The notes beneath the pieces are model-generated. The model saw only the letters and a list, made by a program, of their open reading frames with translations, did not search any database and was not told the origin of the DNA. Shown one piece after another: positions 1-64,000 of a stretch of DNA of 64,000 bases (positions within the stretch are counted from its first letter, which is position 1; each line of letters starts with the position of its first letter). Where the stretch lies: contig NZ_CP086610.1 in the NCBI RefSeq assembly GCF_020883495.1, positions 186,001 to 250,000 on the forward strand. Reading direction: 5' to 3'. A program made the translations under genes and the position numbers. Source of the DNA: Shinella zoogloeoides (GTDB taxonomy: Bacteria; Pseudomonadota; Alphaproteobacteria; Rhizobiales; Rhizobiaceae).

Positions 1-46
1 GGGCCCTTATCGATCCCGATAATCATCGATTATAGGGAGTAAAGTC

Positions 47-388
47 ATGTCATTCAGTCTGAACATTGAAAAAGCAAAACCCTACATGGTGGGTTTCGTT
101 CTTGGCCTCGTGGCTGCGCCGATCATCGCCTTCAATGCGGGATGGGTGTCGACCACCAGCGCGCGTACCGAGGCGGTCAAGACCGCCCGGGTAGAGACTC
201 TTGCTGGCATATGTTCTGCCACGGCCGGTCGCATCGCCACCGCCAGCAGCACCGATCTGGCAACCTATAAGGGATACGAAAACCGCACGAAGCGGGACGA
301 ACTCGTCGCTGCCGCAATGGCCGATATCCAGGTGCCAGCGGATCTTCTCAGCAAGGTCACCTTCGATTGTGGGCGCACCTTGTCCTGA
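47..388 (+). CDS. Small membrane-anchored protein of unknown function
   Basis: The 113-residue product has one hydrophobic segment near residues 13-35 and a polar remainder with two cysteines (one in CSATAG near the middle, one close to the C-terminus). It is probably inner-membrane anchored with the bulk in the periplasm. A ribosome-binding site (GGGAGT) sits about 7 bases before the ATG. I recognise no domain. It stands alone at the window edge, so any upstream partner is not visible. Translation is convincing from start signal and composition; function is unknown. Confidence 0.7.
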   Translation: MSFSLNIEKAKPYMVGFVLGLVAAPIIAFNAGWVSTTSARTEAVKTARVETLAGICSATAGRIATASSTDLATYKGYENRTKRDELVAAAMADIQVPADLLSKVTFDCGRTLS

Positions 389-517
389 CAAGCACTGAAT
401 TCACAAGATGCGAAGCCGGAGGCCTTTTCGCCTTCGGCTTTCGGTTTGACAAAATTCTGAGTATTCAAGCCGGCAGCCGCTCCTGTCGAGCATCTACGAC
501 CAGCATGCCTCCGATTA

Positions 518-712
518 CTAGTTTCGCTTCGGCAATGGCGCAGGACTGGCCATCTCTTTAATCAGGCGGAGCGCGCGCAACTTCTCGGTCTTCTTCTCGC
601 GCGCTGTCGTCTCCTGGTCGATGATCCTCCAGGCGACCAAGTTGGTCTCCGACGCCTTTTTGTCCGCAGTGGTCTTTGTCGGCTTGAAAAACCGTTCGCT
701 ATTCGCTGTCAT
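518..712 (-). CDS. Short basic protein, paralogue of the protein at 16512-16712
   Basis: This 64-residue protein is rich in Lys, Glu and Ala and contains FFKPTK near the N-terminus, TAREKKTEKLRALR in the middle and a PAPLPKR tail. The gene at 16512-16712 encodes a clearly related protein with the same three blocks in the same order. The start is supported by GAAGGAG just upstream of the ATG. It is probably cytosolic and helical. No function is assigned. Having two copies on either side of the accessory region is the notable point. Confidence 0.7.
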   Translation of the reverse strand: MTANSERFFKPTKTTADKKASETNLVAWRIIDQETTAREKKTEKLRALRLIKEMASPAPLPKRN

Positions 713-767
713 CCGTCAACTCCTTCACCCGCAACGACTGATCGTCATCCAGGCGTCCGCTTATCTG

Positions 768-1016
768 TCACGACTGTGATGCGACCACGAAGTCGATGGC
801 GTCCCGAACCGTCAGGAATTCCTCGGCCGGCTCGTCAGGAATGGCGATGCCAAACTCGTCTTCAATGAGCATCACGATTTGGACCACCTCCAAGGAATCA
901 GCGCCCAGGTCATCGACAATTGAAGCGTCATCGACGACCTTCGATTTCTCGACGGCCAACTGTCCGATGATGATGTCTTTCACACGCTCGGCAATATCGG
1001 CTCTTCCGTCTTCCAT
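768..1016 (-). CDS. Acyl carrier protein (divergent paralogue)
   Basis: The 82-residue acidic protein has the acyl carrier protein fold signature: a [13 protein letters not shown] motif whose Ser is the phosphopantetheine attachment site, followed by an [11 protein letters not shown] helix. Length matches AcpP. The reading frame stays open further upstream, but the ATG at 1016 is preferred because the family begins here. No fatty-acid or lipid-A synthesis genes are next to it, and it lies in an IS-rich segment. It is therefore probably an accessory copy serving a specialised acylation rather than housekeeping AcpP. Ser and surrounding residues are intact. Confidence 0.88.
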
Positions 1017-1041
1017 GGCGATGTGTCCTGATGAAGAATAA

Positions 1042-1176
1042 TTACTGGGACGCTGCCGGCTGACGCGACTGGGAGGGATGAAGGCGATCATAGCGGCTCT
1101 GGTCCGGACGGTAGGACCAAACAAAACCAACCGCCAAAACCAAGACGACAAGAATCGCCGTCAGACGATTGGGCAT
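1042..1176 (-). CDS. Possible 44-residue single-span membrane peptide
   Basis: An ATG at 1176 opens a 44-residue frame with one strong hydrophobic segment (about residues 6-23) followed by a short polar, Arg/Ser/Gln-rich tail. It lies immediately upstream of the acyl carrier protein on the same strand, 25 bases away. Small size and lack of a recognisable family make it doubtful. The hydrophobic segment is the only positive evidence. Confidence 0.3.
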
Positions 1177-1303
1177 CGTGGCCACGCGGCGGTGGAACCG
1201 CCCTCGTTTTCCCAAACCTCGACGCCGGCGCGCTGTTCTTGCGCGCGCGCTTTGCGGGATAGAGGATAGTTTCCGGCATCGATCGTCGCCGACTTGATCA
1301 ATC

Positions 1304-1325
1304 GTGAGCGCGACGAACACCCCAC
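1304..1325 (+). repeat. Left terminal inverted repeat of the IS66 element
   Basis: The 22 bases beginning GTGAGCGCGACGAA match the reverse complement of 4430-4451 at 19 positions. They begin with the GTNAGCG typical of IS66-family ends. Confidence 0.75.
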
Positions 1326-1384
1326 CTTTCCTTTTGCGATCGCGGCCGCGAGAACAGCTCCTTCACCGATAGGAGCGGAACGGG

Positions 1385-1855
1385 ATGGTCGAAGATCGCG
1401 CTGATGCCATGCTTGAAGCCATGGATGAAGGCATGCATGAAGCCAGGCATGAGGGAAAGTATCGTCGGATCGAGGTGATCACGGGTCGACGCCAGCGGCG
1501 GAATTGGACCGACGAGGAGAAGGCGCGGATCCTTGCCGAAAGTGCAGAACCTGACGTGAACATCTCGGCGATCGCCCGGCGCTGGGGCGTCAATCGCGGT
1601 CTGCTGAACGTCTGGCGGCGCGAAGCCGGGCTGACCTCTCGACGATCCGCGCAAGCCGGCGCACAGCAGGCCATGTTCGTGCCGGTGACGGTGGTTGGCG
1701 ATAGAACGTCTTGCGAGAACTCGCCGTCGGATGTCGCCCATGACGCCGCGGGGCGTATTGAGATCGAGATTGCTGGCGCGCGTATGACCGTGATCGGCTC
1801 GGTGGCGCCCGAATTGGCGCAGGCGATCGTGGCAACGTTGCGAGCACGCCGGTGA
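1385..1855 (+). CDS. tnpA: IS66 TnpA, helix-turn-helix accessory protein
   Basis: The 156-residue protein has the IS66 Orf1 / transposase_8-type helix-turn-helix: RRNWTDEEKARILAES followed by ISAIARRWGVNRGLLNVWRR around residues 39-85. The C-terminal half is variable, as usual in this family. It is needed for transposition together with TnpB and TnpC. Its stop overlaps the GTG start of tnpB by four bases (GTGA), consistent with translational coupling. The N-terminal 30 residues are Met/Glu/His-rich and may be untranslated if a later start is used. Confidence 0.85.
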   Translation: MVEDRADAMLEAMDEGMHEARHEGKYRRIEVITGRRQRRNWTDEEKARILAESAEPDVNISAIARRWGVNRGLLNVWRREAGLTSRRSAQAGAQQAMFVPVTVVGDRTSCENSPSDVAHDAAGRIEIEIAGARMTVIGSVAPELAQAIVATLRARR

Positions 1856-2208
1856 TTGGACTTTCGCCTGGTGGAGTGAAGATCATGGTGGCGACGCAGC
1901 CGGTCGACTTCCGGCGCGGCATGAATGGGCTTGTTGCGCTGGTGGCGTCAGCGCTTGCAGCTGATCCCTACTGTGGTGACGTGTTCGTGTTCCGCGCCAA
2001 GCGTCTCGATCGCCTGCGCTGCATTTATTGGGACGGATCAGGCATGATCCTGGCGACGAAATGGCTGGAGGCTGGCACGTTCGTTTGGCCACCGATCCGT
2101 GATGGCGCGATGCAGATGAGTAGCCAGGAGTTCTCCCTTTTGCTGGCCGGTATCGACTGGACGCGGGTCAGGCGAAACACCGTAAAGCGGCCAACGAAAG
2201 CAGGCTGA
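1852..2208 (+). CDS. tnpB: IS66 TnpB (Orf2)
   Basis: This is a typical IS66 Orf2 protein of 118 residues. It has the conserved VATQPVDFRRGMNGL motif near the N-terminus, then DVFVFRAKRLDRLRCIYWDGSGM and an LEAGTFVWP block. The start is a GTG that overlaps the tnpA stop. It is an accessory protein essential for IS66 transposition, with unknown biochemistry. Full length, no frameshift. Confidence 0.92.
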   Translation: MIGLSPGGVKIMVATQPVDFRRGMNGLVALVASALAADPYCGDVFVFRAKRLDRLRCIYWDGSGMILATKWLEAGTFVWPPIRDGAMQMSSQEFSLLLAGIDWTRVRRNTVKRPTKAG

Positions 2209-2256
2209 TCCTATTGGATTTGCTTGAAGATTCAGGGTCATGTGCTAGGGTCTGCC

Positions 2257-3831
2257 ATGCCGCTTCGACCCGACCCTTTACCTCAGGATGCCGCGCAATT
2301 GAGCCGAATCATTCTCTCGCTCGATGCAGAGAATGCCGACCTCAAGGCGCGCGTTGCCTTCCTGGAGCGGCAGCTCTTTGGGCCGAAATCGGAGAAGATG
2401 ACGGCGATCGACCCGAAGCAGGCGACGCTTGAGCTTGGCGATCTCAGCGACATTCCCGCGGCGGCCAATGACGATGTTGCACCCGTGGCTGACGGCCGAA
2501 AGCAGGAGCGGCGATCGCCGGCGCGCAACATCGGCCGGTTACCCAGGCATCTCCCACGGTATGAAGAGCTCATCGAGCCGGAGAGCAAGATTTGCCCGTG
2601 CTGCTCGTTCGAGCTGCATTGCATCGGCACGGACGTCAGTGAGGCGCTCGACATCGTGCCGGCGGTTGTCCGGGTGAAGCGGACGATCCGGCCGCGCTAC
2701 GCATGCCGGGCCTGCGAGAGTGCCATTGTGCAAGCGCCAGCGCCGGCGCGTGTGATGGACGGCGGCATGGTGACCACGGCGTTTGCCGCCCATGTCGCCG
2801 TTTCGAAGTTCGCCTGGCATTTGCCGCTTCATCGCCAGGCGCAGATGCTTGCCTCCTGCGGCGTGATCATCGATCGCGGCACGCTCGGGGCCTGGGTGAC
2901 GCGGGTCGCCTGGTGGCTTGAGCTTCTCTATGACGCGCTGCTTGCCTTCATCCGCTCCCAGCCAAGGGTGTTCTGTGATGAGACGCCGCTCCCGCGGCTT
3001 GATCCGGGGCGTAAGCGAACCAAGGTCTGCCAACTTTGGGCGCAGGCGGTCGACGATCGGCCATGGAATGGTCCGGCGCCGCCGGCGGTGGCCTATACTT
3101 TTGCCGAAAGCCGCAGCGCGCGCGAGGTCGAGGGGCAATTGTCGTCGTTTGCCGGCGTGCTCCAGGTCGATGGGTACCAAGCCTATAAAACCTTGGCCAA
3201 GCGCCGGGGGAGGAGCAATGTCGCTCCCATGCGGCTGGCCTTCTGCCTTGCCCATGCCCGACGCAAGTTCGTCGAAATCGTCAAGATGACCGGGTCTGCT
3301 GAGGCCCTGTCGATCCTTGCCAGGATTGCCGAGCTCTATCGGATCGAAGCGAAACTGCGCGGCGAAAATGCCGATACCCGGCTCACGGTGCGGCGTCGCG
3401 AGGCAGCGCCCATCATGAGCGAACTGAAGGCCCAGCTCACCGAACTGAGCGACGAGGTGTCGTCGAAATCGGCGCTTGGCAAGGCCGTCACCTACACGCT
3501 CAACCACTGGAACGGACTGGCAGCCTTCCTGGAGGATGGCCGGATCGAAGTGGACTCCAATGTGGTCGAGCGTTCGATGAAATCGGTGGCTCTGACGAGG
3601 AAGAACTCGTTGTTCGTGGGCAGCGAACGCGGTGGCAAGACGTTCGCGGTCCTCGCATCGCTCGTCAACACGGCAAAGCTCAATAGTGTAGACCCCGAAG
3701 CTTGGCTTGCCGACGTGCTCGAGCGCATCATCTCCGGCAAGGTGACCGCGAACCAGATGGATACGCTCTTTCCATGGACCTGGAAGGCCAACCGCGAGAG
3801 CATTGCAGATCAGGAGCGACGGGCGGCATGA
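2257..3831 (+). CDS. tnpC: IS66 TnpC transposase
   Basis: This is the main DDE-type transposase, about 524 residues. In order it has an N-terminal coiled coil (LDAENADLKARVAFLERQLFG), a zinc-finger segment with CPCC and CRAC pairs, the IS66 catalytic domain beginning around FCDETPLPRLDPG, and the C-terminal block DSNVVERSMKSVALTRKNS. The frame is open upstream to 2224, but the ATG at 2257 has an AGGG and fits the family N-terminus better. The stop overlaps the next gene's ATG (ATGA). It appears intact. Confidence 0.92.
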   Translation: MPLRPDPLPQDAAQLSRIILSLDAENADLKARVAFLERQLFGPKSEKMTAIDPKQATLELGDLSDIPAAANDDVAPVADGRKQERRSPARNIGRLPRHLPRYEELIEPESKICPCCSFELHCIGTDVSEALDIVPAVVRVKRTIRPRYACRACESAIVQAPAPARVMDGGMVTTAFAAHVAVSKFAWHLPLHRQAQMLASCGVIIDRGTLGAWVTRVAWWLELLYDALLAFIRSQPRVFCDETPLPRLDPGRKRTKVCQLWAQAVDDRPWNGPAPPAVAYTFAESRSAREVEGQLSSFAGVLQVDGYQAYKTLAKRRGRSNVAPMRLAFCLAHARRKFVEIVKMTGSAEALSILARIAELYRIEAKLRGENADTRLTVRRREAAPIMSELKAQLTELSDEVSSKSALGKAVTYTLNHWNGLAAFLEDGRIEVDSNVVERSMKSVALTRKNSLFVGSERGGKTFAVLASLVNTAKLNSVDPEAWLADVLERIISGKVTANQMDTLFPWTWKANRESIADQERRAA

Positions 3832-4391
3832 CACAGAACAGCCAAGGGGCTACGGCACGACCGAAGCTCGATGACGAGGCGTTCGAGGCGTTTATCAGGG
3901 CACGCCGTCCAGTCTCGCCGATCTGGTCGATGAGCGGCCTCGACGGCTATCTCACGGCTCTCATCATCGGCCCGAGGTTTATCGACCCGCGTCAGTGGAT
4001 CCCGGAGCTGACTGGCCCGGATGCCCTGAACCTGCCAATGGAAACAACCGAGCATCGAGCCGTCCAGACCATCGTTGCGGAATACAACCGGATATCGGCA
4101 AGCCTCGCCGAAACGCCGAAAGATCATCGGCCCAGGTTCACCAAGATCGATGATCAAACCTTTGATCCCTTCGCTTGGGACCTCTGCTTTCTATTGGGAA
4201 CAAGGTACGCGCCCAAGCTTTGGCAGCCCGTCCTTGGAGGTCATGCCGTCACTGGGGATATCGTCGCGCCCATCCGCAAGCTCGGCGAGGCAAAACGGAA
4301 CGCGACCCGTCAGGATGCCGTTGCCGTCGCCGAAGCGCTCGTCAAGATCCGAGCCTATTTTATGCCGAAGCGGGCAAAGCAAAAGTTCTGA
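3828..4391 (+). CDS. UPF0149/YecA-like passenger protein inside the IS66 element
   Basis: The 187-residue protein contains the UPF0149-like segment ARRPVSPIWSMSGLDGYLTALI and a FDPFAWDLCFLLGTRYA block. The ATG overlaps the tnpC stop, so it is translationally coupled to the transposase. It lies upstream of the right inverted repeat at 4430-4451, so it travels with the element. It lacks an evident SEC-C zinc motif at the C-terminus, which many YecA proteins have. Function within transposition is unknown; a passenger or regulatory role is inference. Confidence 0.75.
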   Translation: MTQNSQGATARPKLDDEAFEAFIRARRPVSPIWSMSGLDGYLTALIIGPRFIDPRQWIPELTGPDALNLPMETTEHRAVQTIVAEYNRISASLAETPKDHRPRFTKIDDQTFDPFAWDLCFLLGTRYAPKLWQPVLGGHAVTGDIVAPIRKLGEAKRNATRQDAVAVAEALVKIRAYFMPKRAKQKF

Positions 4392-4429
4392 CCGACAGCC
4401 GGAAGCCTATTCAGTCAATCACGGAAGCC

Positions 4430-4451
4430 GTGGGCTCTTCGTTGCGCTCAC
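4430..4451 (-). repeat. Right terminal inverted repeat of the IS66 element
   Basis: Read on the minus strand from 4451, this begins GTGAGCGCAACGAA and mirrors 1304-1325 with three mismatches in 22. It marks the abrupt junction with the IS3-family remnant. Confidence 0.75.
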
Positions 4452-5218
4452 GCAGCGTCTACTATCTGCCTCGTCCGGTGTCTGACGGCGATCTGGCCCT
4501 TATGCGCCGGATTGACGAATTGCATCTCGACTACCCCTTTGCCGGAAGTCGGATGTTGCAAGGGCTCTTGAGAGGAGAAGGTCTGGAGACCGGGCGGCGA
4601 CACGTCGCCACGCTGATGAAGAAGATGGGCATCGAGGCGATCTACCGCCGCCCGAACACCTCGAAACCAGCGCCAGGGCACAAAATTTATCCCTACCTCC
4701 TACGAAAGCTGGCAGTCACCCGGCCCAATCAGGTCTGGGCAATGGACCTGACCTACATCCCCATGGCGCGGGGATTTGTCTATCTGTGCGCCGTCGTGGA
4801 CTGGTTCAGCCGGAAGGTCTTGTCATGGCGGTTGTCGATCACGATGGAAGCAGCCTTCTGCATCGAGGCGGTGGAGGAGGCACTTGCCCGTCATGGCAGG
4901 CCGGAAATCTTCAATACCGACCAGGGATCGCAGTTCACCTCCATCGACTTCACCGCCGTGCTGAAGAGGTCACAGATCGCCATCTCGATGGATGGCAAGG
5001 GTGCGTGGCGAGACAATGTCTTCGTCGAGCGGCTCTGGCGTTCGATCAAATACGAGGAAGTCTACCTCCATGCCTACAAGACTGTGTCCGAGGCACGCGC
5101 TGGCATCGGCCGATATCTGAACTTCTACAACACCAGACGCCCACATTCATCCCTTGACCGGCGGACGCCGGATCAGGCCTACTTCAACGCGCTGACACCA
5201 ATGATGGTGGCGGCATAA
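4452..5218 (+). pseudogene. IS3-family transposase OrfB, 5'-truncated
   Basis: The recognisable part starts at SVYYLPRP and continues through the IS3 OrfB HTH_21-like segment (RRIDELHLDYPFAGSRML) and the integrase core. The three catalytic acidic residues are present: D in VWAMDLTYIP, D in FNTDQGSQF and E in DNVFVERLWRS. The natural N-terminus and orfA are gone, so the open frame that runs upstream into the IS66 element is an artefact of the fusion. It is probably not functional. Confidence 0.85.
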
Positions 5219-5280
5219 TCGAGGCGGAAATCCACTTAGCGAAACGCCCGAAGCTGTTCAGACAAACCGAGCCACCTCTC
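4452..5280 (+). mobile_element. Truncated IS3-family insertion sequence (right part only)
   Basis: Only most of orfB and the right end remain. The left part, including orfA and about the first 25 codons of orfB, is missing exactly at the IS66 right end. The right end, estimated within a few bases of 5275-5280, contains the stretch CTGTTCAGACAAACCGAGCC, which resembles the terminal repeat of rhizobial IS3 elements. It forms the artificial 3' end of the neighbouring polymerase gene. The exact right boundary cannot be fixed because the left partner repeat is gone. Confidence 0.7.
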
Positions 5281-7074
5281 GTCGAGATGACGGCGAGCTG
5301 CTCGAAACGATTTGAACAACTCACCGCTGGTAGCCGTTTCGATATCTTGGTCGCTGGCATTTGAGAGGAAGCCATCGGTTGTCACGCTGAAAACATCTAC
5401 ATGTTCGGCAAAGCCGTTGAGAATTTCGCCGAGGACCGCCCTTGTATATGACGTGATGAACGATGCGAAATATGGCTGTGTGATCTTGCTCGGCGGAAGC
5501 GCTTCCATTCCATCGTCTTGTAGGTTGTATACCCGCTTTTCGCGAAGGCCCTGTGCCGTCTTTCCGTAAGTGCTGTTTCCCACCTCTTTCCAGAACAGGT
5601 TGTCAAAAGTCCCCTTCGGATGCGCCATGCGCTTTTCGATGCTGGTTTTGATGAAGTCCCTGAAAGCCGGATGATGGCAATTGGTTGGGACGTGTACACC
5701 CTTACGGAATGTCAATCGTGCGCCGAGCTTCTTGGCCAGGTACAGCTCCGGCGCAGCGCATTTCGAGTTTCCTTTGCGAGGAAAGATAATCCCATTGGCC
5801 GTACGAACAGGCAGTGTCGGAAAGCGTACAGACTGCGGGAATTCAAAATCCACCGAGAAGAAGCTGAGATCGTGCGGCCCAACGTCGTCAAGGTCTATCA
5901 GATTGGTGATGTTATCCCAGTCAGGCATGCCGATTAATGACATTGCCGTCGTGTATGCCGAACTGAGGTCGTGATCCCGCCACTCACCTTCATCTGCAAT
6001 GCCGAAAATGAACTGTTCGTTCCGGCCGCCGTGATAGGTCTCCGTGATGAACGCCTCGTTGAAATATGCCTCCTCCTTCAGCGGCGTCACGATCTTGGTT
6101 TTGAAATAGCCGTCCTTCTTGCTGAAGATTTTCTCTTTGACGGTCTCGCGCCCCAGGATTTGGTTGCCGTCCAAACCTTTTTGTTGCCATCCCTGAAGCA
6201 GGAGTTTTGTCCCAAAGGAGGTTAAGGTTGCCGGCATTTTGAACGATGTGAAAAGCGTCTGACTCTGCTGAATGATACGCTCGGCAAAGCGGACGCACAC
6301 TTGAGCATCACGGATTGCATACTCGCGGAATTCGCTCCATCGCTCCCTACGAAAGCGCGCCATGTTCTCCTTGATTTCCTTGTCTTCCTGCGGGGTTTTG
6401 CCGAGTTGAATCTTTGGGAAGCCAAGAAGATCACCAATACCTGCCAGGGATTTCGCGTTGCTCGGTGCAAGCAGAATGGTATCGCGGACAACGACGTTGA
6501 ACTCTGCAATCGCTGTATCAGCCTCGCCAAACTTTACGGAAATTGCGCTGTCGATGCTGACGAATGTGCTTCTGACGTTGGAAGTCAGCCGCGCATTGTC
6601 CTTGAAGTCGCTGAATGCGGGAAAGTCAGCCCGGATAAAATGGCCGAGAAGGTAGATGGAATTCGGCAACTTCAGATCGGGGAATTTCTCGATCAGTGAG
6701 CCGATAGCAAAGCCCACAAATTCGCTGAAGGTTAAGCGTTGATCCTCATCGGGAATAATAATCCCGTCAGCTTCAGGTGTTTCAGCCTGTGCGTCTTTGG
6801 TGATCAGCTTGATTGAAAACTGGTAGGAAAGAAGCTCGTTTTTTGCACCCGCTTCAATGGTGCTCTCCAGTTCGTTGTCAGCTACCGACTGATATTCGGT
6901 GTCGAAACCGATGAGGAGATGAGCGTTTGGCTCTTTCTTTCGCCGCTGTTTTTTGCCGGCGACAGGAGGCTCAGAAATATTCTGGCTTTGAATGGTGACG
7001 GTCTTCTTCTTGCCGCCGTGATCGTCAGGCTCGATCTTGAAGGTGAATTCTTTCGCAAGCGTGGACTTATGCAT
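5236..7074 (-). pseudogene. Family B DNA polymerase (protein-primed / piPolB-like), 3'-truncated by an IS3 element
   Basis: The 612-residue open frame has the family B polymerase motifs in order. A 3'-5' exonuclease domain has FDTEY (D58, E60), GHFIRADF (D150) and YAIRD (Y252, D256). A YHGG motif (347-350) links the two domains. Motif A is DLSSAYTTAM (D369), motif B is KEVGNSTYG (K496), and a motif C-like element reads TTDG (D567). The canonical first Asp of motif C is Thr here. The last 12 or so residues are encoded by the end of an IS3 element, so the rest of the palm and the thumb are missing. The start has a good GGGAG site. A divergent tyrosine recombinase follows 143 bases away. The short spacing between motifs resembles the viral/organellar/plasmid group, which includes pipolin polymerases; subgroup is inference. 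Confidence 0.8.
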
Positions 7075-7095
7075 CTACTCCCTTTCTAGAGTTGA

Positions 7096-7127
7096 CCACA
7101 TCGAGGTGTGGGGAGCGACGATATAAT
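7096..7127 (+). promoter_or_regulatory. Possible promoter and operator between polymerase and recombinase
   Basis: The 143-base divergent spacer contains a perfect TATAAT at 7122-7127, about 90 bases before the recombinase ATG. Just upstream is the inverted repeat CCACATCGAGGTGTGG at 7096-7111. No well-spaced -35 hexamer is visible: the TTGACC at 7092 is 24 bases away. A repressor site overlapping a promoter is a reasonable guess only. Confidence 0.35.
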
Positions 7128-7217
7128 CCTAAAGGCGTCCTCATGCAAGTTCGCGTTGTGGCGTTGAGCAATGCCCTGTGTCGGCGGGACAATCCCGTTG
7201 TTGCGAAAAGGGAGCCT

Positions 7218-8306
7218 ATGTCACTTGTAAAGCGTGGAAATTCCAAATTCTGGTATGTGCAGTTCCAGATTGATCGTCAAACGATAGTCCGTTCGACAAA
7301 GACGACCGACCGCAAGGTTGCCGAACAGGTCGCGGCGAAGATTCGCGCTGATGTCCACGCTGAACTGCTGCTCGGCAAAAAGGAGCTTATCACGCTAGAG
7401 ACGGCGCTTCGTCGGTTTGCGAACACGAAGGCTGGAACCGCGAACTACCGCAATCTGAAAAGCCAGATCAGGATCATTCTGAGAACTATCGACTGCTCGA
7501 TTCCGCTGCCGAAGGTCAATTCCGACACGCTGGAACAGTTTCGGCAAAAGCGTTTGTCCCAGGGATGCGGGTCGCAGACGATCAAGCACGGAATGAACTG
7601 TTTGATGGGAGCGATCCGACTTGCTCGAAAAGACGGCTATCAATGTCCGTCAGTCGACGCCCCCTTGATTAGAACAGCAAATTCCAGAGTGCGGTATCTG
7701 AGCGTTGAGGAGGAACGACGCCTCCTGCGTGAGTTGGATCCGACGCGCGTGGCCAATGGTCTATCTGCTGAACCTGCCCGTCGAGCTGATCGCCAGAAAT
7801 GGATGCAGGACAATTATGATCTGGTGATCATGCTGATCGACACCGGCGCGCGCTATAGCGAAATCGCCAATATCGCTTGGAAGGATATCGATCTGAATGG
7901 CGGTGAAATACGTCTATGGCGCTCCAAGGTTCAAAACGAAAGCGTGATCTATATGACGGACCGGGTGGAAATAATCCTTCGCCGCCGCAGAAGGGAGAGC
8001 AACGGTCTGACCGTCTTTGCCAACAAGGCGGGGGAGAGGCGGGGATACTCGGCGATTGCCATCCGCAAGGCGTTCCGTCGCGCGGGCCTTGATGATTGTA
8101 CGATCCACACGCTTCGCCATACGCACGCAACGCGCCTTGTTCAAAACGGGCTGTCAATCCAAGAGGTCAAGGCCGTGCTCGGTCACACCGATATCCGAAC
8201 GACAATGCGATATGCCCATCTTGAGCAGACCGTTGTTACCCGCAAAGCGCGTGACATCGTGAATGCCCTCAACGCTGCCAATTTCTCTGCTGAAGGTAGA
8301 GCGTAA
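7218..8306 (+). CDS. Tyrosine recombinase / integrase
   Basis: The protein of 362 residues is a phage-type site-specific recombinase. The catalytic set is visible: R212 in TGARYSE, H297 and R300 in HTLRHTH, H323 in LGHTD and the nucleophile Y332 in MRYAHL. An N-terminal SAM-like core-binding domain spans about residues 60-150. The ATG at 7218 is chosen over the open frame from 7092 because AAGGGAG lies directly upstream. It is divergent from the polymerase gene, suggesting both belonged to one integrative element. No att repeat could be identified. It appears intact. Confidence 0.92.
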   Translation: MSLVKRGNSKFWYVQFQIDRQTIVRSTKTTDRKVAEQVAAKIRADVHAELLLGKKELITLETALRRFANTKAGTANYRNLKSQIRIILRTIDCSIPLPKVNSDTLEQFRQKRLSQGCGSQTIKHGMNCLMGAIRLARKDGYQCPSVDAPLIRTANSRVRYLSVEEERRLLRELDPTRVANGLSAEPARRADRQKWMQDNYDLVIMLIDTGARYSEIANIAWKDIDLNGGEIRLWRSKVQNESVIYMTDRVEIILRRRRRESNGLTVFANKAGERRGYSAIAIRKAFRRAGLDDCTIHTLRHTHATRLVQNGLSIQEVKAVLGHTDIRTTMRYAHLEQTVVTRKARDIVNALNAANFSAEGRA

Positions 8307-8476
8307 GCCTCTCAAGCTTATGGCCCAGCGTAAGAAGCCCCGGGAATTTGGGTGGTTCATTGTGCGGCCAAAAGCTCTGGTACGACTTCCTGAGTTTCCC
8401 ATCGTCTGGATGATAGGTATTCGCGCTTGGCATGCTTCTGTTGACGGTTTTTGCTTGAGACGTGAGGGCTTCGGTC

Positions 8477-8902
8477 ATGATGGATACCGATGATTTCGAC
8501 TGCCACTTTCGCCGTGCCGTTTCTCATGATGTGGAGCAGCTTGACCGAATTCTCCACAAGGCCGTGTTGGAGATATACGGAGGATTTGAAACTGGCCGTC
8601 CTTTTGTCGCGCAGCCTCTCTTTTCGGAAATCGCCATCGTGGGATCGGAGATAATCGGAGTTGCTGCGTTTTCGGACGAGGTGCTGACCTGTCTCTATGT
8701 CGTTGACCGTTTCAGAAATTCAGGCGTTGGAACATGCCTTTTACATAACGCGATGCTCTCTGGTGTAAGGGCTACAACGATCCCGCTTTCAAACGTGTGG
8801 GGGCAGGCGTTCTTTGAGCATAGAGGTTGGTCTACTAGAGGAGAGATCGAGGCCAAAATCTTTGGTGCAAAAACGCGGGTCGTTGCGCTGTCCTTTGGAT
8901 AA
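8477..8902 (+). CDS. GNAT-family N-acetyltransferase
   Basis: The protein of about 141 residues has the GNAT pattern: a strand ending CLYVVDRFRNSGVGTCLL, where the R-x-x-G-x-G/A-like loop binds acetyl-CoA, and a late NVWGQAFFEHRGWS segment typical of the family C-terminus. Two adjacent ATGs (8477, 8480) follow a GAGGG site; a GTG at 8462 is possible. The substrate is unknown. It lies 170 bases downstream of the recombinase, so it may be element cargo. Confidence 0.75.
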   Translation: MMDTDDFDCHFRRAVSHDVEQLDRILHKAVLEIYGGFETGRPFVAQPLFSEIAIVGSEIIGVAAFSDEVLTCLYVVDRFRNSGVGTCLLHNAMLSGVRATTIPLSNVWGQAFFEHRGWSTRGEIEAKIFGAKTRVVALSFG

Positions 8903-9511
8903 GAAAATTCGTTCTGAATTGAGATTTTTAGCCGGTAGATGATGCTGGATTCCTAAATATCCAACATAGGTTCGAACTATTTACCTTACGGCTATCCTCT
9001 GCGTTTTTACTCGACTCGCTTCCAACCTCTATTCTACTTTCCGGTGGAGTTATATTCCTATGTCAAAAATAAAATATGATATAAAAATCAAACAATAATT
9101 ATAGAAATGGTTATAAAATACATGAATTCCAAAGAATATAATAATTCCATCATTGATTGGATCAGTGGTATTATAAAAGAAAAGTACGTACTAAGAAAAT
9201 CAGAATACGAAACGTTTGAAGCGTTTTTAACGTTAAATGCTTACTTCATCACGTTTGAGTTCGATCAAAATACGATAAATCAAAAGTACGTCCAAAGCGA
9301 AGATCGTGCACCCATAGGCTCCATCGAGATGAAGCAATTCAGCAATATATACAATATGATGTGCAGGGAGAATTTTGGAAGAAACTACAATAAGATTCCC
9401 GATGAAGCCAAGCCTTTAGCAGTAGCCTGCATCGATGCAAATGGCTCTCGTTATTGGAGGGAGCTGGGTGATGTCGAAAATGTACACATTCATTCAATAT
9501 GGATAATGGAT

Positions 9512-9516
9512 GTAGA
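9512..9516 (+). repeat. Target-site duplication GTAGA, left copy
   Basis: GTAGA directly precedes the IS2-like left end. The same 5-mer follows the right end at 10834-10838. Five bases is the usual duplication for the IS2 group. Confidence 0.85.
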
Positions 9517-9545
9517 TGGAGTTGCCCCATAAAAACCGGCCAGGA

Positions 9546-10376
9546 TCAGATTTCTGTTTGACGGTTTAAGAACTCACGCGGGGATCGATATCCCAAAGCC
9601 TTGTGCGGGTGAAGGGTGTTATAGTGCTCGAACCACAATGGCAGTTGGGCGATGACGGTTTCTGCGTCGGGAATGGGATTGACCGAGACGTAGTCGCGCT
9701 TGAATGTTTTGACAAAGGCTTCGGCCATTCCGTTGGACTGAGGGCTGCGAACCGGCGTCGTGCAAGGCTCCATTCCGATGTCCATCAGCAGCGATTTAGT
9801 GTCCTTTGCAATGAAGCACGAGCCGTTGTCGGTGAGCCATTCAATCGGCTTGGGAAGGGTGTTGATGCGACCGAAGCGGTTCTCGACTGCTGTGATGACA
9901 AGGTCCTGAACGTCTTCGCTCTTGATGCCTTGGGTGGTTGCGACATGGGCGATGGCTTCACGATCACAGCAGTCGAGAGCAAAGGCAACGCGGACCTTCT
10001 CTCTGTTGTCGCAGCCAATTTCGAAGCCGTCGGAACACCAACGCAGGTTCGAGTGCTCCACGGCAACACGGCCGTCATGGCGACGGCTATCAATGGCACC
10101 TGTGTGGCGTTGGAGAAGCATGCCGTGCACCTTCATCACCCGATAGACGCGTTTAGCGTTCGGCCATGGGCGGCTTTCGCTGCGGGCTCTACGACGTAAG
10201 ATCGCGTGAACCCGGCGATATCCGTAGGTCGGCATCTCGGAGATGATCGCTTTGATTTCATCAACGAGATCATCATCCGCGAGCGGCGGCCGACCACGGG
10301 CTTTGGAAGGACGCTGTTTCACTCGCTCAGCCATGTTTGACCGGGCAACACCAAAAGTCTCGCACACAGCAGTCAT
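9546..10376 (-). CDS. IS2-like transposase OrfB
   Basis: The 276-residue protein is an IS3-family integrase core. It has the HTH_21-like segment [14 protein letters not shown] and the DDE residues in [20 protein letters not shown] and [12 protein letters not shown]. The ATG overlaps the orfA stop, the arrangement used for programmed -1 frameshifting to make the OrfAB fusion transposase. It is full length. Confidence 0.9.
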
Positions 10377-10765
10377 CGGGAACTTCCCTTCGGCAACGAC
10401 AGCGAGCGCAACAGGTGTTTTTTTGGGCCTGTGGCGATCTCAAGCGCCTCTTTGAGAATCTCGCCTTCCATCGTCTTCTTACCAAGCAGACGCTGCAACT
10501 CTTTCACCTGGTTTTGAAGGGCACGATATTCGGACGCCGGGACAACATCCTCCTCCGCAGCCGTGGCCGTCAGAGCGCCTTGAGTAGCGAGCTTACGCCA
10601 GGTGAACAACTGGTTCGGCTGAATGCCATAGCGGCGAGCAACAATGCTCACCGTAGCATCCGGCTCATATGTCTCCTGAATGATGGCAAGCTTCTCTGCC
10701 GTCGACCAGCGACGGCGGCGCTCAGGACCGGACAGGACTTCCATCTTCGGATTGTGACTAGTCAT
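10373..10765 (-). CDS. IS2-like transposase OrfA
   Basis: The protein of about 130 residues starts at an ATG preceded by AGGTAATG. It resembles IS2 OrfA, with [23 protein letters not shown], a helix-turn-helix ending NQLFTWRK, and the leucine-zipper-like [20 protein letters not shown]. It binds the element ends and regulates transposition. A GTG at 10786 would give a slightly longer form. Confidence 0.88.
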
Positions 10766-11081
10766 AATGGGCACATTACCTCGCACACTTACTAAGTGGG
10801 AGATCCTGTCCAGATATTTATGGGGCCATTACAGTAGAGGAAAAATCCTGTTTCGATATTTTTGTATCAAAGGCGAGAGAGAAGAGTTCTTTTGATATCA
10901 AATATGTAGATATACAGAAGTATACGGGTGACGTCGAAAAAGTAATATCTTATACATTTAAGTTCGATAAATTCGCCCGTGGAAGCGTAGATATCGGGTC
11001 CACATTCAGCATTTTTCCGAAGCGGAAATGATGTTGTATTCTTCCATATAACTCTAATTTAGATGTTTGGCTGATTTTGGT

Positions 11082-11348
11082 TCAGCCGCTCGTTTTCTTT
11101 CGTCCGGGTTTCAGCGGGCGTGGTTTGGCTTCAATATCAAGAGGCTGAACAAATAATTCAGAAATGTGCACTTCGAGTGCGTTGGCTAGTCGGGCGAGGA
11201 TTGCAACAGTTGGGTTGCGTTTCCCTCTCTCCAGATACCCAACATATGCCCGTTCGACCTCGGCGATCAAAGCCAAATCGTCCTGAGAAATTTTGCGCTC
11301 AACACGCAATCTCCTGAGATTCCAGCCGACGAGCTCTTGCACTTCCAT
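11082..11348 (-). CDS. XRE-family helix-turn-helix regulator
   Basis: The small 88-residue DNA-binding protein has a Cro/C1-type helix-turn-helix: LRRLRVERKISQDDLALIAEV, then YVGYLERGKRNPTVAILARLANAL. A basic tail (KPGRKKTSG) follows. The ATG at 11348 is preferred to an upstream TTG. It lies convergent to the split AT-rich gene and divergent from the zinc-ribbon gene. It could be an island regulator, but no operator is evident. Confidence 0.88.
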   Translation of the reverse strand: MEVQELVGWNLRRLRVERKISQDDLALIAEVERAYVGYLERGKRNPTVAILARLANALEVHISELFVQPLDIEAKPRPLKPGRKKTSG

Positions 11349-11443
11349 GTGCAACAGCAATCACTTGCGCTTGAATAAAACCACGTAATATAGGACCATA
11401 AATTGAAGGCGAGATTGCAGCTCGCTATAACGTGGAGAACGCA

Positions 11444-11782
11444 ATGCAAGAGACCCCATCGGTGGCGACGATCGAATGCCCGTACTGCTCGGAAGTGATC
11501 AATGCGAAGTCGAGGAAGTGCCGTCACTGCGGTGAAATTCTCGACCCTCAAATGCGGGAGCTTGAGCTTCTGAAATCGCAACGGAACAGCCCGAACGTGT
11601 TTATGAATGCCGGGGGTGCAGCGGCGGCGGCATCGTCCGCATCGTCTTCCGGCGGTGAGGGGAGCCTGTTGCGCCGTTTTCCGCATTGGATTCACATCCT
11701 CATTGCCATCGTGACGGGCGGGCTTTGGTTCCCGGTATACCTGTTGATGTACCTGTTCAGGAACAAACGGTATTACTATTGA
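11444..11782 (+). CDS. Zinc-ribbon membrane protein
   Basis: The 112-residue protein starts at the ATG at 11444, preceded by GGAG. It has an N-terminal zinc ribbon (CPYCSEVI and CRHCGEIL, about residues 14-33), an Ala/Gly/Ser-rich linker, and a hydrophobic C-terminal segment (IHILIAIVTGGLWFPVYLL) ending in an aromatic-basic tail. It is probably inner-membrane with the ribbon in the cytosol. Function unknown; divergent from the XRE regulator. Confidence 0.75.
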   Translation: MQETPSVATIECPYCSEVINAKSRKCRHCGEILDPQMRELELLKSQRNSPNVFMNAGGAAAAASSASSSGGEGSLLRRFPHWIHILIAIVTGGLWFPVYLLMYLFRNKRYYY

Positions 11783-12551
11783 GGGTCGATATCACCCGTT
11801 GAATGGATCGCTTGCGTCGTGGATGCCGTAGTCCATGGTTCTACAAAATGGATTGCAAGAGAGCGTCAAACTTTCCCCATTACCCGATCTGATTGAGCAT
11901 ATTGCCGGTGAGTTTGCTCCAGCTGTCATGGCGATTTGGGGGAGGTTTGATGTTGGCGAATATGTGATGGCAACATCAACTCAACGTCACGTTTGGCATG
12001 CGGCTCTTGCTGCGGGCGACGATTTTCTGCTGACGAGTAAATGGTTGACCCGAAACAGGCTGAAGGTGATCCTCAAACGAGCTTACGGGAACTATCCATC
12101 AGGCATGGTTCGTTTGCTTTCAAGGCTCGGACCTCGTGCGGAAACGAGGGAATTCTATCGTGCCGCACATGTGGCGCTTAGTCGTGGGGATATGCTGACG
12201 AGGATTTTGCAGCATTCAAAAACGATTGATCCTCACGTTGTTTTTGCGATTGCTGAATTGCCAACTGATTTGATCAGCGTTCGGATGGCCAGCTATGCTC
12301 TGAGGCGAGGCGTTTCCTCTGATGAAATTGCTGAAATGTCATGGTTGGTAAGGCGAATTGTCGAAGTATCTGCGTCAACGGCCGTTCTGAATTTGCTGGC
12401 CAGTTCCAAAAATCCGGTGCTCACGGTGCGCAAGGCAATTACCCAACTTCCGTTTCCCGCTGCGCCATGGAAGGCGGAGGGATTGATCCCAGTACAATCG
12501 GCGGAGGAGCTTTGAACCGCCCCGGCTTTACCGGAGACCGTTTGGCTTAAG

Positions 12552-13457
12552 TTATGCGGCCATGGCTGGTGCGTCCAGCATGGCGTAGTATCGTTCTTCG
12601 GCCTCGGCTGGCGGTATGTTGCCGATGGGCTCCAGAAGGCGGCGGTTGTTGAACCAATCGACCCATTCGAGCGTGGCGAACTCCACGGCTTCGAAGTTGC
12701 GCCATGGTCCTCGCCGATGGATGACCTCGGCCTTGTAAAGACCGTTGATCGTTTCGGCGAGAGCATTGTCGTAACTATCACCAACGCTTCCGACAGACGG
12801 CTCGATGCCTGCCTCCGCCAGCCGTTCGGAATAGCGAATGGATACGTATTGCGAGCCGCGGTCGGAATGATGAACCAGCCCACTGCGTTTGACGGGCCGC
12901 CGATCATGAAGCGCCTGGTCGAGGGCATCAAGCAAAAAGCCCGCATGGGCCGCCCGGCTTGCCCGCCAACCCACGATACGGCGAGCGAAGGCATCAATGA
13001 CGAAGGCCACGTAAACGAAGCCCTGCCAAGTCGCGACATAGGTGAAATCGGATAACCACAGCATGTTCGGCGCGGGAGCGAAGAACTGTCGGTTCACCCG
13101 GTCTAGCGGGCATGGAGCGGACTTGTCCGACACGGTGGTTTTGACTGGCTTGCCGCGAATGACGCCTTGAAGCCCCATCATTCTCATAAGCCGAGCGACG
13201 GTGCAGCGGGCAACGTCGTAACCTTCTCGCTGCAACTGCCGCCAGACTTTGCGCACGCCATAGACCTGGAAGTTCTCGTTGAACACCCGGCGTATCTCGA
13301 TCTTCAGGGCCATGTCGCGTCGGGTGCGGGCCGATAGGCGGTCCACGTCCGTGCGTTTGGCAACGACCTCATAGTAGGTGGACGGGGCAATCGGCAGCAG
13401 CCTGCAGATCGGCTCGACCCCGAGCACCGAGCGGTGTGCATCGATGAAGGAAATCAT
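12552..13457 (-). CDS. IS3-family transposase OrfB
   Basis: The 301-residue protein has an HTH_21-like N-terminal part ([18 protein letters not shown]) and an rve integrase core with D in [11 protein letters not shown] in [11 protein letters not shown] and E in [13 protein letters not shown]. The ATG overlaps the orfA stop by four bases, compatible with a -1 frameshift fusion. It is full length, with a typical [10 protein letters not shown] end. Confidence 0.92.
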
Positions 13458-13783
13458 CGCTTCAGTGGGCGGTCGAGCTCCGCCTGGGCAAAATACGCAG
13501 AGGCCTTGCGTAAAATCTCATTCGCCTGACGAAGCTCCCGGTTCTCCCGCTCCAAAGCCTTTATCTTCTCCGCCACGTCACTCGGCAAACCTGCACGCTT
13601 GCCGCTGTCGACCTCGGCCTTCTTCACCCATTCATTGAGCGTATGCGCCGAGCAACCGATCTTGGCCGCTATGGAAGATACAGCCGCCCACCGGGAAGGA
13701 TGTTCGGCTTCATGATCGGCCACCATTCGAACGGCGCGGGCGCGGACTTCAGAAGAAAATTTGTTCGTCGTCTTGCTTGTCAT
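13454..13783 (-). CDS. IS3-family transposase OrfA
   Basis: The 109-residue protein is a transposase_8 type. It has a helix-turn-helix ([20 protein letters not shown]) and a C-terminal coiled coil ([22 protein letters not shown]) that mediates OrfA/OrfAB dimers. It starts just inside the right end of the element. Intact. Confidence 0.92.
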
Positions 13784-14177
13784 AGACCCTACTTCTCACG
13801 AGTTGGGGTCTCCGGCAAAGCCGGGGCGGTTCACTTTCCCAAATGGCTCGTCGTTTAAGGAACTGCTTGAGCGACCACGATATTTTCTACTCGTCTTGTC
13901 TCGATGTTCAGGCCGGAATTGCATTCTATTTCGTTACAGCGGGATCGAAGCCGTTGCTGCTGAAGTTCACCAAGTTTGGGGGGCTTGGTTGGTATCTTGA
14001 TGAATGTCGTGGGGAAGGGAACCGTCATCCGATAGCGGAAGAACTTGAGCACATCGCCGATATTCATTCGGATATCGAGGGCGTGTGGTGCCGAAGGCTG
14101 AGCTATGAAATGCGGTAAGGGAATTCGGATTCCTAGCGGGAACCTCAAAGACCGTGACAACAAGGGAAGGATATGAG

Positions 14178-14777
14178 GTGTTCAAGATAGCCGCCAACCT
14201 GAACCGCTGGACCCTTACTATATTAATGGCCGCAATCCCTGTTGCCGCCACGGCGTCCGATCGGGTGCCTATTGATGACGGAGCATATCTGGATAGGAAG
14301 GATTGCGATCTGGCCGAGCGCGGTGAACTCGATTTGGTGTCATTCACGATTGGAAAGGCCGGGCGGGAAGTTTCATTTGAAGAAGCTGGATGTCTCGTCG
14401 CCAACGTGAAACCCGTCCGTGCAAATCGATATGACATTGAACTGGATTGCCGGGAGTTTGAGGATGTGTACCGGCACCGGATGTTCCTTGACGTTATAGC
14501 CAAAGACCATATCCGGGTTGATGGTGACGACCGTTATCTCTGCAAAAAGGGGTTCCTCGCTGACGGGCCTTCCGCCTCCGACCCTGCTGCTTCGGTGAAT
14601 GCTCTCATCGAGAAATGGGAAGGGCTAAACGAGAATTGCCGTGGTGGAAGCGGTGATGATCCCAGTACAATAAAAGAATGTAATCAAAGGACCGGAGTTT
14701 CCGAGCGCTTGGAAGCTCTCGGATATTGCTATGGCGGCGAAGCTACTGTCACATCGGAATGGAGGAGGTGTGAATAA
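14178..14777 (+). CDS. Secreted protein of unknown function
   Basis: A GTG at 14178 with GGAAGG about 8 bases upstream begins a 199-residue protein whose first 30 residues form a signal peptide (hydrophobic core WTLTILMAAIPVAATA, cleavage near ATA/SD). The mature protein is acidic and has several cysteines (KDCDL, AGCL, LDCRE, LCKKG, ENCRG, KECNQ, GYCYG, RRCE), suggesting disulfides in the periplasm. The C-terminal IEKWEGLNENCRG segment looks like a small separate domain. No family is recognised. A GTG at 14154 is a less likely start. Confidence 0.72.
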   Translation: MFKIAANLNRWTLTILMAAIPVAATASDRVPIDDGAYLDRKDCDLAERGELDLVSFTIGKAGREVSFEEAGCLVANVKPVRANRYDIELDCREFEDVYRHRMFLDVIAKDHIRVDGDDRYLCKKGFLADGPSASDPAASVNALIEKWEGLNENCRGGSGDDPSTIKECNQRTGVSERLEALGYCYGGEATVTSEWRRCE

Positions 14778-15132
14778 CGCGGATCATCGAGCTCACCAAA
14801 TCGCAGCGGTAGGCTGATGCCGCCTCGCGTTTTCAGTTCTGCCCCCACACTTTTGTTGCCTCGATCACCTTTCGGTAGGCAGGCCAAGGCCTGCATGAGT
14901 GACCGGACGCGATCAGTTGAACAACTGGCCGCAAATCGCTTGCTTCATGTCCCCGCTTCACGCTTCATTTTGTTCTTGAGCGATGGTCTAGGCTGGCATA
15001 TCGCCGGCCTCACTTCATCCGGCAAAATGCCGGATAGACCGGCACTATGCGGCTTTCTGTCGGCATATTGTCGGCAGGCAATCGGGGGCCTCGAATTGCC
15101 GATGAACGGGTGATCCGCGAGGCGAATTGCCC

Positions 15133-15194
15133 GAGCTGGCGGGCGCTCATCATGCCGAGGCCGGTCGAGTGCCCGGAGGACCGGCTCGGTTGAC
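15133..15194 (+). repeat. Diverged direct repeat, copy A
   Basis: This segment matches 16866-16929 over about 60 bases. It includes the identical 18-mer GGCGCTCATCATGCCGAG (15142-15159) and shared GACCGGCT and TTGAC blocks downstream. Neither copy sits in a supported gene. Purpose unknown. Confidence 0.6.
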
Positions 15195-15530
15195 CGTATC
15201 CCGTCGGGAATCTTCCACGGCTCCAGCTTCGGTCGTATGGGTAGTAATTGATGCCAGGATGCCGGAATCTGGTGGTGCTTTTATAAAGCTCATCGAAAAA
15301 TCGCCCGTCTTCTAAAATTAATACCCAATATTATTTCTCGCTAGCCCGCTGTTTCCTTGAGAAAAAACAGGATTTTCCCTGCTGGGTTGTGCGATGGAAT
15401 CCGTTATTTTTCTTGCAAAATACGTGGATTTCACTATATTGCTGCTATCGAACTTTGCTTGTGACCTTTGTCTTCGCCCTAGCGGCCCGGTCGGATCTCC
15501 TCTCATCGTCGATTTATATGGGCTGCCAAC

Positions 15531-15549
15531 CGGGCAGCCTCACCAACGG
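15531..15549 (+). promoter_or_regulatory. Hairpin in the cspA leader
   Basis: GGCTGCC-AACCG-GGCAGCC forms a perfect 7-bp stem directly before the AAAGGAAA ribosome-binding site of cspA. Long structured leaders are known to control cold-shock mRNAs. A thermosensing or stability role for this one is inference. Confidence 0.5.
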
Positions 15550-15565
15550 TTGAAAGGAAATCGTT

Positions 15566-15775
15566 ATGAATTCAGGCACTGTAAAGTGGTTCAACAGCAC
15601 CAAGGGCTTCGGTTTCATCGCTCCCGATGACGGCGCGACGGACGTGTTCGTCCATATTTCGGCGGTTGAGCGCGCCGGCCTTCGTTCCCTCGCCGAGGGC
15701 CAGAAGGTAAGCTTCGACATCGTGCAGGACCGCAAGTCCGGCAAGAGCTCCGCAGACAACCTGCGCGCTGCATAA
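15566..15775 (+). CDS. cspA: Cold-shock protein CspA family
   Basis: The 69-residue protein is a single cold-shock domain with RNA-binding motifs KGFGFI (RNP1) and VFVHIS (RNP2). It is an RNA chaperone acting in the cytosol. Length and sequence are typical of rhizobial CspA. It is preceded by a long AT-rich leader and a strong ribosome-binding site, and followed by a rho-independent terminator, so it is probably monocistronic. Confidence 0.95.
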
Positions 15776-15841
15776 GGAATTGTCGTCCCTCTTCGCTGAC
15801 CACGGATGTACTGGCAGCGTCGATGGCGAGCGACGGGAAGA

Positions 15842-15870
15842 GGTCGGGTCAATCCCGGCCTTTTTGTTTT
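15842..15870 (+). terminator. Rho-independent terminator after cspA
   Basis: GGTCGGG-TCAAT-CCCGGCC (with one G-T pair) forms a 7-bp stem and is followed by TTTTTGTTTT. Confidence 0.85.
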
Positions 15871-15903
15871 CAGACAAGATGCGATGTGCGGAAGGGACTG
15901 GCC

Positions 15904-16191
15904 ATGAGCCGGGTAATCTACGCTGTCGGCGATACCGTCAGGCTTAAGCCTGACCTGTTCCGCCGGGCAGAAGGTGGCGGAATTTGCCGGATCGCGGGAA
16001 TTCTGCCTTCCGATCACGGAGAGGTGCAGTATCGCGTGCGTCTCGGCAACGAAACGTTCGAGCGCCGCATCCTGGCGAGCGATATCGACGCGCCGGAGGC
16101 AATGGCGGCGCGCTCCGCTGCGGGATTGCATCCATCGGCGGGTGGCAAGGAGCCTTGGTTCAAGCCATCCACCATTCGGACCAGAAAGTAA
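15904..16191 (+). CDS. Hypothetical protein downstream of cspA
   Basis: The 95-residue protein starts at an ATG preceded by GGAAGGGA. Its front half (VGDTVRLKPDLFRRAEGG, then HGEVQYRVRLGNETFERRIL) looks like a small beta-barrel of the type found in rhizobial conserved hypothetical proteins; the tail is Ala/Ser/Lys-rich. It is separated from cspA by a terminator. The function is unknown. Confidence 0.75.
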   Translation: MSRVIYAVGDTVRLKPDLFRRAEGGGICRIAGILPSDHGEVQYRVRLGNETFERRILASDIDAPEAMAARSAAGLHPSAGGKEPWFKPSTIRTRK

Positions 16192-16232
16192 TCGAGTGAT
16201 GTAGCGGCAAGGCCGCTCGGAAAGGACATGAC

Positions 16233-16478
16233 TTGCAGGTTCTCGTACGGGACAACAATGTCGATCAGGCCCTCCGGGTCCTGAAGAAGAAAATGCAGCG
16301 CGAAGGGCTTTTTCGCGAGATGAAGGCGCGGAGCGCCTTTGAGAAGCCTTCCGAGAAGAGGGTGCGCGAGAAGGCCGAGGCCGTCAGGCGTGCCCGCAAG
16401 CTCGCCCGCAAGAAAGCACAGCGGGAGGGGCTGCTGCCGGCTCCGAAGAAGAAGCCCGTGAGCGCGCGTCGCGCCTGA
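16233..16478 (+). CDS. rpsU: 30S ribosomal protein S21
   Basis: The 81-residue basic protein matches bS21 throughout: [20 protein letters not shown], then EGLFREMK and a Lys/Arg/Ala-rich C-terminal extension as in other alphaproteobacteria. The start codon must be TTG at 16233: an ATG five bases earlier is out of frame, and AAAGGA lies upstream of the TTG. It is a component of the 30S subunit platform. Confidence 0.93.
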
Positions 16479-16511
16479 CGGTAGCGCGCTACGGAACAAG
16501 GGAGTGAACGA

Positions 16512-16712
16512 ATGACGGCGACCAAGCAGCAGTTTTTCAAGCCGACGAAGGTAAGCGCGGAGGCAAAATCTGCGCAGACCAATTCCATCGCAAGAGGGAT
16601 CGTTGAGCAGGAGGCGGCAGCGCGGGAAAAGAAGACTGAAAAACTTCGTGCCCTGCGCATGGCCAGGGAGGCTGCCACTCCCGCTCCCCTGCCGGTGCTG
16701 AAACGGAAATAG
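16512..16712 (+). CDS. Short basic protein, paralogue of 518-712
   Basis: The 66-residue protein shares FFKPTK, AREKKTEKLRALR and a PAPLPxxKR tail with the product at 518-712. A GGGAG site precedes the ATG. It lies 33 bases after rpsU and may be co-transcribed with it. It is helical, charged and without a recognised domain. Conservation of both copies suggests real proteins. Confidence 0.75.
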   Translation: MTATKQQFFKPTKVSAEAKSAQTNSIARGIVEQEAAAREKKTEKLRALRMAREAATPAPLPVLKRK

Positions 16713-16865
16713 AAATCGGTGTCCTGGAGGGGGCCTTCTTCTATTGGCGGGGCCGTCCATGTCGGCCCGCCAAGCGGTGATCCGTTAGCTCTGTGGTTGA
16801 CATGTCGGTCTTGGCAAGCCGTGGTCAATCATCGGGCGATTTCTGGGTAAGGCGGCGAGCCGCCC

Positions 16866-16929
16866 GAAGCGCTGCAGGCGCTCATCATGCCGAGACTGAT
16901 CGAACGCTCGGACGACCGGCTGGCTTGAC
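16866..16929 (+). repeat. Diverged direct repeat, copy B
   Basis: This is the second copy of the repeat at 15133-15194, with the exact 18-mer at 16877-16894. It lies 44 bases before tRNA-Gly. Confidence 0.6.
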
Positions 16930-16973
16930 ACATCTCGCGAACTGTTGAATGACTGCGGCCTCGGCGCTGCCCT

Positions 16974-17047
16974 GCGGGTATGATGTAATGGTAGCCTGTC
17001 AGCTTCCCAAGCTGAACGCGCGGGTTCGATTCCCGCTACCCGCTCCA
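16974..17047 (+). tRNA. tRNA-Gly (anticodon CCC)
   Basis: The acceptor stem is GCGGGTA / TACCCGC, and CCA is encoded at 17045-17047. The anticodon stem is TCAGC / GCTGA with loop TTCCCAA, giving anticodon CCC. The T arm contains GGTTCGATTCC. All four arms pair. It reads GGG codons. It could serve as an integration target, but no duplicated 3' end is visible in the window. Confidence 0.93.
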
Positions 17048-17130
17048 GCCGCCTCTCTTTCCATCCATGTCTGGAATTGCTGCCTGCCGGAGACCGGCGG
17101 CGCGCTTTCCCTTGTGCATTGCGCAAAATA

Positions 17131-17166
17131 AAAACGTTTATATTTCGTCTTGAAAACGTTTATATT
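17131..17166 (+). promoter_or_regulatory. Two identical 14-bp boxes, candidate operator pair
   Basis: AAAACGTTTATATT occurs at 17131-17144 and again at 17153-17166. Each is centred on the palindrome AAACGTTT, and they are 22 bp apart (about two helical turns, same face). They precede the ABC transporter / beta-galactosidase gene run by about 100 bases. LacI-type regulators favour palindromes with a central CG, so a sugar-responsive repressor is a guess. Confidence 0.55.
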
Positions 17167-17264
17167 CCTTGTTACCATCGTTTCAGGATGGAGGAGGATG
17201 CTCTGTCCGTGGGATTTGTCGAGCACCTGCCGCAAGGGCGGGGCCGACGGTTGAGGAGGAAGAG

Positions 17265-18011
17265 ATGAGGAAATTCGTTGCAACGCTTGCGCTTGCCGCT
17301 CTGGTGGCCGGTAGCGCCCATGCGGCCGATCTTGGTGGCAAGCTCCTGAAGGTCGGGTCGGACACGACCTCGCCGCCGATGGAGAGCGTCGACCCGGCGA
17401 CGGGCCAGATCGTCGGCTTCGACGTCGACGTGGTCAACGCCGTCTGCGCCAAGATCAATTGCCAGGCCGAATTCGTCACGACCGGCTGGGACGGCATCTT
17501 CGCCGCGCTCGACCAGGGCAGCTTCGATCTCGTCGCCTCGGGCGTGTCGATCACCGACGAGCGCAAGAAGGCGATGGACTTCTCCGATCCCTATATCATC
17601 AACAGCCAGGCCGTGCTGACGCGCGCCGAGGACCAGGGCATCACGCTCGACAAGTTCAAGGCCGAGGGTCGCAAGCTCTCCGCCCAGGCCAACACGACGG
17701 ACGCGCAGGTCGCCGAAGGCGTGGTCGGCAAGGAAAACGTCGCCGCCTATGACAGCTTCAGCGCCGCCATCATCGCGCTCAAGAACAAGGACGTCGACGG
17801 CGTCGTGATCAACGGCGCGAACGCCGCCGCCTATGAGCGCGAATTTGCCGGCGAACTGGTCGCCTCCATCAAGGATCTGGAATCCGATCCGCTCGGCCTC
17901 GTCTTCCGCAAGGGCGACGAGAATGTCGCCGCCTTCAACGAGGGCCTGAAGGCGATCAAGGACGACGGCACGCTCGACAAGCTCGTCGCCAAGTACTGGG
18001 GCCTCAAGTAA
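17265..18011 (+). CDS. Amino-acid ABC transporter substrate-binding protein
   Basis: The 248-residue periplasmic protein has a signal peptide (ATLALAALVAGSAHA, cleavage before ADLG). The bacterial extracellular solute-binding family 3 fold is visible in VGSDTTSPPMESVDPATGQI, FDVDVVNAVC, GWDGIFAALDQGSFD, MDFSDPYI and the C-terminal LVAKYWGLK. It delivers a polar amino acid or similar ligand to the permease encoded 63 bases downstream. The ATG has GAGGAGGAAGAG before it, so the longer upstream frame is rejected. The exact ligand is unknown. Confidence 0.92.
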   Translation: MRKFVATLALAALVAGSAHAADLGGKLLKVGSDTTSPPMESVDPATGQIVGFDVDVVNAVCAKINCQAEFVTTGWDGIFAALDQGSFDLVASGVSITDERKKAMDFSDPYIINSQAVLTRAEDQGITLDKFKAEGRKLSAQANTTDAQVAEGVVGKENVAAYDSFSAAIIALKNKDVDGVVINGANAAAYEREFAGELVASIKDLESDPLGLVFRKGDENVAAFNEGLKAIKDDGTLDKLVAKYWGLK

Positions 18012-18074
18012 GGCTCTTGCGGGAGCGCCATGGAGCGCTCCCGTTCCCTTCCCGTTTGCGCCGCGGAGGCCGGA

Positions 18075-19730
18075 ATGTCGTTTGTCAGAAGCGTGAGGCC
18101 CAGCAATCTGGTGATCCTCGCCGCGCTGCCCTTCATCGTCTATCTCTTTGCCTCCTCGGGCGACTACCAGCGCGCGCTGCGCGCCATCCTCGGCATCGAG
18201 CCGGGTTCGGGCGCCTATGTGCCGGGCTTCCTGCTGCTGACCCTTGCCTTTTCCGCCGGCCTCGGCGTGCTCGTTCTTTCGCGGGCGAAGGCCGCGCGGC
18301 CGCGCCTGACGATCGTTGCGGGTCTCGTCGCCTTCGTCGCGACGGCCGCTATTCTTGCCGGCGACCTCGTCCACCCCTTCATCGCCTCCGTGGTGGCGAA
18401 CGGCGTCGATCCGTTCAAGTCCGATCTCGTGGTCAAGGGCGTGACGCCCCGTCAGTTGACGGAGGCCGCCGACCTCATGGTGCGCGGCGTCGAGGGCTGG
18501 CTGTGGCCGGCCTATGCGGTGCTGCTGCTTGCCGGCCTCGGTCTTCTCTTTACCGGCAGCCGTGCGGCCGTTCCGGCGGAAAGCCCGGCCTATCGGGCAG
18601 GCTCGTGGATCACCGGCCTCGTCAATGGCGCGGGCCTCGCCTTCGTGCTGCTCTTTGCCTATCTCGCCTTCGCCTCGGGCCTTGCCACGACCATCCGCGC
18701 CGCCATCGCCGCCTATATCCTGGCGGCTATCCTCGGTCTCGTCTGGGTCGGGCTTCTCAAGCTGCGCTATACGCGCCGCAACCTCGTCACCTTCGCAGTG
18801 CTGACGGCCGTCTTCGCCGCGCTCTCCGCCTGGTTCCTGCTGCAGCCGAAGGACGGCTATGTGCTGGCCGGTACGCTGGAGGGCAAGGTCGGCATCGTCA
18901 CCAACACGCCGTCCGGTCTCATCAGCGCCGTGCGCTTCGGCCAGTATGAGGGCGGCCCGACGAGCGAGACGGCGGTGCGCACCTTCGTCACGCCGCAGCA
19001 GGCCATCGAGGCCATCGGCAAGAAGGAGGACGTCAGCGGCGCGCTGCTGCCGGCCGCCACCGTGCCCGCCGACTGGCCGCGTCTGTGGCAGGTGGAGGCG
19101 CTGAACGACCGCGACCGCGCCACCGGCATCACGCTCGCCGTCATCGCCATCATTATCGGCCTGCTCACCTTTGGCGGCTTCCTGCATCGCCGCCACCCGC
19201 TGTCCATCGGCTCGGAATTCGTCGTCGATACGATCCGCGGCATCCCCATGCTCGTCATCGTGCTCTATGTCGGCCTGCCGCTGTCGGGTGCGCTGAAGGA
19301 TGCGACGGCCGGTGTCTTCGACCCGCCGAACCTGATGCGCGGCATCGTCGCCATGGCGCTCGCCTATTCCGCCTATCTCGCGGAAATCTTCCGCTCCGGC
19401 ATCAACGCCATTCCGGCCGGCCAGATCGAGGCGGCGGGCAGCCTCGGGCTGAACCGCTGGCAGACCGCGCGGCTCGTCATCCTGCCGCAGGCCTTCCGCA
19501 TCGTCATCCCGCCGCTCGGCAACGAGCTGATCGCCATCCTCAAGGACACCTCGCTGCTCTCGATCCTGTCGATCCGCGATATCACGCAGCGCATGCGCGA
19601 GTTCCAGTCGGCGAGCTTCCTGCCGTTCGCGCCCTACAATTCGGCGGCGATCCTCTACATCCTGCTGACGCTTGCGGCTGCAAGCCTCATCAGCCTCGTC
19701 GAGAAGAAATATGACGTCAAGCACCGCTGA
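18075..19730 (+). CDS. Amino-acid ABC transporter permease with long N-terminal extension
   Basis: The 551-residue protein ends in a HisM-type permease domain (about residues 345-545) with the EAA loop EAAGSLGLNRWQTARLVILPQA that contacts the ATPase. In front of it are about 340 residues with five or six hydrophobic segments and a soluble stretch (KVGIVTNTPSGLISAV through AIEAIGKKEDVSGALLP) that resembles a binding-protein lobe. Normal permeases of this family are about 220-320 residues. The ATG at 18075 follows GGAGG. No ATPase gene is in the operon, so the subunit must come from elsewhere. Confidence 0.85.
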   Translation: MSFVRSVRPSNLVILAALPFIVYLFASSGDYQRALRAILGIEPGSGAYVPGFLLLTLAFSAGLGVLVLSRAKAARPRLTIVAGLVAFVATAAILAGDLVHPFIASVVANGVDPFKSDLVVKGVTPRQLTEAADLMVRGVEGWLWPAYAVLLLAGLGLLFTGSRAAVPAESPAYRAGSWITGLVNGAGLAFVLLFAYLAFASGLATTIRAAIAAYILAAILGLVWVGLLKLRYTRRNLVTFAVLTAVFAALSAWFLLQPKDGYVLAGTLEGKVGIVTNTPSGLISAVRFGQYEGGPTSETAVRTFVTPQQAIEAIGKKEDVSGALLPAATVPADWPRLWQVEALNDRDRATGITLAVIAIIIGLLTFGGFLHRRHPLSIGSEFVVDTIRGIPMLVIVLYVGLPLSGALKDATAGVFDPPNLMRGIVAMALAYSAYLAEIFRSGINAIPAGQIEAAGSLGLNRWQTARLVILPQAFRIVIPPLGNELIAILKDTSLLSILSIRDITQRMREFQSASFLPFAPYNSAAILYILLTLAAASLISLVEKKYDVKHR

Positions 19731-20388
19731 CCGGGGCACGGTCCTCGTCACCGGCGCCTCGCGCGGCCTCGGCCGGGCGCTCGCCGATCTCTATGCGACG
19801 GCCGGCTTTCGCGTCATCGCCTGCATGCGGCAGGCGGTGCCCGGGGCGCAGGCGCTCGATGTCGCGGATGCCGGCTCGATTGCCGCGCTCGGCGAACGGC
19901 TGAAGGGCCAGCCGATCGATATCGTCGTCAACAATGCGGCGGTTCGGGGCGATACCGGCGGTCTCGATACGCTGGAGACGGAGGATTTCCTTCAGGTCAT
20001 GCGCATCAATGCGCTCGCCCCGCTGCTCCTTGCCCGCGCGCTCCGGCCCAATCTTCTCGCCGGCGGGCGCAAGGTGCTCGTCAATATCGGCAGCCGCGCC
20101 GGTTCGCTGGCCGAAGGCACGATAGACGACGAGGACGGCGACTATGCCTATCGCTGCTCCAAGGCGGCGCTCAACATGGCGACGGTCAAGCTCGCGCAGG
20201 ATTTCCGCCGCGACGGCATCGCCGTGATCTCGCTGCATCCCGGCTGGGTGCGCACGGATATGGGCGGCGCGGAAGCGGCCGTGGATGTGGCGGAAAGCGC
20301 GGCGGGCCTCAAGGCCCTGATCGACGCGACGACGCTGGGCGAGACCGGAAGTTTCCGGGCCTACGACGGCCGAACGATCGCCTGGTGA
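19711..20388 (+). CDS. Short-chain dehydrogenase/reductase
   Basis: The 225-residue protein has a Rossmann fold with TGASRGLG (NAD(P)-binding glycine motif), NNAA, and the catalytic YAYRCSKAA (Tyr and Lys). The ATG lies inside the permease gene, overlapping its last 20 bases in another frame, so translation is probably coupled. The substrate is not identifiable. Operon position between transporter and GH42 enzyme suggests modification of an imported or released compound. Confidence 0.88.
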   Translation: MTSSTADRGTVLVTGASRGLGRALADLYATAGFRVIACMRQAVPGAQALDVADAGSIAALGERLKGQPIDIVVNNAAVRGDTGGLDTLETEDFLQVMRINALAPLLLARALRPNLLAGGRKVLVNIGSRAGSLAEGTIDDEDGDYAYRCSKAALNMATVKLAQDFRRDGIAVISLHPGWVRTDMGGAEAAVDVAESAAGLKALIDATTLGETGSFRAYDGRTIAW

Positions 20389-20453
20389 GGCTATCGGATC
20401 GTAATGATGACGGTGCCGGCAACCCCGGCGTCGGGAATGACAAGGACAAGAAC

Positions 20454-22475
20454 GTGCATAATCCTCTCCCCCACCGGAACCGCTTCGACGCCGGCAGCAA
20501 GGCCCCCGGCATGCTGGAGCTCGGCGTCTGCTACTATCCGGAACAGTGGCCGCGCGAAAAATGGGAAGAGGACGCCCGCCGCATGGTGGAGCTTGGGCTT
20601 GCCTGGGTGCGCATCGGCGAATTTGCCTGGTCGCATATCGAGCCGCAATCCGGTGTCTTCCAGTGGGAATGGATGGACGAGGCGATCGAGGTGCTCGGCC
20701 GCGCCGGCCTCAAGGTCATCCTCGGCACGCCCACGGCCGCGCCGCCGAAATGGCTGGTGGACCGCTACCCGGATATCCTGCCGGTCGATGCGCGCGGCGT
20801 CGTGCGCAAGTTCGGCGCGCGCCGGCACTATTGTTTCTCCAGCCGCCGCTACCGCGCGGAGGCCGCGCGCATCACCGAGGCCATGGCGCGCCGCTACGGC
20901 GACAATCCCTTCGTACACGCCTGGCAGACGGACAATGAATACGGCGACCACGATACGATCCATAGCTATTCCGACGAGGCGAAGCGCGCCTTCCGCGAAT
21001 GGCTGGCCGCCCGTTACGACACGGTCGAGGCGATGAACGCGGCCTGGGGCACGCAGTTCTGGAGCATGCATTACAACGGCTTCGAGGAGGTAGACCTGCC
21101 GAACAACCTCGTCGAGGAGCCGACCCCGACCCATCTCGGCGATTACTACCGTTTCTCCTCGGATCAGGTGAAGAGCTTCAACAAGGCGCAGGTGGATATC
21201 CTGCGCCGGCATTCGCCCGGTCGCCCGGTCACGCATAACTTCATGAACCAGAATACCGACTTCGACCACTACAAGGTCGGGGAGGATATCGATATCGCCT
21301 CCTGGGACGTCTATCCGATGGGCGGTCTCATCAATGGCCGGCTCAGCGACGCCGACAAGGCGCGCTACCTGCGTGTCGGCGATCCGGACCAGACGGCCTT
21401 CAACCACGATCTCTACCGCGCCGTCGGGCGTGGCCGCGTCTGGGTAATGGAGCAGCAGCCGGGGCCGGTGAACTGGGCGGCCCATAACCAGTCGCCCGCC
21501 GACGGCATGGTGCGCCTGTGGACCTGGCTTGCCTATGCGCATGGCGTCGACATGGTCGCCTATTTCCGCTGGCGGCAGGCGCCCTTCGCGCAGGAGCAGT
21601 TCCATGCGGGGCTGCTGCTGCCCAACAGCGAGGCAGATCAAGGATATCTCGAAGTCGCCGAGGTCGTGAAGGAAATGGCGTGCCTGCCGGAAGGCGAGGT
21701 CCGCGAAAAGGCCGCGGTCGCCTTCGTGCTCGATTACGAGTCGCGCTTTGCCACGCGGGCATTGCCGCAGGGCCGGGGCTATGCCGCCTCCGCCGTCGCG
21801 CTCGACTGGTATTCGGCCGTCTCGCGCCTTGGCGTGGACGTCGATATCATCGGCCAGCATTCGGACCTTTCCGGCTACAGGCTGGTGATCGCGCCCGACC
21901 TCGTCATCCCGGATGCGGATTTCGTCGCCCGGCTCAAGGCCTCGGGCGCCAAGGCGCTGTTCGGCCCGCGCAGCGGCAGCAAGACGCGCGACATGCATAT
22001 TCCCGCCGACCTGCCGCCCGGCCCGCTCGCCGATCTTCTCGATTTCCGCGTGACGCGGGTGGAATCCCTGCCGGACTATCACGAGGAGCCGGTGCTCTAC
22101 GGCAATGCCAGCCACCCGGTCACCGGATGGCGCGAGCTGATCCGCACCAGCGAGAACGTGCTTGCGAGTTTCGAGGGCGCGCACCGCACCGGCTCTCCGG
22201 CGGTGATCGGCAACGAGCAGGCGCGTTATGTCGGCACGCTGCCGCAGGGCGAGTTCCTGATGCGGCTGATGGGCGATGCGCTCGGCTGGGCGGGTGTCGC
22301 GGGCATGCCCGATCTCGGCGACCTGCGGCTTGCCCGCCGCGGCCGGCTGCACTTTGCCTTTAACTACGGCAGTACCGTCGCCACCGTGCCGGCTTCCGCT
22401 GCTGCTACCTTCCTCGTCGGTGGAAGGCAGCTTGCCCCGGTGGACGTCGCGATCTGGACGGAAGACGGCCGCTGA
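20454..22475 (+). CDS. GH42 beta-galactosidase
   Basis: The protein is about 673 residues from the GTG at 20454, which has AAGGAC upstream; an ATG at 20511 is an alternative. It has the family 42 TIM barrel (LGVCYYPEQWP, WSHIEPQSG), the acid/base Glu in WQTDNEYGDH, the nucleophile region VWVMEQQPGPVNW, a trimerisation domain (VAFVLDYES, IAPDLVIPD) and a small C-terminal beta domain. It hydrolyses terminal beta-galactosides in the cytosol. It follows the SDR closely and probably shares the operon starting at 17265. No signal peptide is seen. Confidence 0.9.
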   Translation: MHNPLPHRNRFDAGSKAPGMLELGVCYYPEQWPREKWEEDARRMVELGLAWVRIGEFAWSHIEPQSGVFQWEWMDEAIEVLGRAGLKVILGTPTAAPPKWLVDRYPDILPVDARGVVRKFGARRHYCFSSRRYRAEAARITEAMARRYGDNPFVHAWQTDNEYGDHDTIHSYSDEAKRAFREWLAARYDTVEAMNAAWGTQFWSMHYNGFEEVDLPNNLVEEPTPTHLGDYYRFSSDQVKSFNKAQVDILRRHSPGRPVTHNFMNQNTDFDHYKVGEDIDIASWDVYPMGGLINGRLSDADKARYLRVGDPDQTAFNHDLYRAVGRGRVWVMEQQPGPVNWAAHNQSPADGMVRLWTWLAYAHGVDMVAYFRWRQAPFAQEQFHAGLLLPNSEADQGYLEVAEVVKEMACLPEGEVREKAAVAFVLDYESRFATRALPQGRGYAASAVALDWYSAVSRLGVDVDIIGQHSDLSGYRLVIAPDLVIPDADFVARLKASGAKALFGPRSGSKTRDMHIPADLPPGPLADLLDFRVTRVESLPDYHEEPVLYGNASHPVTGWRELIRTSENVLASFEGAHRTGSPAVIGNEQARYVGTLPQGEFLMRLMGDALGWAGVAGMPDLGDLRLARRGRLHFAFNYGSTVATVPASAAATFLVGGRQLAPVDVAIWTEDGR

Positions 22476-22491
22476 TCCGGCCCTTGTGGAT

Positions 22492-22515
22492 GACGGACGC
22501 TATCCGGCGTCCGTC
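22492..22515. terminator. Hairpin between convergent genes
   Basis: GACGGACGC-TATCCG-GCGTCCGTC forms a perfect 9-bp stem between the GH42 gene and the convergent glycosyltransferase, overlapping the end of the latter. There is no T run, so a terminator role is tentative. Confidence 0.4.
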
Positions 22516-24443
22516 GCCGCTTCGTGCTGCACCCTGGCCTGCGCCGGGCGATGGGCGGTCTTGTTCCAGAAAAACGGATTGCTGTGCAATTCGCGCACCG
22601 CGCGCCAGGCTGCCAGCGAGATGAGCATCCAGTAGAAGGGCGTCAGCAGCCAGCGCGGTCCCACGGCAAGGCGTTCGCGGAACGTCATGCCGATGCGCCC
22701 CAGCAGGATGAAGGCGAGATAGCTCCCGGCTATGCTCATGAAATCGAGCGCGAACAGCGCCAGATCGAACACGCCGATGGTGGACTGCTGCGCGACGAGA
22801 CGCCAGAGGATGACGCCGACATAGGCGAGAAGAAGCGGGTGCGCCAGCGAGGAGAGGATGAGGCCGCCCACCAGGAGCTGGAAAACGAGGCTCGGCCCGA
22901 GGCCCATGTCCCGGACCAGCCGGGAAGGCTCGCGCATCAGCACCAGCCAGGTCTGTAGCCAGCCCTTGAACCAGCGGGTGCGCTGGCCGAGCCAGGCCCG
23001 AAGCTCCGTCGGAGCCTCCTCATAGGTCGGCGTACTCAGGACGCCGCAGCGATAGCCGCGCCGGAAGAGCCGGAGGCCGAGATCGGCATCCTCGGTGACA
23101 TTGTAGGGATCCCAGCCGCCCACGGCCTGCAGGACCCGCGTGCGAAAATGGTTGGACGTGCCGCCGAGCGGCATCGGCATGCGTACGCCGGCAAGGAACG
23201 GCAGCAGGGCGCGGAAAAGCCCGGCATATTCGACGGCGAAGAGGGCGCTCAGCCAGCTCTCGCGCGCATTGGTGACGATCAGCGGCGCCTGCAGGCAGGC
23301 GATGTCGGGCGGCCCGGCCTCGAAGGTTCGCCAGGCCTCCTCCAGTTGCAGGGGATCGATACGGTCCTCCGCATCGTAGATCACCAGATAATCGCCGCGG
23401 GCGGCGCCGAGCGCATAGGTCAGCGCCTTGGGTTTGGTGCGCGGCTGGGCGGGCGGTACCTTGACCACCTCATATTGCGGACCGAGCGAGGCCGCGGCCA
23501 GCGCATCGAGGGTTTCCCGGTCGTCGGCCTCGCAGATCAGCTTGATGTCGAGACAGGCGGCGGGCCATTCGAGACGGTTCAGCGTGGCGACGAGCTGCGG
23601 CACCACCGCTGCCTCGCGGTAAAGCGCCACGAAGACCGAATAGACTGGCCGCCGTCCGGCCGACGGTCTTGCACGGGGCCGCCGCTTCTCCCGCCATTTT
23701 GCCAGCAGCGCGTAGAAACGCACCATTACCGTCGCAAAGAAGAACAGGCCGAGGGTGACGTGCAGGACGCGCAGGATCGTCCCCGGCACCGTCACGAGCA
23801 GCATGAGGACGAGCGTGAGGGCTGCGCCGAGATAGAAGCCCTGCCGTCCCCAGAGGGTGATGCGGGCGCTCGCTTCCGGTGCGGTGCTGAAAAGCTGGTC
23901 GACCGCCGCGCGAAGCCGCCGGTCATGGCCCGCCTGCCAGAGCGCCGCACGCATGGCCGTTGGTGTGGTCGCGACCATCGTGGCGCCGAGCGGCGGGGCG
24001 AGACGCAGGCGCTCGCCGATCTCCTCGATACGATCCGCGCTCGGCACGATGGCCGCCAGCGGCGGGCGGCCGCGCGGCCGAAGCCGGATGGCGGTCGGCT
24101 GGGCGAGCTGTGTGTCGATCCCCGGAAGGTCTTCCACCTCCGCCGGATCGAGTTCTGCGACGAAGGGCAGGCCGAGTAGTTCCGCGAGCGCCTCGTAATA
24201 AATATCCGGCGAGACCGCGCCGCTGGCGAGCAGCTCCGTTTCCAGCGATGTGCCGTGCCGGCCAGCGCGTACCAGCATTTCGGAAATGAGCGGCTTGGAC
24301 AGGCCGAGCTTGCGGCAGAGTTGCGCTTCGCGCATCAGCCGTTCCGGAACCTGACGCGCTTGCGCGGAAACGGGAGGCTGCGCCCGTGCAATGCCGATTG
24401 CAGTGGCGAAAGCGATGTCGTCGGGATATTCTGCCAATCGCAT
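22500..24443 (-). CDS. Membrane glycosyltransferase family 2 with N-terminal GspE-N/MshEN-like domain
   Basis: The 647-residue protein has an N-terminal domain (about 45-120: KLGLSKPLISEMLVRAG, LETELLASGAVSPDIYYEAL, LLGLPFV) like the type II secretion ATPase N-domain, which in some proteins binds c-di-GMP. Two membrane spans follow, then a processive GT2 domain with EADDRET, YDAEDRI (DxD-like), TEDADLGLR and QRTRWFKGW (QxxRW), and four further spans. It probably polymerises an exopolysaccharide across the inner membrane. The ATG at 24443 is chosen. It is divergent from the solute-binding gene 50 bases away. The product is unknown. Confidence 0.85.
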   Translation of the reverse strand: MRLAEYPDDIAFATAIGIARAQPPVSAQARQVPERLMREAQLCRKLGLSKPLISEMLVRAGRHGTSLETELLASGAVSPDIYYEALAELLGLPFVAELDPAEVEDLPGIDTQLAQPTAIRLRPRGRPPLAAIVPSADRIEEIGERLRLAPPLGATMVATTPTAMRAALWQAGHDRRLRAAVDQLFSTAPEASARITLWGRQGFYLGAALTLVLMLLVTVPGTILRVLHVTLGLFFFATVMVRFYALLAKWREKRRPRARPSAGRRPVYSVFVALYREAAVVPQLVATLNRLEWPAACLDIKLICEADDRETLDALAAASLGPQYEVVKVPPAQPRTKPKALTYALGAARGDYLVIYDAEDRIDPLQLEEAWRTFEAGPPDIACLQAPLIVTNARESWLSALFAVEYAGLFRALLPFLAGVRMPMPLGGTSNHFRTRVLQAVGGWDPYNVTEDADLGLRLFRRGYRCGVLSTPTYEEAPTELRAWLGQRTRWFKGWLQTWLVLMREPSRLVRDMGLGPSLVFQLLVGGLILSSLAHPLLLAYVGVILWRLVAQQSTIGVFDLALFALDFMSIAGSYLAFILLGRIGMTFRERLAVGPRWLLTPFYWMLISLAAWRAVRELHSNPFFWNKTAHRPAQARVQHEAATDAG

Positions 24444-24493
24444 GCAGTCCCGCCGCCGTGTCAACGGCGACGCCCCCAGAAAGCCCCGACTTG

Positions 24494-25381
24494 ATGATAA
24501 TGCGGCATAACAGAATTGCATCCCTTAAATTCCGCGGGCTTCTTGCGCTTCTTCTGTTCATGGCCGGGGTAACCCCGCTGGCCGCCGTGGCGCAGGATCG
24601 CAAGGCGGTCGACCTGCCCATTCTCTTCGATACGCGCGAGCGCATCGCCAAGCCCGACCTTGCCGGCATCGTGCGCCTGCGCTTCCTGACGACGGTGGAT
24701 TTCCCGCCGTTCAATTTCATCGACCAGACGGGCAAGCTCGCAGGCTTCCATGTCGATCTCGTGCGCGAGATCTGCCGGGAGCTGGCGCTGACGGAAAAGT
24801 GCCAGATCCAGGCCGTCACCTTCCCCGAGCTGGAAAAAGCGCTCATCGACGGCAATGGCGAGGCGGTCGCCGCCGGCATCGCGGTAACGACGGAACTGCG
24901 CCAGCGCTTCGCCTTCTCGCGCCCCTTCATGCGCCTTCCGGCCCGCTTCGCCGTGGCGAAGAAGGCCGCGCCCGCCGGCGAGACGGCGGCGGCGCTCGAC
25001 GGCAAGACGGTGGGTGTCGTGGGGGCAAGCGCCCATGAGGCGATGCTGAAGGCCTTCTTCCCGCGTATACGGGCGCATGCCTTCGCGGATCGGGCGGCGC
25101 TGCTTGCGGCGCTGAAGGACGGCAAGGTGGAGGCGATCTTCGGTGACGGCATGCAGCTCGCCTTCTGGACGAGCGGGTCGGAATCGGCCGGCTGTTGCCG
25201 CCTGTTCGACGGCCCCTATCTTTCGGAACGGTTCCTTGGCGAAGGGATGACGATCATGCTGCGCAAGGAGGACGCCGCGCTTGCCGGCGCCATCGACCAT
25301 GCGCTCCTGGCGCTTTCGCGCAACGGCCGCCTGCAGGAGATTTACCTGCGTTACTTCCCGGTCAATCTTTACGGCGGCTGA
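24494..25381 (+). CDS. Stand-alone periplasmic solute-binding protein (family 3)
   Basis: The 295-residue protein has a signal peptide (LLALLLFMAGVTPLAAVAQ) and then the family 3 fold: LRFLTTVDFPPFNFIDQTGKLAGFHVDLVREI, AFSRPFM, VGVVGASAHEAML and a C-terminal LQEIYLRYFPV. No permease or ATPase is adjacent, so it may be a sensor or work with a distant transporter. Two close ATGs (24494, 24500) are possible starts. It is divergent from the glycosyltransferase, which hints at shared control. Confidence 0.85.
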   Translation: MIMRHNRIASLKFRGLLALLLFMAGVTPLAAVAQDRKAVDLPILFDTRERIAKPDLAGIVRLRFLTTVDFPPFNFIDQTGKLAGFHVDLVREICRELALTEKCQIQAVTFPELEKALIDGNGEAVAAGIAVTTELRQRFAFSRPFMRLPARFAVAKKAAPAGETAAALDGKTVGVVGASAHEAMLKAFFPRIRAHAFADRAALLAALKDGKVEAIFGDGMQLAFWTSGSESAGCCRLFDGPYLSERFLGEGMTIMLRKEDAALAGAIDHALLALSRNGRLQEIYLRYFPVNLYGG

Positions 25382-25398
25382 CTTAGGTAAGTAATCGC

Positions 25399-26061
25399 TT
25401 ACTGGCTTGCCCAGATGATGCGGGCGATCCAGTCTATCTCGTCGATATCGAAATTGCGGTTGGGGTGCTCGGGATTGAGCGAGACGAGCTCGATGGCGCG
25501 CGGCCGCTGGCGATGCAGCACCTTGGCCATGACCTCGCCCTCCCGCGTCTTGACGACGACACGGTCGCCGCGGCGCACCGGCGCGCCCGGCTCGACGATC
25601 AGCACATCGCCGTCGCGGTAGAGTGGCAGCATGCTGTCGCCCTGTACTTCGAGCGCGTAGACGCCGGCCCTGCGGTCGGGCGGGGCGGGAAACTCCACCA
25701 CGTCCCAGCCCTGGCCGGCGGGAAAGCCGCCGTCGTCGAAGAAGCCGCCTGCGCCCGCCTGGGCGAAGCCGAGCAGGGGGATGGTGCCCGCCTGCGGTGG
25801 AAAGGCGCCCTGCGGCAGGCCGGCATCGCGGGTGGCGTCCGACAGGGTGAAGAACTCGTCGATGGATGCGCCGGTCGCGTCGAGCACCTTGGCGATGGAT
25901 TCCGTCGAGGGCCAGCGCTGGCGGCCGTCGACGCCCTGCCGCTTGGATTTGTTGAAGGACGTGGGGTCGAGACCGGCGCGGCGGGCAAGGCCGGACGGAG
26001 AAAGCCGGTGGCGCTCGGCGAGGGCGTCGATCGCCGCCCATATCCGGTCGTGGGAGAACAT
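25399..26061 (-). CDS. Helix-turn-helix repressor with S24 peptidase domain
   Basis: The 220-residue LexA/CI-like regulator has an N-terminal helix-turn-helix (HRLSPSGLARRAGLDPTSFNKSKR) and a C-terminal S24 domain with catalytic Ser in GDSMLPLY and Lys in RVVVKTREGEV. Such proteins may self-cleave on RecA activation. The cleavage site would be near QAGAGGFFDD, an AG/AGG-like pair. The ATG at 26061 follows the family start. It is a single gene, not obviously linked to a prophage. It is convergent with the solute-binding protein gene. Confidence 0.9.
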   Translation of the reverse strand: MFSHDRIWAAIDALAERHRLSPSGLARRAGLDPTSFNKSKRQGVDGRQRWPSTESIAKVLDATGASIDEFFTLSDATRDAGLPQGAFPPQAGTIPLLGFAQAGAGGFFDDGGFPAGQGWDVVEFPAPPDRRAGVYALEVQGDSMLPLYRDGDVLIVEPGAPVRRGDRVVVKTREGEVMAKVLHRQRPRAIELVSLNPEHPNRNFDIDEIDWIARIIWASQ

Positions 26062-26349
26062 GCTGAAAAACCCTGCCCAGGCCAACGGACTGGCCGGTGC
26101 CGGTCCGATTGGCGGGAGCATATCCAAGGACGATTTCCGAGTAAAGGAAAAAGGATTATATTCCTGCGTCGTTTTCCGTCTTTCCCGCTCGCGGACCCGA
26201 CTTTCGTGACTTTTCGCGCGCTGGCGGCCGTCATTTCATGCCGGGGGCGGGAGAATTTTCCTCCCCGCGATTTCCTGGCACTTTCGCCGGATCGGGGCGC
26301 GCGCTATCAAGGGGATGCGCCGGGTTTCCCCGCGCTTCGAGGTTTCTCC

Positions 26350-27231
26350 GTGCAAAAGACCGTTTCTTCCGGCATCCTGCTGACGTCCTTCGCCTATTTC
26401 CTGTTCTCGTTGCAGGATGCGTCGGTCAAATGGCTCGTCGTGGCTCTGCCGGTCTGGCAGATCCTGTTCATACGCTCCGTGACGATCTTCGCCCTGTGCC
26501 TTGCCTTCGGCGGGCGTCCGCTCGTGCGCGCCGCGCGCCATTCGCCGGTGCTGAAGCCGCTCTTCCTGCGCAACATCCTGCTGCTGGCCGCCTGGCTCTG
26601 CTACTACAACGCCGCGCGCGACCTTGGCCTTGCGGAACTGACGACGCTCTACTACGCCTCGCCCGTCGTCATGACGATCCTGTCCGTGCCGATCCTCGGC
26701 GAGAAGGTGCCGGGCTATCGCTGGCTGGCCGTCGCCGTGGGCTTCCTGGGCGTGGTCGTCGCCTGCGGCATCGCGGCCAAGGGGCTCACGCTGTCGCTGC
26801 CCGTCTATCTCGCCCTGCAGGCCGCCGTCTTCTGGGCCGTCGCCACGGTGCTGCTGCGCAAGACCGCGCTGCACGAGCGCACGCAGGTGCAGATGGCGAT
26901 TTCCAGCGGCTTCTTCCTGCTGTTCACCGCCTTCGCCATGCCCTTCGTCTGGCAGCCGGTCTCCGCCTTCGACCTCGCGCTCATGGCGGGCACGGGCGTC
27001 TTCGCCGGCATCGGCCAGTTCGCCATGTTCGAGGGCATGCGCCGCGCGCCCGTCTCCGTGCTCGCGCCCTTCGAATATACCTCGCTCGTCTGGGCCTTCG
27101 CGCTCGGCTATCTCATCTGGAGCGACGTTCCAGGGCCGAACGTTTTCGCCGGGGCGGCGCTGATCTTCTCCGCGGGCATGATCATCATCGCCAGCGAGCG
27201 GCTCGGCGGTCGTTTCCGCCTGCGGGCGTGA
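26350..27231 (+). CDS. DMT-family permease (EamA domains)
   Basis: The 293-residue inner-membrane protein has about ten hydrophobic segments in two EamA repeats (first LQDASVKWLVVALPVWQILF, second ALQAAVFWAVATVLLRKTAL). The frame is open far upstream, but hydrophobic sequence starts only at the GTG at 26350, where family members begin. It exports or imports a small metabolite of unknown identity. Confidence 0.88.
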   Translation: MQKTVSSGILLTSFAYFLFSLQDASVKWLVVALPVWQILFIRSVTIFALCLAFGGRPLVRAARHSPVLKPLFLRNILLLAAWLCYYNAARDLGLAELTTLYYASPVVMTILSVPILGEKVPGYRWLAVAVGFLGVVVACGIAAKGLTLSLPVYLALQAAVFWAVATVLLRKTALHERTQVQMAISSGFFLLFTAFAMPFVWQPVSAFDLALMAGTGVFAGIGQFAMFEGMRRAPVSVLAPFEYTSLVWAFALGYLIWSDVPGPNVFAGAALIFSAGMIIIASERLGGRFRLRA

Positions 27232-27350
27232 CGCACCAAAAATCGTAAGGTAACCGAAAGAATTCCCGCTCCAGCGGGCACTGGTCGGTTGCAAGTGGGC
27301 GGCAGAACGATATTGTCGCGGTCCAGACGTAACGTTAGCCGGGAGGCGGA

Positions 27351-28847
27351 ATGCCCATATCGAACGCCGCCTTCGTGCGCTCGACCGTCATCCTGCTGAT
27401 CGCGGGCATGCTCTCGTTGCTCGGCATTGTCGGCACGTCGCTCTGGCTCGTCCATAAGGTGCAGGATTATTTCACCGGCTTCATCGAGGTGCGCGAGGTG
27501 CGCAGCGCCGCCGCCGACCTTCTGTCGACCCTCAAGGACGCGGAAACCGGCCAGCGCGGCTTCGTCATCACCGGCGAGGCGGCGTTCCGCCAGCCCTATG
27601 ACGACGCGCTGAAGGCCGTGGCGGAGCGCCAGGCGGCGCTGGGCGAGAAGGCGGCGCGCTTCCACCGCTACGGCGAGCGGATCGCGGGCATAAACGATCT
27701 CGTCGCGCGCAAACTGGTGGAGCTTGCCCAGACGGTCGAGGCCGTGGAGCAGGGCAGGCAGGCCGATGCGATCGAGCAGGTCAAGACCGACCGTGGCCGC
27801 CTGCTCATGGACGAGCTTCGCCAGCGGCTCGGCGGCATCATGGCGGATGCCGACAGGGAGCTGGAGGAAGGCGTCGCCGATACGCTCTGGTCGGCCGGCG
27901 CGCTGCAATGGACGACGGTGATCGGCGCCGTCGCCATCATCGGCGTGCTCGGCGGCGCGGTCGTCGTGATCGCGCAATATACCCGCGACATCGTCGCCGC
28001 CCGCCGCGAGGTCGAGACGCTGAACGCCACGCTGGAAAAGCGTGTGGACGAGCGCACCGAGGAGCTGATCCGTGCCAATCAGGAGGTGCAGCGCTTCGCC
28101 TATATCGTGACGCACGACCTGCGCGCGCCACTGGTCAACATCATGGGCTTCACCAGCGAATTGCAGGCCTCGCTCTCCTCCATCCAGGCCTATGTGCTGG
28201 CCGACGGCAAGGCGCCGAGCGAGGCGGATATCCTGGAAGCCCGCCGTGCCGCTTCCGAGGACCTGCCCGAGGCGATCGGCTTCATCCGCTCCTCCACCAA
28301 GAAGATGGACGGCCTCATCAATGCCATCCTGAAGATTTCGCGCGACGGACGGCGGGAGCTCAAGATCGAGCGGGTGGACCTCAAGGCGCTCGCCGAGACG
28401 GGCGCGGCGGCCGTGGGCCATCAGGTCAGCGAGTCCGAGGGAGAGGTCGCCATCGGCGATACCTTGCCGACGGTCGTTTCCGACCGGCTGTCGCTGGAGC
28501 AGGTGTTCGGCAACCTCTTCGACAATGCGATCAAGTACCAGTATCCGGGCAGGCCCCTTCGCATTTCCGTGATCGCCCGCAGCGGCGGCCGGGCGGGCCA
28601 TGTCATCGAATTCACCGACAATGGCCGCGGCATCGCCCCCGAGGACCACGAGCGCGTCTTCGAGCTTTTCCGCCGTTCCGGCGCGCAGGACAAGCCCGGC
28701 GAGGGCATCGGCCTTGCGCATGTGCGTTCACTGATGCGCAATCTCGGCGGTGATATCGTCGTTCGATCCGAACTCGGGCAAGGGACGACCTTCGTGCTTC
28801 GCCTCCCGCCCGACCTCAGCAAAGTTGTCAGGAGTATGCAGGCATGA
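27351..28847 (+). CDS. CHASE3-domain sensor histidine kinase
   Basis: The 498-residue protein has a transmembrane segment at about 9-34, a periplasmic CHASE3 domain (LKDAETGQRGFVITG), a second span near 183-205, a coiled coil, HisKA with the phospho-acceptor His in YIVTHDLRAPLVN, and HATPase_c (NLFDNAIKYQ, DNGRGI, GEGIGLAHV). It senses an unknown periplasmic cue. Its stop overlaps the ATG of the receiver gene, forming a three-gene signalling operon. Confidence 0.93.
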   Translation: MPISNAAFVRSTVILLIAGMLSLLGIVGTSLWLVHKVQDYFTGFIEVREVRSAAADLLSTLKDAETGQRGFVITGEAAFRQPYDDALKAVAERQAALGEKAARFHRYGERIAGINDLVARKLVELAQTVEAVEQGRQADAIEQVKTDRGRLLMDELRQRLGGIMADADRELEEGVADTLWSAGALQWTTVIGAVAIIGVLGGAVVVIAQYTRDIVAARREVETLNATLEKRVDERTEELIRANQEVQRFAYIVTHDLRAPLVNIMGFTSELQASLSSIQAYVLADGKAPSEADILEARRAASEDLPEAIGFIRSSTKKMDGLINAILKISRDGRRELKIERVDLKALAETGAAAVGHQVSESEGEVAIGDTLPTVVSDRLSLEQVFGNLFDNAIKYQYPGRPLRISVIARSGGRAGHVIEFTDNGRGIAPEDHERVFELFRRSGAQDKPGEGIGLAHVRSLMRNLGGDIVVRSELGQGTTFVLRLPPDLSKVVRSMQA

Positions 28848-29290
28848 ACGGACTGGGCAAGGAAGTCACCATCGTCATGATCGAGGATGACGAGGGCCAT
28901 GCGCGCCTCATCGAGAAGAACATCCGCCGCGCCGGCGTGCATAACGAGGTCGTGCCTTTCACCAATGGCACGGATGCGCTCGATTTCGTGCTCGGCAAGG
29001 ACCGTTCGGGTCTCGCCAGCGCCGGCCGCTTCCTGCTGATCCTGCTCGACCTCAACCTGCCGGACATGTCGGGCATCGATATCCTGCAGAAGATCAAGAC
29101 CAACGTTCACACCAAGCGCCTGCCGGTCGTCATCCTCACCACGACGGACGACGAGCGCGAGATCCAGCGCTGCTACGATCTCGGCGCGAACGTCTACATC
29201 ACCAAGCCGGTGGAATATGAGAGCTTCGCCCATGCGATCCGCCAGCTCGGCCTGTTCTTCTCCGTGATCCAGATCCCCGAGACGCAGTAA
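28844..29290 (+). CDS. Stand-alone response-regulator receiver
   Basis: The 148-residue protein is a single receiver domain with the acidic pair EDDE, phospho-acceptor Asp in LLDLNLPDMSG, Thr in LTTTDDE and Lys in YITKPVEY. It is of the Rcp1-like type that pairs with phytochrome or CHASE3 kinases. It has no output domain and probably relays phosphate. It overlaps the kinase gene by four bases and the next ATG follows directly. Confidence 0.93.
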   Translation: MNGLGKEVTIVMIEDDEGHARLIEKNIRRAGVHNEVVPFTNGTDALDFVLGKDRSGLASAGRFLLILLDLNLPDMSGIDILQKIKTNVHTKRLPVVILTTTDDEREIQRCYDLGANVYITKPVEYESFAHAIRQLGLFFSVIQIPETQ

Positions 29291-30346
29291 ATGAACGAAG
29301 GCCTCGTCCGCGTCCTCTATATCGACGACGACCCGATCCTCGCGCGTCTCGCCGAGCGTGTGCTCGGGCGGCTCGGCTATGCGGTGCAGCATGCCGAGGA
29401 TGTGGAGCGCGGCCGCGAGCGCTTCGCGGAGGGCGGCTTCGATGCGGTGGTGCTCGATCACTTTCTGCAATCGGGCACCGGGCTTTCGCTGCTGAAGGAA
29501 CTCGTCGATGCGCCCGGCGCGGTGCCGGTCGTCTATGTGACCGGCTCGAACGACGCGCAGGTCGCCGTCGAGGCGCTGAAGGCGGGGGCGGCCGACTATG
29601 TCATCAAGTCCGTCGGCGACGACTTCATGTCGCTGCTTGCCAATGCGGTCGGCCAGGCGCTGGAAAACGCCGAGCTGAAGCGCGCCAAGCTGAGGGCGGA
29701 GATGGAAATCCGCCTTGCCAAGGAGCGCGCCGAAATCCTGCTGGCCGAGGTGAACCATCGCGTCGGCAATTCGCTGGCGCTTGCCGCCGCCCTCATCCGC
29801 CTGCAAATGTCGAGCGCGGCCGACGAGGCCGTGAAGGAGGCCCTGTCCGAGACGCAGGCCCGCATCACCGCCATCGCCGGCATCCATCGCCGCCTCTATA
29901 CGTCCGAGGATGTGCGCCATGTCGATATGGGCGCCTATCTCGGGACGCTGCTTTCCGAGCTTGACGCCGCCATGCAGGGGCAGGGCCGCAACGTGCGCCT
30001 CAGCCGCATGCTGGAGCCGCTCAACGTGCCGACCGACCGCGCCGTCTCGCTCGGCGTGATCGTCACGGAACTCGTCACCAACGCCTTCAAATATGCCTAT
30101 GGCGAGGCGGGCGGCGAGGTGCGCGTCGGCTTCACCCGGCTCGATCCGGAAAATGCCGTGCTCTTCGTGGAGGACGACGGTATCGGCTGGAGCGGGGAAG
30201 GCCCGGTGCGCGGCACCGGCCTCGGCACCAAGATCATCGGCGCCATGGCCATCAGCCTCGGCACGAAGCTCGACTATGCCGTCCGTGTGCTGGGCACGCG
30301 CGCCGAACTGACGGTGCGCATGGCCGACGTGCCGCGCCCGCTCTAA
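29291..30346 (+). CDS. Receiver plus HisKA_2 histidine kinase
   Basis: The 351-residue protein has an N-terminal receiver domain (YIDDDP, VVLDHFLQSG, Lys in YVIKSVG), a coiled coil, and a HisKA_2-type dimerisation domain with His in AEVNHRVGNSLALAAALI. A C-terminal ATPase domain follows (TELVTNAFKYAYGE, EDDGIGW, GLGTKII). This architecture occurs in alphaproteobacterial general-stress and light/oxygen pathways. Third gene of the signalling operon; it starts immediately after the receiver stop. Confidence 0.92.
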   Translation: MNEGLVRVLYIDDDPILARLAERVLGRLGYAVQHAEDVERGRERFAEGGFDAVVLDHFLQSGTGLSLLKELVDAPGAVPVVYVTGSNDAQVAVEALKAGAADYVIKSVGDDFMSLLANAVGQALENAELKRAKLRAEMEIRLAKERAEILLAEVNHRVGNSLALAAALIRLQMSSAADEAVKEALSETQARITAIAGIHRRLYTSEDVRHVDMGAYLGTLLSELDAAMQGQGRNVRLSRMLEPLNVPTDRAVSLGVIVTELVTNAFKYAYGEAGGEVRVGFTRLDPENAVLFVEDDGIGWSGEGPVRGTGLGTKIIGAMAISLGTKLDYAVRVLGTRAELTVRMADVPRPL

Positions 30347-30428
30347 TCGCAGGCTCCGGAAAAATCGCTTGCCTTTTGCCGCGGCCCTGCCATGTAGCTG
30401 CGCCAGTTTTCCGCTGCAAAAGACACCC

Positions 30429-31370
30429 ATGACGAACCCGCATTTCTCCTCCGGCGACCTCATCGCCGACCGTCGCGCCGACTATGCCCGCATGTTCGCG
30501 GAATCGGGGGAGTTCGCGGAGGCGGCGGAGCTTATGGAACAGGCGCTGGAGCAGGTGCCCTCATGGGCTGCCGGCTGGTTCCGGCTTGCCGAATATGCGG
30601 AAAAGGCGGGCCGGAAAGAGGCGGCGGCGGCCGCGCTCGAAAAGGTTGTCGCGCTCGATCCTTCCGATATTTTCGGCGCGGGGCTGAAGCTGGCGGTGCT
30701 CGGCGTTGCCGATACGCCCGCCGCGCCGCCGACGTCCTATGTGGAACGCCTCTTCGACGACTATGCGGACCGTTTCGACACGGCGCTTGTCGGAAAGCTG
30801 GACTATACCGTTCCCCGGACGCTCGCCCGGCTGGTGCACCGGCATGCGGGCGAGGATGCGCATTTCGGCCTCGTCGCCGATATCGGCTGCGGCACCGGCC
30901 TTTTCGGCGTCGAGTTCCGCGCCAATGCCGGGCGGCTGGAGGGCTTCGACCTTTCGGCTGGTATGCTGGCAAAGGCGGAGGAGAAGGCGGTCTACGACCG
31001 TCTCGCCCAGGCCGATCTCTCGTTGCCCGCTGAACAAAGCGGCCTTTTCGCCGATGGCCCCGAGGCGCGCGCCGATCTCGTCAGCGCGGCGGACGTGCTG
31101 ATGTATCTCGGAGGCCTCGCGGAAGTCTTCCCGAGCGCCGCGCGGCTGGTCAAACCCGGCGGCCTCTTCGCCTTTTCCGTCGAGGACGGCGGGGAGGGGG
31201 ATGCGCCCCTGCTGCGCCCTTCGCTGCGTTATGCCCATCCGGAAAACTTCATCCGTCGGCGGCTGGCGGAAAGCGGCTTCGACCTCGTCACCGTGGAAAA
31301 GAGCGTGATCCGCCAGGATGCCGGCCAGCCGGTGCATGGCCTGCTCTTCCTCGCCCGCCGGCAGGGATAG
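30429..31370 (+). CDS. TPR-containing class I SAM methyltransferase
   Basis: The 313-residue protein has two tetratricopeptide-like helices at residues 18-85 and then a Rossmann methyltransferase domain with VADIGCGTGLFG (SAM motif I), GFDLSAGMLAKAEEK and SAADVLMYLGG. It may be a UbiE/trans-aconitate-type enzyme, but the substrate is unknown. The ATG at 30429 is family-consistent. Confidence 0.88.
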   Translation: MTNPHFSSGDLIADRRADYARMFAESGEFAEAAELMEQALEQVPSWAAGWFRLAEYAEKAGRKEAAAAALEKVVALDPSDIFGAGLKLAVLGVADTPAAPPTSYVERLFDDYADRFDTALVGKLDYTVPRTLARLVHRHAGEDAHFGLVADIGCGTGLFGVEFRANAGRLEGFDLSAGMLAKAEEKAVYDRLAQADLSLPAEQSGLFADGPEARADLVSAADVLMYLGGLAEVFPSAARLVKPGGLFAFSVEDGGEGDAPLLRPSLRYAHPENFIRRRLAESGFDLVTVEKSVIRQDAGQPVHGLLFLARRQG

Positions 31371-31424
31371 GCTTGCGCAGCGCATCGCACCCGCTACAAC
31401 AACGAAAACCACTGGAGATCGGCC

Positions 31425-32060
31425 ATGGACGGCGACAAGCGGCGTTACGGCTTCTGGAACCCCACACCCACCCGCCATACGCCGCTGGAAGATGCGCAGG
31501 GCCTCTTCGCCAGCAGCATGATCGCCGCGCTCGGCCTTGCCCTGATGAGCAGCGCCGGGCTGGTGGCGAGCGGCACGGCCGGCGTCGCCTTCATCCTGCA
31601 TTACCTGACGGGCGTCAGCTTCGGTCTCTATTATACCGTCGTGAACATCCCCTTCTATATCCTCGCTCTCAAGCGGCTCGGCTGGGCCTTCACGATCAAG
31701 ACGGTCATCGCCGTCTCGCTCACCTCGCTCATCACCGAGTTCCAGCCGCATTTCGTGCGCATCGAGAGCATCGACCCGATGTGGACGGCGGTGCTGGCGG
31801 GCATTCTGCTCGGCTTCGGCCTGCTCGGCCTCTACCGCCACCGCGCAAGCCTCGGCGGCGTCGGTGTGCTGGCGGTCTACCTGCAGGAGCGTTTCGGCAT
31901 CCGCGCTGGCCTCGTGCAACTCGCCTTCGACCTCTTCGTGCTGGCGGCGGCCTTCTTCGTCGCAGCGCCCTTCATCGTGCTCTGCTCGGTGGTCGGCGCC
32001 GTGGTGCTCAACCTCTTCCTCACCATCAACCACCGCGCCGACCGCTATATCGCGATGTGA
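31425..32060 (+). CDS. YitT-family membrane protein
   Basis: The 211-residue protein has six hydrophobic segments and the YitT/DUF161 core (LMSSAGLVASGTAGVAFILHY, LGGVGVLAVYLQERFG). It is inner-membrane with unknown substrate. It lies between the methyltransferase and the helicase on the same strand with about 50-base gaps. Confidence 0.85.
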   Translation: MDGDKRRYGFWNPTPTRHTPLEDAQGLFASSMIAALGLALMSSAGLVASGTAGVAFILHYLTGVSFGLYYTVVNIPFYILALKRLGWAFTIKTVIAVSLTSLITEFQPHFVRIESIDPMWTAVLAGILLGFGLLGLYRHRASLGGVGVLAVYLQERFGIRAGLVQLAFDLFVLAAAFFVAAPFIVLCSVVGAVVLNLFLTINHRADRYIAM

Positions 32061-32110
32061 ATTTTCGGCGGGCCGCTTCACATTCGGTCCGCCGTCACTA
32101 GCTTAGGCGC

Positions 32111-34636
32111 GTGAGCATCATCGATTCTGCCGCCGGCCTCTCCCTCCTGCCCAAATCCTTTGCCGACTGGTTCGCGGCCAAGGGCTGGCAGCCGCGCGCG
32201 CACCAGATGGAGCTTCTGGCGCGCGCTGCGGGCGGCGAGAGCCTGCTGCTCATCGCGCCCACCGGCGCGGGCAAGACGCTGGCCGGTTTCCTGCCGGCGC
32301 TGACGGACCTTGCACAACGCGGGAAAATCCCGCCCGGCTCCGCCTTCACCGGCATCCATACGCTCTATATCTCGCCGCTGAAGGCGCTTGCCGTCGATAT
32401 CGAGCGCAACCTGATGAAGCCCGTGTCCGAAATGGGCCTGCCCATCACCGTCGAGACGCGCACCGGCGATACGCCACAGGCAAAGCGCCAGCGCCAGCGC
32501 CTCAACCCGCCCGATATCCTGCTGGCGACACCGGAACAGGTCGCTCTCCTCATCGCCAACGGCGAAGCACCGCGCTTTTTCAAGGACCTGAAATACGTCA
32601 TCTTCGACGAACTGCATTCGCTCGTCACCTCCAAGCGCGGTCATCTGCTGTCGCTTGGCCTTGCGCGACTGCGCCGGCTTGCGCCGGGGCTGCGCACCAT
32701 CGGCCTTTCGGCCACCGTCGCCGAGCCGATGGACCTGCGCCGCTGGCTGGTGGAGCAGGGGACGGATACGGAGAACCATGCCGGCCTCGTTACCGCGCCG
32801 GGCGGGGCGAAGCCGATCATCACCATCCTGAAGAGCGAGGAGCGGGTGCCGTGGTCCGGGCATTCGGCGAAATATGCGATGCCGGAGGTCTATGCGGCGA
32901 TCCGCGACCACAGGACGTCGCTGCTCTTCGTCAACACGCGCAGCCAGGCGGAAATCCTCTTCCAGGAACTCTGGAACATCAACGAGGACACGCTGCCGAT
33001 CGCGCTGCATCACGGCTCGCTCGATGTCGGCCAGCGGCGCAAGGTGGAGCAGGCCATGGCGGAAAACCGTCTGCGCGCCGTCGTCGCCACGTCCACGCTC
33101 GATCTCGGCATCGACTGGGGCGATGTCGATCTCGTCATCCATGTCGGCGCGCCGAAGGGGGCTTCGCGGCTCGCTCAGCGCATCGGCCGCGCCAATCACC
33201 GTATGGATGAGCCGAGCCGCGCCATCCTCGTGCCGGCCAACCGCTTCGAGGTGATGGAATGTCAGGCGGCGCTCGACGCCAATTATCTCGGCGCACAGGA
33301 TACGCCGCCGGTGGGGGAGGGCGCGCTGGACGTGCTCGCCCAGCACGTGCTCGGCATGGCCTGCGCCGCGCCCTTCGACGAGGATGTGCTCTTTGCCGAA
33401 GTCACCTCCGCCTCGCCCTATGCCGGGCTTTCGCGGGAAAAATTCGGGCGCATCGTGCAATTCGTCGCCACGGGCGGCTATGCGCTGAAGACCTATGAGC
33501 GCTACGCGCGCATCCGCAAGACCGTCGACGGCCTGTGGCGCGTCTCCAACCCGCAGGTCGCGCAGCAATATCGCCTCAACCTCGGCACCATCGTCGAGAT
33601 GCCGATGCTGAATGTGCGCATGGTCAAGCGCGGCGCGAAGGGGGCGGTCGGGCGCGGCGGGGCCTCGCTCGGCAAGGTGGAGGAATATTTCCTGGAAATG
33701 CTCTCGCCCGGCGACACCTTCCTCTTTTCCGGCAAGGTGCTGCGCTTCGAGGGCATCCGCGAGAACGAGTGCCTCGTCTCCCAGGCCTTTTCGCTTGATC
33801 CGAAAGTGCCGGCTTACGCAGGCGGCAAGTTTCCGCTCTCCACCTATCTCGCCGATCAGGTGCGCGGCATGCTGGACGATCCGCACCGCTGGGGCGCATT
33901 GCCCGAGCAGGTGCGCGACTGGCTTGCCCTGCAGCGCGACGTTTCCAGCCTGCCGAAGCGCGACGAACTGCTCATAGAGACCTTCCCGCGCGGGAGCCGG
34001 CACTACATGGTCGCCTATCCCTTCGAGGGGCGGCTGGCGCACCAGACGCTCGGCATGCTGCTGACACGGCGGCTGGAGCGCGCCGGGCGGCGGCCGCTCG
34101 GCTTCGTGGCGACGGATTATTCGCTGGCCGTCTGGGCGCTGGACGACCTCGGCTACAGCTTCGCCGTCGAGCGCCCCTCGCTCGAAAACCTCTTCGACGA
34201 GGACATGCTGGGTGACGATCTGGAGGCATGGCTGGACGAGAGCTTCATGCTGAAGCGCACCTTCCGCAATTGCGCCGTGATTGCCGGCCTTATCGAACAG
34301 CGCCATCCGGGCAAGGAAAAGACCGGGCGGCAGGTCACGGTCTCGGCCGACCTCATCTACGACGTGCTGCGCAGCCACGAGCCGGACCATATCCTGCTGG
34401 AAGCGACACGCAACGATGCGGCGGCGGGGCTTTTGGATATTCAGCGATTGGGCGATATGCTGGCTCGAATCAAGGGCCATATCACCCATCGCCGGCTCGA
34501 CCGCATCTCGCCGCTCGCCGTGCCGATCATGCTGGAAATCGGCAAGGAGCCGGTGGCGGGCGAGGCGCAGGATTCGCTGCTGGCGGAAGCCGCCGAGGAC
34601 CTGATCGTCGAGGCGATGGGCGAGGTGGCGATTTAA
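32111..34636 (+). CDS. Lhr-like, ligase-associated DEXH-box DNA helicase
   Basis: The 841-residue superfamily 2 helicase has APTGAGKT (Walker A), FDELHSL (DEXH), SATVAEP (motif III), VNTRSQAEI, TSTLDLGIDWG and QRIGRANHR (motif VI), followed by the Lhr winged-helix/DUF4145-like C-terminal region. Known members form a DNA-repair module with PdeM phosphoesterase, ATP-dependent ligase and an exonuclease. Here pdeM follows at 34651, but the ligase and exonuclease genes are not adjacent. The start is GTG. Confidence 0.92.
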   Translation: MSIIDSAAGLSLLPKSFADWFAAKGWQPRAHQMELLARAAGGESLLLIAPTGAGKTLAGFLPALTDLAQRGKIPPGSAFTGIHTLYISPLKALAVDIERNLMKPVSEMGLPITVETRTGDTPQAKRQRQRLNPPDILLATPEQVALLIANGEAPRFFKDLKYVIFDELHSLVTSKRGHLLSLGLARLRRLAPGLRTIGLSATVAEPMDLRRWLVEQGTDTENHAGLVTAPGGAKPIITILKSEERVPWSGHSAKYAMPEVYAAIRDHRTSLLFVNTRSQAEILFQELWNINEDTLPIALHHGSLDVGQRRKVEQAMAENRLRAVVATSTLDLGIDWGDVDLVIHVGAPKGASRLAQRIGRANHRMDEPSRAILVPANRFEVMECQAALDANYLGAQDTPPVGEGALDVLAQHVLGMACAAPFDEDVLFAEVTSASPYAGLSREKFGRIVQFVATGGYALKTYERYARIRKTVDGLWRVSNPQVAQQYRLNLGTIVEMPMLNVRMVKRGAKGAVGRGGASLGKVEEYFLEMLSPGDTFLFSGKVLRFEGIRENECLVSQAFSLDPKVPAYAGGKFPLSTYLADQVRGMLDDPHRWGALPEQVRDWLALQRDVSSLPKRDELLIETFPRGSRHYMVAYPFEGRLAHQTLGMLLTRRLERAGRRPLGFVATDYSLAVWALDDLGYSFAVERPSLENLFDEDMLGDDLEAWLDESFMLKRTFRNCAVIAGLIEQRHPGKEKTGRQVTVSADLIYDVLRSHEPDHILLEATRNDAAAGLLDIQRLGDMLARIKGHITHRRLDRISPLAVPIMLEIGKEPVAGEAQDSLLAEAAEDLIVEAMGEVAI

Positions 34637-34650
34637 GGAACCGAAGGCGC

Positions 34651-35376
34651 ATGCACAGACTGGCGCTGGCATCGATGGACATTCAGGATTTCGGCGCGGT
34701 ATCGGCCCGCACCGTCGTCGCCGGCGTCGAGGCCGTGTGCGATCCGCTCGGCGCGCTCTATCTGCCGGAAGCGCGCCTGCTCGTCGTCTCGGATCTGCAT
34801 CTGGAGAAAGGCGCGGCCTTCGCCCGCCGCGGCATGATGCTGCCGCCCTATGACACGCTGGCGACCCTGAAGGTGCTGGAGGCCGTCATCGCCCGGCATG
34901 ATCCGGCCATCGTCGTCAGCCTCGGCGACAATTTCCACGACCGTATTGGCTCGGCCCATCTGCCTGACATTTTCCGCACAAAGATTACAGAACTGGCGCG
35001 TGGGCGCGAATGGATATGGATCAACGGCAACCACGATCCCGACGGCACCGTCGACCTGCCGGGGCAGTCGGCCGACGAACTCCACCATGCGGGCCTCGTC
35101 TTCCGCCACGAACCGTCGCTCCTTGCCCCTGCCGGCGAGATCGCCGGGCACCTGCATCCCGCCGCCACCGTCATCCGCCGGGAGAAGGCGGTGCGCCGGC
35201 CGTGTTTTGCGACCGATGGCAAGCGCCTGCTGATGCCGGCCTTCGGCATCATGACCGGCGGCCTCGACCTGCGCCACAAGGCGATGGCCGGCCTCTTCGA
35301 CCGGCAAAGCCTCGTCGCCCACATGCTCGGCCGCGACCGCATCTATTCGGTGCGCTTCGCCAATCTGCGGGGCTGA
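34651..35376 (+). CDS. pdeM: Ligase-associated DNA damage-response phosphoesterase PdeM
   Basis: The 241-residue calcineurin-type metallophosphoesterase has VVSDLHLEKGAAFARRG (metal ligands), SLGDNFHD, WINGNHDPD and AGHLHP motifs. It is the usual partner of the Lhr-like helicase and starts 14 bases after it. An ATG at 34675 is an alternative start. It is probably a cytosolic nuclease/phosphatase acting in repair. Confidence 0.92.
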   Translation: MHRLALASMDIQDFGAVSARTVVAGVEAVCDPLGALYLPEARLLVVSDLHLEKGAAFARRGMMLPPYDTLATLKVLEAVIARHDPAIVVSLGDNFHDRIGSAHLPDIFRTKITELARGREWIWINGNHDPDGTVDLPGQSADELHHAGLVFRHEPSLLAPAGEIAGHLHPAATVIRREKAVRRPCFATDGKRLLMPAFGIMTGGLDLRHKAMAGLFDRQSLVAHMLGRDRIYSVRFANLRG

Positions 35377-35398
35377 GCCTCCGGTTGATGAACGGTGC

Positions 35399-35423
35399 AA
35401 CTGCTTTTACGATGCAAGCAGTT
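35399..35423 (+). promoter_or_regulatory. Inverted repeat before the HxlR gene
   Basis: AACTGCTT-9 bases-AAGCAGTT is a perfect 8-bp inverted repeat ending 11 bases before the HxlR start codon. HxlR regulators bind such dyads and often control their own gene. Autoregulation is inference. Confidence 0.5.
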
Positions 35424-35434
35424 TGGAGGCACCG

Positions 35435-35938
35435 ATGAAAGACGCCCGCCGTTCCGGCTGCCCGATCAACCTGACGCTGGAAATCCTCGGAGACCGCTGG
35501 AGCCTGATCGTGCTGCGCGACATGATGTTCGGCAACCGCCGTCATTTCCGCGAGCTGCTGACGAAATCGGAGGAGGGCATCGCCTCGAACATCCTGGCCG
35601 ACCGGCTTCGCCGGCTCGTCGAGGAGGGGCTGATCAGCAGGGCGGATGATCCGAGCCACAAGCAGAAGGCACTCTACAGCCTCACGGAAATGGGCATAGC
35701 GCTGGTTCCCGTCTTCGCCATGATGGGCGCCTGGGGGCGGCGCTTCCTGCCGGTGACGGAGACGCTTTCCATCCGCGCCGAACTGCTGGAGGAGGGGGGA
35801 GCGGAGATGTGGGCGGCGTTCATGGAGGAGCTGCGCGCCATCCATCTCGGCGCGCCGCGGCCTTCCCGCTCGGTTTTCGGAGAGCTGCAGGCGGCCTACG
35901 AGGCGACCGTCGCGAAACGGGCCGCAGCAATCGCTTGA
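35435..35938 (+). CDS. HxlR-family winged-helix regulator
   Basis: The 167-residue protein has the HxlR domain: CPINLTLEILGDRWSLIVLRD, then HFRELL and SNILADRLRRLVEEGLI. A single Cys near the N-terminus is typical of redox- or aldehyde-sensing members. The C-terminal 60 residues are helical. The ATG at 35435 follows GGAGG. Targets are unknown. Confidence 0.92.
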   Translation: MKDARRSGCPINLTLEILGDRWSLIVLRDMMFGNRRHFRELLTKSEEGIASNILADRLRRLVEEGLISRADDPSHKQKALYSLTEMGIALVPVFAMMGAWGRRFLPVTETLSIRAELLEEGGAEMWAAFMEELRAIHLGAPRPSRSVFGELQAAYEATVAKRAAAIA

Positions 35939-36074
35939 CGAAGGCGCGGCGGTTGATTTCCATCAACGCCGCAGGCGCAGCGACGTCTAGGGTATTTCAG
36001 CAAGGGTGCGGGCGGTTTCGCGATTCGAAGAAAAGCGAGAGCGCTCTATATCGATGAAAAAGGGAGGCTGAAGC

Positions 36075-36515
36075 ATGTACAGGCATATCCTCGTTCCCAC
36101 GGATGGATCGGATCTCTCCTCCGCCGCCCTCGACCACGCATTGCAGCTCGCCCGGACGCTGGGCGCGCGGGTAACGGCGCTCACGGTGGCCGAGCCGCTG
36201 CATTTCCTGCCCATCACGCCCGGCGCGACCATCAACCTGCGCGCGGAATACGAAGCGCATCTGAAGGAGAGCGGCGTGCGCATCCTCGGCGCGGTGGAGG
36301 CCAAGGCGGCGGCGGCCGGCGTGCCGGTGGAAACGCTGCAGGTGGCGGCGGGCGATGCCTGGCAGGCGATTATCGACACGGCGAAGGAACGTGGTTGCGA
36401 TCTCATCGCCATGGCCTCGCACGGCCGGCGTGGCGTCAGCGCCTTCCTGATGGGCAGCGTCACGACCAAGGTGCTCGGCCATGCGAACGTGCCGGTGCTG
36501 GTCTACCGATCCTGA
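36075..36515 (+). CDS. Universal stress protein UspA family
   Basis: The 146-residue protein has the Usp fold with YRHILVPTDGSDLSS at the start and the ATP-binding MASHGRRGVSAFLMGSVTTKVL near the end. It is cytosolic and probably binds ATP. It stands alone, convergent with the TIGR02186 gene. Confidence 0.92.
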   Translation: MYRHILVPTDGSDLSSAALDHALQLARTLGARVTALTVAEPLHFLPITPGATINLRAEYEAHLKESGVRILGAVEAKAAAAGVPVETLQVAAGDAWQAIIDTAKERGCDLIAMASHGRRGVSAFLMGSVTTKVLGHANVPVLVYRS

Positions 36516-36518
36516 CGG

Positions 36519-37316
36519 TCAGTCCTTGCGGAAGACCACGCTTGCCAGCCATCCGGTGAGCAGGGCGAGCAGCACCGAAAGCCCGCCATAGGCGAGCGCA
36601 TTGTTATGCGCGGCGCTTGAGATCATCTGTTCGAGGCCGGTCTTCATCACGCGCAGCGGCAGGGCTTTTTCAGCGATGAAGACGCCATCGCGGAAAAGAT
36701 GGGCGCGCACGACATGGGTGCCGTTCGGCACGTTCGCCGGCAGGCGGACCGTCGCCTTGAACAGGCTCGCGCTGATGAACTGCACGCCGCCCGGATCGCG
36801 CTGGTAGAAGCCGCCGCTTTCCTTCAGTCGGCGGAACGCCTCGCGGAATTCGCCGATCGTGCTGCCGTCGCCGACATAGCCGATGGGCGAGAGGCGGATA
36901 TGCTGGATGCCGACGCCGACGCCGTTGAGCATGGCCGGCTCGGCAATCGTCTCGAGGTCGCGCGTGCTCGACAGCGAATAGGACTCCGGCACAAGCTCGA
37001 AGGTCATCGAGCGGCGGTTGACCCAGATGCCGAAGACGCGTTCCTTGACGCGCACCGTGTTGTTGTCCTTCGGCCCTTCCAGCGCCACCACGATATCGTA
37101 TTTGCCCTGGGCGAGAAGATCGGGGTCATAGCCCTCGATCGCGCCGAAGATCGTCAGGTCCGCGCCGCGGAAATCCGAGGAGATGGCGATCTCGTCGGTG
37201 GAGATGCCGATTTCGAGCCGTTCGGGAAAATCGACGGGCCGGTCTTCCAGCACCTGCGCGCCGGCGGGGAGGGCGAGGCCGAAGGCGAGCAGCAGGGCGG
37301 CGGCGATCCTTCTCAT
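36519..37316 (-). CDS. TIGR02186-family membrane-anchored protein
   Basis: The 265-residue protein has a signal peptide (ALLLAFGLALPAGAQ), a periplasmic beta-rich body with FGAIEGYDPD and IWVNRRSMTFELVPESY, and a C-terminal span (GGLSVLLALLTGWLASVVF). Family members are encoded with TauE/SafE-type exporters. Here the ATG overlaps the exporter stop by four bases. It is presumably an accessory subunit of the transporter. Confidence 0.88.
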   Translation of the reverse strand: MRRIAAALLLAFGLALPAGAQVLEDRPVDFPERLEIGISTDEIAISSDFRGADLTIFGAIEGYDPDLLAQGKYDIVVALEGPKDNNTVRVKERVFGIWVNRRSMTFELVPESYSLSSTRDLETIAEPAMLNGVGVGIQHIRLSPIGYVGDGSTIGEFREAFRRLKESGGFYQRDPGGVQFISASLFKATVRLPANVPNGTHVVRAHLFRDGVFIAEKALPLRVMKTGLEQMISSAAHNNALAYGGLSVLLALLTGWLASVVFRKD

Positions 37317-38239
37317 CGATAGACCCCCTCGCTGACGATGGAATAGATATCGTCGGGCGCGATGACAAGATCGACGGCGAGGCGGGCGCCGACGGCAAGG
37401 ACGAGGAGCGCGAGCAGCGCGCGCAACTGCTCGCCGCGGAGCTTCTGGCCGACGCGCACGCCGTATTGCGCGCCGATCACGCCCGCGACCATGAGGATGA
37501 AGGCGAGCACGATGTCGACGGAATAGTTGGTCGTTGCCTGCACGATGGTCGTGTAGGCGGTGACGAAGATGATCTGGAACAGCGAGGTGCCGACGACCAC
37601 GTTCGTCGGGATGCGCAAGAGATAGATCATTGCCGGCACCATGATGAAGCCGCCGCCGACACCCATGACCGAGGTGAGGATGCCGATGCCGAAGCCGAGG
37701 CCGACCACCGGAATGACCGAGAGATAGATCTTCGACTTCTTGAAGCGCATCTTCAGCGGCAGGCGGTGTATCCAGCTATGCTGGCCGGGGCGGCGCAGGG
37801 AGACGGGCTGGTTCTTGGCCGAGCGTCGCATGGCGCGGATGCTCTCCAGCATCATCAGCGTGCCGACGGTGCCGAGCAGCACGACATAGAGCAGCGAGAT
37901 GACGAGGTCGAGCTGGCCGACGCTGCGCAGCATCGCGAAGATCCATATGCCGACCGTGGCGCCCGCAAGACCGCCGACGAGCAGCACCGTGCCGAGCTTG
38001 ACGTCCAGCGTGCCGCGCCGGAAATGCGAGAGCGCGCCGGAAACCGAGGAGGCGACGACCTGGTTCGCACCCGTTGCGACCGCGACGACCGGGGGAATGT
38101 TGTAGAAGATGAGGAGCGGCGTGATGAGGAAGCCGCCGCCGACACCGAACATGCCGGAAAGGAAGCCGACGGCCGCGCCCATGCCGAGAATGATGAAGAT
38201 ATTCACCGAAAGCTCTGCGATGGGCAGATAGACAGTCAC
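37313..38239 (-). CDS. TSUP-family (TauE/SafE) membrane transporter
   Basis: The 308-residue protein has about eight spans and the duplicated TSUP signature GFLSGMFGVGGGFLITPLL and ILTSVMGVGGGFIMVPAMI. It likely moves sulfite, a sulfonate or another sulfur anion. It is the first gene of a two-gene operon with the TIGR02186 gene. Confidence 0.9.
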   Translation of the reverse strand: MTVYLPIAELSVNIFIILGMGAAVGFLSGMFGVGGGFLITPLLIFYNIPPVVAVATGANQVVASSVSGALSHFRRGTLDVKLGTVLLVGGLAGATVGIWIFAMLRSVGQLDLVISLLYVVLLGTVGTLMMLESIRAMRRSAKNQPVSLRRPGQHSWIHRLPLKMRFKKSKIYLSVIPVVGLGFGIGILTSVMGVGGGFIMVPAMIYLLRIPTNVVVGTSLFQIIFVTAYTTIVQATTNYSVDIVLAFILMVAGVIGAQYGVRVGQKLRGEQLRALLALLVLAVGARLAVDLVIAPDDIYSIVSEGVYR

Positions 38240-38691
38240 AACGATACCCCGATCGGCAATTCCTCCGCCGCTGCGGAGACTTCAGCACTTAGGCAGCCGC
38301 GTTCACCCCTCTTGCCCGCCGCGGCTCCTCTTCGGCAGGCAGAAAATAAAGGAGGCGTCCCGCCGCGGGAGGAAGCCCCCTCCACCGGCCGGTCGCGCCC
38401 TGCTTTCCGCAAGGATCGGTCATGGGGCGCGGCCACAGGCGCGCGCCCTGGCGCCCTCACGGATGATGACGTTTGTCGTCGGCGTTATCATCTTGGAGGG
38501 ACATGAATTTTCTATTGCATACTTCCCAAATCGGGGCCGATTTAAGGATGAGATCATGCAAGGGATCAAAATGCCCCGGCGCCTGTCGCACATCGTGATC
38601 GGCGTGCGGCGTCGTGGTGAGCGTCATGCCCTCGGGGTCTGCACAAGTCAACCGGAGAAGCCGCGTCAGTGGCCCCTCCGGTATCTGCCGG
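38240..38691. other. Intergenic stretch between the TSUP exporter and podJ
   Basis: No convincing gene. It contains a near-perfect inverted repeat (ATGATGACG at 38463-38471, CGTTATCAT at 38483-38491), followed by GGAGGG and a 31-codon frame at 38502 with no recognisable product. It may hold a small RNA or leader, but nothing decides this. Confidence 0.4.
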
Positions 38692-41600
38692 TCAGCCCGG
38701 CTGCTTGTTGCGCTTCAGGAGTTCGGTGACGAGCGCGTCGTCGATCTCGCCGGTCTCCTTCTGGCCCACCGATTTCTGGAAGGCCTTGATGGCGGTGACG
38801 GTCTTCTTGCCCATCTCGCCGTCCGGCGTGCCGGCGTTGAAGCCGTTGTTGTTGAGGATGGCCTGGATGTTGCGGATGGCCTTCTTCATGTCGACGCTGG
38901 CGGTCTTCGTCGCGTTGCCGACCCATTCGTCGGGCAGGTCCGCCGAATTGGCCTTCTCGTCGAGCGGCTGCGGCTTCCAGAGCTCCATCTTCGCCTTGGC
39001 GCTTGCGAGCTGCTCTGGCTTCATGGCGTTGGCCACCTCGTCGCGCTTCTGCGCGGCATCCTGGTCGCCGTCGCGGGCGGCGATGGCGAACCACTTGTAG
39101 GATTCCTCGATGTCCGGCTTCACGCCGTTGCCGCGCGCATAGAGAATGGCGAGGTTGAACTGGCTGTCGCGAACGCCGAGTTCCGAGGCCTTCTGGAACC
39201 ACTTTGCCGCCGCGTCGAAATCCGGGCCCTCCGAGCCGAGGCCGGTCGCCAGCAGGACCGCGAGATTGTGCATGGCGCTGGCATTGCCCTTGGCGGCGGC
39301 GGTTTCATAGAGCTTGCGGGCGCGGTCGATGTCGGGCGCGACGCCCTGGCCCTTCTCGTAGAGATTGGCGAGGCGGTATTCGGCCGGCGCAAAACCGCGG
39401 GCGGCGGCAAGCTCGTACCAGCGGGCGGCTTCCTTGAGGTCGGCGGCAACGCCGCGGCCTTCGGTGTAGCGCGCACCGATCTCGAACAGCGCCAGCGGAT
39501 CGCCCTCGCCGGCCGCCTTGGCAAGCGAGGCGGGGGTGATGGCATCCGGCACCACGATGGCTGCCGTCTGGACCTGATCGACCGGCGCGGTCGCGGCGGA
39601 AGCCTTGGCGTCCTTGCCGGCCAACGGCTCGGCGGCGTCCGGCGTCGTCACCGGCTCGAAGCCCGCGGTGGCGTTGCCGTCCGTGAGGGCAGGGGTCGCA
39701 AGCATATCCGCGCCGCCGGCGGAGGTCTGCCGGGGCGTCTCTATGGCCGCGCCCTTGTCGGTTCCTGCAAGGCCGCGTTCCGCTCCGGCGGGCTTGGTGA
39801 CGGCCTTCTTTTCGATGACCGGGGTTTCGGCCGTCTTCGCCGTCGCCGTTCCGGCGGGCCTGGCGTCCGCACGGGTCTCGGCCGTCTGCTCGACGATGAC
39901 AGGCGCGTCGTCGCCGCGGATCAGCGTGTTGACCAGCGGGTAGGACATGATGGCGAGCAGCACCGCCCCGACGGCGAGCAGGATCGGCCGGCGGTGGCGC
40001 GACAGCGCGGAAGCGGGCTTTTCGCCCCTGGCCGGCTTTTCGGATTTCTTCGCGGGGGCGACGCGGGAGATCGTGTCGGCTTCCTCGGCGGCGAGCTTGG
40101 CGGCGCGGCGGGCGGCGGCGATGAAATCGGCCTTCTCGCCTTCGCTGCCGGCGCGGTTGCCGGATGCCTGGCCGGCGCGCACGCGCTCCAGGATGCGGCG
40201 GACGTCCGGCACGCCGGAACCCGGCTCCAGAAGCTGGTTGGCCTCTTCCGGCGCCAGTTCGTCGGCGGCGTCGATGGACGGCGTCGGATCGATCTGCTGG
40301 CGCTCCGTCTTGACGGCGACGGCCTTGCCGGCCGGCTTGAAGCGGCGCTTCAGGCCGGCGAGGAGGCCGCCCTTCGGCTGTTCCTGCGTCTCGCCGGCGA
40401 AGGCGACGGACTCGTCCAGCGGCTCGGGCCGCGCGGGAACGTCGATATGCTCCACTTCGATCTCGGCGAAGCGGCTGTCTTCCTGCGGTTCCTCCGCCTC
40501 GGCCGTGTACGGGGCCGCGCCGAAACCGTCGTCCTCGAACGGGTAGTCGTTGCCGGCAAGGCTCGAAGCCGTGGCGGCGTCACGGCCGAAATCCATGGCC
40601 GGCATTTCTGCGCGGGGCATGGCGGCCTCGCGGCGGCCGAAGGTTTCGCGCGGGGCGTCGAGCTGTTCGAGGCGGCCGGCGATCTGCACCAGCGTGTCGT
40701 GCAGGGCGTCGAAGGTGCGCGCCGTGCGGTCCTCGCTGGAGCGGGTCAGTTCCTCCAGGGCGCGCAGGTCGCCAGCAAGGCCGGCAATCGCGGCCATGTC
40801 GGTGTTGGCGGCGGCCGCGGGGGCGGCATGGCGATAGGCTTCCATCACGGCTTCCGCCGCCTGGCGCGCGGCCTCGACGATATAGTCGTCGTTGGTCGCC
40901 ATATAGTCCTCGATGGTCGCAAGACGGTTCTCGACATCCGGCGGCACCGCCGCGAAGGAGGAGGGGGCCGGCGCGCTGATCAGCGTGGACAGGTGGGCGA
41001 TCTGTGCCTCCAGGCCGCGCAGCGCCTCGTGGTCGCCGGCCGGTGCGGTGCTGGTGGCGTCGAGCCGGTCGGCAATCGCCGAAAGGCGGCCTTCGAGATG
41101 CGAGAAACGCTCTTCCTGGAAGGGGCTTCCGACGGGCGTGTCGAGATTGTCGATGCGGCGGGCGAGCGCGTCGAGCCGGTCGGCCAGATCGTTGTTGACG
41201 CTGCCCTGGTCGAGCGCGTCGATCTTGCGGGAAATGTCGGAGAGGTAATAGGCAAGCTCGTCGCCGCCGAGAAGGGCGGTGGGCGCGGCCTGCTGGCCCT
41301 GTTCCAGCATCTGCGAAAGCTGCTCGATGCGCTCTTCGAGGCGCAGCGTCGCGCGTTCGTTCGAAAGATCCTCGATCCGGCTCGCCAGCGCCTCGATGCG
41401 CATGCCGAGGCCGTGGTCCTCCGGTGCGGGGCGATGCGCCATGATGTCGAGCTGGTCGGCAAGGTCGGCGATGCGGCCTTCGAGGCGCTGCATCATGGCG
41501 TGGTCGGCGGACGGCGACTGCTGCATGCGGCCGGCGGCGGCAATCGCCCGGCTGATCTCGTCGAGGCGCGTGTCGAGGCCGGCGAACTGCGAGGCGACGG

Positions 41601-42510
41601 CGGTCACGAAGCGGCCGCTGTCCGGCTCGTGCTGCCGGCCGAGCATGTCGACGGCGTGGACGACGGATTCGATCTTGTCTTCCAGCGCGCGGATCGCGGG
41701 CGTCGCGCTCATCGTGTTGATCTGGGCCTTCAGCTCGTCGAGCCGGTAGGCGAGCGCCACCAGTTCGTCGTCGCGCGACTGGTCGAAGACGGAAAGCTTC
41801 TGCTCGACGCCGCTCCAGCGGTCCTCCATGCGACGCACGGAATCCTCGCGGGCAAGGCCGTCCAGCACGGAGCGCAGCTCGTCGAATTCGACGCGCAGGC
41901 CGTCCGTCTGGCCAGAAGCCTGCCCAGCCTGGCGGCCGAGCTGGCTGATGCCGGTGGAAAGGCGCGCCAGTTCCGCGCGCACGTCGTCATTGCCGCCACG
42001 GCCCTCGGCCATCTGGCGGATGCCGCGGATTTCCGAGCGCAGCGACTGCATCTCGCGCTCCAGCCCGTCGGCGATATCGCGCTTGAGGTCCTGCCGCAGG
42101 GAGACGAGCGCCTTGGCGATATCCTCGACCGAGCCTTCCGCGCGGGCGGGCGCGTGGCCATAGGCGGTGTGCGCCTGCTGGGCGGCGGCATGGTGATCGG
42201 TGGAAGGGGCGCGGCGTTCGCTACGCTGGCCGATGCGCTCGCGGTCGCCCTCGATGGCGCGCTGGCGCTGCATGATCTCGGAAATGGGGTCCTCTCGCCG
42301 CGGAACGTTGCGCGGCGGCTGCTCGTAGCGGGCCTGTTCGGCGCGACCCTGCTCGGCACGGGGGGCAAAACGCTCCTCGCTGCGTCCGCGTGCATCCCGG
42401 CCGTTCGCCATCAGGCCCTCGATGCGCGCTTCCAGCCCCTCGATGGTGCGGTTGAGCGCGTCGAGCGAAGACCGTTCGCCATGACGTTGCGGGTTTCGCG
42501 ATCCGTTCAT
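38692..42510 (-). CDS. podJ: PodJ-like polar organelle development protein
   Basis: The 1272-residue protein begins with a long cytosolic coiled-coil region (about 1-560, repeated heptads such as LEARIEGLM and LDEISRAI), an acidic low-complexity linker, one transmembrane segment near 843-862 (ILLAVGAVLLAIMSYPLV), and a periplasmic part. The periplasmic part has Sel1-like repeats (GDPLALFEIGARYTEGRGV, APAEYRLANLYEKGQGV, SAMHNLAVLLATG) and a C-terminal peptidoglycan-binding domain (IRNIQAILNNNGFNAG). This matches the PodJ scaffold that marks the new/old pole in Caulobacter and Agrobacterium. Single gene. Confidence 0.85.
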   Translation of the reverse strand: MNGSRNPQRHGERSSLDALNRTIEGLEARIEGLMANGRDARGRSEERFAPRAEQGRAEQARYEQPPRNVPRREDPISEIMQRQRAIEGDRERIGQRSERRAPSTDHHAAAQQAHTAYGHAPARAEGSVEDIAKALVSLRQDLKRDIADGLEREMQSLRSEIRGIRQMAEGRGGNDDVRAELARLSTGISQLGRQAGQASGQTDGLRVEFDELRSVLDGLAREDSVRRMEDRWSGVEQKLSVFDQSRDDELVALAYRLDELKAQINTMSATPAIRALEDKIESVVHAVDMLGRQHEPDSGRFVTAVASQFAGLDTRLDEISRAIAAAGRMQQSPSADHAMMQRLEGRIADLADQLDIMAHRPAPEDHGLGMRIEALASRIEDLSNERATLRLEERIEQLSQMLEQGQQAAPTALLGGDELAYYLSDISRKIDALDQGSVNNDLADRLDALARRIDNLDTPVGSPFQEERFSHLEGRLSAIADRLDATSTAPAGDHEALRGLEAQIAHLSTLISAPAPSSFAAVPPDVENRLATIEDYMATNDDYIVEAARQAAEAVMEAYRHAAPAAAANTDMAAIAGLAGDLRALEELTRSSEDRTARTFDALHDTLVQIAGRLEQLDAPRETFGRREAAMPRAEMPAMDFGRDAATASSLAGNDYPFEDDGFGAAPYTAEAEEPQEDSRFAEIEVEHIDVPARPEPLDESVAFAGETQEQPKGGLLAGLKRRFKPAGKAVAVKTERQQIDPTPSIDAADELAPEEANQLLEPGSGVPDVRRILERVRAGQASGNRAGSEGEKADFIAAARRAAKLAAEEADTISRVAPAKKSEKPARGEKPASALSRHRRPILLAVGAVLLAIMSYPLVNTLIRGDDAPVIVEQTAETRADARPAGTATAKTAETPVIEKKAVTKPAGAERGLAGTDKGAAIETPRQTSAGGADMLATPALTDGNATAGFEPVTTPDAAEPLAGKDAKASAATAPVDQVQTAAIVVPDAITPASLAKAAGEGDPLALFEIGARYTEGRGVAADLKEAARWYELAAARGFAPAEYRLANLYEKGQGVAPDIDRARKLYETAAAKGNASAMHNLAVLLATGLGSEGPDFDAAAKWFQKASELGVRDSQFNLAILYARGNGVKPDIEESYKWFAIAARDGDQDAAQKRDEVANAMKPEQLASAKAKMELWKPQPLDEKANSADLPDEWVGNATKTASVDMKKAIRNIQAILNNNGFNAGTPDGEMGKKTVTAIKAFQKSVGQKETGEIDDALVTELLKRNKQPG

Positions 42511-42718
42511 CTTCGCCTCGCTTTGGCGGCCGTCGGCCTGCCGGGAGATACCCTTGGAAGCGCTGCCCGCCCGGCGGCGCTCTTTCTGCGTTTTGGCGGA
42601 AATCCGTGTCGTCCTGCTTCTGCCCGGACCGTTCGTCCGGGCCTGACAGGGGAAGCCGAAATGATTCCCGATCCCACGCCCTCAAGCGCACAATTCCCGA
42701 AACGTGGTAAACAAGGGG

Positions 42719-42733
42719 TTAACTCGCCCGTAA
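42719..42733 (-). promoter_or_regulatory. CtrA-box-like sequence upstream of podJ
   Basis: TTAA-7 bases-GTAA differs at one position from the TTAA-N7-TTAA consensus of the cell-cycle regulator CtrA. It lies about 210 bases before the podJ start. Such matches occur by chance, so support is weak. Confidence 0.3.
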
Positions 42734-42870
42734 ATTTTTTAACGATTTGCTCATAGACTGCGCCGGAGCGGGGAAGATGGGCGATTGCGGGACAGCGTGA
42801 GGCCCATTGCCGGGTGGCTTCCGCCGGGCAGGCCACGCCCGCTGAGCGAAAAATTCGTCGCCGCTTGCGT

Positions 42871-42894
42871 TTTGACGTTTACGCAAACGTCAAA
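42871..42894 (+). promoter_or_regulatory. Perfect palindrome upstream of the beta-oxidation operon
   Basis: TTTGACGTTT-ACGC-AAACGTCAAA has perfect 10-bp arms and lies 65 bases before the acyl-CoA dehydrogenase start. It is probably a repressor operator. Its shape is reminiscent of MerR-type (LiuR-like) or TetR-type fatty-acid degradation operators, but the regulator is not encoded nearby. Confidence 0.7.
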
Positions 42895-42958
42895 GTTTTA
42901 TACACTCCCTCCCCAAGGACCGGACGTTTGTCCGTGGCATAGGTGAGGAACGCGAGAA

Positions 42959-44755
42959 ATGCCGATCTACAAGGCCCCCGTGAATGACACGCTTTTCATC
43001 CTGAACGACGTCCTGTCGCTGGAGCGCTACAACAACCTGCCCGGCTTCGCCGACGCGACGGGCGACATGCTGGAAGCGATTGCCGGCGAGGCGGCCAAGC
43101 TTGCCGAGGAAGTGCTGTTCCCCGTCAACCTCTCCGGCGACCAGGAGGGCTGCAAGCGTAACGACGACGCCACGGTGGTAACGCCGAAGGGCTACAAGCA
43201 GGCCTTCGACCTCTATCGCCAGGGCGGCTGGATGGGGCTTGCCGTGCCGGAGGAATTCGGCGGCCAGGGTCTTCCCTATGTGCTGCACACCGCCGTCGGC
43301 GAATACATGTCCTCGGCCAACATGGCGCTCACCATGTATCCGGGCCTGACGCAGGGCGCGATCGCCGCGATCCTCGTCCACGGCTCCGACGAGCAGAAGG
43401 CCGCCTACCTGCCGAAGATGGTGGAAGGCACCTGGACCGGCACGATGAACCTGACGGAGCCCCATTGCGGCACCGACCTCGGTCTCCTGCGCTCCAAGGC
43501 CGTGCCGCAGGCCGACGGCTCCTACAAGATTTCCGGCCAGAAGATCTTCATCTCCGCCGGCGAGCACGACATGTCGGAGAACATCGTCCACCTCGTTCTC
43601 GCCCGCATCGAGGGCGCGCCGGAAGGCGTCAAGGGCATCTCGCTCTTCATCGTTCCGAAATACGTCCTCAAGGACGACGGCACGCCGGGGACACGCAACA
43701 CGGTTTCCTGCGGCGCCATCGAGCACAAGATGGGCATCCACGGCAACTCGACCTGCGTCATGAATTATGACGAAGCCAAGGGCTTCCTCATCGGCACCGA
43801 GAACAAGGGCCTCAACGCCATGTTCGTGATGATGAACGAAGCGCGCCTCGGCGTCGGCCTGCAGGGCCTGTCGATTGCCGAAGTCGCCTACCAGAACGCC
43901 GCCAACTATGCCCGCGAGCGCCTGCAGGGCCGCTCGCTCTCGGGCGTCAAGAACCCGGACGGCAAGGCCGATCCGCTGATCGTGCATCCCGATATCCGCC
44001 GTGCGCTGATGACCATCAAGGCCTGGACGGAGGGCGGCCGCGCCTTCACGCTCTGGACGGCGCTGAAATCCGATATCGCGCATCGTTCGGCCGACGAGAA
44101 GGAACGCCAGTCCGCCGACGATATCCTCGGTCTGATGACGCCGATCCTCAAGGGCGTGCTGACGGACAAGGGCTTCGACCATGCCGTCATGGCCCAGCAG
44201 GTCTTCGGCGGCCACGGCTATATCGAAGAGCACGGCATGAGCCAGTATGTGCGTGACGCGCGCATCGCCATGATCTACGAGGGCGCCAACGGCATCCAGG
44301 CGCTCGACCTCGTCGGCCGCAAGCTCGGCATGAATGGCGGTCGCGCCGTCATGGCCCTCTTCAAGGAAATCGGCGATTTCTGCGAAGAGAACCGCAATGA
44401 CGAGAAGCTCGCCACCTTCACCAAGGCCCTCAAGAAGGGCCTGAACGACCTGCAGGCCGGAACCATGTGGTTCATGCAGAACGCCATGGCCAAGCCCGAC
44501 AATGCCGGCGCCGGCTCGACCGACTACATGCACCTCTTCGGCCTCGTCGTCATCGGCTATATGTGGGCGAAGATCGCCAAGGCCGCCGAGGAAGGCCTTG
44601 CGAACGGCGCGGGCGAGCGCGAAGACTTCCTGAAGAACAAGCTGATCACGGCGAAGTTCTTCATGGAACGCCTGATGCCGGAAACGGGCCTGCGCAAGAC
44701 CCGCATCGAGGCCGGCGCGGACACGACGATGGAACTCGCCGCCGAGGCGTTCTGA
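42959..44755 (+). CDS. Acyl-CoA dehydrogenase (DmdC-like, with C-terminal extension)
   Basis: The 598-residue FAD enzyme oxidises an acyl-CoA to the enoyl-CoA. Visible parts are the N-terminal domain ([15 protein letters not shown]), the middle domain ([20 protein letters not shown]), and the C-terminal helices with the catalytic-base region [20 protein letters not shown] further extension (about 480-598) is characteristic of the long subfamily that includes methylmercaptopropionyl-CoA dehydrogenases. Substrate assignment is uncertain. It is first in a run with thiolase and the FadB-type enzyme. Confidence 0.92.
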
Positions 44756-44856
44756 CGCTTTCCACCCCTCTCCCCGAATGCGGGGCGAGGGGCTACAGTC
44801 GCAAGCCGCGAGCCATGAATTCTAGGGCGCGATGCGCCGCCAGGGAGAAGAGACCA

Positions 44857-46065
<1,209 letters not shown>

Positions 46066-46066
46066 G

Positions 46067-46297
46067 ATGGGCGACGGGAGGCCGGACAGGGATCTCTACG
46101 AGCGTGAGCGACCTGGGGTGCAGCAAGAGCTGGCTCACCACTATCGCGACAAGGACATGAAGGACGACTACCTGGCCTCTACCAAGGTCAAGACCAAGGA
46201 GGAGGCCCGCGCATCGCGCGTCCAGCTCCGCGGCGATTTGCTCTTCTTCGTTCTGCTCATCGGCATATCCGGCCTCGCAATCGCCTACCTCTGGTAG
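46067..46297 (+). CDS. Small C-terminally anchored membrane protein
   Basis: The 76-residue frame starts one base after the thiolase stop. It has a charged N-terminal part (HHYRDKDMKDDYLAS) and a C-terminal span (LLFFVLLIGISGLAIAYLW). There is no clear ribosome-binding site before the ATG; the internal ATG at 46157, after AAGGAC, is a possible start for a 46-residue form. No family is recognised. Confidence 0.5.
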   Translation: MGDGRPDRDLYERERPGVQQELAHHYRDKDMKDDYLASTKVKTKEEARASRVQLRGDLLFFVLLIGISGLAIAYLW

Positions 46298-46363
46298 GAA
46301 CACTTTCTGGGAAGAGGAACCCATCGTGACCGACAAGAACTTCATCACCGAAAGGGTCTGACC

Positions 46364-46765
46364 ATGACGAGCCCGACGACACGCCGCAGCTTCCTCACCC
46401 TCATCGGGGCAGGCCTCATCGCCTCCTCCGCCGAGGCGGGCGATAGCTTCGTGCTGTCGGGCACCGTCACCAATGTGACGAGCGGTCCCGTTCCGGTCGG
46501 CCGGCTGACGATCCGGCTGGAGGAGCAGGGCATCATGGATGCGCCGGCAAGGCTCATCGCCAGGACCACCGCCATCAGCAAGGGCGACCGGCATTCCATC
46601 CGCTTTTCGATGCGGGTGAAGCGCTCGGCGCTTAGCAGGGCGGTCGATCCGGGCTTCACCGTCCGGCTCGAACGGCACGGCCGTCTCATCGCCACCAACA
46701 CGACGAAACAGGGATATAGCGGCCGGGGCAAAGCCTCGCTGCAGATCGAACCCATTCTCTACTGA
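46364..46765 (+). CDS. Tat-exported YbaY-like protein
   Basis: The 133-residue protein begins with a twin-arginine signal (TTRRSFLTLIGAGLIASSAEA). The mature part (FVLSGTVTNVTSGPVPVGRLTIRL, then a strand ending GFTVRLERHGRLIATN) resembles the beta-barrel of YbaY-type lipoproteins, though there is no lipobox Cys. It is periplasmic with unknown role. It lies between thiolase and FadB-type genes. Confidence 0.65.
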   Translation: MTSPTTRRSFLTLIGAGLIASSAEAGDSFVLSGTVTNVTSGPVPVGRLTIRLEEQGIMDAPARLIARTTAISKGDRHSIRFSMRVKRSALSRAVDPGFTVRLERHGRLIATNTTKQGYSGRGKASLQIEPILY

Positions 46766-46793
46766 GCCCATTCTCTACTGAGGGGGAGAAACC

Positions 46794-49004
46794 ATGAGCG
46801 CATACAAGAACTTTTCCATCGAGACCGACGCCGACGGCATTGCGCTGGTCACCTGGGACATGCCTGAAAAGTCGATGAACGTCTTCACCGTCGAGGTGAT
46901 GGACGAACTCGACGCGATCATCGACCAGATCGTCGCCGACGCCGCCGTCAAGGGCGTGGTCATCACGTCCGGTAAGTCCTCCTTCTCGGGCGGCGCGGAC
47001 CTCTCGATGATCAAGGCGAGCTTCGATCTCCTGAAGGACGCCGAGGCGACCGATCCGGCGACCGCCGTGCAGAAGCTGTTCGACGCCACGGGCCGCATGA
47101 CTTGGCTGTTCCGGAAGCTCGAAACCTGCGGCAAGCCGTGGGTCTCGGCCATCAACGGCACCTGCATGGGCGGCGCTTTCGAAATGTCGCTGGCCTGCCA
47201 TGGCCGCGTCGCTTCCAACGCCAAGTCGGTCAAGATCGCGCTGCCTGAAGTCAAGGTCGGCATCTTCCCCGGCGCCGGCGGCACCCAGCGCGTGCCGCGC
47301 CTTGCCAACGCGCAGGACGCCCTGCAGATGATGACGACGGGCTCCTCGCTGACGGGCGCGCGCGCCAAGGCGATGAACCTCGTGCATCAGGTCGTCGAGC
47401 CCGACCAGCTCATCCCCGCCGCAAAGCAGATGATCAAGGACGGCCTCAAGCCCGTACAGCCCTGGGACGAGAAGGGCTTCAAGGCTCCCGGCGGCGGCAT
47501 CTGGACGCCGGCTTCCGCCCAGCTCTGGCCGGCCGCTCCTGCGATCCTGCGCCGCGAGACCGCGGGCAACTATCCGGGCGCGCTTGCCATTCTGAAGTGC
47601 GTCTATGAAGGCCTGCAGGTTCCCTTCGAAACGGGCCTGAAGATCGAGCAGCGCTACTTCACCTACATCCTCCAGACGACCGAAGCCTTCTCGATGATCC
47701 GGTCGCTGTTCATCTCCATGCAGGAACTCGGCAAGGGCGCGCGCCGCCCGGCCGGCGTGCCGAAGGCGGAGTTCAAGAAGGTCGCCGTCGTTGGCGCCGG
47801 CTTCATGGGTGCTTCCATCGCCTATGTCACCGCTGCCGCCGGCATTCCGGTCGTGCTGATCGACCGCGACCAGGAGGCTGCCGACAAGGGCAAGGCGCAT
47901 TCCGAAGGCCTCGTCACCGGCGCCATCGGCAAGGGCCGCATGTCGAAGGAAGACGGCGAGAAGCTGCTTTCCCTCATCACCCCGACGCCGGACTATGCGA
48001 ACCTCGCCGATGCCGACCTCGTCATCGAGGCCGTCTTCGAGGACCGCAACGTCAAGAAGGAAGTCACCGAAAAGATCGAGGCCGTGCTGCGCGAAGACGC
48101 TATCTTCGCCTCCAACACCTCGACCCTGCCGATCACCGGCCTTGCCAAGAATTCCAAGCGCCCGAACCAGTTCATCGGCATCCACTTCTTCTCGCCGGTC
48201 GACAAGATGATGCTGGTGGAAGTGATCCTCGGTAAGGAGACGGGCGACAAGGCGCTCGCCACCGCGCTCGATTACGTTGCGGCCATCAAGAAGACGCCGA
48301 TCGTCGTCAACGACACGCGCGGCTTCTACGTCAACCGCTGCGTCTTCCGTTACATGGCCGAAGCCTATGACATGCTGATCGAAGGCGTGCCGGCGGCGAT
48401 GATCGAGAATGCCGCCAAGATGGCCGGCATGCCGGTCGGCCCGCTGTCGCTGAACGATGAAGTCGCCGTCGATCTGTCCTACAAGATCTTCAAGGCCTCC
48501 ATCGCCGATCTCGGCGCCGAATCCGTCGATCCGCGCCACATGGAGCTGGTCACGAAGCTGGTGGAAGGCGAAGGCCGTCTCGGCCGCAAGGCCGGCAAGG
48601 GCTTCTACGACTATCCGCCGAAGCCGGCGAAGAAGAAGCTGTGGCCGGGCCTGAAGGACCTCTATCCGCAGCAGAAGCCCGACGACGTCGATATCAAGGT
48701 GATCAAGGAGCGCCTGCTCGTCACCATCGCGCTGGAAGCGGCCCGCACCATGGAAGAGGGCATCGTTACCGATCCGCGCGAGGCCGATGTCGGCTCCATC
48801 CTCGGCTTCGGTTTTGCGCCCTATACCGGCGGCACGCTCTCCTACATCGACGGCATGGGCGTGAAGAATTTCGTCGCGCTCTGCGAGAAGCTCGCCGCCA
48901 GCTACGGCAGCCACTTCCAGCCGACGCTGCTGCTGAAGGACATGGCCGCCAAGGGCGAAACCTTCTACGGCCGCTTCGCGCCGGACGCCAAGAAGGCGGC
49001 CTGA
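46794..49004 (+). CDS. fadB: 3-hydroxyacyl-CoA dehydrogenase / enoyl-CoA hydratase (FadB/FadJ type)
   Basis: The 736-residue multifunctional enzyme has an N-terminal crotonase domain (SFSGGADLSM, NGTCMGGAFEMSLACHGRVAS, PGAGGTQRVPRLA) and then an NAD-binding 3-hydroxyacyl-CoA dehydrogenase (VAVVGAGFMGASIAYVTAAAG, catalytic region IGIHFFSPVDKM). Two C-terminal helical domains end in GRKAGKGFYDY and GFAPYTGG. It forms the trifunctional complex with thiolase. A strong terminator follows. Confidence 0.95.
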   Translation: MSAYKNFSIETDADGIALVTWDMPEKSMNVFTVEVMDELDAIIDQIVADAAVKGVVITSGKSSFSGGADLSMIKASFDLLKDAEATDPATAVQKLFDATGRMTWLFRKLETCGKPWVSAINGTCMGGAFEMSLACHGRVASNAKSVKIALPEVKVGIFPGAGGTQRVPRLANAQDALQMMTTGSSLTGARAKAMNLVHQVVEPDQLIPAAKQMIKDGLKPVQPWDEKGFKAPGGGIWTPASAQLWPAAPAILRRETAGNYPGALAILKCVYEGLQVPFETGLKIEQRYFTYILQTTEAFSMIRSLFISMQELGKGARRPAGVPKAEFKKVAVVGAGFMGASIAYVTAAAGIPVVLIDRDQEAADKGKAHSEGLVTGAIGKGRMSKEDGEKLLSLITPTPDYANLADADLVIEAVFEDRNVKKEVTEKIEAVLREDAIFASNTSTLPITGLAKNSKRPNQFIGIHFFSPVDKMMLVEVILGKETGDKALATALDYVAAIKKTPIVVNDTRGFYVNRCVFRYMAEAYDMLIEGVPAAMIENAAKMAGMPVGPLSLNDEVAVDLSYKIFKASIADLGAESVDPRHMELVTKLVEGEGRLGRKAGKGFYDYPPKPAKKKLWPGLKDLYPQQKPDDVDIKVIKERLLVTIALEAARTMEEGIVTDPREADVGSILGFGFAPYTGGTLSYIDGMGVKNFVALCEKLAASYGSHFQPTLLLKDMAAKGETFYGRFAPDAKKAA

Positions 49005-49017
49005 GCCGCCCCCCCAA

Positions 49018-49057
49018 CGCCCCGGTTCAGGCCCGCCGCCTGAGCCGGGGCGTTTTT
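49018..49057 (+). terminator. Rho-independent terminator after the FadB-type gene
   Basis: A 14-bp stem starting CGCCCCGG (one G-T pair), a 7-base loop and TTTTT follow the stop codon by about 14 bases. Confidence 0.92.
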
Positions 49058-49181
49058 CTTAAGAAGCCTCTCCTTCCGCTATCTTTGCCCTTCGCCCCAT
49101 TTCCGCCCTTCCCGCGCGCTTCTTGCCGCGGGGGCGGGGACGGCTTATCTGGGAGGGCATGAACTTTTGGAGAATCAGCCC

Positions 49182-49448
49182 ATGTCGAACGGCGTGAACG
49201 GCTTCCTCGGCGACACACCGCTGCGCGTGCTCATCAAGCTCCTGATCCTGTCGGTGGCTGTGGGCTTCCTGATGTCGATCTTCGGACTTTACCCGGATGA
49301 CATCCTCTTCGCCGTGCGCGATTTCGTCATCGACCTGTGGAACAAGGGCTTCAAGACGCTGGGCAAGCTTGGCGACTATCTGCTGCTCGGCGCGGTCATC
49401 GTCGTTCCGGTCTTTGTCCTCATCCGTCTCCTGAGCTACCGCCGCTGA
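49182..49448 (+). CDS. DUF6460-type small membrane protein
   Basis: The 88-residue protein has two hydrophobic segments (LRVLIKLLILSVAVGFLMSIF and YLLLGAVIVVPVFVLIRLL) separated by a DDILFAVRDFVIDLW helix. The ATG at 49182 follows GGAGAA. It is an inner-membrane protein with unknown role. Its stop overlaps the next gene's ATG by one base. Confidence 0.82.
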   Translation: MSNGVNGFLGDTPLRVLIKLLILSVAVGFLMSIFGLYPDDILFAVRDFVIDLWNKGFKTLGKLGDYLLLGAVIVVPVFVLIRLLSYRR

Positions 49449-49936
49449 TGACCTCTTCCCGCCGCGCCTTTCTCACCGCCTCCGCGGCGGCCCTCGCCGC
49501 GCTTGCCGCCGGCTGCTCCACCACGCGCCCGCCGGCCCCTTCGGCAGGAACCGGCAGCGACCAGACGGCCGCTTCGCTTGGCCTCGTCAACAAGCTGAGG
49601 GCCGGGCGCGGGCTGCCGGCGCTCTCGATCGACCCGGCCGCGCAACACGCGGCGATGGATCAGGCAAGCCGCATGGCGGCGGCCGGCAAGATGGAGCACA
49701 ATATCGGCCTCGGCGCGAATTTCGGCAAACGCATGAAGGGCATGGATGTCGTCCTGCCGGCGGCGGAGAATATCGCGGCCGGACAGGACAGCGCGGCGGA
49801 AGCCTTCGACGCCTGGTATCGTTCGCCCAAGCACCTCGCCAACATGCTGGGCAACTATCGCGGTCTCGGCGTTGCGGTCGTCTCCAACCCGGCCTCGGGC
49901 GGCCGGCGTTACTGGGCGATGGTGCTTTCGGGCTGA
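49448..49936 (+). CDS. CAP/SCP-domain lipoprotein
   Basis: The 162-residue protein has a twin-arginine-like start (SSRRAFLTASAA) and a lipobox ending AALAAGC, so it is likely a lipoprotein. The CAP domain is visible in LGLVNKLRAGRGLPALSIDP, QASRMAAAGKMEHNIG, PAAENIAAGQDSAAEAFDAW and SPKHLANMLG. CAP proteins are extracytoplasmic; their bacterial function is mostly unknown. Confidence 0.9.
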   Translation: MTSSRRAFLTASAAALAALAAGCSTTRPPAPSAGTGSDQTAASLGLVNKLRAGRGLPALSIDPAAQHAAMDQASRMAAAGKMEHNIGLGANFGKRMKGMDVVLPAAENIAAGQDSAAEAFDAWYRSPKHLANMLGNYRGLGVAVVSNPASGGRRYWAMVLSG

Positions 49937-50262
49937 TGGAGACGGATATGGGGCGAAGCCGGCAGATCGTCAGGATTGCGGAGCTGGAGATCGACCCCGC
50001 CCAATTGGACAGCTACAGGTCTCTGCTGGCCGAGGAGATCGAAGCTTCCGTCCGTCTCGAACCCGGCGTCCTCATGCTGCATGCTGTTTCTCTCGACGAA
50101 GCGCCGGAAAAAATCCGGCTGCTCGAACTGTATGCCGACGAGGCGGCCTATCAGGCGCATCTCGCCACGCCGCATTTTCAGAAGTACAAGACGCTGACGG
50201 CCTCCATGGTTCGCTCGCTTCGCCTTCTCCCGGTGACGCCGATCCTGCTGGCAGCGAAGTAG
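49936..50262 (+). CDS. Antibiotic-biosynthesis-monooxygenase-like (ABM) protein
   Basis: The 108-residue protein has the ABM ferredoxin-like fold: IVRIAELEIDPAQLDSYRSL, EPGVLMLHAV, then LELYADEAAYQAHLATPHFQKY. Family members are quinol oxygenases or small-molecule modifying enzymes. The ATG overlaps the previous stop by one base; a second ATG is at 49948. Confidence 0.88.
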   Translation: METDMGRSRQIVRIAELEIDPAQLDSYRSLLAEEIEASVRLEPGVLMLHAVSLDEAPEKIRLLELYADEAAYQAHLATPHFQKYKTLTASMVRSLRLLPVTPILLAAK

Positions 50263-50271
50263 GAACGGCAT

Positions 50272-51633
50272 ATGAGCGCAGCGGCGATACCTGAAAACGA
50301 TGGATCCGGCGCCTTCGAGGTGACGCACCGGCTGGTGCTGTCCATCGCCATCCCCATGACGCTCGGCTTCCTGACGACGCCGCTGCTGGGCCTGACCGAC
50401 ACGGCGGTGGCCGGGCGGCTCGGCTCGGCCAATGCGCTGGCCGGGCTTGCCGTGGGCGCGGTGCTCTTCGATCTGCTGCTCGGCAGTTTCAATTTCCTGC
50501 GCGCCTCCACCACCGGCCTCGTGGCACAGGCTTACGGGCGCGGCGACCGGAGCGAGGAGCAGGCGGTCTACTGGCGCTCGCTCACGATCGCGCTTTGCGT
50601 GGGACTGGTGATTTCGCTGCTCTCGCCGCTGCTACTTTCCGCCGGGCTTTTCCTGATGGCCCCGTCGCCGGAGGTGGCGGAGGTCACCTCGACCTATTTC
50701 ACGATCCGCGTGCTGTCCGCCCCCATGGCGCTCGCCAACTACACCCTGCTCGGCTTCGTGCTCGGGCGGGGACAGGGCATGACGGGGCTGCTGCTGCCGG
50801 CCATCATCAACGGCATCAACATCGCGCTGTCGATCGGTCTCGGCCTCGGGCTGGGCTGGGGCGTCGCCGGCATCGCCTGGGGCACCTTCGCCGGCGAGAC
50901 GGTCGGCACGCTGGCCGGCCTCCTCATCGTCGTCTCGCGCTTCGAGCGCGCCCACCGGCCGGCGCGCGCGGAAATCTTCGCGCGCGAACGCATGCGGGCG
51001 CTGTTCTCGCTGAACCGCGACATCATGATCCGCACCTTCGTGCTGATCGGTTCCTTCGCCATCATGACGCGCATCGGCTCCTCGATGGGGCCGCTGGTGC
51101 TGGCGGCCAATGCGGTGCTGATGAACATCTTCCTCGTCGCCGGCTATTATCTCGACGGCCTCGCCAACGCCGCCGAACAGCTCGTCGGCCGGGCCCTGGG
51201 CGCCAATTTCCGCCCAGCCTTCGACCGAGCGGTGAAGCTGACCGTGATCTGGTCCTTCGGCCTCGGTGCGGCAACGACGATGCTCCTGCTCCTTTTCGGA
51301 ACGGATGTGATCGCCCTGCTGACGACGACGGAGAGCGTGCGGGTCGAGGCGGCGAAATACCTGCCCTGGGCGGCGCTGACGGCGATCAGCGGGGCGCTCG
51401 CCTTCCAGATGGACGGCGTGTTCATCGGCGCGACCTGGTCTTCGGCCATGCGCAACATGATGATGGCGGCCTTCGTGGGCTATATCGCGGCACTTGCCCT
51501 CTTCGTGCCGCTCCTCGGCAATCACGGGCTTTGGCTCTCGCTGAATCTGTTCCTGGCGTTCCGGGGGATATTCTTCGCGCTGCGCCTGCCGGCGCTGGCG
51601 GGCCGGCAGTTTTCCGGGGCGGGCCGGAGCTGA
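50272..51633 (+). CDS. MATE-family efflux transporter (DinF-like)
   Basis: The 453-residue membrane protein has 12 hydrophobic segments in two MATE halves (IPMTLGFLTTPLLGLTDTAV in the first; a second half with LIGSFAIMTRIGSS and DGLANAAEQLVGRALG). It exports cationic drugs or metabolites using an ion gradient. The start follows AGGAACGG, 10 bases after the ABM gene. Confidence 0.93.
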   Translation: MSAAAIPENDGSGAFEVTHRLVLSIAIPMTLGFLTTPLLGLTDTAVAGRLGSANALAGLAVGAVLFDLLLGSFNFLRASTTGLVAQAYGRGDRSEEQAVYWRSLTIALCVGLVISLLSPLLLSAGLFLMAPSPEVAEVTSTYFTIRVLSAPMALANYTLLGFVLGRGQGMTGLLLPAIINGINIALSIGLGLGLGWGVAGIAWGTFAGETVGTLAGLLIVVSRFERAHRPARAEIFARERMRALFSLNRDIMIRTFVLIGSFAIMTRIGSSMGPLVLAANAVLMNIFLVAGYYLDGLANAAEQLVGRALGANFRPAFDRAVKLTVIWSFGLGAATTMLLLLFGTDVIALLTTTESVRVEAAKYLPWAALTAISGALAFQMDGVFIGATWSSAMRNMMMAAFVGYIAALALFVPLLGNHGLWLSLNLFLAFRGIFFALRLPALAGRQFSGAGRS

Positions 51634-51660
51634 TCTCCGGCCCTTCGCGGCCGATGCAAG

Positions 51661-51864
51661 TCAGGCCGGCTGGGCGCGACGCAGAGGCCTGAGACCGAGA
51701 AGATCGAGTGGGCCTGTCTCCGGCCGCTCCGGCCTTTCACCATCCTCCGCGTCGATTTCGGCCCTCGCGCGCAGCCAGTGCGAATATTCGCGGCCTTCCG
51801 GACGGCCTTCCTCTTCCCAGATTTCGTGGGCCCTTTTGCGGATTTTCTCGTTGCGATCGTCCAT
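51661..51864 (-). CDS. DUF2934 protein
   Basis: The 67-residue protein has the short DUF2934 helix pair (EKIRKRAHEIWEEEGRPEG, then YSHWLRARAEI) followed by a proline-rich tail. Such proteins are common in rhizobia and of unknown function. Convergent with the MATE gene. Confidence 0.88.
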   Translation of the reverse strand: MDDRNEKIRKRAHEIWEEEGRPEGREYSHWLRARAEIDAEDGERPERPETGPLDLLGLRPLRRAQPA

Positions 51865-52001
51865 CGTATCGTCCCTTCCTGGCCTTTTCGGCCGTTCGGG
51901 CGGGATCGGTGCAGGCTACCGTCGATGCGAATCGGCTTCTGCCGAGCACTCCACCCGCAAGGGGGTAACCCTGGCGGGCGCGTTTGGTTCCCGTGTGGCG
52001 C

Positions 52002-53087
52002 TCAGAGGGTCCGGTCCGCCCAATGGGCGGTGCGGGTGCCGCGCAGCGCGGAAATCGAGGGGATCTGCTCGCGATCGCAAAGCCGCGAGAGGCCGTTGAC
52101 GATCTCGCCCGGCAGCGTCGGGCCGGCATAGACCATGCAGGAATAGAGCTGCACGAGGTTGGCCCCGGCGCGGATTTTCTCCGCCGCCGTCTCCGCCGAG
52201 GAAACGCCGCCGACGCCGATGATCGGCAGGTCGTCGCCGACGCGCCGGCGCATCTTGGCAAGCACGGCGGTCGATTTTTCGAAGAGCGGCTTGCCGGAGA
52301 GGCCGCCCGCTTCACCAGCATGGCGGGTGTCGCGCAGGCCCTCGCGCGAAAGCGTCGTGTTGGAGACGATGAGGCCGTCGAGCGGATGTGCGAGGGCCAC
52401 TTCGGCGATATCGTCGAGGCCCTCTTCGGTGAGATCGGGCGCGATCTTCAGGAAGACGGGCACCGGCCGGCCGCTGCGGGCCTGTTCCTCGGTGCGGGCG
52501 GCGAGCACGGCGGTGAGCAGCGCGTGCAGGCTTTCCTTGGCCTGCAGGTCGCGCAGGCCCGGCGTGTTGGGCGAGGAGATATTGGCGGTGAAGTAGCGCG
52601 CGACATCGTAGAAGGTGCGGATGCCCGCCACATAGTCGGCGATGCGATCCTCACTGTCCTTGTTGGCGCCGATATTGACGCCGATCAGCGCATCGCGCCG
52701 GCAGGCCCTCAGGCGCTCCAGCGCAGCCGCATGGCCGGCATTGTTGAAGCCGAGGCGGTTGATGACGGCATCGTCTTCCGTCAGGCGGAAGATGCGCGGC
52801 TTGGGATTGCCGTCCTGCGGGCGCGGGGTGACGGTGCCGATCTCCGTGAAGCCGAAGCCGAGGCGCAGCAGCGCTTCAGGCACCTCGGCATTCTTGTCGT
52901 AGCCGGCGGCCATGCCGAGCGGATTGGGAAAGGCGATGCCGGCGACCGTCTGGGCAAGGCGCGGATCGGCCTTGGCCGGGCAGGCGGGCACGACGCCGGC
53001 CTTCAGCGCGGCGATGGAAAGGCCGTGGGCGGTTTCCGGATCGAAGAGGAAGAGGCCCTTGCGGCCAAGGCTCGAAAGAAACGACAT
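52002..53087 (-). CDS. pyrD: Dihydroorotate dehydrogenase (quinone), class 2
   Basis: The 361-residue flavoenzyme of pyrimidine synthesis oxidises dihydroorotate to orotate and passes electrons to ubiquinone. It has the class 2 N-terminal membrane-associating helix (LSSLGRKGLFLFDPETAHGL), FPNPLGMAAGYDKNA, NRLGFNN, the catalytic Ser in ANISSPNTPGLR, and FMN-binding GVGGVSS. The ATG at 53087 overlaps the DUF952 stop. Confidence 0.95.
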   Translation of the reverse strand: MSFLSSLGRKGLFLFDPETAHGLSIAALKAGVVPACPAKADPRLAQTVAGIAFPNPLGMAAGYDKNAEVPEALLRLGFGFTEIGTVTPRPQDGNPKPRIFRLTEDDAVINRLGFNNAGHAAALERLRACRRDALIGVNIGANKDSEDRIADYVAGIRTFYDVARYFTANISSPNTPGLRDLQAKESLHALLTAVLAARTEEQARSGRPVPVFLKIAPDLTEEGLDDIAEVALAHPLDGLIVSNTTLSREGLRDTRHAGEAGGLSGKPLFEKSTAVLAKMRRRVGDDLPIIGVGGVSSAETAAEKIRAGANLVQLYSCMVYAGPTLPGEIVNGLSRLCDREQIPSISALRGTRTAHWADRTL

Positions 53088-53434
53088 CAGAGGGACATCT
53101 CCGGAAACTGGTGGGCGCCGTCGACGCCGAGCGGCAGGGGCTTTTCCCAAAGCACGGCGGAAAGCGGCAGGTCGGCATAAAGATGCGGGAAGAGATCGCC
53201 GCCGCGCGAGGGCTCGAAGAGAAGCTTTTCGCCGAGCGCATCGCCGTCAACGGCGACGAGAAGAAGGTCGCTCTGGCCGGCGAAATGGCGGGCGGCGGTC
53301 TCCTTCGCCTGGGCCGCGGTGGAAAAATGGATGTAGCCGTCTGCAAGATCGATGGCCGCACCCTTGAAAATCCCGGCGTCCTTCGCATTTTGCCACAGAC
53401 TTGCCGGAACGATCTTGTAGATTGTTTTGGCCAT
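53087..53434 (-). CDS. DUF952 protein
   Basis: The 115-residue protein has the DUF952 pattern: TIYKIVPASLWQNAKDAG, DLADGYIHFSTAAQ and FPHLYADLPLSAV. It is regularly found just upstream of pyrD in rhizobia. Function unknown; possibly related to glutathione S-transferase-like or ADP-ribosyl folds. The ATG at 53434 is family-consistent. Confidence 0.9.
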   Translation of the reverse strand: MAKTIYKIVPASLWQNAKDAGIFKGAAIDLADGYIHFSTAAQAKETAARHFAGQSDLLLVAVDGDALGEKLLFEPSRGGDLFPHLYADLPLSAVLWEKPLPLGVDGAHQFPEMSL

Positions 53435-53542
53435 CTCGCCCGTTTCTCCATCGGCTGCCGCGTCTATCGGTAGCGCTTGCCGCAAAGAACGGCGAATGTC
53501 CACCGGCGACAGGCCCGGAAACCGGCTCTTGGAGGATTTTGC

Positions 53543-53968
53543 ATGCGAATCTCTGTTCTGCCCCTGACCTTCGCCGCCGCGCTGCTCGCAGGTTCCGCCC
53601 ATGCCGAGGGCGAGGGGCGCTACCGCATGGAGAAGACGGAGACCGGCTTCATCCGGCTCGACACCGCCTCGGGCGAGGTTTCGCTGTGCCGCGAGCAGGA
53701 CGGGCAGATCGTCTGCCGCATGGCGGCGGACGAGCGCGCGGCCTTCGAGAAGGAGCTGGATCTTCTCACCAAGCGCGTCGAGGCGCTCGAAAAGGGCGGT
53801 GCAACCGGCCTGACGGACGCAAAACCCTCTCTACCGTCGGATGAAGAGATTGACCGGACGCTGAGCATCATGGAAAAGATGATGCAAAGGTTCATGGGCA
53901 TCGTGAAGAACCTCGAGGACGGCGAGGAGGAAGCCGTCCCCGGGAAAACGGCGCCGCAGAAGACCTGA
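53543..53968 (+). CDS. Secreted protein with C-terminal helix
   Basis: The 141-residue protein has a signal peptide (LPLTFAAALLAGSAHA). The mature N-terminal part (GRYRMEKTETGFIRLDTASGE, then SLCREQDGQIVCRMAADE) has two cysteines that may form a disulfide. The rest is a coiled coil (ELDLLTKRVEALEKG) and acidic helix. It is periplasmic with unknown role. TTGGAGGA precedes the ATG. Confidence 0.85.
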   Translation: MRISVLPLTFAAALLAGSAHAEGEGRYRMEKTETGFIRLDTASGEVSLCREQDGQIVCRMAADERAAFEKELDLLTKRVEALEKGGATGLTDAKPSLPSDEEIDRTLSIMEKMMQRFMGIVKNLEDGEEEAVPGKTAPQKT

Positions 53969-54034
53969 CGGGCTTTCCTGCGCCGGCCGGGCCGTGCTGC
54001 GTCCGTCACGGGGTCTACTCTTGGGAGGGAGCGC

Positions 54035-54688
54035 ATGGCATCGGCACTCACCATCATCATCGCGGATGATCACCCGCTCTTTCGCGGTGCGCTGAAACAG
54101 GCGCTGACCGGAATGGCGGGCAATCCCGATATCGTCGAGGCGGGCGATTTCGAGGCGGCGCGCAAGGCCGCCACGGATCATCCCAATGCCGATCTCCTGC
54201 TGCTCGACCTCGCCATGCCGGGTGTCAGCGGCCTTTCCGGCCTGATCTCGCTGCGTGCCGAATTCCAGAGCCTTCCCGTCGTCATCGTCTCGGCCAGCGA
54301 CGACCCGGCCACCATCCGCCGCGCGCTCGACCTCGGCGCCTCCGGCTTCATCTCCAAATCTGCTTCCATCGAGGATATCCGCGAGGGCATCGGCTCGGTG
54401 CTGGAGGGCAATATCTATACGCCCGGCGGTTATGTGCGCGGGCCGGAGCAGGACAGCGAAGTGGCGGACCTCATCGCCCGGCTGCGCACGCTCACCCCGC
54501 AGCAATCGCGCGTGCTCGCCATGCTGGCCGAGGGCCTGCTGAACAAGCAGATCGCCTACGAACTCGGCGTCTCCGAGGCGACCATCAAGGCCCATGTCTC
54601 GGCGATCCTCCTCAAGCTCAATGTCGACAGCCGCACCCAGGCGGTCATCCAGCTCGGCAAGATCGGCGCGGCGCAGGCGGCGGCGTAA
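54035..54688 (+). CDS. crbR: LuxR/NarL-family response regulator (CrbR-like)
   Basis: The 217-residue regulator has a receiver domain (IADDHPLF, phospho-Asp in LLLLDLAMPGVSG) and a LuxR helix-turn-helix (LTPQQSRVLAMLAEGLLNKQIAYELGVSEATIKAHVSAIL). It faces the symporter-kinase gene at 54725. Pairs of this kind (CrbSR, MxtR/ErdR) activate acetyl-CoA synthetase and carbon-use genes. The pairing is inference from architecture and adjacency. Confidence 0.88.
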   Translation: MASALTIIIADDHPLFRGALKQALTGMAGNPDIVEAGDFEAARKAATDHPNADLLLLDLAMPGVSGLSGLISLRAEFQSLPVVIVSASDDPATIRRALDLGASGFISKSASIEDIREGIGSVLEGNIYTPGGYVRGPEQDSEVADLIARLRTLTPQQSRVLAMLAEGLLNKQIAYELGVSEATIKAHVSAILLKLNVDSRTQAVIQLGKIGAAQAAA

Positions 54689-54724
54689 GCGCGCGTAGCC
54701 CGCGACGACAATCAGAACGGAACC

Positions 54725-57700
54725 CTATTCCGCCGCTTCCCGCTGCAACGCTGAAAACTGCGTCAGCCATGCCCGCATCGAGGCGGGGCGCACAGGCTTG
54801 TTCTGCACGAGGATATTGTCCCGCTCCGCCTCGGCGCGCACATCCGGTGTGCGGTCGGCGGTGACGAGGAGGGCGGGGACCTCGCGGCCGAGGGCGGCGC
54901 GGAGTTTGCCGATGGCGGAAATGCCGGTGCCGTCGTCGAGGTGGTAGTCGGCGATGACGGCGTCGATGGCGGGGGGATCGGCTAAGACCAGTGCCTCGAC
55001 GGCGGCGACCGATTCCGCGAGCGTCACCGTGCAGCCCCAGCCGGATAGCAGCAGCCGCATGCCGTCGAGAATCTTCGGCTCGTTGTCGATGCAGAGCACC
55101 CGCAAGCCCTTCAGCGGCTCGTCGCTGGCCGGCACCACGGCGGGCTTGTCGGCGACGTGGCGGCTGGCGGCGATATCGACCGGCACGCGCACCTTGAAGC
55201 TGGTGCCGCGCCCCGGCGTCGATTGCAGCTCGACGGGATGGGAGAGAACGCGCGAGATGCGGTCGACGATGGAAAGGCCGAGCCCGAGGCCGGGCGCGGT
55301 GCGCGCGCCCTCGTCGAGCCGGGCGAATTCCTTGAAGACGGTACGGAATTTCGAGGCGGGGATGCCGATGCCGGAATCGAGCACCTCTATGGTCGCTTGC
55401 CCGCCCCGGCGGCGCACCCCCACCAGCACCCTGCCGGAATTCGTATATTTGATTGCGTTCGACACGAGGTTCTGCACGACGCGGCGCAGGAGGTTCGGGT
55501 CGGTGCGGATGGCGAGCGAGGAGGGGAGCACGGTGAATTTCAGGTTCTTCGCCCGTGCCATCGGCGCAAAATCGGTCTCGATGCGCTTCAGGAGGTCCTT
55601 CAGCGGCACGGTCTGCACGCGCGGCTTCATCGCGCCCGTATCGAGACGGGAGATATCCAGCACCGCGCCGAGGATGGCTTCCACCGATTCCAGCGAGGAA
55701 TCGATATTGTGGATCATCTCGCGGTTCTCCGTTTCGCCCAGCCGCTCGACCAGTGAGGAGGAATAGAGCCGTGCGGCATTGAGCGGCTGGAGGATATCGT
55801 GGCCGGCGGCGGCGAAGAAGCGCGTCTTGCCGATATTGGCCTCTTCGGCGGCCGCGCGCGCCTCGGCAAGCTCGGTATTGACGCGGGTCAGTTCCACGGT
55901 GCGTTCGGCGACGCGCTGTTCCAGCGTCTCGTTCACCTGCTTGAGGGCGCGGTCGGAGGCGACTCGGTCGGTAATGTCCGTATAGGTGGAGACGAAGCCC
56001 TTTTCCGGCATGGCGTTGGTGCGGATTTCGACGATGCGCTCGCCGCCGGAAAGCACCAGCGCGAAAGGTTCGTCATAGGTCATGGTACGGGTGACGGCCG
56101 TGGCGCGATCCTCTTCCCGTATGTCGCCGCGCTCGACGAGGATATCCACGATATCGGCCAGTGGAAAACCGACCTGGCCGACATATTCCGGCAGGTCGAG
56201 AAGCTGGCGGAAGCGGCGGTTCCAGACGGTGAGGTTGCCCTCGCTGTCGAAGACGGCGATGCCCTGGTCCATCTGGCCGAGCGCGGTCTGCAGCATGTCC
56301 TGATTGTATTGCAGGGCTTCGCTGGCCTGGTCGAGCAGCCAGTCCGTATCCGTCGGCGTGTCGTCGATGCGCTGGAGCACGAGGGAAAGCACGAGGCGGG
56401 CGGAGGAGGAGCCGATGGCGCTGCCGAGGAGCTGTTCGGAGAAATGCACGATGGCGGCGTCGGCCGGTGCATTGTCCTCCAGCCAGCGGCCTGCCTGCCG
56501 CTCATAGGTGTGGAAGGAGCGCTGCATGCGCTCCTCGCCGAGATATTTGGCGATGGTGGACTTGAGGTCCTTGACGGTCACCTTGGTGCGCCGGCCGCGG
56601 AAGGCCCGCTCGAGGCGCGGCCGGGAACGGATGAAGGTGCCGGCCTGCAGGCGCTCCAGCGAGGTCGGGTTGCGGGTGAGCGAGCCGATCACATAGGCGC
56701 CGACATTGACCATCATGGCGATGAGCGTCGCGTTGACCAGCGGATCGGCCGTTTCGCCGGTGAAGATGGTGGAGCCGGGGAAGAGGAAGCCGAGCACGGT
56801 TTCGGCGACGAAGGCGTTGTCCGCCACGCCGATGCTCGGCAGGAAGAGCAGATAGGCCCAGACGACGAGGCCGGAAATCATGCCGGCCATCGCGCCGCGC
56901 GCATTGGCGCTGCGCCAGAAGAGGCCGCCGAGCAGGGCGGGCGCGACCTGCGCGGCCGCCGCGAAGGCGAGCAGGCCCATGGAGGCGAGGCCCGCATTGG
57001 CGGTCGCGGCGCGATAATAGGCATAGCCGAGCAGCAGCACGAAGAAGATCGCGAGCCGCCGGATGCGCAGCAGCATGCGCGACAGATCCTCCTGCTGCTC
57101 GACGCCGCCGATGAGGTTTCGCCTGAGCACGACCGGGATGACGATATCGTTCGACACCATGATGGACAGCGCTACCGAGGCGACGATGACCATGGCGGTG
57201 GCGGCCGAGAACCCACCGATGAAGGCGACGAGCGTGAGGACCGGCTGGTCGAGCGCGAAGGGCAGGGTCAGCACGTAGAGGTCGCCGTCGCCCTGGCCGT
57301 TGAAGGTCATCACGCCGCCGATGGCGACGGGCAGCACGAAAAGGTTGATGGCGATGAGATAGAGCGGGAAGAGGAAGCCCGCCGTGCGCAGCTCGCCGGC
57401 CGTGCGGTTCTCCACGACCGTGACGTGGAACTGGCGCGGCAGCATGACGATGGCGAAGGCGGAGAGCACGATGAGCAGGATCCAGCGCGCGACCGGCGTC
57501 TCGTAGCTCAGCGACTGCATGACGCGCTCGTTCTCCGCCGCGCGCCGCCAGAGATCGCCCGGACCGTCGAACATGAAGAAGACGACATAGAGGCCGACCG
57601 AGGCGATGGCGACCAGCTTGACCAGCGATTCCATCGAGATGGCGAGGATCAGGCCGTCCTGGTGCTCGGTCGCATCCGTGTGGCGCGTGCCGAAGACCGT

Positions 57701-58225
57701 GGCGAAACAGGCGAGGAACAGCGTCACGACCAGCGGCAGGTCGACGAGGCCGCCTGAGGCGGCGATGCCGAAGCCGGTGGTGTCCACCATGGCGGCGACG
57801 GAGCTGGAGACGGCTTTCAGTTGTAGCGCGATATAGGGAATATAGCCGATCAGCGAAATGAGCGCGACGACGGCGGCGATGCCCGGATTCTTGCCATAGC
57901 GGGCGGCGACGAAGTCGGCGATGGAGGTGAGGCGTTCGGATTTCGCCAGCGTCACGATGCGGCGGATGAGCGGCATGCCGAGCGTGAACATCAGGATCGG
58001 GCCGATATAGATGCCGATGAATTCCAGCCCGTGGGTGGTGGCAAGGCCGACGCCGCCGAAATAGGTCCAGGAGGTGCAGTAGATGGCAAGGCTCAGCGCG
58101 TAGACGAGCGGCCGGCCCTTCGACGTGTGGCCGGAGCGCCGCGCCTTGCGGTCGCCGTAGCTTGCGACCGCGAAGAGCAGCAGCAGATAGGCGAGCGCCA
58201 GGGCGAATATCAGCGAGCCCGGCAT
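54725..58225 (-). CDS. crbS: Sodium/solute-symporter hybrid sensor histidine kinase (CrbS-like)
   Basis: The 1166-residue protein starts with a complete SSS-family transporter domain of about 13 spans (SWTYFGGVGLATTHGLEFIG, SIADFVAARYGKNPGIA). After a linker come a PAS domain (GIAVFDSEGNLTVWNRRFRQL), a coiled coil, HisKA with His in AAGHDILQPLNAARL, HATPase_c (NAIKYTNSG, LGLGLSIVDRI) and a C-terminal receiver (Asp in VIADYHLDDG). The ATG at 58225 follows GGGAGG. It may couple transport of acetate or a related substrate to signalling. Confidence 0.92.
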   Translation of the reverse strand: MPGSLIFALALAYLLLLFAVASYGDRKARRSGHTSKGRPLVYALSLAIYCTSWTYFGGVGLATTHGLEFIGIYIGPILMFTLGMPLIRRIVTLAKSERLTSIADFVAARYGKNPGIAAVVALISLIGYIPYIALQLKAVSSSVAAMVDTTGFGIAASGGLVDLPLVVTLFLACFATVFGTRHTDATEHQDGLILAISMESLVKLVAIASVGLYVVFFMFDGPGDLWRRAAENERVMQSLSYETPVARWILLIVLSAFAIVMLPRQFHVTVVENRTAGELRTAGFLFPLYLIAINLFVLPVAIGGVMTFNGQGDGDLYVLTLPFALDQPVLTLVAFIGGFSAATAMVIVASVALSIMVSNDIVIPVVLRRNLIGGVEQQEDLSRMLLRIRRLAIFFVLLLGYAYYRAATANAGLASMGLLAFAAAAQVAPALLGGLFWRSANARGAMAGMISGLVVWAYLLFLPSIGVADNAFVAETVLGFLFPGSTIFTGETADPLVNATLIAMMVNVGAYVIGSLTRNPTSLERLQAGTFIRSRPRLERAFRGRRTKVTVKDLKSTIAKYLGEERMQRSFHTYERQAGRWLEDNAPADAAIVHFSEQLLGSAIGSSSARLVLSLVLQRIDDTPTDTDWLLDQASEALQYNQDMLQTALGQMDQGIAVFDSEGNLTVWNRRFRQLLDLPEYVGQVGFPLADIVDILVERGDIREEDRATAVTRTMTYDEPFALVLSGGERIVEIRTNAMPEKGFVSTYTDITDRVASDRALKQVNETLEQRVAERTVELTRVNTELAEARAAAEEANIGKTRFFAAAGHDILQPLNAARLYSSSLVERLGETENREMIHNIDSSLESVEAILGAVLDISRLDTGAMKPRVQTVPLKDLLKRIETDFAPMARAKNLKFTVLPSSLAIRTDPNLLRRVVQNLVSNAIKYTNSGRVLVGVRRRGGQATIEVLDSGIGIPASKFRTVFKEFARLDEGARTAPGLGLGLSIVDRISRVLSHPVELQSTPGRGTSFKVRVPVDIAASRHVADKPAVVPASDEPLKGLRVLCIDNEPKILDGMRLLLSGWGCTVTLAESVAAVEALVLADPPAIDAVIADYHLDDGTGISAIGKLRAALGREVPALLVTADRTPDVRAEAERDNILVQNKPVRPASMRAWLTQFSALQREAAE

Positions 58226-58409
58226 GCATCCTCCCGCAATCCTTCGGCCTTCGGGCAAGAGAATAGGCCAAAGCGGGGGCGAAGGAAATTGCGCCGAAGG
58301 TCTGAGGCTGGCGCCTGTCGTGGAAACGATTAAATATTGATGGATCGCAGTTTCCCGGGCACGCAAACTGCACTAGTTTGCTTTTGCGTCGCAGCAACAG
58401 GAGACCCAT

Positions 58410-58850
58410 ATGCTCAACGAGTTCAAGGCGTTTATCGCCCGCGGCAATGTCATGGACCTTGCCGTCGGCGTCATCATCGGTGCAGCCTTCAACAGGATCG
58501 TCGAATCCGTCGTCAACGACCTCGTCATGCCCATCATCGGCGCCCTGACCGGCGGTGGCTTCGATTTTTCCAACTATTTCATCGCGCTGTCGGGCAATGT
58601 GACGGCCAGCTCGCTTGCCGCCGCCCGCGAACAGGGCGCCGTCTTCGCCTATGGCAGCTTCATCACCGCCCTCATCAACTTCCTCATCCTCGCCTGGATC
58701 ATCTTCCTGATGGTCAAGGGCGTGAACCGCATGCGCCTGTCGCTGGAGAAGGAAAAGGCCGAGGCCGCCGCCGCGCCGGCGCCGCCGGCGGAAGACGTGC
58801 AGCTCCTCACGGAAATCCGCGACCTGCTCAAGAGCCGCCCGGCGGTCTGA
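58410..58850 (+). CDS. mscL: Large-conductance mechanosensitive channel
   Basis: The 146-residue protein matches Msc[41 protein letters not shown] (split here at the first span), a periplasmic loop, a second span ([20 protein letters not shown]) and a charged cytosolic helix ending EIRDLLKSR. It opens under membrane tension to release solutes during osmotic downshock. CAGGAGA precedes the ATG. Confidence 0.95.
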
Positions 58851-58873
58851 GATTTGCGGCATCGCTTTCAATG

Positions 58874-58899
58874 AAAAGGCCCGGGAAACCGGGCCTTTT
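58874..58899. terminator. Bidirectional terminator after mscL
   Basis: AAAA-GGCCCGG-GAAA-CCGGGCC-TTTT is a perfect hairpin with A and T runs on both sides. It serves mscL and probably the convergent decarboxylase gene at 58908. Confidence 0.93.
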
Positions 58900-58907
58900 G
58901 CTATGCA

Positions 58908-60515
58908 TCATGCCGTCGCGCCGGCCGTCTTCGTCTGGTGGATTTCGACGAGGCTCGGGCCGCGGCGCTCTCCCGCCCGCTCCAGCGCCGCCGGCAGGTC
59001 CTTCACGTCCGCGAGGCGTTCGGAAGGCACGCCATAGGCGGTGCCGATGGCGATGAAATCGGGGGCGGAGGGCTTGACGCCCTCGGGCGTGATGCCGGCA
59101 TCTACCATGTAGTTCTCGATCTCCTGGTAGCCGTCATTGTTCCAGACGAGGAAGATCACGCGGGCATCGGCATCCACCGCCGAGCCGATTTCCGACAGCG
59201 AGAACTGCAGGCCGCCGTCGCCGACGAGGCAGACGATGGGCGCATCGGGTTCGGCGAGCGCCGCGCCGACGGCGGCGGGCGGGGCGAAGCCGAGCGCGCC
59301 GTAGCCGGTGGCGGCATTGAACCAGCTTCGCGCGCGCGGCGCGTCGCAATAGTAGTTGCCGGCATAGACGGCCTGCGTCGAGTCGCCGACGATGATCGCC
59401 TTGGGCAGGGTGCGCCAGATCGCATCGATGACGCCGACTTCCGCCTGCATCTTCGCCGTCAGCTCACCCCATGCGCCCTTGCGCGCCGCTTCGGCGCGCG
59501 GTGCGCCGTTGCCGATCGCCTTGTGGCCTTCGAGGAAGCCGAGCATGCCGGCGGCGGCCGTCTTGGCGCTGGAGAAGATGGAAAGACCCGTCTGCGGCGT
59601 GCGGGCGAGCTGCGCGGCGTCGATATCCACGCGGATCAGCGATTTCAGCCGGGGAAAGCCGCCGTCGACATTGATGTCGTAGTCCGTCGGGCCGAATTCC
59701 GTGCCGAAGGCGATGACGAGGTCGGCATCGGCAAGAAGCCGGCGCACGGCCTTGAGGCTGGGGCTGGCGGGCACGCGCAGCGGATGGCCGGCGAGCATGC
59801 CGCGGGCATTGACGGTGGTGACGACCGGCGCACCGATGCGCTCGGCAAGGTCGCGGATTTCCTCTTCCGCCGTCACCGCGCCGCCGCCGGCAAGGATGAC
59901 GGGGCGGGAGGCATTGGTGCAGAGGATGGCGGCGCGCTGGAGGGTTTCCGCATCGGCGCGCGGGCGCGTGGCGACGGCGGCCGGGAACGTGCCGGTCTCG
60001 ATGGGTGTCGCCATCACGTCGGTCGGGATTTCGATATGGACCGGGCCGGGGCGGCCGGAAAGCAGCACGGCGAAGGCGCGTTCGACCACCTGCGGCAGGT
60101 CGGCGGGGTTCAGAAGCGTGTGCGAATAGAGCGCCAGCGTCTTCATCATGCCCTGCTGATCCGGCAGCTCATGCAGCATGCCTCGGCCGTGGCCGAGCGA
60201 ATCGCGCCGGTTGACGCCTGATATCACCAGCATCGGCACGGAATCCTGCCGCGCCTGCGCCATCGCCGTGATCGTGTTGGTGAGGCCCGGGCCGGTGATG
60301 ACGAGCGCGACGCCCGGCTTGCCGGAAACGCGCGCATAGCCGTCCGCCATGAAGCCGGCGCCCTGTTCGTGGCGCGGCGTGATGTGGCGGATCTTCGAGG
60401 CGGCAAGGCCCCGGTAAAGCTCGACCGTGTGCACGCCCGGAATGCCGAACACGACCTCGACGCCATTGGCCTCCAGCAGATCGACGAGGACTTCGCCTAC
60501 GGTCTTCATGGTCAT
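58908..60515 (-). CDS. aruI: ThDP-dependent decarboxylase, AruI-like (2-ketoarginine decarboxylase)
   Basis: The 535-residue acetolactate-synthase-like enzyme has an N-terminal ThDP pyrimidine domain with the catalytic Glu in RHEQGAGFMADGYARVSG, a central domain (PVILAGGGAVTAEEE), and a C-terminal ThDP/Mg domain with GDGGLQFSLSEIG and WNNDGYQ. The gene is coupled (ATGA) to an AruH-like aminotransferase. In Pseudomonas, AruH/AruI convert arginine through 2-ketoarginine to 4-guanidinobutyraldehyde. Plain acetolactate synthase is an alternative, but no small subunit is adjacent. Confidence 0.75.
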   Translation of the reverse strand: MTMKTVGEVLVDLLEANGVEVVFGIPGVHTVELYRGLAASKIRHITPRHEQGAGFMADGYARVSGKPGVALVITGPGLTNTITAMAQARQDSVPMLVISGVNRRDSLGHGRGMLHELPDQQGMMKTLALYSHTLLNPADLPQVVERAFAVLLSGRPGPVHIEIPTDVMATPIETGTFPAAVATRPRADAETLQRAAILCTNASRPVILAGGGAVTAEEEIRDLAERIGAPVVTTVNARGMLAGHPLRVPASPSLKAVRRLLADADLVIAFGTEFGPTDYDINVDGGFPRLKSLIRVDIDAAQLARTPQTGLSIFSSAKTAAAGMLGFLEGHKAIGNGAPRAEAARKGAWGELTAKMQAEVGVIDAIWRTLPKAIIVGDSTQAVYAGNYYCDAPRARSWFNAATGYGALGFAPPAAVGAALAEPDAPIVCLVGDGGLQFSLSEIGSAVDADARVIFLVWNNDGYQEIENYMVDAGITPEGVKPSAPDFIAIGTAYGVPSERLADVKDLPAALERAGERRGPSLVEIHQTKTAGATA

Positions 60516-61702
60516 GCGCGGCGCTCCTTCGGCATGGTGGCGCGGGCGGCGAGCGCGGCGATGCGCCGGCAGGCCTCGTCGATATGGGCATCGGGCACGG
60601 TGAGGCTGAGGCGGATGAAGCCGGCCGCTCCCTCGCCGAAGGACGAGCCGGGCATGACGGCGACGAGTTCCTCGTTCAGGAGCGCCCAGGCGAAGTCCTC
60701 GCCGCTCATGCCGGTATCGGACACGTCGACGACGATGAACATGCCGGCTTCCGGCGGCAGCGGCACGAGGCCCGGCGCGCGGGAGAGGGCGTCGGCAAAG
60801 CGTGCGGCGCGCGCCTTGTAGCTCTGGCGCATGGTGGCGGCGGTCGCAATCGGGTTGTCGAGCGCATAGGCCGTCATGTCGGCGATGAAGGGCTGGACGC
60901 CGAAAAGCATGGTTTCGGAGACCGACAGCAGGCGTGCGCAGAATTCCGCCGGGCCGATCGCCCAGCCGCTGCGGAAGCCCGGCGCGGCGTGGGATTTCGA
61001 GATGGAGGAGACGACGATGGTGCGCTCGGCAAGGTCCGCATTGTCGAAGGGCGAGGCGAAGGTCGCGCCGAAGACGAGCTGTTCGTAGACCTCGTCGCAG
61101 ACGATCCAGAGATCGTGCTTGCGGCAGACCGCGCCGATCTCGGCGATTTCCTCTGCGGTGAGCACCGCGCCGGTGGGGTTGTGCGGCGTGTTGAGCAGCA
61201 GCACGCGGCATTGCGGCGTAATGGCGGCCTCGAGGTCGGCGGCCTTCATGTGGAAGCCGTTTTCCGGGCGCAGCGGCACGGCGACCTGCTCCGCGCCGGT
61301 TGCGCGGATGACGCCCTCATAGGTCGCATAGAGCGGATCGCCGACGAGCACGGCGTCGCCCGCCTCGACAAGGCCGAGCATGACGGAGAAGAGCGCGGTC
61401 TGGGTGCCGGGGAAGCAGAGCACGTTTTCGGCCGTCACGTCGCTGCGGCGCTTCTGGTACTTGCGCACCAGCGCGGCGACGACGGCCGGCTCGCCCCGGC
61501 CGTTGGAATAGCGGTAGCGGCCGGCATGCATGGCGCGCGTGGCCTCGGCCAGCAGCGCCGGGTCCGGCGGCACGTCCGGCTCGCCGATGGTCAGTTCGAT
61601 GACGGGCTTGCCTTCCGTCTTCATGCGCCGGGCGGCGGCATGGACGGCCCATTTCTCCGAGCCGAGATTTTGAAGCCGGTCTGTGATGGATGCGTAGCGC
61701 AT
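60512..61702 (-). CDS. aruH: PLP aminotransferase, AruH-like (arginine transaminase)
   Basis: The 396-residue class I aminotransferase has TIGEPDVPPDP, LNTPHNPTGAVL, DEVYEQLVF, the PLP Lys in SSISKSHAAPGFRSGW, and an Arg in FIRLSL. The motif order and PLYATYEGVIRATGAEQVAVPL fit AruH-type enzymes. It overlaps the decarboxylase start by four bases. GGAGG precedes the ATG. Arginine as donor is inference from the gene pair. Confidence 0.8.
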   Translation of the reverse strand: MRYASITDRLQNLGSEKWAVHAAARRMKTEGKPVIELTIGEPDVPPDPALLAEATRAMHAGRYRYSNGRGEPAVVAALVRKYQKRRSDVTAENVLCFPGTQTALFSVMLGLVEAGDAVLVGDPLYATYEGVIRATGAEQVAVPLRPENGFHMKAADLEAAITPQCRVLLLNTPHNPTGAVLTAEEIAEIGAVCRKHDLWIVCDEVYEQLVFGATFASPFDNADLAERTIVVSSISKSHAAPGFRSGWAIGPAEFCARLLSVSETMLFGVQPFIADMTAYALDNPIATAATMRQSYKARAARFADALSRAPGLVPLPPEAGMFIVVDVSDTGMSGEDFAWALLNEELVAVMPGSSFGEGAAGFIRLSLTVPDAHIDEACRRIAALAARATMPKERRA

Positions 61703-61730
61703 GCCGTCCTCCGTATGAATATGCAGTCGT

Positions 61731-62354
61731 CTAGTCCCCGGCGGGCTTCAGGGGCAGTCCGAGGAGCGTTTCGATGGTGGTGAGCGCGATCTCGACGAGT
61801 TCGCTGTCACCGAAGAGTTCGCCGGCAAGGCAGCCTTCCAGCCACAGGCCGTCGAGCAGGCCGTTGATGGCGATGGCAAGCCGGCGGCAGCGCTCCGGCG
61901 AGGCATCCGCGCCGTGCTCGGCGAGGAAGTCCGCCAGCAGGCCCTCCAGCGCGTTGCGGAAACCGAGATAGCCTTCGCGGTGGATGGCGGCAAGCTCGGG
62001 GTCGACGCTGACGCGGCTGATGAACGAGGCCCAGAGCGAGAGGCTGCGGCTGTTGGCGACCGGTTCCGTCAGGTTGATGACGATGAAGTCGCGCAGCCGC
62101 GTCTGCGGATCGCCCGCAACCCGCTCGGCCTTTTCGGTAAGCCTTGCGATGACGATGCGGTAGGCTTCCTGAAGGATATGCTCCTTCGACTGGAAATAAT
62201 GCCGGATGAGGCCCGCCGTGACGCCCGCCTTGATGGCGATCTGCCGGACCGTCGCGCCTTCGAGGCCATATTCCGCGATGCAGTCGAGCGTCGCCTCGAT
62301 CAGATCGTGGCGGCGTTCGGCTTCGGGAGCGCGATGGAAGGTCCGGCGGGCCAT
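61731..62354 (-). CDS. TetR-family regulator (BetI-like)
   Basis: The 207-residue repressor has an N-terminal helix-turn-helix (GLEGATVRQIAIKAGVTAGLIRHYFQSKEHIL) and a C-terminal BetI-type ligand domain (SLWASFISRVSVDPELAAIHREGY, INGLLDGLWLEG). It lies between the hydrolase and aminotransferase genes on the same strand, so it probably controls this cluster. The ligand may be a guanidino compound; that is inference. Confidence 0.9.
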   Translation of the reverse strand: MARRTFHRAPEAERRHDLIEATLDCIAEYGLEGATVRQIAIKAGVTAGLIRHYFQSKEHILQEAYRIVIARLTEKAERVAGDPQTRLRDFIVINLTEPVANSRSLSLWASFISRVSVDPELAAIHREGYLGFRNALEGLLADFLAEHGADASPERCRRLAIAINGLLDGLWLEGCLAGELFGDSELVEIALTTIETLLGLPLKPAGD

Positions 62355-62364
62355 GATGCCTCCT

Positions 62365-63243
62365 CTACGCCGCCCGGCGCAGCACCGGCCGCGTCAGGCA
62401 GGTCGGGCCGCCCTCGCAGGCGATGCAGAGCGCGTCGGCCTCGAAGGTCTCCACCTTGCAGCCGGCGGCTTCCATGGCCGCCTTGGTCGCCGGGAAGCCT
62501 TCCACCATGATGACCTCGTGCGGACGGGTCGGCAGCACGTTGAGCGACAGGCCGTTGCTGGCGTGGAATTCGTCGGCCGGAGCCTCGATCAGGCGTATGC
62601 CGCGCTTCTTCAGCATCTGGTAGAAGGCGGCCGGTAGCAGCGGGGCGAAGACGAGCGCGAGATCGTCGGCAAGCGGGCTCATCACGCTCATCAGGTGAAG
62701 GCAGGCTTCCTCGCCGTGCCAGAGCGGCAGGTCATAGGCGAGAACCGTGACGCCATGCGGCGCGAGGATCTGCGTGATCTGGTCGATGCCTTCCTGGTTG
62801 GTGCGCACGCCGCGGCCGATGACCAGCGTCTTCGCGTCAAGCCAGATGCAGTCGCCGCCCTCGACCGTGCCTTCGCCCGTGATGCGGCCGAGGATGGGGA
62901 TCTGCCGCTCGGCATAGGCCTTCTCGTGCAGCGCCGTCTCCGCGACGCGCAGCGGCTTGCCCATGCGCAGCAGGATCGCGCCGTGGTCCGACATCAGCGA
63001 CGGGTCGTGGGTGAACATGGCGTCGGCAAGCCCGTCGCCGTCATCCTCCAGCCAGATGATCTCGGTGCCGGATTTTTCGACCAGTTCGGCGAAGGCCTTG
63101 TACTGGTGGACCGCGCGGGCGCCGTCGAAGGTCGGGCCATAATGCCACTTGGCGGGATCGGCCGCCGCAAGGCTGCTGCCTGGGCGGCGCATCAGGACGC
63201 GCTTCAGGGGGGCCGACATTTCCTGCGAACCGTAGGCGGTCAT
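62365..63243 (-). CDS. Dimethylargininase-like amidinohydrolase
   Basis: The 292-residue protein belongs to the guanidino-group-modifying superfamily. Visible residues are FTHDPSLM (Asp), TVEGGDCIWL, LPLWHGEEACLHLMSVMSPLADD (catalytic His region), ASNGLSLNVLPTRP and the nucleophilic Cys in EGGPTCLTRPVL at the C-terminus. It likely hydrolyses methylated arginine or a related compound to citrulline and an amine. First gene of the minus-strand cluster; GAGGAG precedes the ATG. Confidence 0.88.
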   Translation of the reverse strand: MTAYGSQEMSAPLKRVLMRRPGSSLAAADPAKWHYGPTFDGARAVHQYKAFAELVEKSGTEIIWLEDDGDGLADAMFTHDPSLMSDHGAILLRMGKPLRVAETALHEKAYAERQIPILGRITGEGTVEGGDCIWLDAKTLVIGRGVRTNQEGIDQITQILAPHGVTVLAYDLPLWHGEEACLHLMSVMSPLADDLALVFAPLLPAAFYQMLKKRGIRLIEAPADEFHASNGLSLNVLPTRPHEVIMVEGFPATKAAMEAAGCKVETFEADALCIACEGGPTCLTRPVLRRAA

Positions 63244-63454
63244 TCAATGCTCCTCAAGAAAATGGATCGTGGACGGGCGCTGCCGGAAAAGTCAGCGATG
63301 CAGCTATTATACGCTTGAACAATTTCTTAACAAGTGCCACGATGGTTTCAACAAGAGGAAACGACGGGCCGAAGATGCCCGCGGGAACGCTGGAAAACAG
63401 GGAATTTGGCATGAGTCATGCATCGATTTTCCGTGCGCTGGAGACCGCTCCACG
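63244..63454. promoter_or_regulatory. Divergent promoter region of the arginine-type cluster
   Basis: The 211-base spacer between the hydrolase and the ABC ATPase gene must hold promoters for both directions. An AT-rich patch (TATACGCTTGAACAATTTCT near 63308) is the only distinct element. I see no perfect dyad for the TetR regulator. Confidence 0.35.
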
Positions 63455-64000
63455 ATGACGGAACGCGCCGAGGCAATCGCGGTCACGGACCTGCACAAGC
63501 GCTTCGGGCCGCTGGAGGTTCTCAAGGGCGTATCGCTCACCGCGCATGAGGGCGACGTCATCGCCATCATCGGCGGTTCGGGTTCCGGCAAGTCCACCTT
63601 CCTTCGCTGTATCAACATGCTGGAGCTGCCGAGCGCCGGCACGGTGACGATCCACGGTGAGACCATCGCCATGAAGAAGGACGGCCATGGCGGCCTGATG
63701 CCTTCGGATCGCAGGCAGGTTCAGCGCATCCGCTCCCGCCTCGGCATGGTGTTCCAGAGCTTCAATCTCTGGCAGCATATGACCATTCTCGAAAACGTCA
63801 TCGAGGCGCCCGTCCATGTGCTGGGCGTAAAGAAGGACGAGGCCGTCGACCGGGCCGAGACGCTTCTGCGCCGCGTCGGCCTCTACGAGAAGCGCGATGC
63901 CTATCCGGCGTTCCTCTCGGGCGGCCAGCAGCAGCGCGCGGCCATTGCCCGGGCGCTCGCCATCCAGCCCCATGTCATGCTCTTCGACGAACCCACCTCC
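63455..64000 (+). CDS. Amino-acid ABC transporter ATPase, cut by window end
   Basis: The visible 182 residues are a HisP/GlnQ-type ATPase: Walker A GGSGSGKST, Q-loop VFQSFNLW, signature LSGGQQQR and Walker B VMLFDEPTS, where the window ends. The insert GETIAMKKDGHGGLMPSDRRQ is typical of the basic-amino-acid (histidine/opine) subgroup. It probably energises uptake for the divergent arginine-type cluster. The 3' end is outside the window. Confidence 0.92.
   Translation, partial: MTERAEAIAVTDLHKRFGPLEVLKGVSLTAHEGDVIAIIGGSGSGKSTFLRCINMLELPSAGTVTIHGETIAMKKDGHGGLMPSDRRQVQRIRSRLGMVFQSFNLWQHMTILENVIEAPVHVLGVKKDEAVDRAETLLRRVGLYEKRDAYPAFLSGGQQQRAAIARALAIQPHVMLFDEPTS

Follow-up and report, generated by a model that had tools for sequence, protein, structure and literature searches.

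The chromosome of Shinella zoogloeoides very probably harbors a degraded pipolin, inserted in the anticodon part of a tRNA-Gly(CCC) gene and detected within a 64,000-nucleotide stretch (contig NZ_CP086610.1, positions 186,001 to 250,000), hereafter the window, to which all positions refer unless another locus is named. What defines a pipolin is its piPolB gene; such elements often sit at tRNA genes and have att repeats and tyrosine recombinases (PMC9710591, PMC7385651). Since published examples include some from Alphaproteobacteria (PMC9710591, Fig. 3 legend), we view the window element as a further pipolin, in the form of a remnant. The link to pipolins, which the original prediction had offered as inference, is supported by phylogeny, by orthologues adjacent to recombinases and by att repeats, and we saw neither a grouping with a cellular or phage polymerase clade that never occurs with recombinases nor a recombinase belonging to an unrelated element. 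A rhizobial version had also been expected to be noteworthy: Rhizobiales orthologues do exist, but pipolins of Alphaproteobacteria had been published before (PMC9710591). In a limited literature search, which could have missed an earlier report, the latter came up in PMC9710591 only, and pipolins of Shinella or Ochrobactrum did not come up. The kind of element is known, but its branch has two insertion modes and a companion gene that may help in copying.

A truncated polymerase beside an intact recombinase

4452..5280, plus strand: IS3-type element end at the PolB break, with an rve domain and homology to L030 14515-13684
5281..7074, minus strand: piPolB fragment, codons 1-598, with ExoI-III, YxGG and motifs A, B and C (TTDG); the C-terminal third with the TRG motif is lost
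6892-6909, minus strand: PolB ExoI
6613-6645, minus strand: PolB ExoII
6304-6321, minus strand: PolB ExoIII
6022-6036, minus strand: PolB YHGG (YxGG)
5953-5970, minus strand: PolB motif A
5560-5577, minus strand: PolB motif B
5371-5382, minus strand: PolB motif C, TTDG
7075..7217: intergenic region of 143 bp between the PolB and recombinase start codons, of equal length in the sibling locus L045
7218..8306, plus strand: intact tyrosine recombinase of 362 aa, head-to-head with PolB (PF00589, E 5.8e-27)

The open reading frame at 7074..5236 on the minus strand (612 aa) matches Pfam family DNA_pol_B_2 (PF03175, E 1.3e-6) and two PHROG DNA polymerase families (E 2.9e-8 and 4e-8); a PDB sequence search returned no PolB match with either the single sequence or a profile. 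The predicted Exo I-III, YxGG, motifs A and B and TTDG-type motif C all align with reference enzymes, and this alignment provided the motif positions listed above. The chain described as compact is instead truncated: PolB homology is lost beyond residue 598 (position 5281), the final 14 residues of the frame belong to the IS3-type end, and the six closest homologues (83-91% identity) are 880-892 aa long, the remaining homologues listed being mostly 830-945 aa, plus some shorter pieces. At the break, homology to L045 begins at 5281 and IS3-type homology to L030 stops at 5280: an IS3-type end, from a later invasion by insertion sequences, stands in place of the last third of the polymerase. With the complete P0001 as query, the element's own genome yielded residues 1-599 only and not the missing C-terminal third. 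The lost region contains the TR[GV] motif present in all 14 intact sequences on the piPolB side, and a KTRG-type motif is a mark of piPolB. Since the gene is cut at codon 598 (its frame is open in L045), we file the element as a pipolin remnant; the window copy cannot make the full enzyme, and any replication would need another source.

The recombinase, by contrast with the degraded element around it, is intact as predicted, and its R, K, HxxR, H and Y blocks, which have established roles in tyrosine recombinases, are all present. Its reading frame opens at a TTG at 7092, but homology to relatives begins only at the ATG at 7218, which places the start there and leaves the predicted 143 bases to the polymerase. 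The dN/dS values against L045 (0.10 for PolB, 0.05 for the recombinase) argue that the observation of these two genes is not due to chance. In addition, the recombinase accompanies PolB in seven of the eight clade loci with usable 5' context, window included: head-to-head in six (the window, L045, L002, L003, L004 and L052) and, in L005, on the PolB strand about 1 kb upstream, with L014 having no recombinase beside PolB. This count drops L015 (where the contig ends within PolB), L030 (a stretch without PolB) and same-genome repeats (L008 and L056 with L004, L043 with L052), and loci outside the clade were scanned but left out of it. Intact orthologues next to recombinases, which the original prediction proposed to look for in rhizobial genomes, are therefore found in Rhizobiales.

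PolB matches occurred, own genome included, in 5 of 297 genomes of the family, 2 of 397 of the order and 4 of 398 of the phylum; as a yardstick of frequency, the PolB DNA of G921 has matches in 287 complete E. coli genomes out of 5,426, and in 7 of these the match covers at least 80% of the query.

Direct repeats at tRNA-Gly(CCC) and empty sites in relatives

-3797..-3640, outside the window: attL, 158-bp direct repeat, matching attR at 155 of 158 positions
16854..17011, plus strand: attR, 158-bp direct repeat
16974..17047, plus strand: tRNA-Gly(CCC), the target gene, its first 38 nt inside the repeat
15121..15194, plus strand: third att copy, decayed and limited to the upstream part (79%); it separates the PolB cassette from one that has a cold-shock-like gene (identified by eye)

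Flanking att repeats, suggested as a check on the pipolin link, are present 20.65 kb apart and overlap the tRNA gene, and relatives have empty sites. Such att-like direct repeats, often at a tRNA, are a pipolin trait (PMC7385651, PMC9710591), as is the tyrosine recombinase of integrated forms (PMC7385651), and the element has both. When the region was shuffled 200 times in two-base blocks, no exact direct repeat of at least 20 nt arose. The first 38 nt of the tRNA (16974-17011) recur at L013 16324-16361, and the identical att stretch ends within the anticodon loop; the inverted repeat CAGCTT-CCC-AAGCTG appears to be the kind of core used by tyrosine recombinases. Situated 5' of the tRNA, the element would have to supply the tRNA upstream region and 5' half, which would account for a repeat as long as 158 bp.

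Among the six congeners compared, G310 and G298 run uninterrupted through the repeat (i.e., a clean empty site). The element is also missing 5' of the tRNA in G299 and G308; both show small indels, and G308 has a 16.6-kb insert on the 3' side of the tRNA. G311 carries a related island with the N-terminal part of the recombinase and no PolB within the 19.9 kb examined, and the stretch examined in G312 contains no tRNA.

A sibling lies on a metagenomic contig (G1046, locus L045), with a gene order similar to that of the window, an intact PolB of 892 aa and the same tRNA-Gly site. Its att and tRNA are identical (100%) over 194 bases, it also carries the decayed third att copy, and it matches window 14226-17047 at 99.97% identity up to the final base of the tRNA. 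At the tRNA-Gly 3' end begins a stretch that includes a gene for a terminase small subunit (PF03592; L073 2823-9075), which points to phage DNA beyond the tRNA and may be the reason for the listing of this contig in IMG/VR.

Between attL and the PolB break, the island also has the three ORFs of an IS66 element and, after them, a UPF0149-like gene (1385-4391). A second fragment of the recombinase (residues 261-362, 97%) at L013 19099-19404 (window -901..-596) is what remains, within the island, of a further copy of the element.

Related elements in comM and in E. coli

In Rhizobiales isolate AFS055504 (L002) and Brucella grignonensis (L003), elements of about 14.9 and 14.2 kb, respectively, interrupt comM near codon 36. 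They resemble the window element in PolB (84%), in the recombinase (82-83%) and in the head-to-head orientation of the pair, which is accompanied by a 117-aa gene. However, they differ in their site, in their size of 14-15 kb, in their defence-like cargo and in a large serine recombinase at the comM edge (Resolvase, Recombinase and zinc-ribbon domains), which has no close relative in G000 (the genome of the window), G311 or G1046 (best 24-26%, elsewhere in the chromosome). The remaining comM continues to codon 510 in L003, and the comM match ends at codon 77 in L002; L004 has the same gene order beside a comM fragment beginning at codon 212. The comM-element junctions (L002 4-15121 and L003 659-16420) have no long shared direct repeat. 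As a site for the window element, comM was rejected, the host gene being intact (523 aa) and elsewhere. Our limited literature search, which again could have missed an earlier report, returned no record of comM insertion or of the HUH-like gene described below for pipolins.

Two E. coli islands, L059 (strain KTa005) and L060 (strain HCM-25C-3), served as references. We took them as pipolins because each contains a PolB, a pair of tyrosine recombinases, restriction genes and a tRNA, a content that fits the pipolin description in PMC7385651; their records name the DNA polymerase only, and XerC-like and IntS-like are names given here. Like the window, they have a PolB with a TTDG motif C, and they share the TRG motif, restriction-type genes, tyrosine recombinases and tRNA link of this clade. 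In contrast, their tRNA-Leu lies beside the second integrase and their XerC-like enzyme is on the same strand as PolB instead of head-to-head. Nor are their recombinases orthologous to that of the window (21-33% over partial lengths), which is closer to the IntS-like enzyme (about 30% over 193 aa) than to the XerC-like one (21% over 136 aa). The polymerase-integrase pair predicted as defining for pipolins recurs in seven of eight loci of this clade, but with a recombinase distinct from the XerC-like enzyme of E. coli.

Which recombinase inserted the element

We consider it likely that the tyrosine recombinase of the element carried out the integration and could also release the element in circular form, whereupon the repeat would restore the 5' half and upstream region of the tRNA gene. 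Two observations stand against this: the recombinase lies internally, about 8.7 kb from the tRNA and not at an end, and G278 has PolB with no tyrosine recombinase within 19 kb. Moreover, because the comM relatives pair an 82-83% identical recombinase with a serine recombinase, the tyrosine enzyme may serve another role. It is possible, if rather unlikely, that the pipolin assignment holds but that a different integrase, since lost, targeted tRNA-Gly, the PolB-recombinase module only resolving multimers or excising itself. The internal position would fit such a history, as would the retention of the recombinase in comM-inserted relatives despite the serine recombinase at the edge, the E. coli islands in which the tRNA-adjacent recombinase differs from the PolB-adjacent one, and the recombinase fragment in L013, which shows layered insertions. 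However, the tyrosine-recombinase profile has a single match in window 1-20000, the other island ORFs being by eye transposases or small genes, and the recombinase occurs in just 2 of 21 genomes of the genus (G000 and G311), both times in islands at this tRNA-Gly(CCC), an association repeated by the metagenomic sibling.

The type of polymerase

The assignment of the polymerase to the primer-independent (piPolB) type was examined in a tree of 32 sequences that covered piPolB-side, protein-primed and RNA-primed enzymes. As the original prediction would have it, the window PolB groups with pipolin-type enzymes: a split with support of 100/99 places it on the piPolB side, together with the E. coli islands and plasmids pSE-12228-03 and pLME300, and separates it from PolBs that are protein-primed or RNA-primed. 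Long branches lead to many of the references, and the order of the piPolB subgroups is not settled; the reference pipolins in this assemblage were taken as such, the E. coli islands from their content. The combination of rhizobial and protein-primed rows, tested as a clade, gave an uninformative split in the best tree (41/93, not starred). Motif C is TTDG in 14 of 15 piPolB-side rows, the window PolB among the TTDG enzymes, as opposed to DTDS in all four protein-primed rows; a motif C missing its first Asp is a criterion for piPolB (PMC7544198).

That the polymerase is protein-primed (phi29-like), and the element a relic of a linear plasmid or phage, is very improbable. The phi29 polymerase is the nearest solved structure, and PF03175 covers both groups, phi29 matching it far more strongly (1.3e-110) than the window PolB (about 1e-6). 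The window enzyme nevertheless falls outside the pPolB clade, lacks the DTD motif C, and belongs to a group with TR[GV] in place of the phage region, and the att structure is typical of circular integration. A casposon or other PolB transposon, which would likewise be an integrative element carrying PolB, can practically be dismissed: Cas1 was found in none of four genomes or records, compared with 9 of 14 control genomes, and the att repeats at the tRNA are long.

The plasmids pSE-12228-03 and pLME300, which we take to be those behind species named in PMC9710591, share the piPolB side of the tree with the window, to which pKCOM1250 (Fusobacterium) can be added by similarity; in alignment, their polymerases are 20-25% identical to P0003. 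Unlike the window element, all three are plasmids with relaxase genes, and no tyrosine recombinase was found on them (8.0 kb whole, 7.5 of 19.4 kb and 13.9 kb whole scanned).

Cargo and a candidate nicking protein

8462..8902, plus strand: GNAT-like gene (sub-threshold in Pfam; nucleotide match of 66% in L045)
9107..9532, plus strand: N-terminal part of an HUH-like protein, broken by an IS (FITFEF, HIHS)
9546..10786, minus strand: IS3-type insertion within the HUH-like gene, two transposase ORFs
10843..11019, plus strand: C-terminal part of the same HUH-like gene (YTFK)
11082..11360, minus strand: xre-type regulator, common to L030 and L045
11432..11782, plus strand: small zinc-ribbon-like gene, common to L030 and L045 (Pfam matches below cut-off)
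11835..12515, plus strand: N-terminal piece of a gene for 320 aa (no Pfam family), interrupted by an IS3-type insertion
12552..13783, minus strand: IS3-type insertion, two transposase ORFs
14154..14777, plus strand: gene for 207 aa without Pfam family, common to L030 and L045

The interrupted HUH-like gene has versions of 200-228 aa in four loci (L002 1811-2413; L014 9219-9905; L030 12573-13175; L045 4610-5212) and a longer frame in L003, with no match in L004 or L052; in L014, it adjoins PolB in divergent orientation. The family is rare: in a large database, nine proteins, counting the query's own record, match at an E of 1e-3 or lower. Neither P0122 nor the L014 version matched a Pfam family, and the N-terminal piece in the window matched nothing in Pfam, PHROGs or NCBIfam. 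Three divergent subgroups nevertheless share a T-x-F block, H[IL]HS and Y-x-x-K; T-x-F (motif 1), HUH and YxxK form the pattern of HUH endonucleases. An AlphaFold prediction from a 9-row alignment reached a pLDDT of 36.8, so that the reading as HUH-type, which we put forward as a hypothesis, rests on these three sequence blocks.

If the excised circle behaves as the polymerase family suggests, piPolB would prime and copy it, and the HUH-like protein would nick the element. More tentatively still, Rhizobiales pipolins might form a distinct lineage and a swappable platform, with a core of piPolB head-to-head with a tyrosine recombinase, an undescribed HUH-type nicking protein and an exchangeable integration module for tRNA-Gly or comM, in which HUH nicks the circle and piPolB primes and copies the displaced strand; if true, this would be a two-protein replication scheme without primase. 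The role of piPolB is still unclear, and att-mediated movement awaits in vivo confirmation (PMC9710591). Because this clade offers close relatives in two sites, controls with an empty site, one tRNA at which both an intact and a broken copy are found, and a candidate partner for nicking, integration and replication become directly testable.

Cargo of the relatives was scanned against defence models, 2 of 10 proteins matching nothing. L002 contains a cytosine-methylase protein and a weakly matching restriction-type neighbour, and further matches were PDC-S46 (L003), capP-like and beta-protein (L045) and PDC-S54 (L052).

Polymerase genes at other loci

On a Pseudosulfitobacter plasmid (L041 2694-9362), a PolB of similar kind is split by an IS66 element and adjoins a site-specific integrase, with mobC/relaxase genes nearby. 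One IMG/VR contig contains two nearby piPolB-side polymerase genes (L046 9572-12604 and 14457-17447), whose neighbours look phage-like by eye. Finally, a C-terminal PolB fragment (E 1.1e-12) lies beside tRNA-Leu in G905 (L055 9500-10090), and is possibly another pipolin remnant.
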